This document shows positions 1-64,000 of a DNA stretch of 64,000 nt, piece after piece (within the stretch, counting starts at the first letter, position 1; each line of letters starts with the position of its first letter). Made by a program: the position numbers and the translations under genes. The notes below the pieces were generated by a model. The model was not told the DNA's origin, did not search any database, and was given only the letters and a program-made list of their open reading frames with translations. Origin of the DNA: Hydnum rufescens UP504 (lineage: Eukaryota > Basidiomycota > Agaricomycetes > Cantharellales > Hydnaceae); contig MU128990.1 of NCBI GenBank assembly GCA_014904985.1, forward strand, positions 173,053 to 237,052, written 5' to 3'.

Positions 1-285
1 AACACCCATCAGTATTTTATGAATTTCTGTCAGTTCACATCCGATCTTCTCAGAACCACTGCTTCCAGAAAGCTATTAAAAATCCACATTGAATGGTACC
101 AAGCACGCCTATTTCGGATACAAACTGCTGTCTCTGCATTGAATCCCACACCATGCACTTGTTCCTTTTATTAACCAGTAACAAAAACACCTTAACCACT
201 GGACTAGGCTCAGATTAATCTCCAAAACCTGGAGATGTCCCTTAATTTTGCTTCCCATGAGCTCCAAGACACATCACAAGACCAG

Positions 286-550
286 TGACATCATGCTCCA
301 ACTACTCCACAAGCTCAGCAAATTAGTGACATCATTTCCTTTATGAATCCTTTTGTTCTCTTTATGAATGACATCACTATGACATCACACTCTATGGATG
401 ACTCAGCTATGACCACATTATGACATCATTTCTTTATTACTCTTTTGTTCTGCTCCACTATGACTCCCCCATGACATCACTATGACCTCATAGGTTTATT
501 ACTCTTTTGTTCTTGCTCCATGCACAGCCACCTTCAGATAGGTATATAAG
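286..550 (+). promoter_or_regulatory. LTR U3 promoter with six TGACATCA motifs and TATA box
   Basis: TGACATCA occurs at 286, 327, 369, 380, 421 and 472, followed by GTATATAAG near 541. TGACATCA is one transition from the palindromic CRE/ATF site TGACGTCA, and the change is what CpG deamination would give. Position upstream of a TATA box fits an enhancer-promoter. Binding by a bZIP factor is inference. Confidence 0.55.
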
Positions 551-979
551 CTAGCAGATTTTCTTGTACCCCCCCATCTCCTCACTCTGGAAATCAACCA
601 CTGTCTACTACTGCCTACCATTCTGCTTATAATCTAAAGAACTGTCTATCTAATGCCATCTGGAGCTAAGTCATCTTCAAGGTTGTTGAGACCAAGCTAC
701 TGGAAGCCATCTACATGAAATACTGAAGCCAAGGATAGTTTCAGAACCTAAGGTTAGAGTTGCTGGACATCCAAGGAAAAAGTAAGCATAATGAAATACA
801 AGTCAGGAAAGAAGATTGAAGCATACTAACAAAACTAACCAAGCATTGACCATTCTATAACCCACAGATATCTGAATTTTAACCAGGAGGATGTAAACAA
901 GGACACACAAATATCAGTAAATGAACAAACACAACATGAACACATATAAGCCTTTCTACAAGCATCCCTTGCATATAAG

Positions 980-1130
980 GATATGGACTAGCTATAGTCA
1001 ATGATATATCATAGATGCTTATAGGAAGGCTTATACATTGTATGGAATGCTTCCTATAAGCATTCCATACAATGTATAAGCCTTCCTATAAGCATCTATG
1101 ATATATCATTGACTATAGCTAGTCCATATC
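980..1130. repeat. Perfect palindrome, 73-bp arms, 5-bp spacer
   Basis: Bases 980-1052 and 1058-1130 are exact reverse complements around a 5-base spacer. The other family A LTR contains only one arm, so this is a local inverted duplication that arose in this copy. Confidence 0.9.
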
Positions 1131-1395
1131 ACATTCCATTCTCCAATAAACACATACACATCTTGCAGAGAGTGATCAACCATTGAAGTGAACCAACCCA
1201 TTTGAATAAACAGAAACACAGTCTCCCATCTACACACTGGCTGAACCAGATTTTTATTTGACAGTCATCAGAGCTCCCAACCCTTCTTCTATAACTGGTG
1301 GTCCTTACAGGGGAAATTCTCACTTTGATAAACCTTTCACCTCTCCAAAAACATTCCACACCAGTAACATAACAACATCAACAGACTCAGAAACA

Positions 1396-2626
1396 ATGGC
1401 CAGAGTAGCAAATCCACATGCAATGGCCCACAGGCAGAGATGCTCCACATTTTAAGGGAAAATGTCTTGACAACTTCCTCCTTGACTATGAAGCTTGCTG
1501 TGATGAAGCCCTCTATGACGACCACAAGAAATGAAAGAACATTATCTGGTTCTGCAGTAATAAAGAAGCTGAACTACTAAAGAAACTCCCAGAAGTTCAG
1601 AACCCATCTACCTTTGAAGCCCTGGCAGCTCGTCTCAGGAAACTCTATGGACAGACAGACAGATGACAATGATACACTTGAGAATGACTGGCAGACTTCT
1701 GCCAACAAAAGAGAACAATTGTCAATGAGGCAGATCTGGATGAATACTATTGTGAATTCATCACACAAGTACAGTGCCTTGATGAAAAGAAAGTCCTAGC
1801 TGAGCAAGACTGAGATGACCTTTTCTGGCAAGGGATTCCATGACATCTCCAGAATATTGTGCTCCCATTGTTCTGCTATGTCCCAGGATTCGATGACACA
1901 AAACCATTGGACTGCACAACAGCCTATGACACAATGAAGACCATACTCAAAGAAGATCTTTATTACAACTTCAGACATCTCAACAAGGATAGACCATGAA
2001 CCACCACAAAGGCCAAGAAGTCTAAACCCAGGATCAGTTATTACAAATCATGCGGCAGATATAGTGACTCCTCAGATGAATCAGAAGCCTCAGAAAGTGA
2101 AGAAGAAAACAGCAACTCAGATAGCAAAAGTGAAGAAGAGCCAGTTGCCATATCACCTTTATCCATTAAAAAGGTCTCCACCAAATCAAAGCCTATAGTC
2201 ATCCCTTCACTACACAATGTGACCGAACAAATCAGTGACCTCACACAGTCCTTCAATGAAATGAAAATTCACATGGCACAATCACAGCCAAATGGACAAG
2301 CTCTTAATCCTTATATGCAACCTTCCCACCCAGAAATGCGGATTCAAGGAAGCCCAGCTACCTATCCTAACAATCAGCCACTTGGGTCTAATCATACTCA
2401 AGGCCCTAACATGTCAGCTGGTGCCACTCTCTGTTGGTTCTGTGACAAAACAGGAGCACATAATGTTGGAATGAAGAACTGTCCAGATGCTCAGGCTATG
2501 GTTTGCCAGGGCATTATCAAGTATTATATTGAAGGAAGACTTGTAAAAATGGATGACACCCAACTACCACAAGGAATAGCAGGAAAAGGAGGAATTAAAC
2601 AAGCCATTGTGGATAATATCAAATGA
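1396..2626 (+). pseudogene. Family A Gypsy gag, decayed
   Basis: Gag packages the element RNA. The reading frame from about 1440 gives a capsid-like segment (KCLDNFLLDYEACCDEA, then LAARLRKLYGQTD), followed by an acidic Ser/Asp/Glu-rich spacer near 2060-2140. From 2219 an open stretch of 135 codons includes a zinc-knuckle-like CWFC...H...C cluster around 2430-2480. Several in-frame stops, mostly TGA, and at least one frame change break the gene. A further frame change near 2630-2660 separates gag from the protease region, which resumes beyond the E1 insertion. The residue pattern is the one seen in Ty3/Gypsy gags of mushroom-forming fungi. The start is unclear; an ATG at 1396 is in a plausible region. 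Confidence 0.75.
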
Positions 2627-3099
2627 ATCAGGGATGAATCCTCTCATCAATGAACCACTGGGCAATCAGTATTGTCAATAAAAATGGATGCTCTCCCTTC
2701 ACAACACACTCATATGCAATAGCCACCTTGGTCAGTCATCTAAGCCTACCTAGTTAGGTACCACTTTTGGGGCAGATAATGGTACCTAAGTAGGTCCCAT
2801 CACTATTCCGGCCGAAATGGCCATTTTACGGCCTGCACCTTCTGGCCCAGAATTGGCCGAAATGGCCGAAAATTGGCCGAAACTGGGACTTAGAGAATCT
2901 CAGACTTGCAGGACAGCAGGCCATATGGACTTATCGGTGATAATAGTGTTCCATTTATAATTATTTATTTATTATCACTTATTATACATATATTTGAGGC
3001 CTGCCTAGGCGGGCTTTCTGGTTACCCATTTGCATGTTGAGCACTCACCCAATTAGGACTTATTTATTTATTTATTTATTTAAAAATTCAATTAGTAAA

Positions 3100-3420
3100 A
3101 AAATACCACACCCGCTTGGGCGGGTGTGGTACCGTCCGTAGAAATAAAATAAAAAACTACTTAGTAGCACCACACACCCGCATGGGCAGGTGTGTGGTAC
3201 CGTCCTTAAAAATAAAATAAAAATAAAAAATAAAAAAACTACTTAGTAGCACACACCCGCTTGAGCGGGTGTGGTACCATCCGTAGAAACTTAGAAAAAA
3301 AACTAAGTAGCACCACACCCGCTCAAGCGGGTGTGGCACTGTCCGTAGAAATTTAAAAAAAAAGAACAACCTAGTAGCACCACACACCCGGCCTAGCGGG
3401 TGTGTGGTGCCTTCCGCTTC
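3100..3420. repeat. Terminal array of five short hairpins in E1
   Basis: Five units of about 66 bp each hold a palindrome of the form CACACCCGC...GCGGGTGTG, followed by an A/T-rich stretch and a GTAGAAA or CTTAGTAG motif. They sit outside the longer intron-like cassettes. The mirror-image counterpart in E2 is at about 22495-22690. Confidence 0.8.
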
Positions 3421-4640
3421 TTCATCGGGGCACGGTGGGCTCGTCGCTGGCCATTTCAAGGGAAGGGGGGCCGTGGCTTGGCGGTTCACCGTTGGGCCGG
3501 TCGTTTGGACTGGTCCCGGGTGTCTGTTGGGGTGGGCACACCTGCGGTAGCGGGTGTGTGGTCTGGCCTGGTTTCACTCCTCGGTTCGGCGGTTTCGTTC
3601 GGCACTCGTTTTGGTGGGTCGCGTTGTTGGTTTCCATGTGGCGGGGGCGTTGTCATTCCCTGGGGGGGGTTCCTTTGGCGGGTCTTCATTTTGGTGTTTG
3701 TGGTAAGGCGGTACCTAGAATAATCAATAATGTGTTAGTAAAAAATTAAAACCAGCGTAAAAAGAGCAGCATCTGCTGCTCTTTTTACGCCATTGTGGGT
3801 ACGAGGTTACTTACCTTGTATAGAACCACACACCCGCCGTAGCGGATGTGTGGTTCATGCGGGTTCCGGCGTTGTTTCGTGTCTTCGTTCGGCGTGTCGT
3901 CGTCGTGGGTTTCGGCGGGTTATCGTTTCGGGGGGGGGCAGTTTCCTTTCACGGGTCTTCATTTAAAGCGAGAGCCTAGAATGATGCATGTATTAGTTAG
4001 AAAATTAAAACTGGCGCAAAAAGAGCAGCATTTCGCTGCTCTTTTTGTGCCATTGGGGGTGTACAGCTTTACTTACCTTGTAGTACCACACCCGCTTCGG
4101 CGGTGTGGTACTCGTTCATACCGCGGTCGTGTGCCTTCCTCTATCGGGTTTCGTACGGGGCTCAGGTGGGTTTGGGGGTTGTCGGGCACGGACTCGTTTA
4201 ACCTAGAAACTATAATAAAAAATGAATAATATGTAGTAAAAAGAAAGAAAAAACCTACGCGAAAGGAGCAGTGTATTGCTGCTCCTTTGGCGCAATAAAA
4301 ACTTATCTTAAGATTTACCACACACCCGCCGAAGCGGGTGTGTGGTTTGTCTGGGGGTTCCGTGGTCCTGTGTCGTGCGTCCTCGTTCTGGTTTGTTTGG
4401 CGCTCGTTCTTTTGGCGGGCGCGTTTGTGGCTTTCGTTTTGCGGGGCATTGTCATTTGCGGGGGGGGGTTCGTTTGGCGGGTCTTCATCTTTTTTTGCTG
4501 TATGTACTTTTTCGGCGATAACCTTAGAATAATTAATAACGTGTATTTTTTTTAAAAATTTAACCAAGCGCAAAAAGAGAAGCAGCATTCGCTGCTCTTT
4601 TTTTGCGCCGTAGGGGGAAACTTTTACTTACCTTTATGTA
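3400..4640 (-). repeat. E1 left arm: minus-strand exon/intron-like cassettes
   Basis: Read on the minus strand, from the centre outwards, this arm holds repeated units. Each has a CACACCCGC/GCGGGTGTG hairpin, AAG|GTAAGT, an AAAAAGAGCAGC hairpin, TACTAAC or CTAAT, and TTCTAG. Intron-like segments are 3715-3814 (100 nt), 3976-4076 (101 nt) and 4523-4631 (109 nt). A fourth at about 4203-4312 has a damaged donor (GATAAG). A further degenerate unit lies near 4890-5010. Exon-like spacers are 161 and 126 nt. A 171-codon open frame at 4073-4588 spans one unit, but it reads through the intron-like part. Confidence 0.75.
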
Positions 4641-5089
4641 AGAACCAAAACACTGGCTGAAGGGGGTTGTGTTTTCTGTTTTGGGGCGTTTGATTTGGGT
4701 GGAAGTGTCGTTGGGTGGTTTGTCGTTTTGAGGCCGCTCGATCGGCCCGGTCCCATTTTGCTTGGCGGGTCCTCGTCGTAATTGCGTTTCGGTTTTGTCG
4801 GGTTTTTGCGGCGGGATTTCTTTCGGTGGTCATTTGGCGTATGGTTGTCGTTTTAGTTTTGGTCATTTTTTGGCGGGTTTCGTTCGGTTAAACCTGGACC
4901 AAGGCATGACTTGGAATATTAAAAAAAAGTACGTTAAGTATAAAAAAAATTTCACAAGGCAGCCGCAAGGAGTAGCTTGCGGGCTTACTTCTTTTTGCGG
5001 CTAATTGTATCTAATTGAAGAAAAATACCCTTATTGACCCACAAAACAAAAACCCGATTTTTCAAGCGGGTGTGTTGTCGCGTGGGTCA

Positions 5090-5260
5090 TGGTCATGCAT
5101 GTGCGTTGCTGCTGCTGTTGTGCTTGTGCTTGCTGCGTGCCGTTTTGCTGCTGCTGCTTTTGCTGCTGCTGTGTTGTGTGTGGCTCTTGGCGCTTGCTGT
5201 TTGTGCTTGTTTGGTTGGCTGTGTTTGTCGTGGTGGCGGTTTCGCATTTTGTGCTGGGTG
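5090..5260. repeat. GCT/TGC trinucleotide-rich tract in E1
   Basis: The tract is built of irregular TGCTGC and TGTGCT runs. The equivalent place on the other side of the E2 centre (17965-17998) carries AACAGC/CAGCAG runs, so it belongs to the family rather than being a chance microsatellite. It produces several long cysteine- or glutamine-rich open frames, which I do not regard as genes. Confidence 0.7.
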
Positions 5261-5289
5261 TGGCTGCGTAGTTTGGCGAAATTTCAAGC

Positions 5290-6020
5290 CGGCAATTGCA
5301 AACAAACTCGGCGAAACCCCAAGTGGGTGGCACTGCAAAGCAACGTTACCCAATAGTAAAAACAAAGGCATGTTATTATTTTAAAAAATAAATTACTATA
5401 ATAAAAATATTTTTGCCCAGGAAACCCCGGAAAGAAAAGCCAATGAATTAAGAAGTTCAGAAGGGCTTTTCAATTAAGGCAATTGAGGATGGTAATTGCA
5501 AGAGTGGATTGGGCCAACTTCTACCACATCGAATGGCCCAAATTTAAAATAGTACATTGGGTATATATTTAACACCCCCACGTGGGCGATTTGGAATTAT
5601 TCTCGCGACGATAATTTCGGCATTTTTTTCAATTTTTCACGCTTAAATCTATTAGGGATTTGAAAGGGCGTGAAATTGGAAATGCGATTAATCGTTCGAG
5701 ATAAATCCCCAATCCGGCCCCCAACGAGGGGGTTAATATACCCATTACTAATTTTAATTGGCCCAAAATTTCGGATCTGTTGGTAAGAAAGTGGGCCCAA
5801 ATTCCACTCTGGCCAATAGCCTTTTTCCATGCTTATTTGGGGTCTGACTCTTTTATTCATTTTGGGCTTCCTTCGGTTTTCCCTGGGGGCCAGAATTATT
5901 TATTATTTATTTAGTATTAATCCCTTAAATATACATGCTGTTATATTGTGTTTACTGTGGTTTGGCCAGCACCAGCGGGCTTGGGGCGCTTTCTTGAGGG
6001 TATCGGGGGCAATTGGGCCA
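5290..6020. repeat. Central palindrome of E1, diverged
   Basis: The sequence around 5655 can fold with matching blocks on both sides, for example TTTTTCACGC and GCGTGAAA, and GGCAATTGC- and GGCAATTGGG-like outer blocks. It matches the perfect 320-bp-arm palindrome at the centre of E2 but has more mismatches. By position it would be the shared promoter region if the two arms are transcribed outwards. Confidence 0.65.
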
Positions 6021-6489
6021 GGCATGGAATCTACATCTTGTCCCAGTTCTCCGAACCACCAAAAGGCAAGGCCGGCCGAAAAGGCAAGCGGATTGAACCC
6101 CCACCCGGAAACCCCGCCACTTGCGGGTGTGTGGTCCAACCACAAGTTTGAGTGGTTTTGTCTAGAATACCCAACGGCGCAAAAAAAGGGAAGCAGGCAA
6201 AAGCTTTGCTTCTTTTGGGCTTCCCTTGGGGGACTCTTATACTACCATTTTTCGTATTATCTAAGATTGAAGGGGCCCTTTGAGGGTCAAAGGCACGGAC
6301 GAAAAACCCGCAAAACGAGGACCAGATGGCAGCGCGCCCAAACCAAAAAGGACGGCGCAAAAACGACGCGACAACCAAACGGAACGCGGCCACACGAAGA
6401 CGCCACACGGAAGACGCCAAACACGGAAGACGCACCACACGAGGAATGCGCCACACCGCAACCCATGGGCAACGCGCCAAAATTGACCC

Positions 6490-7370
6490 AGAACCACCAC
6501 ACCCCGCTGGCGGGGCGGTTGTGGTACTTTAACCATAAGGTTTGAGTCCCCGGACCCCCCCGTAAATACCAAAAACCGCGGCCAAAAAGAGCAACGCGGG
6601 AAAGGCTGGCTCTTTTTCCGGGGCTGCTTTCCGGAACTTTACTAATGTGCTATTATCTAGCTGGGGCCTTCGGTTCCAAAAAAACGGGCACCGACGTTAC
6701 CCACAAAACGACCCCAAAACCCCAAACGGCCACGCGACACGCCCCAACGCGACGGCCAAAACCCGCCGACCCCGGCCAATGGGGGGCAAATACTTTGGCC
6801 AACTTCTACTATCTCTGTCTAACGCCGACACGCCCAAACGACTGGAACCACACCACAAAAACGACGTGACATGCGCGCCGCGCCAAACGAGGACGCGACC
6901 ACGCCAAACGAGGATGAAACCGCGCCCAATGCGGGCCCCAGAAATCACACACCCGCCCCGGCGGGTGTGTGGTCCTATATAAGGTGAGTCCCCGTCCCCC
7001 CCTGTAGCTACACCCATGCAAAAAGAGCAGCCAAAGCTGCTCTTTTTGCATGGTGTTTAACTCTTAACTAATTTAAAACTCTTATCCTTTAGGTCTTGAC
7101 TTCCCTTGCAAACGAATACCGACGCGAGCCCCCCCCTGCAACCCCATTTATCAACGCCCGAACAACGGGGCACAGAGAGGACCCGTATGTACGACCCAGA
7201 GTATACGGCCCCAGTACCCCACACTCCCACAGTGGGTGTGGGGTACTACAAAGTATGTTTTCTTTTTTATTTTCACTTCTTGTTCTTGTGGCGCAAAAAG
7301 AGCAGCATAAGCTGCTCTTTTTGCGCTGCGTTACTGTTCTACTAATGTTTCATCAATTATTTCTTTAGGT
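6490..7370 (+). repeat. E1 right arm: plus-strand exon/intron-like cassettes
   Basis: Intron-like segments are 6540-6660 (AAG|GTTTGAG...TTACTAATG...ATCTAG, 121 nt), 6984-7092 (AAG|GTGAGT...CTTAACTAAT...CTTTAG, 109 nt) and 7253-7368 (GTATGT...TACTAATG...TTTAG, 116 nt). Each holds an AAAAAGAGC-type hairpin. The exon-like pieces 6661-6983 (323 nt) and 7093-7252 (160 nt) end in the CACACCC/GGGTGTG hairpin just before the donor. Their lengths are not multiples of three, which argues against a repeated protein-coding exon. Confidence 0.75.
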
Positions 7371-7814
7371 CCTGAACCAGAACCCCCGCGAACCCCCAAA
7401 TACGAACCCGCCGAATGAGACGCCGCAAACGATAACCGCGAACGAGCCCCCACAAACGAAAACCGACTCCCTCGAGGGAGTGCCCAAAGGGAACCGGCCC
7501 CCGACTGGGGGTGTATGGGTATGGGCAGATGTGGGTGCATAACCCGCATGAACCATCTGCCCCCTGTGGTGGCAGACCCCCGGGGGGGGGGTAATATGTA
7601 TATAGTGTAATATGTATATAATAATAGTAGTAATAATAATAATAAATAGTAAACAAATAATAATAAATAAGTATATAATCTAGCACAGCCATGGATTGGC
7701 CGACAGATGGCCCAAAAACTGAATTGGAATGGCCTGATTTCGGCTGTAAGGTTTGGGGGACCTATTAGGTACCATTTTCTGCCCCGAAAGTGGTACCTAA
7801 ATTAGGTCCCCTAT

Positions 7815-9620
7815 GTGACTGACCAGCCTGCAATAGCAGCAGGTCCTTTCATATCTGCACCAGCTGCCAAAACAAATAAACCAGATCATCATCATAATCC
7901 CTTGGGAGATAGAACCAATCAATGTCCTAAGCATCGAATGTATGTTGATGTGCCTCCATGCAGCCCAACACAAGACAAACCTTCAGTTAATCAGCCAGAC
8001 TCATCATCCATGAACCCAGAACCAGTACAGCCAGCCCCAGAGAAATCTCCACAACCAAGTTATCCACCAGGAATACTGCCCTCCTCAATTCTAAACAAAG
8101 CAACAATGGAGAAGCCCACTCATAAGAAAACTAATCCTCCTCAAATTGATCCCCAAGAAGAAATGATAGACATTGAGATAGCTCAACCAGAGAAATGAAT
8201 CCCAAAGAATCCTCCAACATATCATTTCACTACAGACTTTCAAGATGCTTGCAAAGACAAGGAAATAGCAAAGAAGGTGCTAAATCAAACAGTTGAAATA
8301 ACTCTTGGAGACTTCCTTGGAACAGCCCATGGACCTGCAAAAATACTTGCAGCTGGACTTAAACTCAAATGCGAATATAATCCAAAACATCAAGAGCCAC
8401 TCACAGTCAATCATGCTACCATAAAACTGCATTTTCCTGCAACAGAAGCCTCTGATTATGACTCTGATGATGAGGCAGAACTAGAAGACTACTATGATCT
8501 TATGATGATGAAGGATTTGGATGAAGAACCATATCCACAAACACAAACACAAGACCCTCATCAAGTTCAAGTAAATCTTGTAGGAGTCCTTGGACCAAAC
8601 CCTTTGTTCACCATGGATACAGGAAAAATTGTGGCTAAAGCAACAGGACAGAATGGAACCAAAGACATCGTACTCATGATTGACACCGGATCCAAATTAA
8701 ACCTAATCTCCCAGGAAGTCCAACAAAAGTTAAACATCCCAATGGACTATGATGGACAAAACTGGATGTTACAAGGAATCAACAGCAGACCTGAACCTCT
8801 AGTTGGATGCTGCTGAAATGTTCCAATTGAAATAGGAGGGATACGATTCAACCACCACTTCTTTGTCAAAAAGGGAAGCTTTGAAGGCCATGACATACTT
8901 CTTGGACAACCCTGGCTAGTAGGAGTTGGTGCTCAAATCAAATATGAAGGAGCTACAAATGGAATCCACAGAATGGACATTCAAGTCTACAAAAAAGGGA
9001 ACCCATCAGGATCATCAGTTTCTCTCCATGCCCTTATGAACAAATCTAGGGAACAGGATAAACTTGTTCTTGCAGCAGCAGTGATACCACCAGATGAATG
9101 GCCCCAAGATACAAGCAAACCAAGCCCACCACAGCTGCAATATTGATATAGAACAAATGGAGTATCATTGATCCAAACTGCACCCAAACCCCTACCACAA
9201 AATTATGAATACTATCACACAGAGGCAACCCCATCTGACCAATCATTACAAGGAAATTCGCCATTTATTCCAATACTTGGTAGGGAATTGTCAGAGGCCT
9301 TATGACTCCCAGAAATGCACACAAAGGACTTCAATCCAAGCACAAACAAGTACCTCATGGATGCCATTATAAACAAGGAAAGCATATCAGCATGGTATCT
9401 TCACAAAACTTGGAAATTGACCTCTGCAGCATCAGGAAATCAGCTTGAAGACAACCTCATGCGCATTTATAATGAAATAAAGCCAAACCTTGTCAATAAA
9501 TCTCCTGAAAAAGCAGAAAACTTCAGCTATCATATTGGCCAAGTCATCAGGAATGCCAGAAAAATGAAATACAAGACTGTGGATAAGAAGAAAAATCCAA
9601 TACCCTTAGGAGTCACTTGA
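7815..9620 (+). pseudogene. Family A Gypsy protease region, decayed
   Basis: The aspartic protease would cut the Gag-Pol polyprotein. After E1 the frame resumes with a Pro/Ser-rich linker (7838-8198). The protease frame (8277-8816) carries the active-site motif MIDTGS near 8675. The C-terminal flap-side motif HDILLGQPWL, typical of fungal Gypsy proteases, lies near 8890-8920 beyond an in-frame TGA. The frame continues, with more TGA stops, through a linker to about 9620. The DTGS catalytic triad itself is preserved. Confidence 0.8.
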
Positions 9621-9639
9621 AAACCAGTCATTCATCTTC

Positions 9640-12022
9640 CCTACAAAAATCTTCTGCCAATAACACCTCTCACACTTCCCACACATCCCCCTAGCTTGAA
9701 GGACTTCCAATACACCAAGAAACTCACCCCAGAGGGCATTAAAAAGATAATCAAGAATATCCCTAATGACTTCCTTTCAGAAGAAGAACTAGACTTACTG
9801 CTCTATGTGGTTGCTCAAAGGGAAAGAGGTCTCACATTCAATGAATCTGAATGAGGAATCTTCAAGACAGAATATTTCCCAGATTATGTTATGGAAACAG
9901 TCCCTCACATTCCATGGGAACTGCCTCCAATTCATCCATCGAAAGCTATTGTTGCAACACTTATCAAAATGATTAAAGATCAATTGGCAGCTGGAAAATA
10001 TGAAACATCATGGTCTTCTTATTGTTCCCAAATGTTCGCTGTAGCAAAACCTAAAGGAGGCATTCAAATAGTCCATGATTTGCAACCCCTAAACATGGTT
10101 TCTGTTAAAGACTCAGGATTACCACCAAACATCAATGATTTCACAGACAGCTTTGTAGGACACTCAGCCTATATTGTTGCAGATCTCTATGCAGGATATG
10201 ATGGATAATGACTAGCAGAAGAATCCCAAGAACTCACAACAAGTGATTCACCACTGGGACCTGTAAAGCTCACAACATTACCCCAAGGATACACAAACTC
10301 TATGCAAGAATTCATGAAAACAGTCACACACATGATTAGACCTATGATCCCAGACAAAGCTGAAGCCTTCATGGATGATGTAGCTGGAAAAGGGCCAAAA
10401 ACGCGGTACAATGACAAACCAATACCTGAAAACCCAAAGATTTGATGTTACATATGGGAATTTGCTCAGGTTGTTGATGAATTATTTGCCACCTTCATTG
10501 AAGCTGGATGTACAGCCTATGGATGCTGTGGTTCAGGTTTAAACCTGTGGAACCTGAGTTTAAACCTGAACCTGACCCAGGTCAGGTTCCATTGGGGTCA
10601 GGTTTCATTTCATTTTCTTCAGGTCAGGTTCAGGTTTTGCCCTTGCCCTGAATCCAAAAACCAGTCTGAAACCAGGTTTAAACCTGAACCTGAAAGGTAG
10701 GGTGTAGGTTCCATTCCATGTAAATTCACCACTATCCTGGCACCAAATCTGGCAATTTACACATGTGACTATAGTTCTGGAGTCAGAAGTCACATGACCT
10801 GGCCATCAAATGAGGTAATTGGTACAGGTCACAAGTCACATGACAGAATGTAGTGACTAAATACCATCTCCAGAAGATGTGTGAGCAGTAAATTGAAGTG
10901 AAAGGGGGCTAGGAAGGAGATGTGGATCTAAAGCAGGATGTAAAGGGAGTGGCAGAGGCAGAGACTTGAGCAGGGGGTCTAGATATTCTGTAGTACCCCC
11001 TGAAAATGTTGGCTTCCCTCATACCTCAGGTTTCAGGTTTAAACCAGGTTTAAACCTGAACCTGACCTGAATGAGACCGAACCTCAGGTCAGGTTCAGGT
11101 TTTGCCCTCATGGGTGATTTTGGAACCTGGTCAGGTTTAGGTTTTGCCCAAATTGGGCAAAACCTGACCAAAACCTGACCGTGGCAACCATAGTACAGCC
11201 TCTGGATCAAAACTTGTACTTGCTACACCACTTATACATATTGTGGGAAATGTTTGTTCTATGGAAGGAAGAAGACCACATCATGGAATCATCACAAAAA
11301 TAAAAAACTGGCCCTGCCCAACAAATGTGACACAGGCCCATGGATTCCTAGGAACAGTTGGAGTTGCTTGAAATTGGATTTGGCAATTTGCCAAGATAGC
11401 CAAACCTCTCACATTACTCACCAAGAAAACTCCCAATGAATTTGAATGGAATGATCAAGCTGAGGAAGCCATGAATCAACTAAAAGAAGCCTCCACAGAC
11501 CTCCCAGCTCAAAAATCTTTGAACATTGACATAGCCAGAGTATTAAAAGAAGACAAACAAACATCTGATTATGGCCTTGTGACACTTGTAGTGGACAGCT
11601 CCATCATTGCAGTAGGCTGGATCAAATATCAAACCCTGGAAGATGGACATCATCCCATTGTCTTTGGATCAGTAACCAACAACAAAGCTGAAACCAAGTA
11701 TTCCCAGCCATAAATCAAATTAAAGGGGTTGTTTAAAGCACTCAAAGCCCAAAGAAATGACCTCTGGGGAATCCATTTCAAAGTGGAAGTGGATGCCAAA
11801 TTTCTAAAGCAAACTATCAACACACCAGGATTACCAAATGCAGCTATATCACAATGGATTTCATATATTCAGCTGTTTGATTTTGAATTATCGCATTTTC
11901 CAGCAACAAAACACCAAGGTCCAGATGGATTATCCAGGCACCCAGCACATGAAAATGACTCAGTCAACTCAGAAGATGAACTAGAACCAGATGAACCAGG
12001 CCATTTTATTACTGGGCCATGA
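9640..12022 (+). pseudogene. Family A Gypsy reverse transcriptase and RNase H, decayed
   Basis: Reverse transcriptase copies element RNA and RNase H removes the template. Visible blocks are HIPWELPPI, FAVAKPKGGIQIVHDLQPLN (near 10030-10100), ADLYAGYDG, LTTLPQGYTNSMQ and the polymerase motif FMDDV (near 10370), a variant of YxDD. The frame is then cut by a MITE (10518-11192). It continues with the connection segment FLGTVGVA and an RNase H-like part, ending in the Gypsy hallmark GPDGLSRHP near 11925. Stops are mainly TGA where family members have Arg (CGA). RNase H preceding integrase fixes this as Ty3/Gypsy. Confidence 0.85.
10518..11192 (+). mobile_element. hAT-like MITE, copy M1
   Basis: This 675-bp element has ends TATGGATGCTG and, reverse-complemented, TATGGTTGCCAC, flanked by the exact 8-bp duplication GTACAGCC (10510-10517 and 11193-11200). 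The subterminal regions are packed with AGGTTTAAACCT palindromes and CAGGTCAGGTT repeats, as expected for transposase-binding sites. It has no coding capacity. It splits the RT frame cleanly: removing it and one duplication restores it. Confidence 0.92.
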
Positions 12023-12049
12023 TCTCTTGAAGAATATGAACACTGGATC

Positions 12050-13560
12050 TTGCACAGTTCCTCAGCATCCATGTTATCAACAACAAGAATCAAAAGGGAA
12101 TCCTATGAAGACATCATTGAATTCAGGCAAAATAACACAGTACTCTCAATCAAGCCACAGGAAAATACAACAAGAAATGGTGGATTTGTGGCTCTCTCCT
12201 ATCAAGCCCACTCATCTGTTCAAAACCATCCCAAAGCACTCTCCCAACATTCACAGTCCCAACACTCAGAAACTGATTCAGAAATTAAAGAACACACTCT
12301 CAAACTCAAGGATTCTGATGGAAAAGACTATTGTGAAAGGATCCAATACTACCTGGAACACATAAAAATACCCCCAGGAGTCAAGAACACCAAGACATTC
12401 ATTCAGGCCACCAAACACTATTTTATGTATCAAGGAACCCTGTGGAGAAGACCTAGAAATGGCCAATTACCATTAAAAGTTATCAAGAACCCAGATGATC
12501 AAGCTTGCTTATGTAAGGCTGCACATGACAAATCAGGCTACCACAGATGAGACCTGACTTTCAAGAAATTATCTGATAGATTCTTCTGGCCAAATATGCT
12601 ATCCTATGTGGCCTGGTATTGCTGGACATGCCATGAATGCCAATTAAGGTCTACAACCCGACCAAAAATCACTTTAAGCCTGACCTATGTTAATACCATA
12701 TTACATAAATTTAATATGGACATGGTCCATATGCTGGTATCAAATGGATTCAAATATATCATGGATCTTCAGGACAATCTCTCCAGATGGCTGGAAGCAA
12801 AAATGTTACATAAGGCCTTGAGTAAGCATGTTGCCCAGTTTCTATTTGAGGATGTCATGTGCTGGTTTGGCTGTGTATTACAAATCACAATGGATAACGG
12901 AATGGAATTCAATGGACTAGTTCAAACAATGGCAGATGAATATAATGTTCCAATTGTCTGAGCTGCCCCTTATCACCCAGAAGCAAATGGAATGATAGAA
13001 TGTGGGCACAGGACCTGGATAAACTCACTATTCATTGCATGCAAAGGGAACCTGAGCAAATGGTCAAACTATTTTTATTTGTGCATGTGGGCAGACCAAG
13101 TGACAGTAAAATGAACAACTGGCTACACCCCCTATTACCTACTCTATGGAATAAATCACATGTTTCCATTCAATATCACAGACACATCATGGTACACATT
13201 AAAATGGGGAACTATCCAAACCACAGAAGAATTACTAGGAATCTGTGGAATCCAATTGGTGCATGGAGACAAAGATATTCAAGCTGCCTCAAATACCATC
13301 CTTCAAGCAAGAATTTGAAGTGCTCAGGATTATGCCAGACGAAATGAAAACACATTGGTCGACAGAAACTATCAACTGGGTACAATTGTACTGGTATTCA
13401 ATTCAGTATTACAAATGCAACATGGATGAAAAGGGGAAATACAGTGGATTGGGCCATACCAAGTTCAGCATCACCATCCCCATGGATCCTATCAACTGGC
13501 AGAATTAGATGGCACCCCAATCAATGGAATATTTGCTGGAAACTGCTTAAAGAAATACCA
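12050..13560 (+). pseudogene. Family A Gypsy integrase, decayed
   Basis: Integrase joins the cDNA to host DNA. The zinc-binding HHCC motif is visible (KAAHDKSGYH near 12520 and CWTCHEC near 12625). So are the DDE residues: D in NMDMVHM (near 12720), D in ITMDNGMEF (near 12890) and E in HPEANGMIE (near 12985). The C-terminal part carries TGYTPYYLLYG, characteristic of Gypsy integrases, and a chromodomain-free tail. The frame is broken by several TGA stops and one or more shifts. Confidence 0.85.
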
Positions 13561-14468
13561 TATGTGCAACCAAATAGCCACAATGGACATCACTGGGAAT
13601 GAGAGCCACAGTGCCATGGACCAAGAATTAAATCAAAATAATATAGCAAAATGTGCAAAAAATATGGACCAAGCTATGAAATATGGGGGAACAACAATTA
13701 CAACAAAACAGCACTTCCTGGTATCACTTGGACCAGAAAATCAATTGAGAACCTATCTTTGGCTGCCACTGAGAGCTACAGATTCATGGGGCTATTGGGA
13801 AAACAAAATTGTGGAGTGGAAATGAAGGAACCTTCTATAAGAACTCCTAGGGAACCCCTTGGAGGAGCCCCAGATCTCCAAATCCACTTATGAATCCCCT
13901 GAAGAGACTCCATAAAAGGAAAATTCAATTCTCAAAAAGGAAATCCCTGAAATATTTTTTTTACAAGCTGCATCACAAGACCACAACTAAAACTATGGAT
14001 TCAAGATGACCCTAGAGCATGAGGCAAAGAAAATCCTGAATTAACACCCCTAGAGCCATGGAATGTTGAATTGCAGAATGTGCCGAAACTCATGAAAACT
14101 CTTTCTGACCATCTTAAAAAACCTGCAGCTGCATCAAAAATCAACATCCCTCCCCTTCTGGTTCCTCTCTCTATATGGCTATGTAACCCTCTGCACTCCT
14201 GACTGATTGCCACAAAGTCTAACTTAACAATATGGCATAATGAATTCTGGCAACCCTTCATCTTTTCATTCTCATTCCATTTGGTATCTATTGTCCACAC
14301 ACAACAACTCCATCGACCTGTCAACTAAATTATCTCAGCTGGTATCTAAACTACAACAAGGAATGGCCAAATAACATCAAACATGAGTATAGTAAGCCCC
14401 AATGAGTATAAAAATGGCATGATGACTAACCAACGACACCCAAGCCCGCTTTCCACATCCATTGTACC
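13561..14468 (+). other. Segment between integrase and third ORF, no clear gene
   Basis: Open stretches (13562-13825, 13651-13893) follow the integrase frame but are broken. The sequence at 14100-14330 can be read as a hydrophobic peptide with stops (WHNEFWQPFIFSFSF). I recognise no domain. Confidence 0.4.
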
Positions 14469-15560
14469 TTGTCAAAGCCATCCTCTCTCAACATGTCTGA
14501 CTCCACTCATTTTGATTCAACTGTGACCTCTGTTCAAAGCTATATGTTAAAATACATCCAAATGCCTGCTCCCTCCCCTACTCCACCCATGCCACTTGTA
14601 GAACTCAACCTGGATGGAGACATCTTCCTTTCATCTCAAGTCAAAAAGGAACAAAATGTAACCAACAAGGTATGGAATGTGGGTCAACCAAAAAAGACAT
14701 TGCTAATGACAAATCAGACCTTTTGGCCTGATTCTATCTCCTCTTTGCATGCTATTGTCAAGAATTACAACATCAATGAATCCTCTACCAATGTGCAGCC
14801 ACTCTCAGGGCTCAAAACCCAGCAAACCATTGACCCTTGTCTCACATTGTGTCCCCAGACCATTAATCTCTACCCACATGCTATACTTCCTCCATCCATT
14901 CCTCTTCCCACTCAACCCTCAAAAGAACCTGAATTGATTCAGAAGAACATCGTCAGTCACCAGACAACTCCTACTGTGCAGCAGTTGGATGAATCCTCAG
15001 ACTCTCCCACAGGGTCTCTCACCTTGAAAAGCACTCATTCTTCATATCATCCTTCCCATCAGTCCTATTCTCCTTCCCAGCCTCCTTGCACACCCTGCAG
15101 CCTTCATAAAATCAGTATACCATGACCTGGCAAAAATGCCAACTCTTACTGCACATGGCCATCCTATTGACAAGTGATTATAGATTGCAAGTACAATGCA
15201 GTGCAGAAACTTGACAAGATCCAATGCAAGTATGAAGAGAAGCAAAAGGAGGATATAAAGGACAATGCAGAACTACTTGACCAGTTAAGTCATACCATCT
15301 CCAATCACAACCTTCAAATGGATTCTCTCATGCCACCCCTCTCTCTTCTTTCAGCAACCCTACATCAACAAGAAGCTGACCTCAAGGTGAAAGCCAAAGA
15401 CCTCAACAGACATGACCTCAAACTCTTACAACATGAGCAGTGTGTAACCAATTGGCATGATTGGTTACTCTATCCGTCTACATATCACCATGTTACCCAA
15501 GTCAACTGTCTCACTAAAATCTTTATCCAAGCCAGGCTGGTCAGTCAAATTGGGGACCTA
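14469..15560 (+). pseudogene. Family A third ORF downstream of integrase, 5' part
   Basis: An open frame of 218 codons (14469-15125) follows pol, and a second open piece (15174-15532) continues it after a few stops. The first part is rich in Ser, Pro and Thr. The second has heptad-like spacing around KLDKIQCKYEEKQKEDIKD, which suggests a coiled coil. It is cut at 15533 by E2 and resumes at 23021. No family is recognised. It has neither a signal peptide nor an obvious membrane helix, so an envelope role is not supported. Confidence 0.5.
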
Positions 15561-15979
15561 ATTAGGTACCATTTTCGGGGCAGAAAATGGTACCTAATAG
15601 GTCCCCAGACAGTATGGCCAAAACATGGCCAAAATACAGCCATTCTGATTCATTTCAGCCAATCCATGACTGTGCTATATTATATGTTTATTTATTGTTA
15701 TTATTATCATTATTACTACTATAATTATATACATATTATGCTATATACATATTATCCCCCCCAGGGTCTGCCACCACAGGGGGGGGATGGTTCCTGCAGG
15801 TCACACACCTGCATATACCCACCACACCCGAGTGGGGTCCATATGCCCTGGTTGGGGCTGGGTCCATTTGGGCACTCCCTTGAGGGAGCGGATTTTCATT
15901 CATGGGTGCTTGTTCATGGTTTTTGTTTGCGGCATGTCATTCAGCGGGTTTGTGGTTGGGGGTGTACATGAGTTCTGGT

Positions 15980-17170
15980 TCAGGATCTAGAGAAATTAAA
16001 AATGAAAGATTAGTTAAACAGTAATGCAGCACAAAAAGAGCAGCTTATGCTGCTCCTTTTGTGCCACAAGAATAAAAAATAAGAAGAAAAAGAAAACTGA
16101 CCTTGCAGTACCCCACACCTGCTGCAGTAGGTGTCGGGTACCGAGGCCCTGTACTATGGCTCGTACATACAGTGGGTTGTATAGGTCCTCCCTGCGGTTT
16201 TCATTTGTGGGGGGTTGTTTGTGGGTTTCATTCATGGCATGTCATTCTGTGGGTTTATGGTCAGGGGTTTGGGCGGGTTCTGGCCAGGATCTAGAGAAAT
16301 AACAATAGGTTAGTAAAAAATGAATGAATGCAACACAAAAAGAGCAGCATATGCTGCTCTTTTTGCACCACGAGAATAAGAAATGAAACAATAAAAAATA
16401 CCTTGTAGTACCCCACACCCACTGCAGTGGGTGTGGGGTACTGGGACCATACTCCGGCTCATGTATGGCAGTTTGTGCAGGTCCCCCAGGACCTTGTCGC
16501 TTGGGTGTCAATAGGTGGGGTCAGGAGGGGGGGGTTGTGTCAGTATTTGTTGGTGTGAGAAGTAAAGACCTACAATAGAGAGTTATAAATTAGTTAAGAA
16601 TTAAGCACCACGCAAAAAGAGCAGCTTTCGCTGCTCTTTTTGTGTGGTTGTAGCTATGGGGGCAGTGACTCACCTTAAATAGGACCACACACCTGCCATG
16701 GCGGGTGTGTGGTTCCTGGGCCCTCATATGGTGTGGTCATGTCCTCGTTTGGCGCATTACCATATGTTGCATCCTCATTTGGTGCGTTGCCATGTATCGT
16801 GCTGTTTGGCATGTTGCCATGTGTCGCGTCATGGGTGTGGTGCTGTGTGTCACGTTGTTGGCATGGTGCCATGTGTTGTGTTGTGGGCATGGTGCCATAT
16901 GTCGCATCATTGGTGCTGTGCCATATCTCATGTGGTGGGTGCATTGCCATATGTTGCATCATTTGGGGTGTCTTCATTTGGGGTGTCTTCATTCAGGGCA
17001 TTGCCATTTGGGCCCTCATTTCATGGGTTTTCATCATGCCTTAGACCCCAGGTCTCAATCTAGAAGAATACAAGATATGTTAGTAAAAAGATTCAAAGAG
17101 GCACAAAAAGAGCAGCTTCACTGCTCTTTTTGCACCATTGTATCTACAAGCAAAAAAAACCTCACCTTAT
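15980..17170 (-). repeat. E2 left arm: minus-strand exon/intron-like cassettes
   Basis: Read on the minus strand, intron-like segments lie at 15987-16101 (donor GTCAGT, 115 nt), 16291-16401 (GTATTT, 111 nt), 16570-16673 (GTGAGT...CTTAACTAAT...TTGTAG, 104 nt) and 17060-17165 (GTGAGG...TACTAACA...TTCTAG, 106 nt). Each contains the AAAAAGAGCAGC hairpin. The exon-like spacers are 189, 168 and 386 nt and start, on the plus strand, with the CACACC/GGTGTG hairpin. Confidence 0.78.
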
Positions 17171-17260
17171 GACCACACACCCACTGTGGCAGGTGTGTGG
17201 TCATACACTTGCCTTTTCAGGTGGTTCATTGTTGTGGTTGTGGAGATGAAAAGAAGATGC

Positions 17261-17915
17261 AAAATTCAATGCCGGCAATTGCCGATACTCAAGAAGCGCC
17301 CAAGTGCTGGCACCACAAGCACAGTACACAATAGTAGCAAGCATGTAGATATGGAATAGATAATATATAATAAATATTTATCCAATAAAATGTGAAGAAG
17401 AAGAAAATAATGAGTCAGAGCTCAATAAGGCATGAGATGGCTAATTGCAGAGTGGATTGGGCCACTTCTATCCATCAGAATTGGCCCAAATTTAAATATA
17501 GTAATGTTATATATACACACTACATGGGTGATTGATTATCTCGGACAATTCTTGCATTTTTCAAATTTTCACACCTTCAATTCCTATTTAGGGAATTGAA
17601 GGTGTGAAAATTTGAAAAATGTGAGAATTGTCCGAGATAATCAATCACCCATGTAGTGTGTATATATAACATTACTATATTTAAATTTGGGCCAATTCTG
17701 ATGGATAGAAGTGGCCCAATCCACTCTGCAATTAGCCATCTCATGCCTTATTGAGCTCTGACTCATTATTTTCTTCTTCTTCACATTTTATTGGATAAAT
17801 ATTTATTATATATTATCTATTCCATATCTACATGCTTGCTACTATTGTGTACTGTGCTTGTGGTGCCAGCACTTGGGTGCTTCCTAAGTATTGGCAATTG
17901 CCAGTGTTGAATTTC
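17261..17915. repeat. Central palindrome of E2, arms about 320 bp
   Basis: The two arms are nearly perfect reverse complements around position 17588, with a loop of about 7 nt. The arms include an A/T-rich TATATATAAC/GTTATATATA block that could serve as a TATA region in both directions. The cassette arms read away from this point on both sides. Confidence 0.9.
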
Positions 17916-18598
17916 ACAACTATGCAGCCACACCCAGCAACAGAAAGGCAGCCACACAACCATGACACAACAGCAACAGCAACAGCAGCAGCCCTAGTGC
18001 ATGACCATGACCACATGACCACACACCCACTGAGGTGGGTGCATGGTCATAAGGTAAGTTTTGTCTCAATACATACAATAGTGCAAAAAGAGTAGCACAA
18101 GCTACTCTTTTTGCACTGCTGTGAATTTTTATACTAACATAGCCTTTATTATTCCAGACCAAAACCAAAACAAATGACAGGCTGCCCAATGAGTGGCCCG
18201 GGCCCCAGTGGAAATATGCAAAACCACGTGAAACGAAACGAAATGAAGCCAAATGAAACCACACCCAACCCCATCCCAAACCCAACAAAACCACACCACA
18301 CCCAATGAAACAACACCAAGTGAAAACATGAGAGGTGGCCATGTGAACCACACACCCACTGCAGCAGGTGTGTGGTTCTATACAATGTAAGTAATCTTGT
18401 GCACCCCCAGTGGTGCAAAAAGAGCAGCAAATGCTGCTCTTTTTGTGCTGGTTTTAAATTTTTAACTGATAATGTTTTATTCTAGGTATCACCACAAATG
18501 AAGACCCATGGAGCGAGCCCCCCCCTGAGATCAAACTCCCACAAAATGAGACCTCTGAGTGACAATGTGCCAAATGAAGACATGAACCACACACCCAC

Positions 18599-19819
18599 TG
18601 TTGGAGGGATAAATCCCTACACCCTAGAAACCCCATCCAAGGCCAATTTTCTAACCAACCAAACAAATGAATTGATCATCCATCCGATCCTTAATTTTCA
18701 CATTGTTCATTCACTGGAGAAACAATCCAAATTCTACACGTCCAAAACCCACCATTCCACATCGTTCCTTTGCGTTAAGGGTGAAGAATTGTGATTATGT
18801 AATGATGTGGACTGTGCCTGGCCTTCGTTCTGGACCCGCGGACCTGTCACATGATTCAAAAAGGGATTATGTCACTCTAAAGGAGTATTTTTCGAATTTC
18901 TCCGTCATTTTTGATCAGATCTACTCGAAACGACCGCGCCCAGAAAGATACGAGTCGTACCTATTGAACCGTACCAAACACAAAACGAACGGATCAAAAC
19001 TGCGGTCCCTGTAACTATATCTTTTCATGATTCATACTCTGAAGGAGTATTTCTTGATTTTCGAAGCCAATTCTTATCGTATTCGTTCGCGAGTACCACT
19101 CCCGGAAAGCTGTTAAAAATGCACATCGAACGGTACCAAGGGCAAAACGAATTGACGAGAACTCCATTTTTCACAAGACAACCCCTTCCTCATGACTCCC
19201 CCCTTGCTCCACCAACACAAATGACAAATTGGTTCTGGCCCACTTAATTCCAATGCAAAGGACACTCAGGGCGACCTATTCCACCATTTCTTAAGGGAAT
19301 CTATCCAGTTTCAAGGCAGGAATGCCTTGTAAAGTGTTTTTTTGTCTCTTTTCACTTGATTCTTGAATATCTCCACCAGTTTTGAAGCTTTTAGCTTCAT
19401 TTCTTTTTCATTATGCTTCCCTTATCTCCGCTTTTCTTCCAAAATTTTGAATTGTGGTCTGGAATGTATATAAAGGGGAGGGGGCATGTAAATATTTGGT
19501 TTTTCCCCCTATCACAGTCTGAGGCACTGAAGTATTGCCACTGTTTGGAGGAGATTTCCCACTTGTCAAGACTGTGTACAGCCGCATTAAGACTGAATAG
19601 TCAAGAGGATGACTTTAGGGTGTGGCCTTGACATCTTAATTTTGTGATGCTGATCTATTCCCTTGAGCAACCACTGTTCATTGGGATTTTCTATTAACCA
19701 GAAAGACCTTCATTTCCCTGGACCTGAATATTTGAATTGTCCCCATGGCTCCCTTCTTTTGTCCTATCCTCAATGACATGGACAGTAGTTGGATTGGTTT
19801 AATAACCATCCTGCTTACA
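18599..19819 (+). repeat. LTR-like repeat, family C, copy C1, inside E2
   Basis: It starts TGTTGGAGGGATAAATCC and ends ...CCATCCTGCTTACA. It interrupts a CACACCC/GGGTGTG hairpin of E2. A TATA-like GTATATAAAG lies near 19466. Blocks around 18880-19150 resemble part of the family A LTR (AAAGCTGTTAAAAATGCACAT), so the two LTR families share a module. I find no clean 5-bp duplication, so the exact ends are uncertain. Confidence 0.65.
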
Positions 19820-21002
19820 CCATGGTAGCGGGTGTGTGGTTCTATACAAGATAAGTAATTAGTGCACCCCCCCCCCCTCACCAACACAAAAAGAGCAGCC
19901 CTTGCTGCTCTTTTTGTGTTTGTTTTAATTTTTAACTAATAAATTCTCTATTATTCTAGGCTGCCACCTGAACCACCTGCCAAACAAACCCCCTCTCCAC
20001 AAAATGACAACGCAACATGCCAAGGAACACCTCAGATGAAACCTGGGACCAAGAACGCACGACAGGGCCACAGGGACCCCAGACGAACCACACCCGCTTC
20101 AGCAGGTGTGTGATAATTCTAAGGTAAATACAACCATGCAAAAGGAGCAGTGTATGCTGCTCCTTTTGTGTGGCTCTTCTTTTTTTTCTTTTACTAACAT
20201 ATTTACTATTCTAGATGGTCAAGCAAAATGACAACCTGCCAAACAAACCTGCCCAACACCCCCCTGGGAATGATGATGCGACCCACCAAAACAACATGTG
20301 CCAAATGAAACATGCCAATGACGACTGGCCAGACCAAACCCAAGAGAGTACCACACACCCACTTCAGCAGGTGTGTGGTAATTTTAAGGTGAGTACAACT
20401 GTGCAAGAGGAGCAGCATACACTGCTCCTTTTGCATGGCTTCTCTTGTTTTTTTTTTTACTAACATATTATTTATTATTTTATTTTGTCATCTGGACCCA
20501 ACACCCACGACCCTGCCAAATGAACACAAGAGAACAACAACCCACCTGCCAAAGGACCCAACACCCATGACCCCACCGAATGAACATGAGAGAACAACAA
20601 CCCACCCACCAAATGAATCCTGCAAACAGCAACAAGTCGAAACCACCATGAAAGCCCCAGACAAACCCCACACCCACTTCAGCAGGTGTGTGGTAATTTT
20701 AAGGAGAGTACAACTGCACAAGAGGAGCAGCATACGCTGCTCCTTTGTGTGGCTTTCCTTGTTTTTTTTTTTTTAAATTTTTTACTAACATATTATTTAT
20801 TATTTATTTTGTCATTTGGACCCAACACCTGTGACCCTGCTGAACAAACACAGGAGAACAACAACCCACCCACCAAATGAATCCTGCAAACAGCAATGAG
20901 TCAAAACCATGACACAAGCCCCAGACGAACCCCACACCTGCTGAAGCAGATGTGGTAATCTTTAAGGTAAGTATATATATACATGTCCAACTATGCAAAA
21001 GG

Positions 21003-22308
21003 TATGGATGCTGCGGTTCAGGTTTAAACCTGTGGAACCTGAGTTTAAACCTGAACCTGACCCAGGTCAGGTTCCATTGGGGTCAGGTTTCATTTCATTT
21101 TCTTCAGGTCAGGTTCAGGTTTTGCCCATGCCCTGAATCCAAAAACCGGTCTGAAACCAGGTTTAAACCTGAACCTGAAAGGTAGGGTGTAGGTTCCATT
21201 CCATGTAAATTCACCACTATTCTGGCACCAAATCTGGCAATTTACATTTCTGGAGTCAGAAGTCACATGACTTGGCCATCAAATGAGGTAATTGGTGCAG
21301 GTCACAAGTCACATGACAGAATGTAGTGACTAAATACCATCTCCAGAAGGAGATGTGGATCTAAAGCAGGATGTAAAGGGAGTGGCAGAGGCAGAGACTT
21401 GAGCAGAAGGTCTAGATATTCTGTAGTACCCCCTGAAAATGTTGGCTTCCCTCATACCTCAGGTTGCAGGTTTAAACCAGGTTTAAACCTGAACCTGACC
21501 TGAATGAGACTGAACCTCAGGTCAGGTTCAGGTTTTGCCCTCATGGGTATGGTTGCCACAGTCAGGTTTTGGTCAGGTTTTGCCCAATTTGGGCAAAACC
21601 TAAACCTGACCAGGTTCCAAAATCACCCATGAGGGCAAAACCTGAACCTGACCTGAGGTTCGGTCTCATTCAGGTGAGGTTCTGGTTTAAACCTGGTTTA
21701 AACCTGAAACCTGAGGTATGAGGGAAGCCAACATTTTCAGGGGGTACTACAGAATATCTAGACCCTCTGCTCAAGTCTCTGCCTCTGCCACTCCCTTTAC
21801 ATCCTGCTTTAGATCCACATCTCCTTCCTAGCCCCCTTTCACTTCAATTTACTGCTCACACATCTTCTGGAGATGGTATTTAGTCACTACATTCTGTCAT
21901 GTGACTTGTGACCTGCACCAATTGCCTCATTTGATGGCCAAGTCATGTGACTTCTGACTCCAGAACTATAGTCACATGTGTAAATTGCCAGATTTGGTGC
22001 CAGAATAGTGGTGAATTTACATGGAATGGAACCTACACCCTACCTTTCAGGTTCAGGTTTAAACCTGGTTTCAGACCGGTTTTTGGATTCAGGGCAAGGG
22101 CAAAACCTGAACCTGACCTGAAGAAAATGAAATGAAACCTGACCCCAATGAAACCTGACCTGGGTCAGGTTCAGGTTTAAACTCAGGTTCCACAGGTTTA
22201 AACCTGAACCACAGCATCCATACTCATGGGTGATTTTGGAACCTGGTCAGGTTTAGGTTTTGCCCAAATTGGGCAAAACCTGACCAAAACCTGACTGTGG
22301 CAACCATA
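21003..22308 (+). mobile_element. hAT-like MITE copy M2, split by a nested copy
   Basis: The outer copy begins TATGGATGC and ends GCAACCATA, with the exact 8-bp duplication GCAAAAGG (20995-21002 and 22309-22316). The target was the AAAAGGAGCAG hairpin inside an E2 intron-like segment. The copy is continuous across 21547/22231 once the nested MITE and one duplication are removed. Confidence 0.92.
21548..22222 (-). mobile_element. hAT-like MITE copy M3, nested inside M2
   Basis: This 675-bp copy is inserted in reverse orientation into M2, with the exact 8-bp duplication CTCATGGG (21540-21547 and 22223-22230). The opposite orientations make this locus a long inverted repeat of almost the entire element. 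Confidence 0.93.
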
Positions 22309-22494
22309 GCAAAAGGAGCAGCAGGGGCTGCTCCTTTTGCCTGGTTTTTCTTTTTTTAACTAATTTATTATTTATTATCATAGGTATTCTTCTGAACCCG
22401 CATCCCCCAACTGAAGCCACGACTCTGCTGAGTGAAAACACATGACCATGGGTGAGGGGGAACCCCAATGGTGAAGCGTGAAATAATGTCCCTG

Positions 22495-22690
22495 GTACCA
22501 CACACCTGCCCAAGTGGGTGTGTGGTGCTACTAGATAGTTGTTATTTTAATTTTTTTTGTTCTTTGATTTCTATGGACAGTATCACACACCCACTAGAGT
22601 GGGTGTGTGGTGCTACTAAGTAGTCTTTTTTTTTTTTGATTTCTACAGAGTACCACACACCAGAGTGGGTGTGTGGTATGATAATAAATA
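22495..22690. repeat. Terminal short-hairpin array of E2
   Basis: Three hairpins of the form CACACACC...GGTGTGTG with CTACTAAGTAG and TTTCTACAG spacers mirror the E1 array at 3100-3420. Confidence 0.75.
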
Positions 22691-23020
22691 AATAAATAAT
22701 AAGAATGAAACATGGACTCCTGAATGAAACCCCGCTGACCTGGGGTAGCATAAGTATAATATAGTGATAATAAATAAATAATTATAAATGGAAGATATTA
22801 TCCCCAATAAGCCCATATGGCCTGCTGCAAGTCTGAGATTCTCTAAGTCCCAGTTTCGGCCAATTTTCGGCCATTTTGGCCAATTCTGGGCCAGGAGGTG
22901 AAATCATAAAAATGGCCATTTCGGCTGAAATAGTGATGGGACCTACTTAGGTACCATTATCTGCCCTGGAAGTGGTACCTAACTAGGTAGGCTTAGATGA
23001 CTGACCAAGGTGATCCAAGC

Positions 23021-23330
23021 AGCAGATATCATGCGACAGCAGCATCACTTAGACACCCCATATACAGCATTCATCCTTCATCATTGTATTGCTCCCACAC
23101 TTGCCAAGTTATCTGAATCCCTCCGTGCTCCACACGATCTCACCCCTTCCATCTTGACTGATGACTGAGCTGTCAAATATTATAAGAAATACATGCATGA
23201 CATTCAGTATGACCTAAAGGACAATGAATGGGCCAAATTTAAGGACACCCTGACTGCATACAAACTAACGGAACTTCCATCCAACCCAGTGACCAATGAA
23301 TCAGATGATGACATGAATGGCTGGTAGCCC
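23021..23330 (+). pseudogene. Family A third ORF, 3' part beyond E2
   Basis: Joined to the piece ending at 15532, the frame continues here (ADIMRQQHHLDTPYTAF, then KYYKKYMHDIQYDLKDNEW) and ends at a TAG near 23328, with one internal TGA. It is hydrophilic and probably helical, and of unknown function. Confidence 0.5.
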
Positions 23331-23817
23331 ATCACCACAATTGATCCTCATCTCGCAGTACACATGCCTCATCCAACGCAGTCCTCTATCCTCTCCCCTC
23401 CTTCCCCTATCCTCTTCCCCTCTCTCTCATTAAAACAAAAAGAAATATGTGCTTGCCCCAATGTACCATCTCTCTCACCTGAAGGAAAAACCCCTCCTTT
23501 TCCCTTCTTTCTCTCCATGTAAAAACTATGTCACCTGTTGGCAAAACAATGTCCATTTCTCCTGACTCTCATTTCTCTCAAAGTCTGAAAGCCTTTATGT
23601 TGCTTGAATCTTTTCTTAAAACTGACCTCACCTGGCAATGTGAACTTGTCAAAAAAAAAAAAAATCAATCAAAAATCAAAAGAAAAACAACAAGTCAAAA
23701 GAAACAAAGTCATAACCCATATAAAACAAAATTCCACAAGTCTGTAACAACAAAACACACGAATTAGAAGACTTGCAACTTAACCAGTATAGAAGAAGGG
23801 TTGGGAGCTCTGATGAC
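23331..23817. other. Non-coding tail and junction with inverted LTR
   Basis: A C/T-rich stretch (23380-23520) and an A-rich stretch (23650-23760) follow the third ORF. The last part, about 23790-23817, is the reverse complement of the leader that follows the LTR at 1264, so it belongs to the inverted neighbour. No gene is seen. Confidence 0.5.
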
Positions 23818-25369
23818 TGTCAAATCAAAATCTGGTTCAGCCAGTGTGTAGATGGGAGACTGTGTTTCTGTTTATTCAAATGGGTTGGTTTGCTTCAATG
23901 GTTGATCACTCTCTGCAAGATGTGTATGTGTTTATTGGAGAATGGAATGTGATATGGACTAGCTATAGTCAATGATATATCATAGATGCTTATAGGAAGG
24001 CTTATATGTGAGGGATGCTTGTAGAAAGACTTATATGTGTTCATGTTGTGTTCATTTGTTTACTGATATTTGTGTGTCCTTGTTTATGTCCTCCTGGTTA
24101 AAATGCAGATATCTGTGGGCTATAGAATGGTCAGTGCTTGGTTAGTTTTGTTAGTATGCTTCAATCTTCTTTCCTGACTTGTATTTCATTATGCTTACTT
24201 TTTCCTTGGATGTCCAGCAACTCTAACCTTAGGTTCTGAAACTATCCTTGGCTTCAGTATTTCATGTAGAAGGCTTCCAGAAACTTGGTCTCAACAACCT
24301 TGAAGATGACTTAGCTCCAGATGGCTTTAGATAGACAGTTCTTTAGATTATAAGCAGAGCTGTAGACAGTACTAGACAGTGGTTGATTTCCAGAGTGAGG
24401 AGATGGGGGGGTACAAGAAAATCTGCTAGCTTATATACCTATCTGAAGGTGGCTGTCCATGGAGCAAGAACAAAAGAGTAATAAAGCTATGAGATCATAG
24501 TGGAGTAGAACAAAAGAGTAATAAAGAAATGATGTCATAATGTGGTCATAGCTGAGTCATCCATAGAGTGTGATGTCATAGTGATGTCATAGTGATGTCA
24601 TTCATAAAGAGAACAAAAGGATTCATAAAGGAAATGATGTCACTAGTTTGCTGAGCTTGTGGAGTAGTTGGAGCATGATGTCACAGACCATGTGGAGCAT
24701 TCTGGGAGGCAAAATGAAGGGATATCTCCAGGTTCTGGAGATTAATTTGAGCATAGTCCAATGGTTAAGGTGTTTTGTTGCTGGTTGAGAATGGGGACAA
24801 GTGCATGGGATGGGATTTAATGCAGAAACAGCAATTTGCATCCATAATAGACATTCTTGGTATCATTTGATGCATATTTTTAACAGCTTTCTGGGCCAAG
24901 CAGATCGGATGCAAACTGACAGAGAAATTTGTTTTTTACTGATGGGTGTTGATTCTGATAGTAATATTGTTCTGTAGAGTTCAGTTTTGATCTGTTCTTC
25001 ACATGCTCAGTACCGTTGGATGCAGATTTTTTATATCCCTTCAGGCACAGTTGTTCTGAGAGGATTTAATGCAAACTGACGGAGATATTCGTTTTTTACT
25101 GGAAATCCCAGATTTTGATAGTAAAATTGGCCTGGAGAGTGCAGTTTTCGTCCGTTCAACTTTTGTTTGGTACCGTTTGAAAGGTGTAAATCGTAGCTTT
25201 CTAAGCGTTATATGGGCATACCTCTCTGATAAAAACTGACAGAGTTATAGAATGAATTCAGTTTCTGCATGTAGCCATAATTAATTTTGTAATTGGTCAT
25301 GTGATTGTCCAATGGCTGGAAGTGGTGTAATTTTGCATTTTCTGATACTGGATGTTTTTATCTTCCACA
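23818..25369 (-). repeat. Family A Gypsy LTR, complete, inverted
   Basis: Read on the minus strand it runs TGTGGAAGAT...TTTGACA (1552 bp) and matches 1-1263. It is followed on its internal side by leader sequence, so it is a 5' LTR of a minus-strand element, not the 3' LTR of the plus-strand element beside it. TGACATCA-type motifs and a TATA box (near 24430) are retained. The far side joins family B gag at CTGAA (25370). Confidence 0.85.
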
Positions 25370-25738
25370 CTGAATAGCAATGTTAAGTTTCAGAGCACAG
25401 AGGAAGGGATCAGCCTTCTTTTGATCACCACCAAAGACCTCTGGATCAGCTGCCTTTGGGGGACATGCAGAGATGGAAGGAGTAGTGGCAGGAGCAGGAG
25501 GAACTTCAATGACAGGAGCAGGGAGGTTCTCAACAACAGCCTTGGTGATCACCTCAACTTCAGCCATCAGGGTTTCACAAGAAGAGGCATCAGTCTGAAG
25601 GTGAGTCACTAGGTTCTGAAGTATAGTGTTCTGTTGCTCCAGCTGCTCATACTGTCATTGTTGTGCCTCCATCATTTGATGAAGGCCTACTCCAGCAGCA
25701 CCAAAGATGGAGAAAGCATCAGTGGGGATTTCATCCAT
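25370..25738 (-). pseudogene. Family B Gypsy gag, N-terminal fragment
   Basis: The minus-strand frame starts at an ATG (25738) and has one TGA. It contains a Gln-rich helical segment (QYEQLEQQNTILQNLV), a Pro/Val/Ala-rich linker, and the conserved gag entry ADPEVFGGDQKKADPFLCAL. In related fungal Gypsy gags this last motif begins the capsid domain. It is cut at 25370 by the inverted family A LTR. Confidence 0.75.
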
Positions 25739-25781
25739 GAGGAGAGGAGGTAGAAGGGATAAGGAAGATGTTTGTGGGGTC

Positions 25782-26416
25782 TATGGTTGCCACGGTCAGG
25801 TTTTGGTCAGGTTTTGCCCAATTTGGGCAAAACCTAAACCTGACCAGGTTCCAAAATCACCCATGAGGGCAAAACCTGAACCTGACCTGAGGTTCAGTCT
25901 CATTCAGGTCAGGTTCAGGTTTAAACCTGGTTTAAACCTGAAACCTGAGGTATGAGGGAAGCCAACATTTTCAGGGGGTACTACAGAATATCTAGACCTT
26001 CTGCTCAAGTCTCTGCCTCTGCCACTCCCTTTACATCCTGCTTTAGATCCACATCTCCTTCTGGAGATGGTATTTAGTCACTACATTCTGTCATGTGACT
26101 TGTGACCTGCACCAATTACCTCATTTGATGGCCAAGTCATGTAACTTCTGACTCCAGAACTATAGTCACATATGTAAATTGCCAGATTTGGTGCCAGAAT
26201 AGTGGTGAATTTACATGGAATGGAACCTACACCCTACCTTTCAGGTTCAGGTTTAAACCTGGTTTCAGACCGGTTTTTGGATTCAGGGCATGGGCAAAAC
26301 CTGAACCTGACCTGAAGAAAATGAAATGAAACCTGACCCCAATGGAACCTGACCTGGGTCAGGTTCAGGTTTAAACTCAGGTTCCACAGGTTTAAACCTG
26401 AACCGCAGCATCCATA
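25782..26416 (-). mobile_element. hAT-like MITE, copy M4
   Basis: This 635-bp reverse copy has the exact 8-bp duplication GTGGGGTC (25774-25781 and 26417-26424). It sits in the leader between the family B LTR and gag. It is shorter than M1 and M3 because it lacks part of the central region (GTGTGAGCAGTAAATTG block). Confidence 0.92.
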
Positions 26417-26532
26417 GTGGGGTCAAGGAGATGAGTTTTGATCTTCTGTCAGGGTGACACTGCTGTCGAAGCCACAAACAGAAAGAGGAAAGAGATTAAT
26501 TAACCACACACTATTGCAGTGGGAATCCTGAG

Positions 26533-28251
26533 CATACACCACACAACAAGGGACACACAAGTCTCGCACCTATTGCATGTTGGATTTACACTTGGTGTCA
26601 GTGGACAGGTTATAATTCAGCAGGGAAAATACACAATGTATGTACCACAAATATATAGGAGTTAGAGGGCAATAAATCACCCAGGGTAACAATGCAGGGC
26701 TACCACAACTGCTGATAAAGTGCCTCACCAAAGTGCTGATAGAGCATTGGGTGTCAGCTGACCTCTGAGTTGGCTGCTACCTCCAAGTATCCTTCAGCAC
26801 CTCCAACAGTCCTTGGTCGGTGCCTTTGGCACCTCAGACTTGTCTGTGGTGTTGGAGGGATAAATCCCTACACCATAGAATCCTCATCCGAGGCCCATTT
26901 CCCTTACAAATGAATCAATTATATGTCACCATGCTCATTTAAATTTATCATCATTCATTTATTCAAGAAATCAATTGGATTCCCACCCCTTTCCAACTCA
27001 TAATATCACCTCATTCCTTTACCATGTCCACCAGTCAATTTATTGACTATCTGTCAGACTTCAACAGTCCTCATCAAAAAGAGGCAGTTTATGCCCTACA
27101 TCAAGTCCATTTTCTTTGGACAAGGCAATTCAACTTGCCATTCTTCCTCAAGACTGTATGGCTTGTCTGTTCTTCCAAGCCATCCTACTGCCTTAAGGGT
27201 GACAAATTGTGATTATGTAACAACACGGACCGCGCCTAGTTCCAATTCTGGACTCATGGATCCATCACATGATCCAGATAGGGGCTGCACTACTCTAAAG
27301 GAGTATTTTCGAATTTCTCCATCATTTTTGATTGGATCAACTCGAAATGACCATGCCCAGAAAGATATGAATTATACCTATCGAACAGTACCAAACACAA
27401 AACAAACAGATCAAAAATGCGGTCCCTGTAATGATATCTTGCCATGATTTATACTCTGAAGGAGTATTTCTTGACTTTCAAAGCCAATTCTTATCAGATT
27501 TGTTTTCAAGTACCATGCCCTAAAAGCTGTTAATAATGCACATCAAACGGTACCAAGGGAAAAACGAGTGGACGCGAACTCCATTTTTCACAAGACAACT
27601 CCCTCCTCATACTCCCCCTTTGCTCCACCATTCAAAATAGCGAATTACTTCTGGCCCTCTTATGTCCGATGGAGAAGACCCTCAGGGAAACCTATTCCAC
27701 TTTTCCTTAAGGGAACTTGTCCAAATTTGAAGGAGGAATAGCATGTAATGTGTCAATCTCCCCTTTTATCTTGAAATTGGAATATCTCCATCAGTTTTGA
27801 AGATTTTAACTTCATTTCTTTTTCTCTGTGTGTCCCTTAAGTCCGACTTTTTCACTTTTTATTGAGTCAAAGTCTGTATTGTATATTAGGTGCAGCTAGC
27901 ACACAAATTCATTAGTTCTCCCCCTCCCTCCAGTTTGAAGCTCCTTGAACAGCTGCTGGTCCCTGGGTGATTTCTCACTACAAAAAGCAAATTATAACTA
28001 CACTTTGACTAAGGTCTCAAGAAGAGATTCTTAGGGTGTGGTAATCTGACTGAAACACACATTTCCACTTAATTGCTTGGGCTTTGTTGGCTCACTGCAA
28101 TTTCCCCTGTTCAAAAGACCTTCCCCCACTCAGACCTGAACATCCAGATTAGTTCTCTGATTCCCTCCTTCATCCCCAGCTCAACCTTGTGGACAGTAGT
28201 TGGATTGGTTAATAACCATCCTGCTTACAGCAGACTTGCACTGCCAACATC
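26533..28251 (+). repeat. Insertion containing family C LTR-like copy C2
   Basis: The 16-base sequence CAGTGGGAATCCTGAG is present just before (26517-26532) and again just after (28252-28267). The uninterrupted LTR has it once. Within the insert, 26850-28229 matches C1 (TGTTGGAGGGATAAATCC...CTGCTTACA). The first 317 bp are of unknown origin. Confidence 0.65.
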
Positions 28252-29631
28252 ACAGTGGGAATCCTGAGAGATTGAAACTGGTGATCCCCCAACTGTGAAG
28301 GGCTATAAGTACTACTTCCTGCACACAGCCACCACAACCCATCAGTCAGCCTCCCCAGCCACCATCACTAAGCCTCACTAAGCTGACACAGCTGTGTTAT
28401 GAATCCTGTGTGCACCTCCACATGGCTGTGCCCCAACTTCCAAGGCAGTGCATGTTTGGGTACTCCAAAGGTGTCCAAAGTGTCAAAGGACCATAATGAT
28501 GCTGATGGAGTAGGGATTGGGACAGGTGATGTGGATTCAGGGACTGGGGGCAGAGGAGGGGGAATCTGGATTGGCAACTCCATGGACTCATGTGGGGAGT
28601 ATGGATGCTGCGGTTCAGGTTTAAACCTGTGGAACCTGAGTTTAAACCTGAACCTGACAGGCTGGTCAGCCACTTTTTATACCTATCTTAGGTACCAATC
28701 TGGGGCAGATTTGATACCTATGGAGGTCTGTATATAGTTGGGCCCAACTCTGGCCCAAACAATTGATTAGCCTACCCCTGAGCAAGATGTGGGCCCAAAT
28801 TTGGGCCCAACTAGGCCCAACTGGGCCCAAACTGGGCCCAACTGGTCCTAACCATAAATAGCAACATAATGTATTATATAATCAATTTCCATATTTAGAG
28901 ATATTACATAATCAATTTCCATATTTAGAGATATTACATAATCAAGTTCCATATTCAGACATATTACATAAGCAATTTCCATATGGGCATATTACATAAG
29001 CTTCCATATTTGAAATGATTACCTAAGCTATTATATACAGTTATATTACCTAATCTAATTATATAAGCAAAAAAGTGGACAAAGGGGGGGGCCCCAGGGG
29101 GGATTTGTTGAAAGCCTTGAGCCTTATATGTTCCTCAGAATGTCTGTGTGCAAGGCTGATCCCCAGTTGTGAGATGTTTGAGTGTCACTTAATACATCAC
29201 TTGTATTAAGTGACACTCAAACATCCCACAACTGGGGATCAGCCTTGCACACAGACATTCTGAGGAACATATAAGGCTCAAGGCTTTCAACAAATCCCCC
29301 CTGGAGCCCCCCCCTTTGTCTGCTTTTTGCTTATATAATTAGATTAGGTAATATAACTATATATAATAGCTTAGGTAGTTATTCCAAATATGGAAGCTTA
29401 TGTAATATTTCTACATATGGAAGTTGATTAGGTAATAATCCAAATATAGAAATTGATTATGTAATATGCTCATATAGAAATTGATTATGTAATATGCTCA
29501 TATATAGAAATTGATTATGTAATATGTCCAAATATGGAACTTGATTATGTAGTATGTCTAAATATGGAAATTGATTATTTAAGCAACTACTTATGGTGTA
29601 CTACATAAGCACATTATTATGTAATTGATCA

Positions 29632-29760
29632 AACCCTAACCCTAACCTCACTGGACATGGGGGTAGACGTTCCCAACCACACTCCAGACAATCCTAACCC
29701 TAACCACCAACCCTAACCACCAAACTCCAACCCCCAACCACCAACTGTCCCCAACCACCA
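29632..29760. repeat. Interstitial CCCTAA-rich tract in E3
   Basis: AACCCTAACCCTAACC (29632-29647) is followed by degenerate CCTAACC and CCAACCACC units to about 29760. TTAGGG is the usual fungal telomere repeat. It occurs on one side only of the E3 palindrome. Confidence 0.7.
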
Positions 29761-29962
29761 ACATAATTACTATATTTGGCATACTACAGCATGAGGTGAA
29801 GTTGGGCCCAAGGTAGCCACAAATGGGCCCAACTTGGGCCCAAAGTCTGTGAGCTAGGGGTATTAAAGACCCTGAGTTGGACCCAATTATGTTCCATATT
29901 GCTTGGGACTTAGTTAGGTATTAAAAATGCCTCGTTTTTCCACCTAAGGTAGGTGTCATAAC

Positions 29963-30749
29963 TGTCAGGATCGAATTGACATTTGCTTCCGCCTAAGGAC
30001 TTACCCATCGGAGTATCATTCTTCATTGACTCTATCATATGGCACCTACTTCCTCAAATGCTCTTGTCTCCTCTCTCCCTCCATTCACTACAGGGGTTAT
30101 TGTCATCCTTGCCATTATTGGCATTTCTCTTATTATTATTGCCCTCGCTCTATCGGGCCTCAGCCAGCGGGCTATGGGCTGGGTAGTCAACCAGTGGCAG
30201 CATTGGTGCCCTTGTCAGCACCTGTCGTTCCCTCATTCCCCATGTGAGTCCATGGAGTTGCCAATCCAGACTCCCCCTCCTCCTCCTCTACCCCCAGTCC
30301 CTGAATCCACATCACCTGTCCCAATCCGTACTCCATCCACATCATTACGGTCCTTTGACACTTTGGACACCTTTGGAGTACCCAGGCATACACTGCCTTG
30401 GAAGTACATACGCTAAGGGGGATACATATGGAAGTTGGGCATAGCCATGTGGAGGTGTGCACAGGATTCGTAACACGGCTGCATCAGCTTAGTGAGGCTT
30501 AGTGATGGTGGCTGTGGAGGCTGACCGATGGGCTGTGGAGCCAGCATTCTAGGAAGATCCGGAAGGTTATGGAAGACAGCAGAAGGTTCTGGAAGGCTGG
30601 AGGCTGTGTGCAGGAAATAGTATTTATAGCCCTTCATAGTTGGGGGATCACCAGTTTCGATCTCTCAGGATTCCCACTGCGATAGCATGTGGTTAATTAA
30701 TCTCTTTCCTCTTTCTGTTTGTGGCTTCGACGGCAGTGTCACCCTGACA
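29963..30749 (+). repeat. Family B solo LTR inside E3
   Basis: This 787-bp LTR, TGTCAGGATC...CCCTGACA, has the exact 5-bp duplication ATAAC (29958-29962 and 30750-30754). It is in the opposite orientation to the family B LTR that surrounds it. Confidence 0.92.
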
Positions 30750-30999
30750 ATAACTGGCTGACCAAGGTGGTAAATTGACCACTATTCTGGCACCAAATCT
30801 GGCAATTTACACATGTGACTATAGTTCTGGAGTTAGAAGTCACATGACTTGGCCATCAAATGAGGTAATTGGTGCAGGTCACAAGTCACATGACAGAATG
30901 TAGTGACTAAATACCATCTCCAGAAGATGTGTGAGCAGTAAATTGAAGTGAAAGGGGGCTAGGAAGGAGATGTGGATCTAAAGCAGGATGTAAAGGGAG

Positions 31000-31447
31000 T
31001 GTTATGAGTCATACTCGTAACCTTGCTTACATATGCAGAATAATGAAGCCAATCATGCCATCACGTGACCTTCCCCCTCACTGCCATTGTGCCTTCCTCT
31101 TTCAGCACTTCCTATTATATACATCCCTCCTTTATTCAACATCCCTTTATTCATAAACCCTTTTGATCTCTAGAAGTACAAGTAGTTACTTGATGTCTCT
31201 TTAGACGATTGAGAATATATTGTCAACCAATTGAATTCCCCTTTTGCAATCTCAGTTATCGCTCATGACTCTCATCTTTAAACCTTCGCATATTAACTCT
31301 CAAGAAGCCAGTCTTCCTCATATGTACTCATCTCTCATGACCTTATGTAATGCTTCGCAACTCTCTCATCAATTGCCTTAAGGGCATTTCCTTGTATTTG
31401 ACTTGATTACATAATCATATCTCTCACCTCAAGTACAACCCTTAACA
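31000..31447 (+). repeat. Family D solo LTR
   Basis: This 448-bp repeat, TGTTATGAGT...CCCTTAACA, has the exact 5-bp duplication GGGAG (30995-30999 and 31448-31452). It is inserted in MITE M5. A second copy in reverse lies at 32585-33064. Confidence 0.92.
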
Positions 31448-31965
31448 GGGAGTGGCAGAGGCAGAGACTTGAGGAGAGGGTGTAGATATTCTGTAGTACC
31501 CCCTGAAAATGTTCGCTTCCCTCATACCTCAGGTTTCAGGTTTAAACCAGAACCTGACCTGAATGAGACTGAACCTCAGGTCAGGTTCAGGTTTTGCCCT
31601 CATGGGTGATTTTGGAACCTGGTCAGGTTTAGGTTTTGCCCAAATTGGCCAAAACCCGACCAAAACCTGACCATGGCAACCATAGCAGGGAGTGAGGGAA
31701 CAACAGGTGCTGACAAGGGTGCCAATGCTGCCACTAGTTGACTACCCAGCCCATAGCCTGCTGGTTGAGGCCCAATAGAATGAGGGCAATAATAATAAGA
31801 GAAACATCAATAATGGCAAGGATGACAATAACCCCCTTAGTGAATGGAGGGAGAGAGGAGACAAGAGCATTTGAAGAAGTAGGCACCATAGGATAGAGTT
31901 GATGAAGAATGATACTCTGATGGGTAAGTTCTTAGGCAGAAGCAAATGTCAATTTGATCCTGACA

Positions 31966-32105
31966 CCTGGGCTGCTTGGGGGGGCCCCTTGATTGTATTG
32001 CAGGGGCCCCTGGGGGCCCCCTGGTAAAAACATCTAGTTAGATATAATAAATGCAAGGCTCATTATATCTAATATGATGCAGAAAAGTGGCTGACCAGCC
32101 TGGGC
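31966..32105. repeat. Short GC-rich remnant with E3-type end
   Basis: G/C runs (GGGGCCCC-type) at 31980-32030 are followed by a small ATATAAT inverted repeat. The end, GTGGCTGACCAGCCTG, is the reverse complement of the E3 left terminus. It may be a deletion derivative of that family. Confidence 0.4.
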
Positions 32106-32134
32106 CAGCCTGAAATGAAGTGCTGTTTTCTTGC

Positions 32135-33690
32135 CACAATACCACACCCTAAGGATCTCTTTTTGAGGCCTTAGTCAAAGTGTAGTTAGAATTCACTTTT
32201 TCAAGTGAGAAATCATCCTGGGACTCACAGCAACTCAAGGTGCCTCAAACTGGAGGGAGGGGGAAGACTACTGAATTTTGTGCTTCATACACCTAATATA
32301 CATTCCAGACCACAATTTAATGGATGAAAAAAAAAATTGGACATAAGGGAAGCATAGGGAAAAGAAATCAAGTTAAAACCTTCAAAACTGGTGGAGATAT
32401 TTAAAGATCAAGCTGAAAGGGGGAGATTGACACATTACAAGCCATTCCTCCCTTGAAACTGGACAGATTCTCTTATGTAATGGTGGAATAGGTTTCCCTG
32501 AGCCACATCTCCTTCAGACATAAGGTGGATGGAACCATATTGTTGTTTGTAATGGTGGGGAAAAGGGGGAGTTATGAGAAGGGGTGTTAAGGGTCATTTG
32601 TAGTATGAGGAGTTGATTATGTAATCAGTCAAGTACGAAGAGAATTCTTTAAGACAATTGACAAGGAGTCATGGCACAAGGATTATGTAAGGTCACAAAA
32701 GATGAGTATGTGAGAGGAGCAAGGTGGAAGACTAATTCTCAATGAAGCTTAACAGAAGAGAAGAGTTCACAAGAGACAAAAGGCTTAGTCATGAGAATGA
32801 GAGTTCAATCGAAGACAATATATTCTCAATCTTCTAAGGAGTGAGGTTACAAAAAGTAGCTACTTATATACTGAGAGATCAAGGTGGGATTGGTAAGGTA
32901 GTTACTAAGAAGGGAAGGATGAATAAAGGACAGGGAGATGTCAGTGGGAAGGAGTGGATTAATAAAGAAGGAGGATTGGGAGTTGTAAGCAATGGGCGGA
33001 GAAGTCATGTGATTGTGGGAGAGCCATGGTTAATCTCATGAGGTTGCAAGTACAACTCATAACAAGGGGGTTATCTTGTGAAAAATGGAGTTTGTATCCA
33101 ATTGCTTCTCCCTTGGTACCATTCAATGCACATTTTTAACAGCTTTTAGACTGTTGTTATTGAGAGTGAATCAAATAATAATTGGTTACAAAAATCAAGA
33201 AATACTCCTTCAGAGTATGACCCATGGAGAGAAAATGCAGAGACTGCAGTTTGATCTGATAGTTTTGTATTTGGTACTGTTCAATAGGGACAAATTGTAT
33301 CTTTCTGGGTGCTATTTTCCCAAGTCAATCTGATCAAAACTGACAGATAAATTCAACAAATACTCCTTGAGGGTGTGACAACCCCTTCTTGAATCATGTG
33401 ACAGGTCCACCACCAAATGTGATTCGTGGCATTACATAATGGCACATGATAGTGATACAAGGGATGGTTCAAGCCTGGAAGAGAATTGAATTTGAAGTAG
33501 GGTATAAACACACCCCTTTTTGATGTGGACTGTTGAAGTCTGGCAGACAGACAATAAATTGACTCATGTTCATGGTAGCAGAATATAGTGAAATAGTGGA
33601 TTCCTGGGGAATAGGATTCCAGTTAATAAATTCATTTTGGAGGGGAAATTGGCTTCGGATGAGGTTTCTATTGTAATCAAGGTCATCATG
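32135..33690 (-). repeat. Family C LTR-like repeat, reverse copy, interrupted
   Basis: The sequence matches C1 and C2 in reverse (for example CCACACCCTAAG near 32140 and CTTCGGATGAGG near 33653). It is split by the family D solo LTR at 32585-33064. The end that should read CCCTCCAACA is missing, so the copy is truncated near 33690. Confidence 0.65.
32585..33064 (-). repeat. Family D solo LTR, reverse copy
   Basis: This 480-bp repeat, TGTTAAGGGT...CTCATAACA, has the exact 5-bp duplication AGGGG (32580-32584 and 33065-33069). Confidence 0.9.
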
Positions 33691-33884
33691 GCTGTGTCAT
33701 TTTAGGACACAGAGCGAGGAGTTTCATATGAGCACATAAAAGTCCAGGCAAAAGATGCTTCTATTCTGGCCAACCCCACAACTACAATCCTCACAGGCCA
33801 CACTAATTACATAATCGTACAAGAAAGGAATAAGATGAAAGGAGGGTCCAAAGCAGACTCTAGTAATATAGACACTAAATTACA

Positions 33885-36800
33885 CTAATTACCCCCTAAT
33901 CCTTGCTGATTTTTGAGAGAGTGTGAGACCTGTGGAACATGTCCAGTTGCTCTACGGCGATAAATACTCATGGCCTCCTCATTTGCCTTGAGGGCCTCTT
34001 CATGGCGACCCAATTCCGAGAGACAACGCGAGAGGTTGGTAAGAGAGCGAGCAAAATCTGGGCGAAATACTTGTGGTCGATCTGCGGCTAACAGGCGATA
34101 AAGAGTCACAGCCTCCTCATTTGCCTTGAGGGCCTTTTCATGGTGACCCAATTCCGAAAGACAACGCGAGAGGTTGGTAAGAGAGTGAGCAAGATCTGGG
34201 TGGAATACTTGTGGTTGATCTGCCACTAGCAGACGATAAATGGTCACGGCCTCCTCATTTGCCTTGAGGGCCTCTTCATGATGACTCAATTCCCAAAGAC
34301 AATGTAAGAGGTTGGTAAGAGAGCGAGCAAGATTTGGGTGGAATACTTGCGGTCGATCTGTGGCTAACAGGCGATAAATGGTCACAGCCTCCTCATTTGC
34401 CTTGAGGGCCTCTTCATGGCGATCCAATTCCGAAAGACAATGCGAGAGGCTGTTAAGAGAGCGAGCGAAATCTGGGCGGAATACTTGTAATCGATCTGCA
34501 GGTAGGAGGCGGTAAATGATCACAGCCTCCTCATCTGCCTTGAGGGCCTCTTCACGGCGACCCAATCCCAAAAGACAATGTGAGAAGTTGGTAAGAGAGC
34601 GAGAAAGATCTGGGCGGAATACTTCGGGTCGATCTGCAGCTAGCAGGCGATAAATGGCTACAGCCTCCTTATTTGCCTTGAGGGCCTCTTGGTAGCGACC
34701 AAATCCCAAAAGACAACGCGAGAGGTTGGTAAGAGAGCGAGCAAAATCTGGGTGGAATACTTGTGGTCGATCTGCAACTAGCAAATGATAAATTTTCATG
34801 GCCTCCTCAATTGCCTTAAGTGCTTCTTGATAGCGGCCAAATCCAAAGAATAGACAAATGGAGAGGTTGTTAAGAGAAAGAGCAAGATCTGGACGGAATA
34901 ATTCCGGTCGATCTGTGGCTAGCACGCGATAAATGCTTAAGGCCACCTCACTTGACTTGAGAGCTTCTTCGTGCCGACCAAATTCCGAAAGACAACGTGA
35001 GAGGTTGGTAAGACAGCGAGCAAGATCTGGGCGGAATACTTGTGGTTGATCTGAAATGAGCAGACGATAAATGCTCATAGCCTCCTCTGTTCTCCCAAGC
35101 GCTTCTTGATAGCGGCCAAATTCTAAGAGACGTAGGGAGAGATTGTTAAGAGAGAGAGCAAGATCTGGGCGGAATAATTCCAGTCGATCTGCAGCTAGCA
35201 GGCGATAAATGCCTAAGGCCTCCTCACTTGACTTGAGGGCCTCTTCATGCCGGCCAAATTTCGAAAGACAGCGTGAGAGGTTGGTAAGAGAACGTGCAAG
35301 ATCTGGGCGGAATACTTGTGGTCGATCTGCAACAAGCAGATGATAGATGCTCATGGCCTCCTCGATTGCCCCCAGTGCTTCCTGGTGACGGCCAAATTCC
35401 AAAAGACAAAGGGAGAGGTTGTTAAGAGAACGAGCAAGATCTGGGCGGAATAATCCCGGTCGATCTGCGACCAGCGGGCGATAAATGCTTATGGCTTCCT
35501 CACTTGACATAAGAGCCTCTTCATGCCGACCAAATTCCGAAAGATGAATGGAGAAGTTGTGAAGAGACTGAGCAAGATATGGGAGGAATGCACCCGGGTG
35601 ATCTGTGGCTTCTAGGCGGTAAATCCCCACAGCCTCCTCACTCGCCTCAAGCATTTCTTGATGGCGGCCCAATTTCCCAAGATGAGTGGAGAAGGTGATA
35701 AGGGAGTGAGCGAGATGTGGGCGGAATACTTGGGGTCGATCTGCAACTAGTGGGCGAAAAATGCCCACCGCCTCCTCACATGGCTTGAGTGCCTCCTCAT
35801 TGCGACCAAGGTACCAAAGACAGGCAGAGAGACTGGTGAGTGAGGAAGCAAGATCCGCCATCTCTCCTCGAAGTCTGTACAGGACCACTACTGTAGTCTG
35901 GACCTCAAGGGCTTCATCCCAAAGCCCCAAGTCCCTCAAGTTCAACACCAATTCATACATCTTTTTGGATAGCATAGCTGAATCAAGTTCAACATGCGGG
36001 GCTTCATGCAGTTCATTCAGCAGCTGCAATGTTGCCGAAACCGTTTCGCGAAGTTGCCGCCCCGGGTTCCCAGTCTGTGGCCAGCGAGTCCCCCATCTCA
36101 CAAATGGTATTTTCATATCCGTGACGGCCGAAATATCCGGCAAGATAGTGCCGACCTCCGTCGTAAGCTCGGATATCTGCGAGGTGAGGTATGCGACATG
36201 ACGATCATGCCCAGTTTGTAGAGTGGTCATGCCCGGGGATCTATTTAGTCCTCATCAGTGCCCAATCCTACCTTGAAGTAAGCACGATACGTACCTTGAG
36301 CCAGGTGATTGAGGAGTCGCTCGTAACCCTATCCCCTCGAAGCGTCTCTGTACAGCTGCACCAATCTGTTCAAACACTGCCTGACCTGCTGGACGCTCAA
36401 AAAAATCACGAAGTCCTGCAATAATTGAAGCCTGATGGGGGGTTATCATCCGACTAAACAGCTGTGGACACAGATGGATCACTGACGGGAGTCCTTTCAG
36501 AGGGTGCCAACGGTCTTGCTGAGACTGATGGGTCTGGAAACGTAATCGTCTCTACTCTGTCCAAAGGGTAGAATACTGTGATTGAGGTAATGATCTTGAT
36601 GATAACATTAGCTCGTTGGCATGAAGTGAGAACGCGTGTCTTGAATATACACTCACTTGGAATGTGTGCAAGCAATCTGTCAGATTATCTCCGTGCATCG
36701 ATATCTCAGTCATAATTTTATCCCGTTGGATAGAGCCCTTCGGAAGATGTAAACGGGACCATCGTGTCGCGTCAGCATAGATGGCCATCAAGTTGCTGTA

Positions 36801-37300
36801 GTCATAGCCGAAAGAGACATTATGGTACAGGGAATGTACAGGAATTTGGAAGACATACCTTTTCAAAGTGAATAGACTTGAAGCCATCGGCGTATCATCG
36901 GGGGTGTTCCTCCCCTTCAGCCCGTCCACGAAGGAGTGAAGGAACTTTAGGACTCGAAGTAAGAGATAAGTGCATTCATCTTTTTCATCCCGCATGGTTT
37001 TAACCGCATCCCTTATCCCCGACACAACATCCAAAACTTGGGTGAGCGGTGTTATAAGCGTGAGAGGGACAGCAGGAATATTCTCCAAGATGGAGGTCAC
37101 GGCGAGAGCAACATCCCATCCTGGATCAGCGGTCTCGTTGAGGTAATCTGGGAATAGTGGCAGAGGCGTGCCTACGAGTTCAGTAAGAGGACGTTGAACG
37201 ATGGAAGTGGATGATTCGTCAGAGGAGGAATCATGAAATAGGAATGATGGCGATTGGACGCTACGTCTTCTCGGTGACAAGGGTCCTCTGAAGGGCATGA
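33885..37300 (-). CDS. MLKL_NTD-like helical domain plus 15-repeat TPR protein
   Basis: The protein is probably a fungal signalling or cell-death-related adaptor, built of an N-terminal helical bundle and a long TPR superhelix for protein binding. The N-terminal exon (from about 37300) reads through ILENIPAVPLTLITPLTQVL, DAVKTMRDEKDECTYLLLRV and TEISMHGDNLTDCLHTFQ. That pattern matches the MLKL_NTD-like/HeLo-type bundle found on many basidiomycete NLR-like proteins. Introns are placed at 36796-36858 (GTATGT...CTACAG), at about 36471-36656 (GTGAGT...CCACAG, less sure), and between LRATPQSPGSR and SPGMTTLQ near 36242-36295 (GTACGT...AAATAG). The last exon (to 33885) has 15 TPR units of 44 residues with R-H/Y-x-EAL cores. 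There is no nucleotide-binding domain. The start codon is uncertain; the same frame is open up to 37553 without an ATG. Confidence 0.75.
33930..35800 (-). repeat. 132-bp coding tandem repeat (TPR units)
   Basis: Units of 132 bp, each encoding one 44-residue TPR, follow one another with high DNA similarity (for example the recurring GCCTCCTCATTTGCCTTGAG). Alternating RHQEAL...IEEA and RHEEALKSSEEA types in the middle point to duplication of pairs. The 3' units are the most alike. Confidence 0.85.
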
Positions 37301-37507
37301 GATATTGTAGGTTGGAGAGAGAGGAACGAGGCGAGGTTTGCGAGGCGATGCCAGGTGGTGCGAAGTCATGCTCACCGTGGAGATCGTCATCCCCGAATAC
37401 CCTGGGCCTGGTCCCAGCGAAATCACTAGACGTGGGCAGTAAAGACAACTCCAAGTTTCGCACGGTTGCCTCATCTTCACGTGTTTCTGGTGCCAAGCCG
37501 ACCGTGT

Positions 37508-38546
37508 TCAACCCGGAGGTTCCGCCGTCATCAGGCTGTAGCCCCAAGTCCACAGCTGCTCCATCCCCCCGACTACGTCGAGACCATGCAATGTGGTCGT
37601 CTTCTTGACGCCGAGAATGGATTTGATGCCCTCCACTACATGACCCACATCGGCAGCTCCCCTAGCTTCTTCGAGGAACTGCTCCAGCTGTGTGATACAG
37701 CCTGTGAGTATTTCAAGTGCGTGCTCCATTGCACTTGCGTCATCCAAGGGTCCCTTGAGCAGTAGCTCGGAGGTCTGGCGAAGTATCCTTTAGGGAAAGG
37801 AATATTAAAGACCCCATGGCATTAAAAAGGTACGGTACCTACGTGGATAAAACGGGCAAACCAGCGGTCAGGATGGACACATTACGATAATCTCGCTCAA
37901 TCGGATGAAGTGGAAAAAGCGCTCCATCTGGAGGTACCCGGAACAACAGGAGTCGGCAGGTGGCAAATGCGTGGTTCGCGATTGACGTTAGTGAGGGTCC
38001 AAACTTCCCCAAGTCCCGCGCCTGACTTGCGATGCGCATCGCAAGGTTGAACGAGTTGGTAAGTGTCTTTGGAGGATTCGCGTGTCTCTCCAATGCCTCC
38101 TGAACAACTACGGGTTCGACAGTGAAGACAAGAGGCACACTAAACCCTGTCCGTGAGTAGATACGGGAGACTAGAACTGGAAACATCTTACAGGTGTGAT
38201 AAATCGAGGGGAGGAACATTGCGGGTGCGATTGGCGGGATGGGCGATCCACCGCCTTATCGCCTTGGCTGCTCGCTTTGAGCTCGAGCTCTTGATAAGGC
38301 ATACATTGTGAGCGTGGAATATCGACTCAACGATGTGGGTCTTACCATGGGAAAATCCTCACCGACTCCTACACACTTCATGTTGAATGTTCGACAGACC
38401 GAGCAGACATCGCTTGTCGGCCCAGACTCCAAAGGGCAGGGGGTGCATTGAAGACGGCAAGGCCAGCAGCCCTGGTCATGCGGAACATCGCTTGCCCGAG
38501 ATGGAGCATGGGTCGTCGTAAGGAAGCGCCGAAATCCTTGGAACAT
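37508..38546 (-). CDS. Zn2Cys6-motif protein, probable fungal transcription factor
   Basis: An ATG at 38546 opens a frame with GCWPCRLQCTPC, then SDVCSVCRTFNMKCVG. This gives C-x2-C-x6-C-x10-C-x2-C-x6-C, the Gal4-type zinc cluster that binds DNA. A donor follows (CCCATG|GTAAGACC, 38345). The next open piece (from about 38260) reads PIPPIAPAMFLPSIYHTCK, then SVPLVFTVEPVVVQEALERH. An intron (about 37786-37842, GTAGGT...CTAAAG) joins it in frame to ILRQTSELLLKGPLDD. The frame ends at 37508 after TAEPPG. I could not settle the first splice junction. The protein is short for this family (usually 500-800 residues), so it may be partial. Its 3' end lies close to, and may read into, the 5' end of the TPR gene. 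Confidence 0.55.
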
Positions 38547-38949
38547 GTGGTTGGGAAGGAAGTGTGGTTTGCCAGTTCAAAACAAACGGGCATGGAAAGA
38601 AAGGGCTTCCGTCTACTCTGCGACCACCAAATATTGCAAACTTGGTTCCAGTGGAATGAGATAACAGCAAGGTGGGAGGTGTATGACAAATTATATTTCT
38701 CGATTTCAGATACCTGTCCTCTAGCCGAGAGCGCCTGATTACATAATATTACGAGATCCTGCTTCTTTTGTCCAAACATAGATGGCGGTCTCTCATGTTT
38801 TGAGTCCCATCCCCTGACATTCACTCGTAATATGCTCATTTTAGAATGGCGCCATTTGCCGAAACACTTCTGGGAATACAAGCGCTGTGGCTGCTTGTTA
38901 CTAACTGAATGATCTTTCTCCTTTTGTCAATGGATTCCCTGTCAACTGG

Positions 38950-40209
38950 TACACTCACTGGCGAAGTTCTATGATCCATTTGGGCAGAGAAGTCCCAGAA
39001 CGGAACGTACATCATCGCCCTCGAGCTTCCGCCATCATCCTCGACGTAGTATCCCAGGTATGGGGCGCACTACCAACTCTCAAGAGTGCCTCGGAACCTT
39101 GGCGAACTTGCGGCCATTCCTGCGAATGCCGGTACACACTCCGCAGATTGGGTCCTTGGGACATCCATCAACTTTTTGATCCAGGAAGAGCAATCCGTTT
39201 TGGAGGCCGAAAAACGACGATGCGAAGAGGCAATTGCTGCGGCCGATGCTGCACATGAAGAAACTGGCCAGCACCTTCGCCAGTAAGTACAAGACACGCC
39301 TTTCTAGGATCCATTATTCGAACAAGGTTTACTTAAAGAGCGCCCCAGGTGGCTAAGCCAATTAAATGACGCTCTCCAGTATAGCGTAGTGAATGATCCA
39401 GTTCCTGAGACATTGGACTATCTTCGGGCAGTCCGCAATGGCCCAGCTCCTCCTGTGGTAAGTGGTATACGCGTTGTATTGGGGATGCGGTAGGTGAAGC
39501 AGAGCACCTAGGCACGTTCGTCCCCTCAGATTCGCCCAATGCGTACACCAATCTTGGAGATCTTCTTCATAATTTAGATGAAGTTCGAGAGACGGTAACG
39601 TTCCGTAAGTCTACGTCAAATATCACTTCCCTCAAATCTCACTTGTTCTCCGCCAAGGGCTCTTTGAGGATCGCTTCACGACAGAATGTATCTCGGATGG
39701 CCTCCGCAAGATACTTCGACTTGATGCTAAAATCAGTCCTCGGTTTTACATTAAATCCATCAACGCCCATAGGTACACAAATAACGGGACCAGGTGGGAG
39801 CTTGTCAAGACCACCCAGCCCTTGAACCGCCACCAAAGAGAGCTGCATGTTGTACTTAGGGCGGACCCCTACACCCTGGTGCTCTTAGGCCATGAGTGGA
39901 GGTGGAAAGCAGACAGAACACGAGTCATCGGTGAGGAGAACACTATCACCAGCAATATTTCTGTAGCATTGCTAACTTTTTTTTGAACACCCCCCCTGCA
40001 TACTTCTGGTGGTAGACTGCAACATAGCCCGACACTCCTTACAAGGCATTAGACTCAGGCGATTTGACCAGAATATGGAGGTGGACGAACACGGCTGGCC
40101 AGCAGAAGCCGATTACTACCATTGCAATGTGTACGGACATATAAAATCGCTACATCAAACGAGGTTGATGCTGCGAGATATGGGAGGCCGGATTCGGAGT
40201 GTATTATGA
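38950..40209 (+). CDS. Unknown multi-exon gene
   Basis: Several coherent open pieces are bounded by good splice sites. They are a helical segment with EEQSVLEAEKRRCEEAIAAA ending at CGCCA|GTAAGT (39281), then LNDALQYSVVNDPVPETLDY near 39365-39420. SPNAYTNLGDLLHNLDEVRE lies near 39535-39595, followed by a donor CGTAAG. A long piece near 39657-39930 contains LRKILRLDAKISPRFYIKS and RWELVKTTQPLN. After an intron comes a terminal exon with MEVDEHGWPAEADYY, stopping at 40209. I do not recognise a family. The regular splice signals and lack of stops inside the pieces support a real or recently lost gene. The start is not determined. Confidence 0.45.
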
Positions 40210-40270
40210 TATGATAACGATGGATCATGTAATGCTATTCCCGAGGCTGCACCTTCCCAATGCAACATAC

Positions 40271-40986
40271 TGTACGCGCACAAAATCTAGCAAAGTATCA
40301 CGTCACTCGCGAAAAAGTTGCTGAACCCCTAGCAAAGCTGTCACACTTGGGGGTGCTTTGCTACGTGCCCTAGGATGTCACACGGCTGAAGAATTGATAG
40401 AGTCCCTAATTATTCAGTTCTGGCCACAGAAACCAATTTTCTATGCTACCAGGGGTTTCTTTTGAGCGAAAAAAGGACAATGAAAAAGGAAGCGGACAAA
40501 AGATCAAATGAGGGATTAAACGAACGAATGAGCATGGGGAAACCGTGATACGGCAGTTTTTCAAGAAGAAATGGGGAAAAGAGTGGCATTTCTCACAATT
40601 CAACTATAAGCGTGTATCTAGAGACCCGTAAGATGCAGCGAAGCTTTTCAAACTCGACAGAAGTTTGTTCCCTATACTCATGTTTGGAGATATGCTTGAC
40701 AAATGCATCCATAGGCCCAACAAAATCATTGATGGCATGGTATGAGGGATGAGACTGGAACTAAGAGAGTGATCCCAAGGAAAAGAAAAAAAAAGAGCTT
40801 TTCCACCGTCGGAATCTATCCCTTTTCCGGATATGTCAGGCGGAACGGCTGCTAGATATGTCACACTACCATTGGCAGTGGCTGTCACTTTGCTAGTGTC
40901 ACACGTCCTTACACCCCCCTTTGCAATTGAGATTAACACAAATGTCATCACAAAAAAATATCTTTGCTAGACTTCGTGCGTGTACA
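40271..40986. mobile_element. Short inverted-repeat DNA transposon remnant
   Basis: The ends TGTACGCGCACAAAATCTAG (40271) and, reverse-complemented, TGTACACGCACGAAGTCTAG (40986) form an imperfect terminal inverted repeat of about 28 bp. Subterminal TTTGCTA/TAGCAAA motifs recur near 40287, 40330, 40358, 40892 and 40964. No transposase is visible in 716 bp. I could not fix a target duplication. Confidence 0.6.
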
Positions 40987-41780
40987 ATAGCATCCATGTT
41001 GATGCAATAATTGCAACAATCTGGCCTTGGAAACCATGAGATTCTCCCTAGATGCTTTGAGGTATGGAGCAACCCCCACGACTGGCTCAAGTAAATCTAG
41101 TCCAGTCGCCCGGCGAGCCGACTCTGAAGTCCATCTTTCACCTGCTAACCCGGTGCACTGGTAGTCCTTTCTCTCCTCTTGGCTGTTTCTCGAAGAAAGG
41201 GTGCGAAGGTCTCACTCACCGTTTTTATCCAGTTTCAAGCAGATTCCGGTCCACGGCAGCGCCGCAAGGTCCCGTTGGCCTCTGGACTCAATTTCGGCAT
41301 GCTTTGGGGTGCGCGTTCTGGCTTTGCCGCTTTGGCGTTAACTGAAAACTCGGCCAAATGGATCCGCACGCCATTTCCAAAGACGGATCCTTCCAGTTTC
41401 AGACTTCCTCTCATTACGACACTCGATCCCACCGTGTATCCGAAAATATCCCACGATCGTTCTGCACCATTGTACTCCCATCGAACCTCGAATGGTCGTA
41501 TTTGTAAGAATACAACCAGAACCGGAGAAGCTCCCAAGAGTCCATTCGGTGCAGTTAGACCATCTTGTCCATCTGAACATCGAGTCACAAGATCTGGTTG
41601 AGTCCATGAACTGGTGTAACCCATAATCACATGACTAAGACCGATGATAGGGCTCAAACCAAGTGAGTTTCTGATCGTTAACACGGACATTCCAACTGAT
41701 CCAACGTTGAAAAGCAGCTTGGGCTCTCGGACAAGATGGACGCAAACTAGATTTCCGGCTGCATTGCTAGTACGCAGACG
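40987..41780. other. Unassigned stretch upstream of VPS13-like relic
   Basis: Overlapping open frames occur on both strands (41179-41601 plus, 41235-41690 minus). I recognise neither. It may be further-decayed sequence of the VPS13-like gene that follows. Confidence 0.3.
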
Positions 41781-41783
41781 GCC

Positions 41784-44410
41784 ATGAACTTACATTATAT
41801 GTTAATCTCATTTGAGGCTGTTTGTGGCAAAGACCCAGAATCTTGTGGAGCCATGAGAGTCCGGATCTACAGCCCCCTTGTCCTCCTCAACCACACTGGG
41901 CGTCCTTTTTCCTTGCGTTCGGGACTTCCAAAGTGGTCGCCAATCAAACTGGAAACGCGATCGATTTGTCAAGCCGGTTCCATTCAGTACGAGGCCCGAA
42001 TTATTAGAGACGAACCTCAATTGATTCCTTTGGGTCCTGCAGTGTCCTCACATAACCGGACCTGTAACAATGAATTTCTTTCTGATTAGGGGGACTCGCA
42101 ATGGTCTCAGGTATGGTGTACTGGCGCTTCTCTCGCGTGCCTCCCTCCCGTGTTTCCTGATCGTCGTTGTCCCTTGAGGCGTCAAGCACCGAGGCGGAGA
42201 TCATCCTGGAAACTCCATCTCCCTCTCAAGAGCCATACGTCGGAACATCTTGAGAACTTGGCCATGGGAAATGTGAACTTTCCACAGTGGTTACGCTGGC
42301 GCCAAGGCTCATTCTCAGAAATATCCTGGGGAAATGTCACTGTTTCCGAGAACATGGGGTGCCTTTACCTCCGAAATCAACGTATCCTGGCATCAGTACA
42401 TGATGGTACAGGGGAGAGCCCTGACGCGAACGACTTACATGGAATCCCTATTTATGCGAATTTGTCGAAATATTACCATCGGTTCAGTCGAGAAGGAAGG
42501 ACCAGTTCAGTTCCTGTCATCTAACCCGTACAGCGATGTTCATGCTGAGAAGTTTTCTGACACGTTATTCTAGTTCATGGTGTATCGTTCATAAAACATT
42601 CTTCCGTCCTATTGCAATCCATGGCGACTAGTGTCGACGAGGACTTCCTATTCGCACTTTTCGACTTCTCCAAGGTCAAAGGAAGTTCATGGGAGACACC
42701 AGAGTGCGTGATCCTATACAATAATGTTGCCTCCTGAGTCCACTGGACGCCTTTTTAGTGTGTTGATTCCTCATCCGGATGGCATTCCCCATCCGACGAT
42801 GGCGCAAACGGGCAGGATCTGTGTTTTGAAGTGTCGGAGTTATACCTGTCCGGCTATCACTCTCCTTCGTGCGGACGGAACAAGTGAACGCTGAAGAAAA
42901 GTGGGGGATTTCGCGAGACGGACGAACCGTCCTAACCAACGTTGGTCAGCTAGTTCTGGAAACCCCTTTGGCACTCGTGCTCAGCTCTCTCACTATCACT
43001 CTGGGTAATACCAATGAGGCGCAATTGCAACTCGACGCCGTCGGGATCAAAGATGCGTGGATGAGTGCACCAAGTCTCCTCGACAGGGTTATTTCCTGTT
43101 GTAGACAGGAAGTCCTGAGTAACTGTCCCGTAAGCAATCCGGTGAGTTTCATGCCAAAGATTATACTTGCTTCAACTGATCGGGCTGACGACGTGTCTTA
43201 CGAGCCCAGGGGCGCCGTGATAATGGAAACAATCAATTGGGACTCGAGATTATGAAGGTAATTGAAACTGGATCACCCATTCTGTAGGTTCTTCTGATGT
43301 TCCTGGTCTTGGCGAAGAAAGGCCTCGCCTCTACTACGCTTGGCTCATCAGTTGCAGCGACGTCTTGTACAACGCCAGAATGGGTCTAAGCACGCAATGT
43401 AAGATAGATTGTGCTATAGTGCCCAGGCGATCCGAGGTGCCACCCAGTTATGATGTTATTGTTGGAGCTGAGGCGGTAATCACCATTTGAAACTATCCAG
43501 TTTGCTCCAAGCATCCAAAGAAGAATTGGGGGCGTCCTAGTAAGAAGTCCAGCAGATTTGATAGTCTTTCAATGACCGTGAGGCATTTCAGAAGATCTCC
43601 GTCAGAGAGTGGGGGTGCGTTCGGCTTCTTCAAACGGGTTGGAAAAGGTCGAGTCGGGTGAGTCGGGTGAGTGTTTTCACTGCTTTGCACGGTGAAGTGC
43701 AGCTCGATTGATCTTGCGGCGGGGGAATTTGGAAGGGTTGTACCAAAATCCATAGTGAGTATCAGGCGGTTGGCTCTGAAAGATACCTATTGAGATTCAT
43801 TCTAGGTCTTCGATGTTGCATCCAGCGTCTCGGAAGGTATCCGCAACGCAACCATCGTGTTCGATAAGCCGTAACGAGTATGAGTGCGAATTTCAGGGCA
43901 CATACTATGTGACGGGATCTTGACGGCGGTTGGTGGAAGAATGAGCAGAAACAGCATTGGTGACACCCATTATTGCGGCTCTACTCAGCAGAGGATGCTC
44001 TGGGGCAAATGTGACTGAAGAACTTTGATAGAGGTCGCTTCCGCAATGACGTATATGTCGCACATCTGGGTCAGTTGTGGTTATCCTGTACAGCTGTCCA
44101 ATAAGTGTTAATTTGGGTAATTATAGAGCTTCGTGGGCGTGATCCCAGGGTGATGCTTGCAACATCGCGCATACTTTCGTTCTGGTGATCTGGCTTTTCC
44201 TCTGCATTGTGATGGCGAACTAGTGACGTGAACACGGGTTCAAGACTTCGCCTTGAATGGGATGGGTCTTTCAATCGATTGCAAGACGTGACGATCGAAG
44301 ACACTGGGATACGCTTCAGCGACAATACAGGGTGGGAATACGATAGATTCCTTCCTGTTCCAAAGAAGAGCAGGATGTGGTTATACAAAGAGACCGGGAA
44401 TTGTATGTAG
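41784..44410 (+). pseudogene. VPS13-like lipid-transfer protein gene, broken C-terminal part
   Basis: VPS13 proteins are long bridge-like lipid carriers at membrane contacts. Blocks in the family order are visible on the plus strand. VRIYSPLVLLNHTG (near 41855) resembles the start of the SHR-BD/adaptor-binding region, and VDEDFLFALFDFSK lies near 42635. LGNTNEAQLQLDAVGI with a following WMSAPSLLDRV is near 43000-43085, and VSYEPRGAVIME near 43192. Then come VASSVSEGIRNATIVFD near 43815-43865, directly followed by an in-frame TAA, and TIEDTGIRFS near 44285, matching the C-terminal PH-like end. Stops, frame changes and missing linkers between blocks make it a pseudogene, and the N-terminal two thirds are absent. 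Assignment is by remembered family motifs. Confidence 0.7.
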
Positions 44411-45256
44411 ACTGGTAATTCAGTACAGATGCAGTGTAGGATTGAAAGATAAGATGAAGAGCCTTGGGATTCTTAACGTAATTTACAGGATCGGAACGAT
44501 CACGGCGTGATGTAATAATGATTCTGTTGCTGCGTAGAAATTACCTTGCTTGCAAGGTCACTTCGTCCCTGCGGGAGGTAGTGGGTGGACTCCGGACTGC
44601 CTATCTGTATTTTACGAGCTACTTATATTCTACATGGAAGTACAGTATTGCCTTCACAAGCATACAGCCCATTTTACTAGAGAAAAAAACAAGGCATTGT
44701 TGTCCGTTAGAGGAAACAGAATTAGTTGTAAAACGGGTATAGCAATGATGGCGGGGGAATGACAAGGCGGGGATGAGAGAGAGAGAGAGAATCTTAGTTC
44801 GTATACTTGTATACCGCGTAGGCGGGGTTCCCGAGCGCTGCCTACTGAGGCGCCACATAGGGTTTTACAGTGGGTAAATATGTAGTCCGGGTGATACATC
44901 AATGGCAGGTTGATGTGGGGGTCGATGATGTGGGCATGATAGTGAGGCGATGGTGTCGACATGACGGGACATTTTATCTCGGAAATTAAGCGAAAACGGG
45001 CATTGAGCAAAAACGGACATTGAGGCCACACGGGCATTGAGGCCACACGGGCATTGAGCAAAAACGGGCATTGAGGGAAAACGGACAATGAGGCCAAACG
45101 GGCATTGAGGCCAAACGGACACTAAGCGAAAACGGTAAGGCCGTAAGGGGATAACGGTAAGACAAGAAATAAAAGGATGGGTTTGAGGAGGACCAGCCAT
45201 CGCAAAGCCATTGGGGACAAAGGCTCAGCTCGAGGCACCTAAGTCTTTTGGATGGG
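44411..45256. other. Spacer with left edge of segmental duplication
   Basis: From about 44640 (TACAGCCCATTTTACTAGAG) the sequence parallels that from about 58870 (TACAGCCCAATTTCTAGAG). No gene is seen. The minisatellite at 44985-45140 lies inside it. Confidence 0.6.
44985..45140. repeat. Minisatellite of about 18-bp units
   Basis: About nine imperfect units of the type AAAACGGGCATTGAG, with CC or GC linkers, lie just 3' of the minus-strand kinase. The homologous place near 59215 has only one or two units (AAGCAAAAACGG), so the array expanded after the block duplication. Confidence 0.85.
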
Positions 45257-47170
45257 TTACGACATCCCCAAGGTGCAACATATGTCTGAGATGGTCGGGC
45301 GACGAGCGGGCTCTGGATCCCAGCTAAGCCCCAAGAATTCCAGATTATGATGAGAAGTGATGGTTTCGATCTTGTACGGGGATTCACCCTCACAGATAGC
45401 GCGAACTATCGGAGCGATATTCTTATACCAGGCGAATGGGAGATCTCCAGTCATAATCTACAAGGCGGCGGGGTGGAATAAGATTGGGGCCACATTGCCG
45501 GAACCGTTAAGTGCAAACCTGAACATATGTGCACGCGTACGCATATACATCGCTTCGAGGACTTCGGAAATCACCGTTGAACTGTTCTGGGGCCATGAAA
45601 GGAAGTGTGCCACAAATGGAGGAAGTTGTGAAACCAGTCATGTCCCGTATCATGGACAGACCAAAGTCACACAAAGCCGCACGTCCATCGCTTGCAACAA
45701 CAACATTGGCCTACAAGGACAGGTTAGGATGAATGCACTGGTAGTACTAGGAGCAGATGATTATCGAACCCCTTTCAAGTCACCATGTGTAATCGGCGGG
45801 TCTTGCTCGTGGAGATATCGGAGCCCCCTTGCCACATCTTCACACTGAGCACTTTCGTAAGAACACCAAATGAGAACGCATGAAAGACTCTGGCATTACC
45901 AATGGCTCGCGTGGTGCGTTGGGGACTCGTCGGATATACTGGAGAACATTACCTTGTGAGTACCAAGGCGAAACAAAACCAGGCCCGATTTCCCTGAGAC
46001 GAGGCCAATATCACGCCCCAATTCCCCTGAGAAGAGGCCAAGAAGAGGCACGATATTGGGATGTTTCAGTGACATCCATACTCGTACTTCGCGTTTCAAC
46101 CTCTATGAAATAATGGTATCAATGGGATTCCGCTGACGATCGTTCCATAATACCTTGAGAGTTTTATCCACGCGTTCATTCTCCGGGGCCCACGGCCAAA
46201 ACACCTTCAGGGCAACCTAGTTCAAGAGGAAGGCTATAGTGGAACCAAAGATTCACAAGATTCTTGCACCCACCTTGGTGAGACTCCCTTGAGACTCCTC
46301 CCTATCAGCACAGAACACCAAGGAGCATCGCCCATGAACGACCAGGGTCTTGTTGTGTATTTCATGAGTGAGGTCGGGAACTACGGAGTCAGGCAGGGAT
46401 TCCGTGTCATTCGACAGGCACGACTTGGGGACGTCTCCGTCTGCGCAACGAGCTGAGCCCTGCGATCTGGCGTCGCTCGCGCCTATGGGGTTTGGCAAGG
46501 CCGAGGAGCGGATGGGGCTCAAGGGAGTGCGACCGGATTGAAGGAAAGCATCAGACTTGTCACTTGAAGAAGAGGGGGCTTAACAGGCGCGATAAGAGGG
46601 AAAAGACGAGATGCAGGTGAACTTCTCTCCGTGACCGAAGATGGATCACATTGTTCAGAGGAAGTATTGTTCGCATCACGGATGTCACCGCCTAGGCCGT
46701 GGCTCTTGGGTGTATCGCTCGAAGGGGTGGTGCTTGCGAATTTATCAGAGGTATCTCGGCGTGTGGATGCGGAGGGGACATTCGATGCCGAACTGGAAGA
46801 AGATAAACAACATTCTCCACTAAACGGGTCATTCAGACGATGGGTGTGACCTCCATTCAAACCGGAGCCGTCGTCGTCGTCGGCTGTGGCTAATGTCGCG
46901 GAGGGGTAAATGGCCCATGGGGCCCGTAGGTCAAGAGGATTTCTGCATGAACGAATGTTGAGCAGGTTGCATTGTCAGGACGAGCATGACGTACTTGGAT
47001 GGGACTGGGGACTGCAAGCCCGAATCTTCCATTATTATTGACTTGTGCCCACTGGAATCATCTGCAATGGCTTGCGAGCAGGAAAAGGGTTTCGATAGTG
47101 CGGGAGAAGATATCTCTGTCTGCGAGCCTTCAAGGGGAATATCTAATAAGGTGCGGGTAGACATTATCAT
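45257..47170 (-). pseudogene. Kinase K1, tyrosine-kinase-like, one frameshift
   Basis: K1 would be a tyrosine-kinase-like Ser/Thr kinase. The N-terminal half (ATG at 47170) is Ser/Pro/Thr-rich and low in complexity, with an intron at about 46946-46999. It ends in VVPDLTHEIHNKTLVVHG, the lead-in to the glycine loop. The kinase exons follow with KREVRVWMSLKHPNIVPLL, THGDLKG, CDFGLSMIRD, MAPEQF and the C-lobe (SWDPEPARRPTISDI). Near 45985 one base is missing compared with the paralogues (AGGCCCGATTT against AGGCCCCAATTT), which shifts the frame in the third kinase exon. It pairs head to head with K2 and matches K6 closely. Confidence 0.75.
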
Positions 47171-47400
47171 GCGCCCCCGGGACTTGGAAAGAGGGAAGAG
47201 CGAGGGATATGAGGGAGAGAGAGGACGGGCCGGAGGAGGGAGAGAGAAGACGGGCCAGAGGAGGGAGAGAGACGACGGAGATAAGGGAGAGAGACAACCG
47301 GGAAGATGAGAAAGGATCAAGAAGATGACGAAAGAAACGATGAGGAAGATGACGAGAGAAACGATGAGGAAGGTGACGGGGAGAAACGACCAGGGACGTA
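47140..47400. repeat. Purine-rich tract between divergent kinases K1 and K2
   Basis: On the plus strand the sequence is almost pure A/G with GAGGGAGAGAGA and GATGAGGAAGATGACG units. It overlaps the 5' end of K1 and its upstream side. The equivalent place between K6 and K7 (61190-61375) is also purine-rich. Confidence 0.8.
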
Positions 47401-47967
47401 ACAGAAAGAACTGAGGAATATTGAGGAACGCCAACTCGTATGAGTGTAAACCATACGAGGCCTTTCCCACCTGCAATTTTCCTCAGAGCACAAGAGGCAA
47501 GGATGCCTCATTCGAGGCGCTTACATCCATTCGGGATAGAAATGGATGGCGGTGAAATTGGTCCATTCAAATTAATATGCCTTATTATGAGGCTACCCCT
47601 CAAATGTAGGCGAGCTCGCACATCTCGATGGGCCTTGGGTGGCTGCTTCCAGGCTACCGCCACTGCTGCCACTCAGCAGCTGGCATAGAGTTTTCGGGGC
47701 GGGGTCACGGTCACAGCCACATAGTCACGCCAATTTGTGAGAGGTGAAATACAATTCAACTTAAGTATTACATAATGATTTCTGGAGTTGGAATTCTCTC
47801 ACGCAATTGCAAAGAGCTGTGCCTAGCTGCGCTTATGACTCCTCTGGGGCCCACGAAACTCACAAGCGACAGCCTCCTCTGCCCATTGATATACGCTGTC
47901 TTCCCGCGCGCCCAGTATCCCTCAACTCGTCCTCCCTCACTCTGCAGACATCATTCCAAGGTTTATA

Positions 47968-49373
47968 ATGAGCACAAGCACGCTCGCGCCTGATCTTGTC
48001 CTCCCGGGCTCACAGGCGAATCTACATGGTCCCGCAAGGGCAAGAGATCTGGGAGACTTTATGGAAGCTACGCGGGGACAGCGGATTGACTCTGACACCT
48101 GCAAGCTCTTAACCGTTCCCCCTTCCGGGGGGATTGCCGACTCGCCTTCCCATGGAACTTCCATGCTGGGGACCCCCGTTCGATGCCCCGACTATACACG
48201 GGTCAGAAATGTGGAGACAGGTGCAGATGTCCCCGGCTCATTCCTGTTGGATTATATCCAATTCCTGCCTGACTTTGTAGTCCCCGACCTCACTTGTGAA
48301 ATATACAACAAGACCTTGGTTGCTAGCAATGGATATTGCTTACACCTCCGTGCTTATAGGAAGGAGTCCCAAGGGAGCCCTACTAAAGTAGGCGTGAGAG
48401 TCTTGTGAATTCTTTGGGTCCCCTACAGCCCTCCTCTTGGACTAGGTTGCGGTGAAGATCTTTCGGGTTGTACTTGGCGAAATTCTCAAGGTATTACGGA
48501 ACCGTTATGATCTGGGATCCCATTGATACAACTGTTCCACAGGCGTTGAAGCGGGAACTGCGAGTATGGAAGTCCTTGAATCATCGGAACATTGTGCCTC
48601 TTCTGGGCCTCGTCTCAGAGAAATTGGGGCCTGGTCTTGTTACGCCTTGGTACTCCAATGGTAATATTCTTCAGTATCTCCGACGAGTTCCAAACGTGAA
48701 ACGCGAGCCATTGGTAATGCTCAAGTGCTTTCGTGACTTCTCATTTTATGTTCTTACCGAAGTGCTTAGTGCGAAGACGTGGCGAGGGGGCTCCGATATC
48801 TCCACGAGCAAGACCCGCCGATTATACACGGAGACATTAGAGGGGTTTGATACTCTGATGTTCCAAGCACTATATACTCTCTAACCTGTTCTTCTAGGCC
48901 AACATTCTTGTTGCAATGGATGGACGGGCTGTCTTGTGCGATTTTGGCCTAGCGAGAATACTGGACAGTGGTCCGGCTGGTTTTCCGTCCTTCACCATTG
49001 GTTGTACACTCCGTTTCAAGGCTCCGGAGGAATTTGCCAACGATCTGGAAGGTGGAAGCATTCCAACAGATGTTTACTCCTATGCGTGCATATACGCTCA
49101 GGTCTGCACTCCCTAGTCTGTTGTGATTGTTTGAAATTCTTACTCCCTATCTACCTCTAGATTATGACCGGGGAGCCTCCATTCCATTGGCATAGGACCG
49201 ACCCCCCGATAATGCGGGCTATCTGCAGGGGTGAACTTCCGTACAAGATTGATTCCATCGTTTCCCGCCATGATCTTGGGTTCCTGGGACCTAGCTGGGA
49301 TGCTGATCCGTCTTGTCGCCCCACCATGTCACACATATCTCGTATATTGGGAATTCCAGAGGGTGCTCCTTGA
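47968..49373 (+). CDS. Kinase K2, tyrosine-kinase-like, intact frame
   Basis: Six exons fit exactly in phase: 47968-48387, 48446-48490, 48543-48713, 48770-48844, 48898-49101 and 49161-49373, encoding about 375 residues. All introns are 51-59 nt and GT-AG. The protein has a short 110-residue N-terminal region, then the kinase domain. That has the beta-3 lysine in VAVKI, the catalytic loop IIHGDIRGANILV (Asp and Asn kept), CDFGLA, KAPEEF and a full C-lobe ending GIPEGAP. The glycine loop is odd: NGYCLHLRAY replaces the GGYSLVFRAD of its paralogues, so ATP binding may be weak and it could be a pseudokinase. It is divergent from K1 and followed by a questin-oxidase-like gene. ATG 47968 is the first in frame. 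Confidence 0.8.
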
Positions 49374-49894
49374 GCCTATGATCCTTCCGTTTATATGTCT
49401 GTGTAGGACACGACTCACCTTTCTGGCTGGCTGAGGCGGTCGTCGTATGGGAATAACCTTCTTGGTCCAGGATCACTGAAGGTATTCCTTACTTGCCCCT
49501 GCGCACAGCGCCCGATGTACAACTTGATCTTTCCCGTGGATGACTACTAATGATATTTATTTGCGAGGGACATGGTCGGTATAGCCACTAAGAGCCGTAA
49601 TGAACCCGTTGTACTAACGTCTTGGACTATGTCATGATTTCTCATTCTCCAGGTGACTTGTTTGTAAACAGCATCGGGACACTTGGGTAATAACTTTGAA
49701 GAATTTTAACCAAAGCAACTGCACACCATAGTAGTGATATAGCATAGTTAGATACTGGTTCATGTTAGATTTGGGTGATACTCGATAAGGAGGGCCTCGA
49801 AACATGCCAGGAATTGTAAACAGAGCATTTCGGAGTTCTCCTTGAACGTTGGCACCCGTTTGTTTGGCAAGTCGTTACTTAGCTGTGCTCATCC
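49374..49894. other. Spacer K2 - questin oxidase, duplicated at 63190-63690
   Basis: No gene is seen. The sequence is closely similar to the spacer after K7 (for example GGAATTGTAAACAGAGC in both), which shows that the duplication spans both genes. Confidence 0.7.
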
Positions 49895-51736
49895 ATGGCT
49901 TCGGTTTCCACTCTCGATCTTGACTGGTTCTTCTCTGCGCCTTCTCGTTCCCCCCCTTCCCCGCTTTGTCCACCCACTCTCGCCGGCCATGCGGATGACT
50001 CTGTTCAGACCCTCAGAATCCTTCTCAAACTCAACTTCCAAAATCACCACATCTTCATAAACGAGCTTGGTTTTCACAAGTCCCCATCGTTCTCTCTTTA
50101 TATTTCTCTTGGATCACTCATTAGCAATCCTATAGTCATATGCTACATCACTTATTTGCCAAATTTGCCCTGGGAGCCAACTCAAATTTACTGAAGGCCA
50201 TCTACGAACATGATAGGGCGATGCTGCTTCCAGCGATTCCTTCTCCAGATTTTATTACCCCAGTGAACTATATCGGCCATCTCGGGGACCCGAAATACTA
50301 CCAGTCCTATTATGCCTTCTTCGCATCACGCCTACAGGAGAAAGGTGTCTCTAAGACTTTGGAGGAGTACATCTATTCCAGAAAGGCCAACTATGACGAC
50401 CAGCATGGGAATAACCAGCCAAAGATGTTCAGCCGTTTCCTTGGAGGCCTCTACCATCCCATGATTCACCTCGGCTACGGTCTCGAATTTGGCGTGGTGG
50501 GTGTGGTAGCAGGAGGTAGGCACCGTATGTTTCTTTGTAGTCGCGAACCACTACTCATGAAGTTATTGGGGCAGCCTTGGCTGAAATGGCTGTCCATGAA
50601 ACCCATATATCTCCTCTCATTCCGGCCTCTTCCTGGGATGATGAAGGTCTCCTTGGAGAAATTAGCCTGGCCTCTCGCATGACGTCACTGAGCTTAGGCC
50701 ATACGGCCCCTGAACTCAATGATGTCTCTCCTGCCCCGTCGTCGCGCACGGAGGAAATTTCCTTGTTCAATATCCTCGCAATGATCCAGCGAGATGAGTC
50801 GATGACCACCCAAGCCGTCGGCATTACTGAAATTACCAGGACGAGCCATTACGAAGTTGTGGACAAATTACAAGGGGCATTACTCAAGGAAGTACGATTC
50901 AGGATTATGTCGTCGTTGATTGTGGCTGACTTGCTTGTTGTACATCATTACAGGTACGCCACTATGTGGACCTTGAACATCGCCCAGGGCACTGCTGACG
51001 ATCGCGAAGTTGAACGTAAAATTGAAGAATTCGCGTTCGTGGTGACTCTCATGTACGGAGTTGGGGGGTGGAGGACTAACGAAGAGCGGCCTTTCCGTGC
51101 AGACTTTGCATTGTACGTGGCTTCCTCCCTCTCCCTCTCTCTCCGGCAGTACACTTACCATTCGCGTTCATTCGAAGGATGCATTTGGTTACATCCTCGC
51201 TCTTCTTTCCTGCAATAGTGGCTTACTTCCCTCCACATGCCATTCGACTCCTATTCCGTTCATATCTTTGCACGGCCTTGGCATTGTGGATCACGAAACA
51301 AAAGCCGGCCCTCCGTATCAAGGAATTCATGAAGTCCACTTCTATTTCCCCGCAAGATCCCAACGCCGCCCTAAAATTATCACACAAACCGGTCAAGGAC
51401 ACTTTGACGCCAGAGACAGTGACCCCAAACCCGTGGCTCGCCATCGTCCCGAGCGTCCTCGAGCATCCCGACGACCATTTGTGCAAGATTATGCGTTCTC
51501 TGATGCATTGGGCCAATCTGTTTGGATCCAGACCCGCAGGTTATTGGGCTGGAGGGAAGGCCAAACTTGAGGGCATCGAGGCGCTGGACGGGACTCTCTT
51601 CCTCCGGGTCGCGGGGTTGACTATGGGAGAACTTGGGTGGGCAAAGGAAGGCCAGGACGTAGGTGAATGGGATCATTCCCTTCCCCCAGGGATCCCGGCA
51701 CGTGTCCATGCCGCCAGATTCGGGCAGAGTCATTGA
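49895..51736 (+). CDS. Questin-oxidase-like protein (DUF4243 family)
   Basis: The family includes the Baeyer-Villiger-type questin oxidase of anthraquinone breakdown in ascomycetes. Substrates in basidiomycetes are unknown. The ATG at 49895 starts MASVSTLDLDWFF. Exon 2 has the family signature HHLFAKFALGA, PVNYIGHLGDPKYYQSYYAF and LYHPMIHLGYGLEFGVVG. An intron (about 50514-50574, GTAGGC...GGGCAG) leads to ALAEMAVHETHISPL. A third intron ends at TTACAG near 50952, and a fourth (about 51115-51178) joins FRADFAL to MHLVTSSLFFPAIV. The last exon has HPDDHLCKIMRSLMHW and stops at 51736. All joins keep the frame. The first intron donor (GTCCCC) is weak and its place less certain. A second, frameshifted copy starts at 63691. 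Confidence 0.8.
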
Positions 51737-52683
51737 ATGCTAAAAACAGAATGTAGTAAGTGCGGGTCGGTGTAGCAATAACTTGATGTCAACTGTTCAA
51801 TGTGCATTTTCGACTTAAGCGAAAAACGAGTCAATGCGAGGTTACAATTACCGCCCCCAAGTTATAATCCATGAAACATGACAATGATGTCGGCCTGCTG
51901 GGGTCCCCTGTGCCAACTGTCCATTCGTTCGTATCTGACTTCTTGTGATATCATAGGGAGAAGCCAGGGATGAGAAGACACTACGGCCATTAGCAACTCT
52001 GTTGGGATGAATTTTCTGAGAGAGATGAAAACTGTCTATAGTCGAATACCCTCATGATTTCTTTATTATTTCGTGTTCATACAAGAGACGAGAATAACAT
52101 TTGGTGGTGTTGAGTCACGAATCAATTGGTCTGCTGATGTTTGCATCCGACTCAACATCTGTGGCGCCTAACAAGTTTAGGCTACCGCCAGCCTCCATCT
52201 CGTCCATTGTGATTGTTATGCCTGTAGTTGTGATGGCGCTCGCTTTCTACTAGCCTTCCAGTCATCTGAGCCTCCTTGACAGTAGCTGCCCCTGCTCACT
52301 CTATTCTTGATAGCCCCTTTCTTAACCCCTCCCGCCCTCGCAGCCGGCGCCCATTTTCAAGCAGGCGTCTTTTCCATAGGTTGTTAGATATGCATTCCAA
52401 ATCTATGAAAGCTTCAGCGCCTCGATATTAATCAACGCTCGCGCATAGCTTTACAAATAATCTGGGAGCGGTTCAAACAAGGCTTTAGTCCACACCCAAG
52501 TGTACCAAACCTATTTCCGAGCCTCCTGGAGAATGACATCAATCCAAGGTGTCAGTACGATAGGGCTCGTTACTGCTCCAAGTCGCTGAATGACTAATAT
52601 GAGAAGTCCCTTGTGAGGAGATACGGCCCAGAGTTTACCACAAAGGGATGGAGGCCATTTATTAGGGACGAATCACTTGACAA
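51737..52683. other. Intergenic, nothing recognised
   Basis: No open frame with splice or domain support. No repeat shared with the rest of the window was noticed. Confidence 0.5.
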
Positions 52684-52843
52684 TCAACTGTTACATGCAG
52701 TGCTGCATCGGGGGTGACGTAGCGCAGAATCAGGAATGAGATCAATAAAGATACCCAGGCACAAGTAAAGGAAATGTTCCTGGACCAATGAGGGATCCGT
52801 GCAGCAACTGCCTGGGTCTTCCAGAAAAAACGCCAGGTATGTC

Positions 52844-54349
52844 TTATAAACAGACGGGTCTAGGGGACGACAAATGTTCCTCTGGAATTCCCAAGGCGTC
52901 ACATATGTGTGACATGGTAGGGCGACAAGTGGGATCAGCATCCCAACTAGGCTCCAGGAATCCAGTATTATGACGGGAAACGATGGAGTCAATTCTGTAC
53001 GGAAGTTCACCCCCACAGATAGCGCGCATTATCGGAGGGTCGGTTTTATGCCAGTGGAACGGGGGGTCCCCGGTCATAATCTATGAAGATGGATGGAGAG
53101 TGAGAATCACAGCCAATCGCAACATTTGGGGAGTGCACACCTGAGCGTATGTGCACGCATAGGAGTAAACATCTCTGGAATACTTCCACCTTCCAGATCC
53201 TCGACAAATTCCTCTGGAGCCTTAGAACGGAGTTACTGCCAAGGACGAATGACGTGAACCCAGTCGGACCACTGTCTAGTATTACAGACAGGCCAAAATC
53301 GCACAAGGCAGCGCGTCCATCCATTGCGACAAGAATGTTGGCCTACACGGACAGGTTAGAGAGTATACAGTGGTCAGGGAATCTGAGTATCGAACCCCTT
53401 TCAAGTCTCCATGTATAATCGGTGGATCTTGCTTGTGAGATATCGGAGCCCACTCGCCACGTCTTCGCACTAAACGCTTTCGTAAGAACACAAAATGAGA
53501 AGTTACGAAAGGGCTTCGCATTACCAATGGCTCGCGTCGCACGTTGGGAACCCGTCGGATATACTGGAGAATACTGCCATGCGTGTACCAAGGTGTAACA
53601 AGACCAGGCCCCAATTTCCCTGAGACGAGGCCAAGAAGAGGCACGATGTTCGCATGATTCAGCGACTTCCATACTCGCGCTTCCCGTTTCAACCTCTACG
53701 GAACAGTCGTATCAATGGGATTCCAGCTGATAGTCGTCTAATAATACCTTGAGAGTTTTACCCCCGCGTTCATTCTCTAGACGTGGTATTCGAAGGATCT
53801 TAACGGCAACCTAGTTCGAGAGGAAGGCTATAGCGGTCCCAAGATTCGCAAGACTCTTGCACCTACTTTGGTCAAGCTCCCTTGAGACTTTCTCCTGTCA
53901 GCACGGAACACTAAGGAATGTCCTCCACTAGCGATCAAGGGTCTTGAAGAGTATTTCACGAGTTATGTCATGAACTATGAAGTGAGGCAGGAATTGCGTA
54001 TTATTTGATAAGAATAAGTTGAGGATATCCGCACCTGTTTCCAGATTCCCAACACGCGTGGTCTTGTCTGACGAGCCGGATGATGACGATGGCGATGACG
54101 ATGTGGCGGAAGGAATTTGCTTAGTGGGCCGCACGGCATACTCACCAGAGCAGCCCACGGCCCCCAAGAAGAGGGAACGGACGCCGCTCCTGAAGGAAAG
54201 GGTAACTGGTTGCTGTCGGCAGTGTCAATCTGCATCCTCATTCCTAGCTTAAGTTCGAGGAAGTCCCCCAGATATGTCAGTGTTGCGCAAAGACATAGAT
54301 TCGACTTGGAGCCTGGGAGGTCAAGATTTCGCAGGAAGGTTGTATTCAT
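52844..54349 (-). pseudogene. Kinase K3, several frameshifts
   Basis: The N-terminal region (MNTTFLRNLDLPGSKSN, from 54349) is the K2 type. The kinase parts are recognisable: FIVHDITREI, NHANIVPLLGLVSGKLGPG, HGDLKG, CDFGLSVILDSG and the C-lobe SWDADPTCRPTMSHIC. Compared with K2, single bases are missing in the catalytic-loop exon (CTCACAAGCAAG against CTCCACGAGCAAG), in the activation segment (GGCAGTAACTCC) and just before the C-lobe (CCAGAGATG against CCAACAGATG). A frame change also lies near 54100. The C-terminal tail is longer than in K2 (EEHLSSPRPVCL). Confidence 0.75.
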
Positions 54350-54701
54350 GGTCAACCTTGGATGCTGCTCGTCTGTCGAGAGAGGGGAGATGGGTTCAGT
54401 TAGGCCCTGAGATACTTGGTACGCGGGAAGATGGACTAGACGAATGTTATAGCGCGAGGGGTTGTGGGTTATAGTCGCAAGGAAATATTGAACAAGGTCT
54501 ACACTATGAACAGAGTGCGTGGGTGCAAATGCGAGGACAGCCAAATGAGAACAAAAGGCGCCCGATAAACGCGCGCAGCAAGGCACACCATTTCGCAATT
54601 CTGAGACCCCTGACACTCTAATTTGCTATGCCCCTTTCATTATTTCAACTCTGTTTGCTGAAAACATCGATTGGAAAGTCGGCGTTTAAAGTATCGCGTT
54701 A

Positions 54702-55081
54702 CAGCACTACTTGAATCGATAGGGAATTTTCAATTTCCCATGATTTGCTTCAGCTGATTTATTTTGTGAGTGCCCGGGGTCCGCGATCTTTCGGGAGATG
54801 CCGCCTCCTGTTGCCTAGCAAGTGAACATGCCAGGAAACCGATGCCAAGGGGAGTGTCCGGTGCCAGGCCTGCAAGCCGTGTTCTGCGAGCATATTGGTG
54901 ATGGGGGCAAGTCATGGGCAGCTGCCTATGCCACGTGAGCTTGCTCAAAAATGGGCTAGCCGGCGGCTTGCGCGGGACCCCGGAACGAAAGTCACAAGAA
55001 CCAATTCAATCCTTCGGGAAAATCTTAGGAGCTCGTGTATCTCAACGAAATAAAGATTCCCTATCGATTCAAGTAGTGCTA
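54702..55081. mobile_element. Mariner-like MITE, 380 bp
   Basis: The ends CAGCACTACTTGAATCGATA and, reverse-complemented, TAGCACTACTTGAATCGATA match over about 29 bp and are flanked by TA (54700-54701 and 55082-55083). TA duplication and CA-rich ends fit the Tc1/mariner superfamily. It has no coding capacity. It separates the divergent kinases K3 and K4. Confidence 0.7.
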
Positions 55082-55442
55082 TAGTTCGAGATATACAGTA
55101 GTCAGGTACGCGCGCGCCAGCTACCTCGATGTAAAACTGCTTCGCGCAACTCCGTGCCTTGCTGCGCTTCGATCGAGCCCCTGTATTTCGATGAGCTTTG
55201 GCTCGCCCTCACCCACCCCCTGCCCTTCATACAGTGTAGGCCTCAATATTCTGTCACCATCGCCCACAACCCCTCCTGCCATAATACTCATCTGGTCTGT
55301 CTTCCTATAGGGCTCCTCAGTATTCCCTTGACATCATACCCCCTCTCCCTGTTTCCATCATTCCCTCGTCTTGTAGCATACGAAACATATCAAGACCTAC
55401 CTCAACTCGTCGTCCCCTCTTCACAAGTATCATCAGGGTTCA

Positions 55443-57264
55443 ATGATGCCTAACCCCACTCCCGCATTAGATCGTCCCCTAAAAAGCCTGAGCTCACATA
55501 TGCATGGACATAGTTTCGTGGAGCTGAAGCGAACCGGGTACTCAGAACTATTCGCGTTGTTGTCGCGTCAACCAACCAGTCCCCACTATTCGGAACGTCC
55601 CCGAGAGGATTCCAATAGCCACTCGCAAGCCGCGGATGATTCCAGCCAGCCCAACCCAATGCAAGAAACGCCCCCGCTTTCCCCGGTCCAATTGTATGTC
55701 ATTTCCGTCGTGACAATGCAATTTATTCAGCATCTGTTCACACAGAGACGAAGTTGATCTCGCGTGGGGCCTGGGAGTCTGTTACCAGCGTGGGAGGAAT
55801 ACCAATTCCGTCCATTTTGGCGCACGCCAGGGCCTCATGGATACTATGGCAGTACACCCTCGACGCTGATGGTTCCTGTTCAAATGGAGGTCATACCCAT
55901 CTTCCTGGTGACAGATCTAGTGAAAGCAGGTGTTCGCCTTCCAAGTCTACGTCAAATCTTCCATCCACACCCACGCGCCGAGGCTCCTCCCGTCCATTCG
56001 CAAGCAGCACCCCTTCGAGTCATGTGCACAAGGACTGCAACGCTAGTGATGCGAACGGTACTCCCCGTGAGCAATGGGATCTATCTCTGGGCCTGGGGAG
56101 AAGTTCACCTGCCTCTGGTCGTCGCCCTTTTTACGCGCGGCTTAATCCACCCTCTTGGTTAAGCGGCAAGCCTGATGGCATCGACTCAGATGGGGGCGTC
56201 CGAGACCCAAGCATTAGGTTACATGATCAATACGCTCCCCCTCTCCTTCCATCTGTTCGCACTCCCTTGAACACTATCAACCCATTAGCTTTGTCAAAGT
56301 CCACGGGTGGGAGCGACGCTCGATCACGGAGCTCAGTTCGTTACAAAGGCAGAGATGCCCCCGACCCCTTCCTGTCGAAGGATGGGCAGTTCCTGCCTGA
56401 CTTCGTGGTCCCTGACCTCACTCATGAAATACGCAATGAGACCTTGGTCGATAGGGGAGGATATTCCTTAGTGTTCCGTGCTGATAGGAAGAAGTCTCAA
56501 GGAAGCTCGACCAAAGTAGGTGCAAGAGTCTTGTGAATCTTTGGGACTGCTACAGTCTCCCTCTTGAACTAGGTTGCCGTGAAGATCCTTCGAAGTCCGG
56601 AGAATGAACGTGGGGATAAAATTCTCAAGGTATTATGAAACCATTGTCAGCTGGGATCCCATTGATACGAGCATCCCGTAGAGGTTGAAACGGGAAGCGC
56701 TCGTATGGAAGTCGCTGAATCATGTGAACATCGTGCCTCTGTTTGGCTTCATCTCAGGGAAATTGGGGCCCGGTCTTGTTTCACCTTGGTACTCAAAGGG
56801 TAATGTTCACCAGTATGTCCAACGAGTTCCCCACGTACGACGCGAACCATTGGTAATGCCGAAGTGGTTTTGTAAATGCTCATTTCGTGTTCTTACGAAA
56901 GCTCTTAGTGCGAAGATGTGGCGCGTGGGCTCCGATATCTCCACGAGCACGATCCGCCGATTATACACGGAGACTTGAAAGGGGTTCGATACTCAGATGT
57001 CCCGAGCATTGTATGCGTTCTAACCTGTCCTTTCAGGCTAATGTTCTTGTTGCGTTGAATGGACGCGCGGCCTTGTGCGATTTTGGCCTGTCTGTAAAAC
57101 TGGATGGTGATCCGACTGGTTTCACGTCCTCTGCCATTGGCGGTACACTTCGTTTCATGACCTACGAACAGTTGAACGGTAATCCAGGATTTCGAAGTCC
57201 TTCAGGTGACACATACGCATATGCCTGCACATATGGCTGCCAGGAGCCTCAGAAATTGTACTGA
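55443..57264 (+). pseudogene. Kinase K4, 3'-truncated
   Basis: The N-terminal region is long and Ser/Pro-rich (55443-55705, intron, then about 55760-56515), ending in VVPDLTHEIRNETLVDRGGY. The kinase exons follow with VAVKIL, NHVNIVPLFGFISGKLGPG, HDPPIIHGDLKG, ANVLVALNGRAALCDFGLSV and GGTLRFMTYEQL. The APE motif is changed to TYE. After YAYACTYG (about 57237) the homology stops and the frame ends at 57264 in unrelated A/T-rich sequence, so helices F to I of the C-lobe are lost. A degraded kinase lacking these is unlikely to be active. Confidence 0.7.
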
Positions 57265-57914
57265 GTAGTAGCTTCAGCTTTCCAAGGGGAAATTGAAAAA
57301 ACAAAAAACACCATCCTGAGTGAATGCAAAAGGAAGTATTCAAATAGTGGTGATTATGCAATCTGGGCACTCTGGTCCAGCATCCACACTGAGAACTTAC
57401 ACTGTCCTGAGGAGCATGGGTAGCAGCATCATTAGTTAGCTAAATGGATTTACAACAATGCATGCTATATTTTATGAGATATAAGAGGTATTTGAAGTGT
57501 GTAGAGACAAATGAACAAAGTGTTGTTCAAACAGTGGTGAATGACTGTATTTCTAACCAACCCCATTACAGTTACCTTGTCCAGACTCAATCTAAGAATC
57601 TGTGTTGACAATTTTTGCACTGCACAGCCACATCAGCATTAGCCGGCATAGTGACTACTTTTGTATGTCGAGTAATCGGAAATTCTAAAAAGGGAAATTC
57701 CTGACTTCTTGCGTGCACAAGGGCAGCTCGTATGGGGATAAATGGGGGGTTGGGATAATGTCTGAAAGAACCTAAAAGGAGATTTCCCAAACATCCTGCA
57801 TGCTTCCCGCCGGAGCATCGGGATGGGCGCTTAATTTGATCTCTCGACTTACGCGGGGCAATGCAAAACTAGTATTGATTCACTCCATATTAGCCACTAC
57901 AGCAACCAATAGGC
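57265..57914. other. Unrelated A/T-rich insertion between K4 and K5 relics
   Basis: This stretch has the base composition of the transposon region and no kinase similarity. It begins exactly where K4 homology ends, and K5 homology begins shortly after. An old transposon insertion with deletion of both kinase 3' ends would explain it. No termini were found. Confidence 0.45.
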
Positions 57915-58690
57915 TTAGGCCTGGGTCCGTATGTGTACACCATCTGGATCCGCCACTGAGTTCCCGGGCGGGGCGATTAGTGCTTCCCTAATCCAACGTC
58001 CACCGAGATGTTGCCCAAAGGCAAGGACACCTTCCAGATCCTCGGCAAATTCCTCTGGAGCTTTAAAACGGAGTGTACTGTCAAGGACAAAAGACGCGAA
58101 ACCAGTCAGACCACTGTCCAGTATTCTCGACAGTCCAAAGTCGCACAAGACAGTGTGTCCCTCCATTGCAACAAGAATATTAACCTACAAGGACAGGTTA
58201 GAGAGTATATAGTGGTGAGGGAATCTGAGTATCGAACCCCTTTCAAGTCACCATGTATAATTCGTGGATCTTCCTCATGGAGATATCGGAGCCCACTCGC
58301 CACGTCTTCGGACTAAGCACTTCGGCATTACCAATGGCTCGGATTGGACGTTGGGAACTCGTTGGATGTCCTGAAGAACAGTGCCAATTGCGTATCAAGG
58401 CGTAACAGGAGCAGGCCTCAATTTCCGGGAGACGAGGCCAAGAGCTGGGAGGGGCACGATGTGTCCGCATGACCCAGCAAATTCCATACTCGCGCTTCCC
58501 CTTTCGACCTGTATGGAACAGTCGTATCAATGAGATCCCAACTGATAATGGTTTCATAAGTAATACCTTGAGAGTTTTTTTTATCCCCGCGTTCATTCTC
58601 CAGACGTGGTATTCAAAGGATCTTTGCGGCAACCTAGTTCAAGAGAAGGCTGGCTTAGGCTGGAGACTCTTGCGCCTAGTTTGGTCTTGA
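57915..58690 (-). pseudogene. Kinase K5 fragment
   Basis: Minus-strand remnants carry LRYLHEEDPRIIHGDLKG (58300-58240), CDFGLSRILDSG and KAPEEFAEDLEG (58140-58030). The C-lobe is missing. The upstream exon is frame-broken (PTSSQRPIRAIG matches the paralogous NVRREPLV region in another frame). Part of the beta-3 exon is present near 58620. Confidence 0.7.
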
Positions 58691-59331
58691 GACTTTTTCT
58701 AGGCGACGAGCGGCTGAAGATTCTGAATCAGGTAACAAGAATCAAGTGGGGGTGGGAGTGGGAGTTTGGACAGAAAAGCTAGATTCAATCACTAATGTCA
58801 AGTTCAGTATTAGTAACCGTAGAGTGTCAGGATAAGGTTACATATGTCATTCCGAAAGGTGACAAAGTATACAGCCCAATTTCTAGAGAAAAAGACAAGG
58901 CATTGTTGTATGTCGATGACACAGAATTGGATGCAGCAAATAATGGGAATGACCATGTGGGAATGATGATGTGGGCATGAGACAGACTGATAAATTTGGG
59001 TTCGTATACCACGTAAATAGGCGGAGTTCGCCGAGAGCGGTCCACCGAAGCACTACCCAGGGCTTTACACTTGGGTAAATACGTGGTCGGAGTGATGCGT
59101 CAATGGGAAAAGGGCTGGGACAGGACAATTGCTGTGGGAATTGATGAAGTACGATGATGTATGATAGATAGTACGGCGATGGTGTCGGCATGACGGCGGG
59201 GCATGACGGCTCGGACGTTAAGCAAAAACGGTACGAGAATAAAAATCAGGATGGGTTTGAGGAGGACCAACCATCGCAAAGCCATTGGGGGACAAAGGCC
59301 GACTTCGAGGCACCTAAATCTGTTGAACGGG
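58691..59331. other. Spacer with start of second duplicated block
   Basis: From about 58862 onwards it parallels 44640 onwards (GGCATTGTTG, GGGTAAATACGTGG, GGATGGGTTTGAGGAGGACC). No gene is seen. Confidence 0.6.
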
Positions 59332-61176
59332 CTACAACACTCCCAAGGTGCGACATATGTCTGAGATGCTCGGGCGACGAGCGGGCTCTGGATCCCAGCT
59401 AGGCCCCAAGAATTCCAGATTATGATGAGAAGTAATGGAGTCCATATTGTATGGAGATTCGCCCTCGCAGATAGCGCGAACTATTGGAGCGAAATTCTTA
59501 TACCAGGTGAATGGGGGATCTCCAGTCATAATCTACAAGGTATGGGGAATAAGATCGGTGCCAGTCTCAGACCCGTTGAGTGCAAACCTGAACGTATGTG
59601 CACGCGTACGCATATACGTCGCTTAGAAGAGTTCGGGGCCCCGAATCATCGCTCAACTGTTCTTGGGCCATGAAACGAATTGTCCCACCAAAGGCGGAGG
59701 ATGTAAAACCAGGCGTATCCCGTATTATAGACAGGCCAAAGTCACACAAAGCTGCACGTCCATCGTTTGCAACAACAACATTGGCCTACAACGGCAGATT
59801 AGAATGTATACACTGGCAGGATCGGAGTATGTGAGAATCGAACCCCTTTCAAGTCACCATGTATAATCGGCGGGTCTTGTTCGTGGAGATATCGGAGCCC
59901 CCTCGCTACATCTTCGCACTAAACACATCCGTAAGAACACCAAATGGGAACTCATGAAAGAACTTCGGCATTACCAATGGTTCGCGAGCCACGTTGGGAC
60001 GTTGGATATAGTCAAGAATATTGCCGCATGAGTACCAAGGTGAAACAAGACCAGGCACCAATTCGTCTGAAACGAGGCCAAAATCAGGCCCCAATTCCCC
60101 TGAGAAGAGGCCAAGAAGAGGCACGATATTGAGATGTTCCAGCGACATCCATACTCGCGCTTCCCGTTTCAACCTCTATGGAATAATCGTATCAATGGGA
60201 TTCCGCTGACGATCGCTCCATAATACCTTGAGATCTTTATTATTCCCCAGGACCCGTGGCCAAAGCACCTTCAGGGCAACCTAGTTCAAGAGGAAAGCTT
60301 TAGTGGAACCAAAGTTTCACAAGATTCTTGAGCCTACTTTGGTCGAGCTCCCCTGAGACTCCTTCCTATCAGCAAGGAACACCAAGGAATATCCACCCTG
60401 AGCGACCAAGGTCTTGTTGTGTATTTCACGAGTGAGGTCGGGAACTACGGAGTCAGGGAAGGATTCCGTGTTATTCGATACATCTCCGTCTGACCAACGA
60501 ACTGAGCCATGTGATCGGGCGTCGCTCCCGCCCATGGAGTTTGACAAGGCTGAGGGGCAGATGGCACTCGAGGGGATGCGATCGGATTGAAGGGAAGCAT
60601 CAGGCTCGACACTTGAAGAAGAGGGGAGTTTAACAGGCGCGACAAGGGGGGGGGGACCAGATGCAGGCGAACTTCTCTCCGTGCCCGAAGATGGATCACA
60701 TTGCTCAGGGGAAGTATCGCTAGCATCATAGATGTCATCGCTTGGGTTGTGGCCCTTGGGTGTATGGCTCGAAGGGGTGGTGCTTGCGAATTGACCAGAG
60801 GTATCTAGGCGCGTGGATGCGGAGGACATATTTGATGCAGACCTGGAAGGGAAGCAACGTCCCCCACTAAACCGGTCATCCATAGGACGGGTGTGACCTC
60901 CATTTGAACTGGAACCGTCATTGTCGGAGGCTGTGGCCCGTAGGCCAAGAGGATTTCTGCATGAACAGATGTTGAATAGGTTGCATTGTCACGACGAGAA
61001 TCGTACTTAGATGGGACTGGAGACTGCAAGCCCGAAACTTTCATTATTGGCTTGCGCCCACTGGAATCATCTGCGATGGCTTGAAGTGCTTTCAACAGTG
61101 CGGGATGGGATGTCTCTGTCTGTAAACCTTCAAAGGGAAGATCTAGTGGCGAGGAAGTGGGGGAAGAGATTATCAT
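59332..61176 (-). CDS. Kinase K6, tyrosine-kinase-like, intact frame
   Basis: The N-terminal region (ATG 61176) is Ser/Pro/Thr-rich and about 240 residues long, in two exons. The kinase exons are in phase: SVVPDLTREIHNKTLVAQGG, VALKVLWPRVLG, KREARVWMSLEHLNIVPLL, HEQDPPIIHGDLKG, ANVVVANDGRAALCDFGLSI, then the C-lobe ending SISDICRTLGVL. The glycine loop (GGYSLVF), beta-3 lysine, HGDLKGAN and DFG are all present. The APE motif reads AQE (RFMAQEQL). There is a small in-frame internal duplication, GPDFGLVSDELVPGLVSP, compared with GLVSP in its paralogues. It is head to head with K7 and is the sister of K1. Confidence 0.78.
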
Positions 61177-61189
61177 GCGTCCCCGGAAC

Positions 61190-61375
61190 GAGGGAAGAGA
61201 GAGAACGAGGGAGATGTGAGAGAGAGGACGGAGGGGACGGAGGACAGGACAGAGGACAGGTCAGAGGACAGGACAGAGGACAGGACAGGACAGAGGACAG
61301 GACAGGACGGAGAGATGACGGAGAATGTGTACGGAAGAGAGGACGGAGAGGGGACGAAGGAGATGAGGGAGAGAA
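61190..61375. repeat. Purine-rich GGACAGGACAGA minisatellite between K6 and K7
   Basis: About six to eight units of ACAGGACAGAGG lie within a nearly pure-purine plus strand, just 5' of K6. The equivalent K1/K2 spacer is purine-rich but without this unit. Confidence 0.85.
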
Positions 61376-61791
61376 AGGACCAACCTGGTGAGTGAGAATT
61401 GAGCGCTTAGGTGTCCATGTAAAGCCTTGGCAAGCCTCGCCTACGAGGATGCCTCATTCTAAGCGCGGCAAAGGCACACGCGATGGCAGTGAAACCGGTG
61501 TATTACTTCAAAATTACAGTAAACGCCAGTTTCCGCAGTCGGTGCTGTCGCCCCTGTGAGTAATTTTTCAGCAATTACAGTAACACGGCTGGTGAAATGA
61601 TATGGGGGCAGGGTGAACTGACGCTGAGTTGTTTCCAACACCCCCACTGGGAGGCGGTGAATCCCTCGCGTAATTGCAAACTTGTGCTTCGCTCTTATTG
61701 CTATGAGGGCAAATGACATTCAGACAAAACCACCCCGTCTTCCACAAACTACCCCTCAACTCCGCAGACGAATATCGTTCCAAGGTTGATA

Positions 61792-63189
61792 ATGCTATGC
61801 TCCTCCATCCTAGCGTATGGATTTGCTCCAGAGGGCCTTAACCAACTCACCGGGGGCATAGAGCCGATTGACTCTGACCCCTGCAACCCCTTCGCCCTTC
61901 GCCATCCGCCGGGAATCGCCCACAGCAGGTCCCGCTCTACGGCCCCCATGATGGGGACCAACCGTGACGTCGTATCACAGCATGATCATACCACACGAGC
62001 CAGGAATGTGGAGACAGGTGCGGATGTCCCCAACTCATTCCTATCGGGTTATATCCAATTCCTGCCCGACTTTGTAGTTCCTGACCTCACTCGTGAAATA
62101 CACAACAAGACCTTGGTCGTTCATGGCGGATATTCCTTGGTGTTCTGTGCTGATAGGAAGGAGTCTCAAGTGAGTTCGACCAAAGTAGGCGCAAGAATCT
62201 TGTGCAACTTTGGTTCCACTACAGCCTTCCTCTTGAACTAGGTCGCCCTGAAGGTGCGTTGGTCACGGGCCTTGGGGAATAAACTCGTGGATAAAGATCT
62301 CAAGGTATTGTGGAACGATCGTCAGCGAAATCCCATTGATACGATTATTCCATAGAGGTTGAAACGGAAAGTGCGAGTATGGGCGTCGCTGGAGCATCCC
62401 AATATCGTGCCTCTTCTTGGCCTCTGCTCGGGGGAATTGGGGCCTGGTCTTGTTACGCCTTGGTACTCCAATGGCAATATTCTTCAGTATCTCCGACGAG
62501 TTCCCAACGTGAGACGTGAACCATTGGTAATGCCCAAGTGCTTTCGTGACTTCTCATGTTATGTTCTTACCAAAAGTGCTTAGTGCGAAGACGTGGCGAG
62601 TGGGCTCCGATATCTCCACGAGCAAGACCCGCCGATTATACACGGAGACCTTAGAGGGGTTGGCTATTCTGATGTTCCCATCACTATATACTCTCTAACC
62701 CGTTCTTGTAGGCCAACGTTCTTGTTGCAATGGATGGACACGCTGTCTTGTGCGATTTTGGCCTGGCGACAATACTGGACAGTGATCCGACTGGTTTCAC
62801 GTCCTTCACCCTTGGCTGTACACTCCGTTTCACAGCTCCAGAGGAATTTGCCAACGATCTGGAAGGTAGAAGTATTCCAACAGATGTTTACTCTTATGCA
62901 TGCACATATGCTCAGGTCTGCACACCCTAGTCTGTAGCGATTGTTTGTGATTCTCACTCTCTATCCATTTCCATAGATTATGACCGGGGAACCTCCATTC
63001 CATTGGTGTAGGACCGACCCCCTGATAATGCGCGCTATCTGTGGGGGTGAACTTCCCTACAGAATTGATTCCATCGTTTCCCATCATGATCTTGGATTCC
63101 TGGAGCCTAGCTGGGATGCCGATCCCGCTTGTCGCTCCACCATGTCAAACATATGTCGCATTTTGGGCATTCCGGAGGATGCTCCTTGA
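61792..63189 (+). CDS. Kinase K7, tyrosine-kinase-like, intact frame
   Basis: Six exons fit in phase: 61792-62184, 62242-62304, 62356-62526, 62584-62658, 62712-62915 and 62977-63189, encoding about 372 residues. Introns are 51-61 nt and GT-AG. The N-terminal 100 residues are of unknown function, followed by LPDFVVPDLTREIHNKTLVV. The kinase motifs are complete: GGYSLVF, VALKV, IIHGDLRGANVLV, CDFGLA, TAPEEF and the C-lobe to GIPEDAP. It is the most complete plus-strand kinase here, sister to K2 but with a normal glycine loop. Start: 61792 is the first in-frame ATG. Its targets are unknown. Confidence 0.82.
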
Positions 63190-63690
63190 GCCCTATGACC
63201 CTTCCGTTTATGTGTTTGTGTAGGACACGACTGGCCTTTCTGGATGGCTTAGGCAGTCGTATGGGAATAACCTTGCGGGTCCAGGATGACTGAAGGTATT
63301 CCTTCATACAGCGCCCGATGTACAACTTGATCTTTCTCGTAGTTGACTACTAATGAAATCCATTTGTGAGTGACATAGTCGCTATAGCCACTAAGAGCTG
63401 TAATGAGCCCGTTGTACTGGCGTCTTGGATTGATGTCATGATTTCTCATTCTCCAGGTGGCTTGGAAACAGGATCAGTACACTTGGGTAATAACTTCCAA
63501 GAATTTAGCCAAAGCAACTGCACACTATAGTAGCGTAATTAGATGCTGGTTTCATGTTAGATTTGGGCGATGCTCCACAAGGACAGCCTCGAAACATGCC
63601 CGGAATTGTAAACAGAGCGTTTCGGGGTTCTCCTTGAAAGTCTTTTTGTTTAGCAATTAGTTTGCTGTCGTTACTTAGCTGTGCTCAGCA
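63190..63690. other. Spacer K7 - second questin oxidase, duplicate of 49374-49894
   Basis: Sequence closely follows the earlier spacer with small deletions. No gene is seen. Confidence 0.65.
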
Positions 63691-64000
63691 ATGGCTTCAG
63701 TTTCCACTCTCGATCTTGACTGGTTCTTCTCTGAGCCTTCTTGTTCCCCACCTTCCCCGCTTTGTCCACCCACTCTCGCGGGCCACACCGATGACTCTGT
63801 TCAGACCTCCGAACCCTTCTCAAACTCAACTTCCAAAATCACCACATCTTCATAAACGCGCTTGGTTTTCACAAGTCCCATCGCTCTTTCTTTATACTTC
63901 CCTTGCATCACTCATGAGCAATCCTATAGTCACGTGCTACATCACCTATTTGCCAAATTTGCCCTGGGAGCCGACTCAATTTACTGAGGGCCATCTATGA
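63691..64000 (+). pseudogene. Questin-oxidase-like, second copy, frameshifted and cut by window edge
   Basis: The start MASVSTLDLDWFFSEPS matches the copy at 49895. One base is missing near 63810 (GTTCAGACCTCCG against GTTCAGACCCTCAG), which shifts the frame and gives a stop at about 63855. The next exon (HVLHHLFAKFALGA-like, from about 63930) is preserved as sequence. The rest is outside the window. Confidence 0.75.

Follow-up and report, generated by a model that had tools for sequence, protein, structure and literature searches.

Palindromic hAT-like elements with serial, outward-directed introns in Hydnum rufescens

Introns are unexpected in a mobile element without coding content, and two elements, E1 and E2, in a 64,000-nt stretch of Hydnum rufescens UP504 DNA (contig MU128990.1; hereafter the window) raise the question of why such an element would carry rows of them. 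Each is built as a large palindrome in which either arm is a row of intact-looking introns directed away from the centre. The order within a unit is an exon with a GC-rich hairpin at its end, the donor AAG|GTRAGT, a second hairpin, the branch site ACTAAY and the acceptor TTCTAG. Judged from its sequence, a palindrome with outward-facing introns suggests spliced RNA that would be made from the middle outwards and would encode no protein. Our preferred explanation, to which we give a probability of roughly two in three, is that these are non-autonomous, foldback-like elements of hAT type, read outward from a palindromic promoter, whose serial U2-type introns are kept by selection on the element. 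We infer that they are transcribed and spliced in cells.

Family, ends and palindromic centre

E1 and E2 are members of a large and diverse genome-wide family. Exact intron-hairpin cores number 3683 in the 63-Mb host assembly, compared with none for the backwards control. ACTAAY lies 12-40 nt after the core in 2958 matches (1433+1525), approximately 62-fold above the permuted motif ATCAAY in the same interval (30+18, or 48 matches). The initial annotation had named a lack of family copies as grounds for giving up its reading; copies exist, with thousands of units in the assembly. The family is very abundant and apparently non-coding. Rfam gave no matches at gathering scores within the window.

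E1 occupies 2724..7829, with CACCTTGGTCAGTCA as its left end and the 8-bp sequence GCAATAGC on both sides (2716..2723 and 7830..7837). E2 occupies 15533..23012, with the left end CAGGCTGGTCAGTCA and, in reverse, the right end CACCTTGGTCAGTCA, and is flanked by ATCCAAGC at 15525..15532 and 23013..23020. CASSYTGGTCAGTCA stands at both ends of the elements as short inverted ends; such ends, starting with CA, resemble the hAT consensus. CACCTTGGTCAGTCA and CAGGCTGGTCAGTCA ends were found again at other loci. The right end of E1 closes with CAGCCT, one G fewer than the E2 type, so one base may be common to the end and the duplication. Among the three copies with both ends visible, the 8-bp flanks match in E1 and E2 and differ in L063.

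No transposase match was found in E1 or E2, and no hAT gene with their ends among the 10 loci checked of 90 with PF05699. Within approximately 1.5 kb of flank, six of these 10 loci have weak end resemblances (<=3 mismatches). The exact 8-bp duplications and missing transposase of the initial annotation are therefore borne out, and its hAT-like assignment is supported by the ends and duplications, the unmatched flanks of L063 notwithstanding. The best reading of E1 and E2 is that of hAT-type DNA elements, non-autonomous and foldback-like in structure, probably moved by a hAT transposase acting in trans. The foldback-like structure is seen in long inverted arms of repeated units, and the units are clear duplicates of one another. 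L082 (C2:642200-645200), a CpG-rich copy like L063, is a near-perfect palindrome with arms 94% alike over 1.44 kb and introns at mirror positions.

The central palindrome of E2 (17255..17921), a putative bidirectional promoter, has arms at 17255-17584 and 17592-17921 that are 96% complementary, a dyad near 17588 and TATATATA-like sequences at 17508-17517 and 17661-17669. Viewed by eye, a conserved central dyad is present in six of nine elements (E2, L064, L065, L078, L083 and, degraded, E1) and was not seen in L082, L079 and L066 as extracted. All 51 clearly oriented units, from 11 elements, are directed away from the palindrome centre. The outward-facing signals of the initial annotation are supported, and so, by eye and in the six elements named, is a promoter-like centre for its proposed transcription from the middle.

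Introns, splice signals and gene models

With antisense false calls excluded, a script called 11 complete introns of 91-116 nt in E1 and E2, in line with the "at least ten" spliceable segments first reported. In E1, two lie on the minus strand, at 3715..3814 (100 nt; AAG|GTAAGT, ACTAAC, TTCTAG) and 3976..4076 (101 nt; AAG|GTAAGT, TCTAAC as called, TTCTAG), and two on the plus strand, at 6984..7092 (109 nt; AAG|GTGAGT, ACTAAT, CTTTAG; fold z -7.7) and 7253..7368 (116 nt; AAA|GTATGT, ACTAAT, CTTTAG; fold z -6.7). The left arm of E2 carries four on the minus strand: its first intron at 17060..17165 (106 nt; AAG|GTGAGG, ACTAAC, TTCTAG), followed outwards by 16570..16673 (104 nt; AAG|GTGAGT, ACTAAT, TTGTAG), 16291..16401 (111 nt; AAG|GTATTT, ACTAAC, CTCTAG) and 15987..16101 (115 nt; AAG|GTCAGT, ACTAAT, CTCTAG). 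On the plus strand of the right arm are the first intron at 18054..18157 (104 nt; AAG|GTAAGT, ACTAAC, TTCCAG; fold z -7.0), 18387..18485 (99 nt; AAT|GTAAGT, ACTGAT, TTCTAG) and 20124..20214 (91 nt; AAG|GTAAAT, ACTAAC, TTCTAG). An unrelated insertion occupies a right-arm exon at 18600..19830 (limits approximate, by eye), part of it repeated at 27306-27605. A further plus-strand intron of this arm, 20967..22383 (limits by eye), is enlarged by another repeat at approximately 21003-22310, between donor and hairpin, and has an intact 103-nt relative in L062, L063 and L064. Four of the five junction pairs predicted in the initial annotation were recovered exactly. The script did not call the remaining pair, 6540/6660, whose donor (AAG|GTTTGA) is weak by eye.

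Conservation was assessed on 231 unique units from fetched loci, seven of 238 having been left out for weak signals. A perfect donor is present in 83 of the 231 (36%) compared with 0.1% in shuffles, and an exact ACTAAY in 176 compared with 6.5%. Median intron length is 105 nt (205 units), and the median distance from the branch A to the first YAG is 20 nt (210 units). In one class a YAG comes right behind the branch, so some acceptors were called too early. Donor, branch site and acceptor appear in the order and at the spacing expected of U2-type introns, and together with the hairpins they form the conserved blocks among 230 aligned units. The random loss of signals across copies that would have counted against the initial annotation is not what we see, as splice signals are far more conserved than their neighbours, although this conservation is partly ascertained, given that units were searched for by their hairpin and oriented by their splice signals. 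The repeated succession of donor, hairpin, branch site and acceptor is confirmed but less tidy than first described, with some E2-type classes deviating. Among E2-type copies, one class of units carries AAGATAAGT in place of AAGGTAAGT; two classes, in the copies listed, show no TTCTAG acceptor, and one of these also has a damaged donor (AAGGAGAGT) in E2 itself. These three unit classes of E2-type elements, whose donor or acceptor is defective in the copies examined, speak against our preferred explanation, as do the three elements without a visible dyad, the unmatched flanks of L063 and the absence of a hAT gene with these ends from the 10 loci checked. Searches with two junction patterns returned no intronless retro-copies of spliced RNA, which counts against it too.

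Fourteen Hydnum rufescens gene models match exons spliced in silico, and 10 of them cross predicted junctions, at 18 places, which lends indirect support to removal of the introns from RNA. At five of the 18 the GT used appears to lie within the exon hairpin, and one more is doubtful. One-sided in-frame shifts of the junction served as control and left no model match in 10 of 11 cases and one match in the remaining case. The 15987..16101 intron of E2 corresponds, via L054, to the junction peptide GVGYCK|ILNQNP in P0125 and P0126. Exon by exon, P0125 agrees at up to 95%; a TPR protein of the host has its best agreement with Hydnum rufescens at 62%. By eye, 16291..16401 was assigned to the unit class of the GVGYYK|ILAR junction (P0126, P0127), 16570..16673 to that of GVWSYI|RSSLL (P0125, P0126, P0127) and 17060..17165 to that of VCGHK|IEA (P0128, P0133, P0134). 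The family hence gets into gene catalogues, with 10 of the 14 predicted proteins found crossing its junctions.

Coding potential and alternative explanations

A protein-coding repeat gene, as annotated in Hydnum rufescens, was rejected, no single conserved frame having been found. In eight arms spliced at true exons, the longest open frame exceeded shuffles at P < 0.05 in one, L063L (220 codons, P 0.022), which is not convincing as coding after eight tests; the next two arms gave P 0.056 and 0.058. An earlier run on 11 arms, several of which included false antisense introns, gave P >= 0.05 in 10; its one outlier, L082R (307 codons), was among the arms with such false introns and is the arm at P 0.056 with true exons. 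Exon lengths do not adhere to multiples of three. In the single protein P0121, one exon start is read in all of three different frames, which makes a conserved protein unlikely. Together with the missing transposase match, these results uphold the earlier non-coding claim. They also bear on the idea of a relic, in which a multi-exon gene duplicated one exon-intron unit and lost its protein, leaving splice signals without a role. The plain duplication of units, the unit classes that are defective across a whole subfamily and the single arm above shuffles (L063L) all suit such a relic, but the splice signals are far less diverged than exons and spacers, and with the three-frame reading and the exon lengths we consider it unlikely.

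The hairpin-rich units could instead serve the DNA, as transposase-binding or recombination palindromes in which splice-like motifs are incidental; in Galileo, transposase-binding sites do lie in the repeated units of long inverted arms (PMC3688188). In the exon hairpin, G-U is no more frequent than A-C (128 versus 156, opposite to the expectation for RNA pairing), nor is it at intron pairs 14-15 (62 versus 67), as a role in DNA would allow. At intron pairs 16-18, however, G-U exceeds A-C by 180 to 41 counted by sequences and by 15 to 7 over 31 clusters, a suggestive mark of RNA pairing that is uneven and confined to the outer intron pairs. The excess of ACTAAY over its permuted control, the common direction of donor, branch site and acceptor relative to the centre and the use of the junctions by gene models further count against a DNA role, which appears quite improbable. 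The initial annotation also proposed a source of new introns; for this, individual units would have to move out of the arrays and into host genes as introns. Fungal introner-like elements resemble the units here in being introns that are internally symmetric or contain inverted repeats (PMC8469720), but all eight sparse strict matches fetched, a small sample, adjoin further units instead of standing as single insertions in host genes, and we regard this origin as very improbable.

Possible benefit and known systems

Under our preferred explanation, the palindromic core would promote transcription by RNA polymerase II in both directions, and each arm would be a non-coding transcription unit read outward, having arisen by serial duplication of a single exon-intron unit. 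Each intron is of a compact U2 type, approximately 105 nt long, and has its hairpin between the donor and the branch site; each exon bears its own GC-rich hairpin at its end, shortly 5' of the donor. The introns would most likely be taken out in succession, giving a chain of hairpin-bearing exons. Efficient splicing could then let a repeat-rich, self-complementary transcript be treated as a normal polymerase II product without feeding the RNAi of the host that is based on RNA-dependent RNA polymerase (RdRP), in our view the likeliest benefit, although a doubtful one. RdRP genes are represented in the host by 24 matching pieces.

If the introns are spliced, the element itself must gain something from splicing other than a protein. 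Ideas on RNA export that depends on introns, on escape from silencing and on RNAi coupled to the spliceosome could then be tested in nature, on thousands of variants. We tentatively propose a class of non-coding DNA transposons whose success depends on splicing, the two mirrored intron series, read from a palindromic promoter, being selected for RNAi escape or as a decoy for spliceosome-coupled silencing. Were this true, transposon-borne introns would number in the thousands and account for a considerable fraction of the introns in this genome. No non-coding transposon with serial introns was found described in the open-access literature searched.

SCANR in Cryptococcus, a spliceosome-coupled RNAi pathway, reportedly ties the splicing of transposon transcripts to RNAi; in the host here RdRP genes alone were seen, and action of the pathway is hypothetical. 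Non-autonomous hAT elements have the same short inverted ends, 8-bp duplications and lack of a transposase match, but the elements here measure 5-7.5 kb and carry serial introns. Foldback-type elements and Galileo (P superfamily, Drosophila) have long inverted arms of tandem repeats and variable arm length, as here; the ends and 8-bp duplications of E1 and E2 are, in contrast, hAT-like, and the abstract of PMC3688188 mentions no repeat introns for Galileo. Introners and fungal introner-like elements are likewise repeated U2-type introns with an internal hairpin or symmetry, and some introner families carry DNA-transposon ends (PMC9860276, PMC8469720); here, in the sample taken, the introns stand in series inside one transposon and not singly in host genes.

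Structure and orientation of E1 and E2

E1 (2724-7829) and E2 (15533-23012), the two palindromic hAT-like elements in the window, are both flanked by the 8-bp target duplications that the initial annotation had described, and their insertions terminate in CACCTTGGTCAGTCA and CAGGCTGGTCAGTCA. At L063, a third copy with both ends visible, the flanks do not match. The earlier claim that E1 and E2 lack a transposase also held: six open frames in or overlapping the elements gave no transposase family match, and Pfam yielded just three weak hits, at E 0.0047 to 0.15, all below family cut-offs. An Rfam search of the window returned no matches.

Both arms of both elements carry units in series. Each unit has a GC-rich exon hairpin (CCACACACCCGC..GCGGGTGTGTGG), followed after a few bases by the donor AAG/GTRAGT, an intron hairpin (CAAAAAGAGCAGC..GCTGCTCTTTTTG), a T-rich stretch, the branch site ACTAAY and the acceptor TTCTAG. 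After removal of false calls on antisense arms, a script found that E1 and E2 together contain 11 complete introns, 91-116 nt long, in agreement with the "at least ten" spliceable segments proposed from sequence alone; four of the five proposed junction pairs were reproduced exactly and the fifth was not. Among the copies seen, signals are defective in three unit classes of E2-type elements.

All 51 clearly oriented units in 11 elements face away from the centre (three centres placed by hand, L066 omitted), as had been noticed for E1 and E2. The clearest case is locus L082, in which the mirrored arms are 94% alike over 1.44 kb and introns lie at mirror positions. By eye, a dyad like CACCTTCAATTCCCTAAATAGGGAATTGAAGGTG is present at six of nine centres (E2, L064, L065, L078, L083 and, degraded, E1) and was not seen in the sequence extracted for L079, L082 and L066. 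In E2, TATATATA-like sequence lies approximately 75 bp to either side. We regard the centre of these elements as a putative bidirectional promoter.

Several other features were observed in the window. More ends of the same type lie at 28658-32102 (CAGGCTGGTCAGCCA at 28658 on the plus strand and at 32102 on the minus strand, CACCTTGGTCAGCCA at 30769 on the minus strand), and intron-hairpin units are absent between them. A second, AGGTTTAAACCTGAACC-rich repeat occurs as nearly identical pieces at 10518-11192, 21003-22310, 25781-26417 and 30770-31685, one of them within an E2 intron. Compared with E2-type copies, the central part of E1 has many short, often homopolymer-like insertions, reflecting either odd mutation or assembly trouble; despite these, CpG is not depleted in E1 (observed/expected 0.97). 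AAGATAAGT replaces AAGGTAAGT in two different unit classes (one seen in E2 near 19844, the other in the E1-type units of L031, L036 and L059), which would represent either a shared loss or a GA donor. Further along lie a long TPR protein gene (33885-36230; 138-nt repeat unit; protein 62% identical to an H. rufescens protein), a short CGGGCATTGAGGCCACA-like 17-nt tandem repeat (44963-45149) and, at 45213-62873, a repetitive cluster in which related fragments of kinase-like genes lie in either orientation, one of them matching PF07714.

Family size and conservation of the splice signals

E1 and E2 are members of one family. In the 63.2-Mb assembly (539 contigs, including the window) a 561-base central-arm query gave 189 matches, and the exact core AAAGAGCAGC N3-6 GCTGCTCTTT occurred 3683 times and never when read backwards, confirming that family copies exist elsewhere. 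ACTAAY was found 12-40 nt past the core in 1433 matches on one strand and 1525 on the other, compared with 30 + 18 for ATCAAY, a control of the same composition; the total of 2958 refers to matches, not hairpins, because some hairpins, though not many, are matched in either direction. Upstream of an 8-bp core, AGGTRAGT gave 828 matches per strand at 15-40 nt, and a looser donor gave 1469 + 1306, a count in which a single hairpin can appear repeatedly.

The fetched loci yielded 274 usable hairpins, 237 of them unique, of which 230 were aligned and seven with weak signals were left out. Donor, branch site, acceptor and both hairpins form conserved blocks (weighted frequencies mostly 0.8-0.98), and many spacer and exon-start columns are down to 0.3-0.6. 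A second, slightly different duplicate removal gave 238 unique units, of which 231 were retained; the donor was perfect in 83/231 (shuffles 0.1%) and ACTAAY exact in 176/231 (shuffles 6.5%). The median intron length was 105 nt (205 units) and the median distance from the branch A to the first YAG was 20 nt (210 units), with introns called too short in one unit class that has a YAG immediately past the branch. Part of the signal conservation is ascertained, given that units were searched for by their hairpin and oriented by the signals; the genome-wide ACTAAY count is independent of unit orientation. Family elements undergo CpG loss (observed/expected 0.23 in E2, 0.99 in L082); the splice signals are CpG-free, and spacer columns without CpG are also variable.

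Double changes in the stems persist after clustering of related units (for example, A-T/G-C at pair 8 and G-C/C-G/A-T at pair 2). The hairpin formed in all five intron stretches folded, one of them shifted by one base (z -4.2 to -7.7), and the centroid structures leave the first two bases unpaired in four and the last bases unpaired in all five. An excess of G-U over A-C would be a mark of RNA-level pairing. Neither the exon hairpin nor intron pairs 14-15 showed one; at intron pairs 16-18 it was 180 versus 41 by sequences and 15 versus 7 over 31 clusters, which is only suggestive of such pairing.

Coding potential and gene models

A conserved protein product was considered and rejected. Multiples of three are not maintained in exon lengths, the longest open frame of the true exons exceeded shuffles at P < 0.05 in one of eight arms (0.022; two others near 0.06), and P0121, a gene model matching the in-silico spliced exons, has the same exon start read in three frames. 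Matching models numbered four by one query and ten by another (E 0.02 to 3 for three of these ten), and all belong to H. rufescens, in a database that also includes other Cantharellales; the models are probably products of over-prediction from family copies. Another model, P0125, matches the window's genome at up to 95% per exon. The host is placed close to Hydnum (Cantharellales). Peptides across exon-exon junctions predicted from the window's genome occur in 10/14 models, at 18 places. As a control, one-sided in-frame donor or acceptor shifts gave zero in 10/11 cases and one in the other; equal shifts of 1-2 bases on both sides were unusable because the peptide is nearly unchanged (17 or 18 places). 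By reading, 12 of the 18 donors lie past the exon hairpin, five are a GT inside it and one is doubtful.

Proposed mechanism and relation to known systems

Judged from its sequence, the family probably represents a non-coding, hAT-type, foldback-like element that is transcribed outward and has its predicted introns spliced, a reading to which we assign a probability of roughly two in three. Most likely the element would be mobilised in trans by a hAT transposase; the genome contains 90 PF05699 matches, and the 10 of these loci that were checked yielded no partner transposase gene with the family's ends. Separately from movement, outward transcription and splicing are predicted as the most likely course. 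RdRP genes are represented in the host by 24 matching pieces, hence RNAi is likely present. A long self-complementary repeat transcript would be a natural RNAi target, and efficient serial splicing may let it be processed like any ordinary polymerase II product. We regard this as the likeliest benefit of splicing but give it a low probability, well below that of the overall reading.

The initial annotation had also raised the element as a source of new introns. From the locations listed by the AGGTRAGT and core search, eight isolated strict matches were selected by eye; all eight adjoin further units, which argues against this role. Two junction patterns retrieved no intronless copies. In the literature searched, no non-coding transposon with serial, mirrored introns was described. 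Fungal introner-like elements are introns with internal inverted repeats (PMC8469720), a form that the introns of the E1/E2 family resemble; in the sample taken, however, the family lacks their defining feature. In build it is like foldback elements, and in its ends it is like hAT elements.
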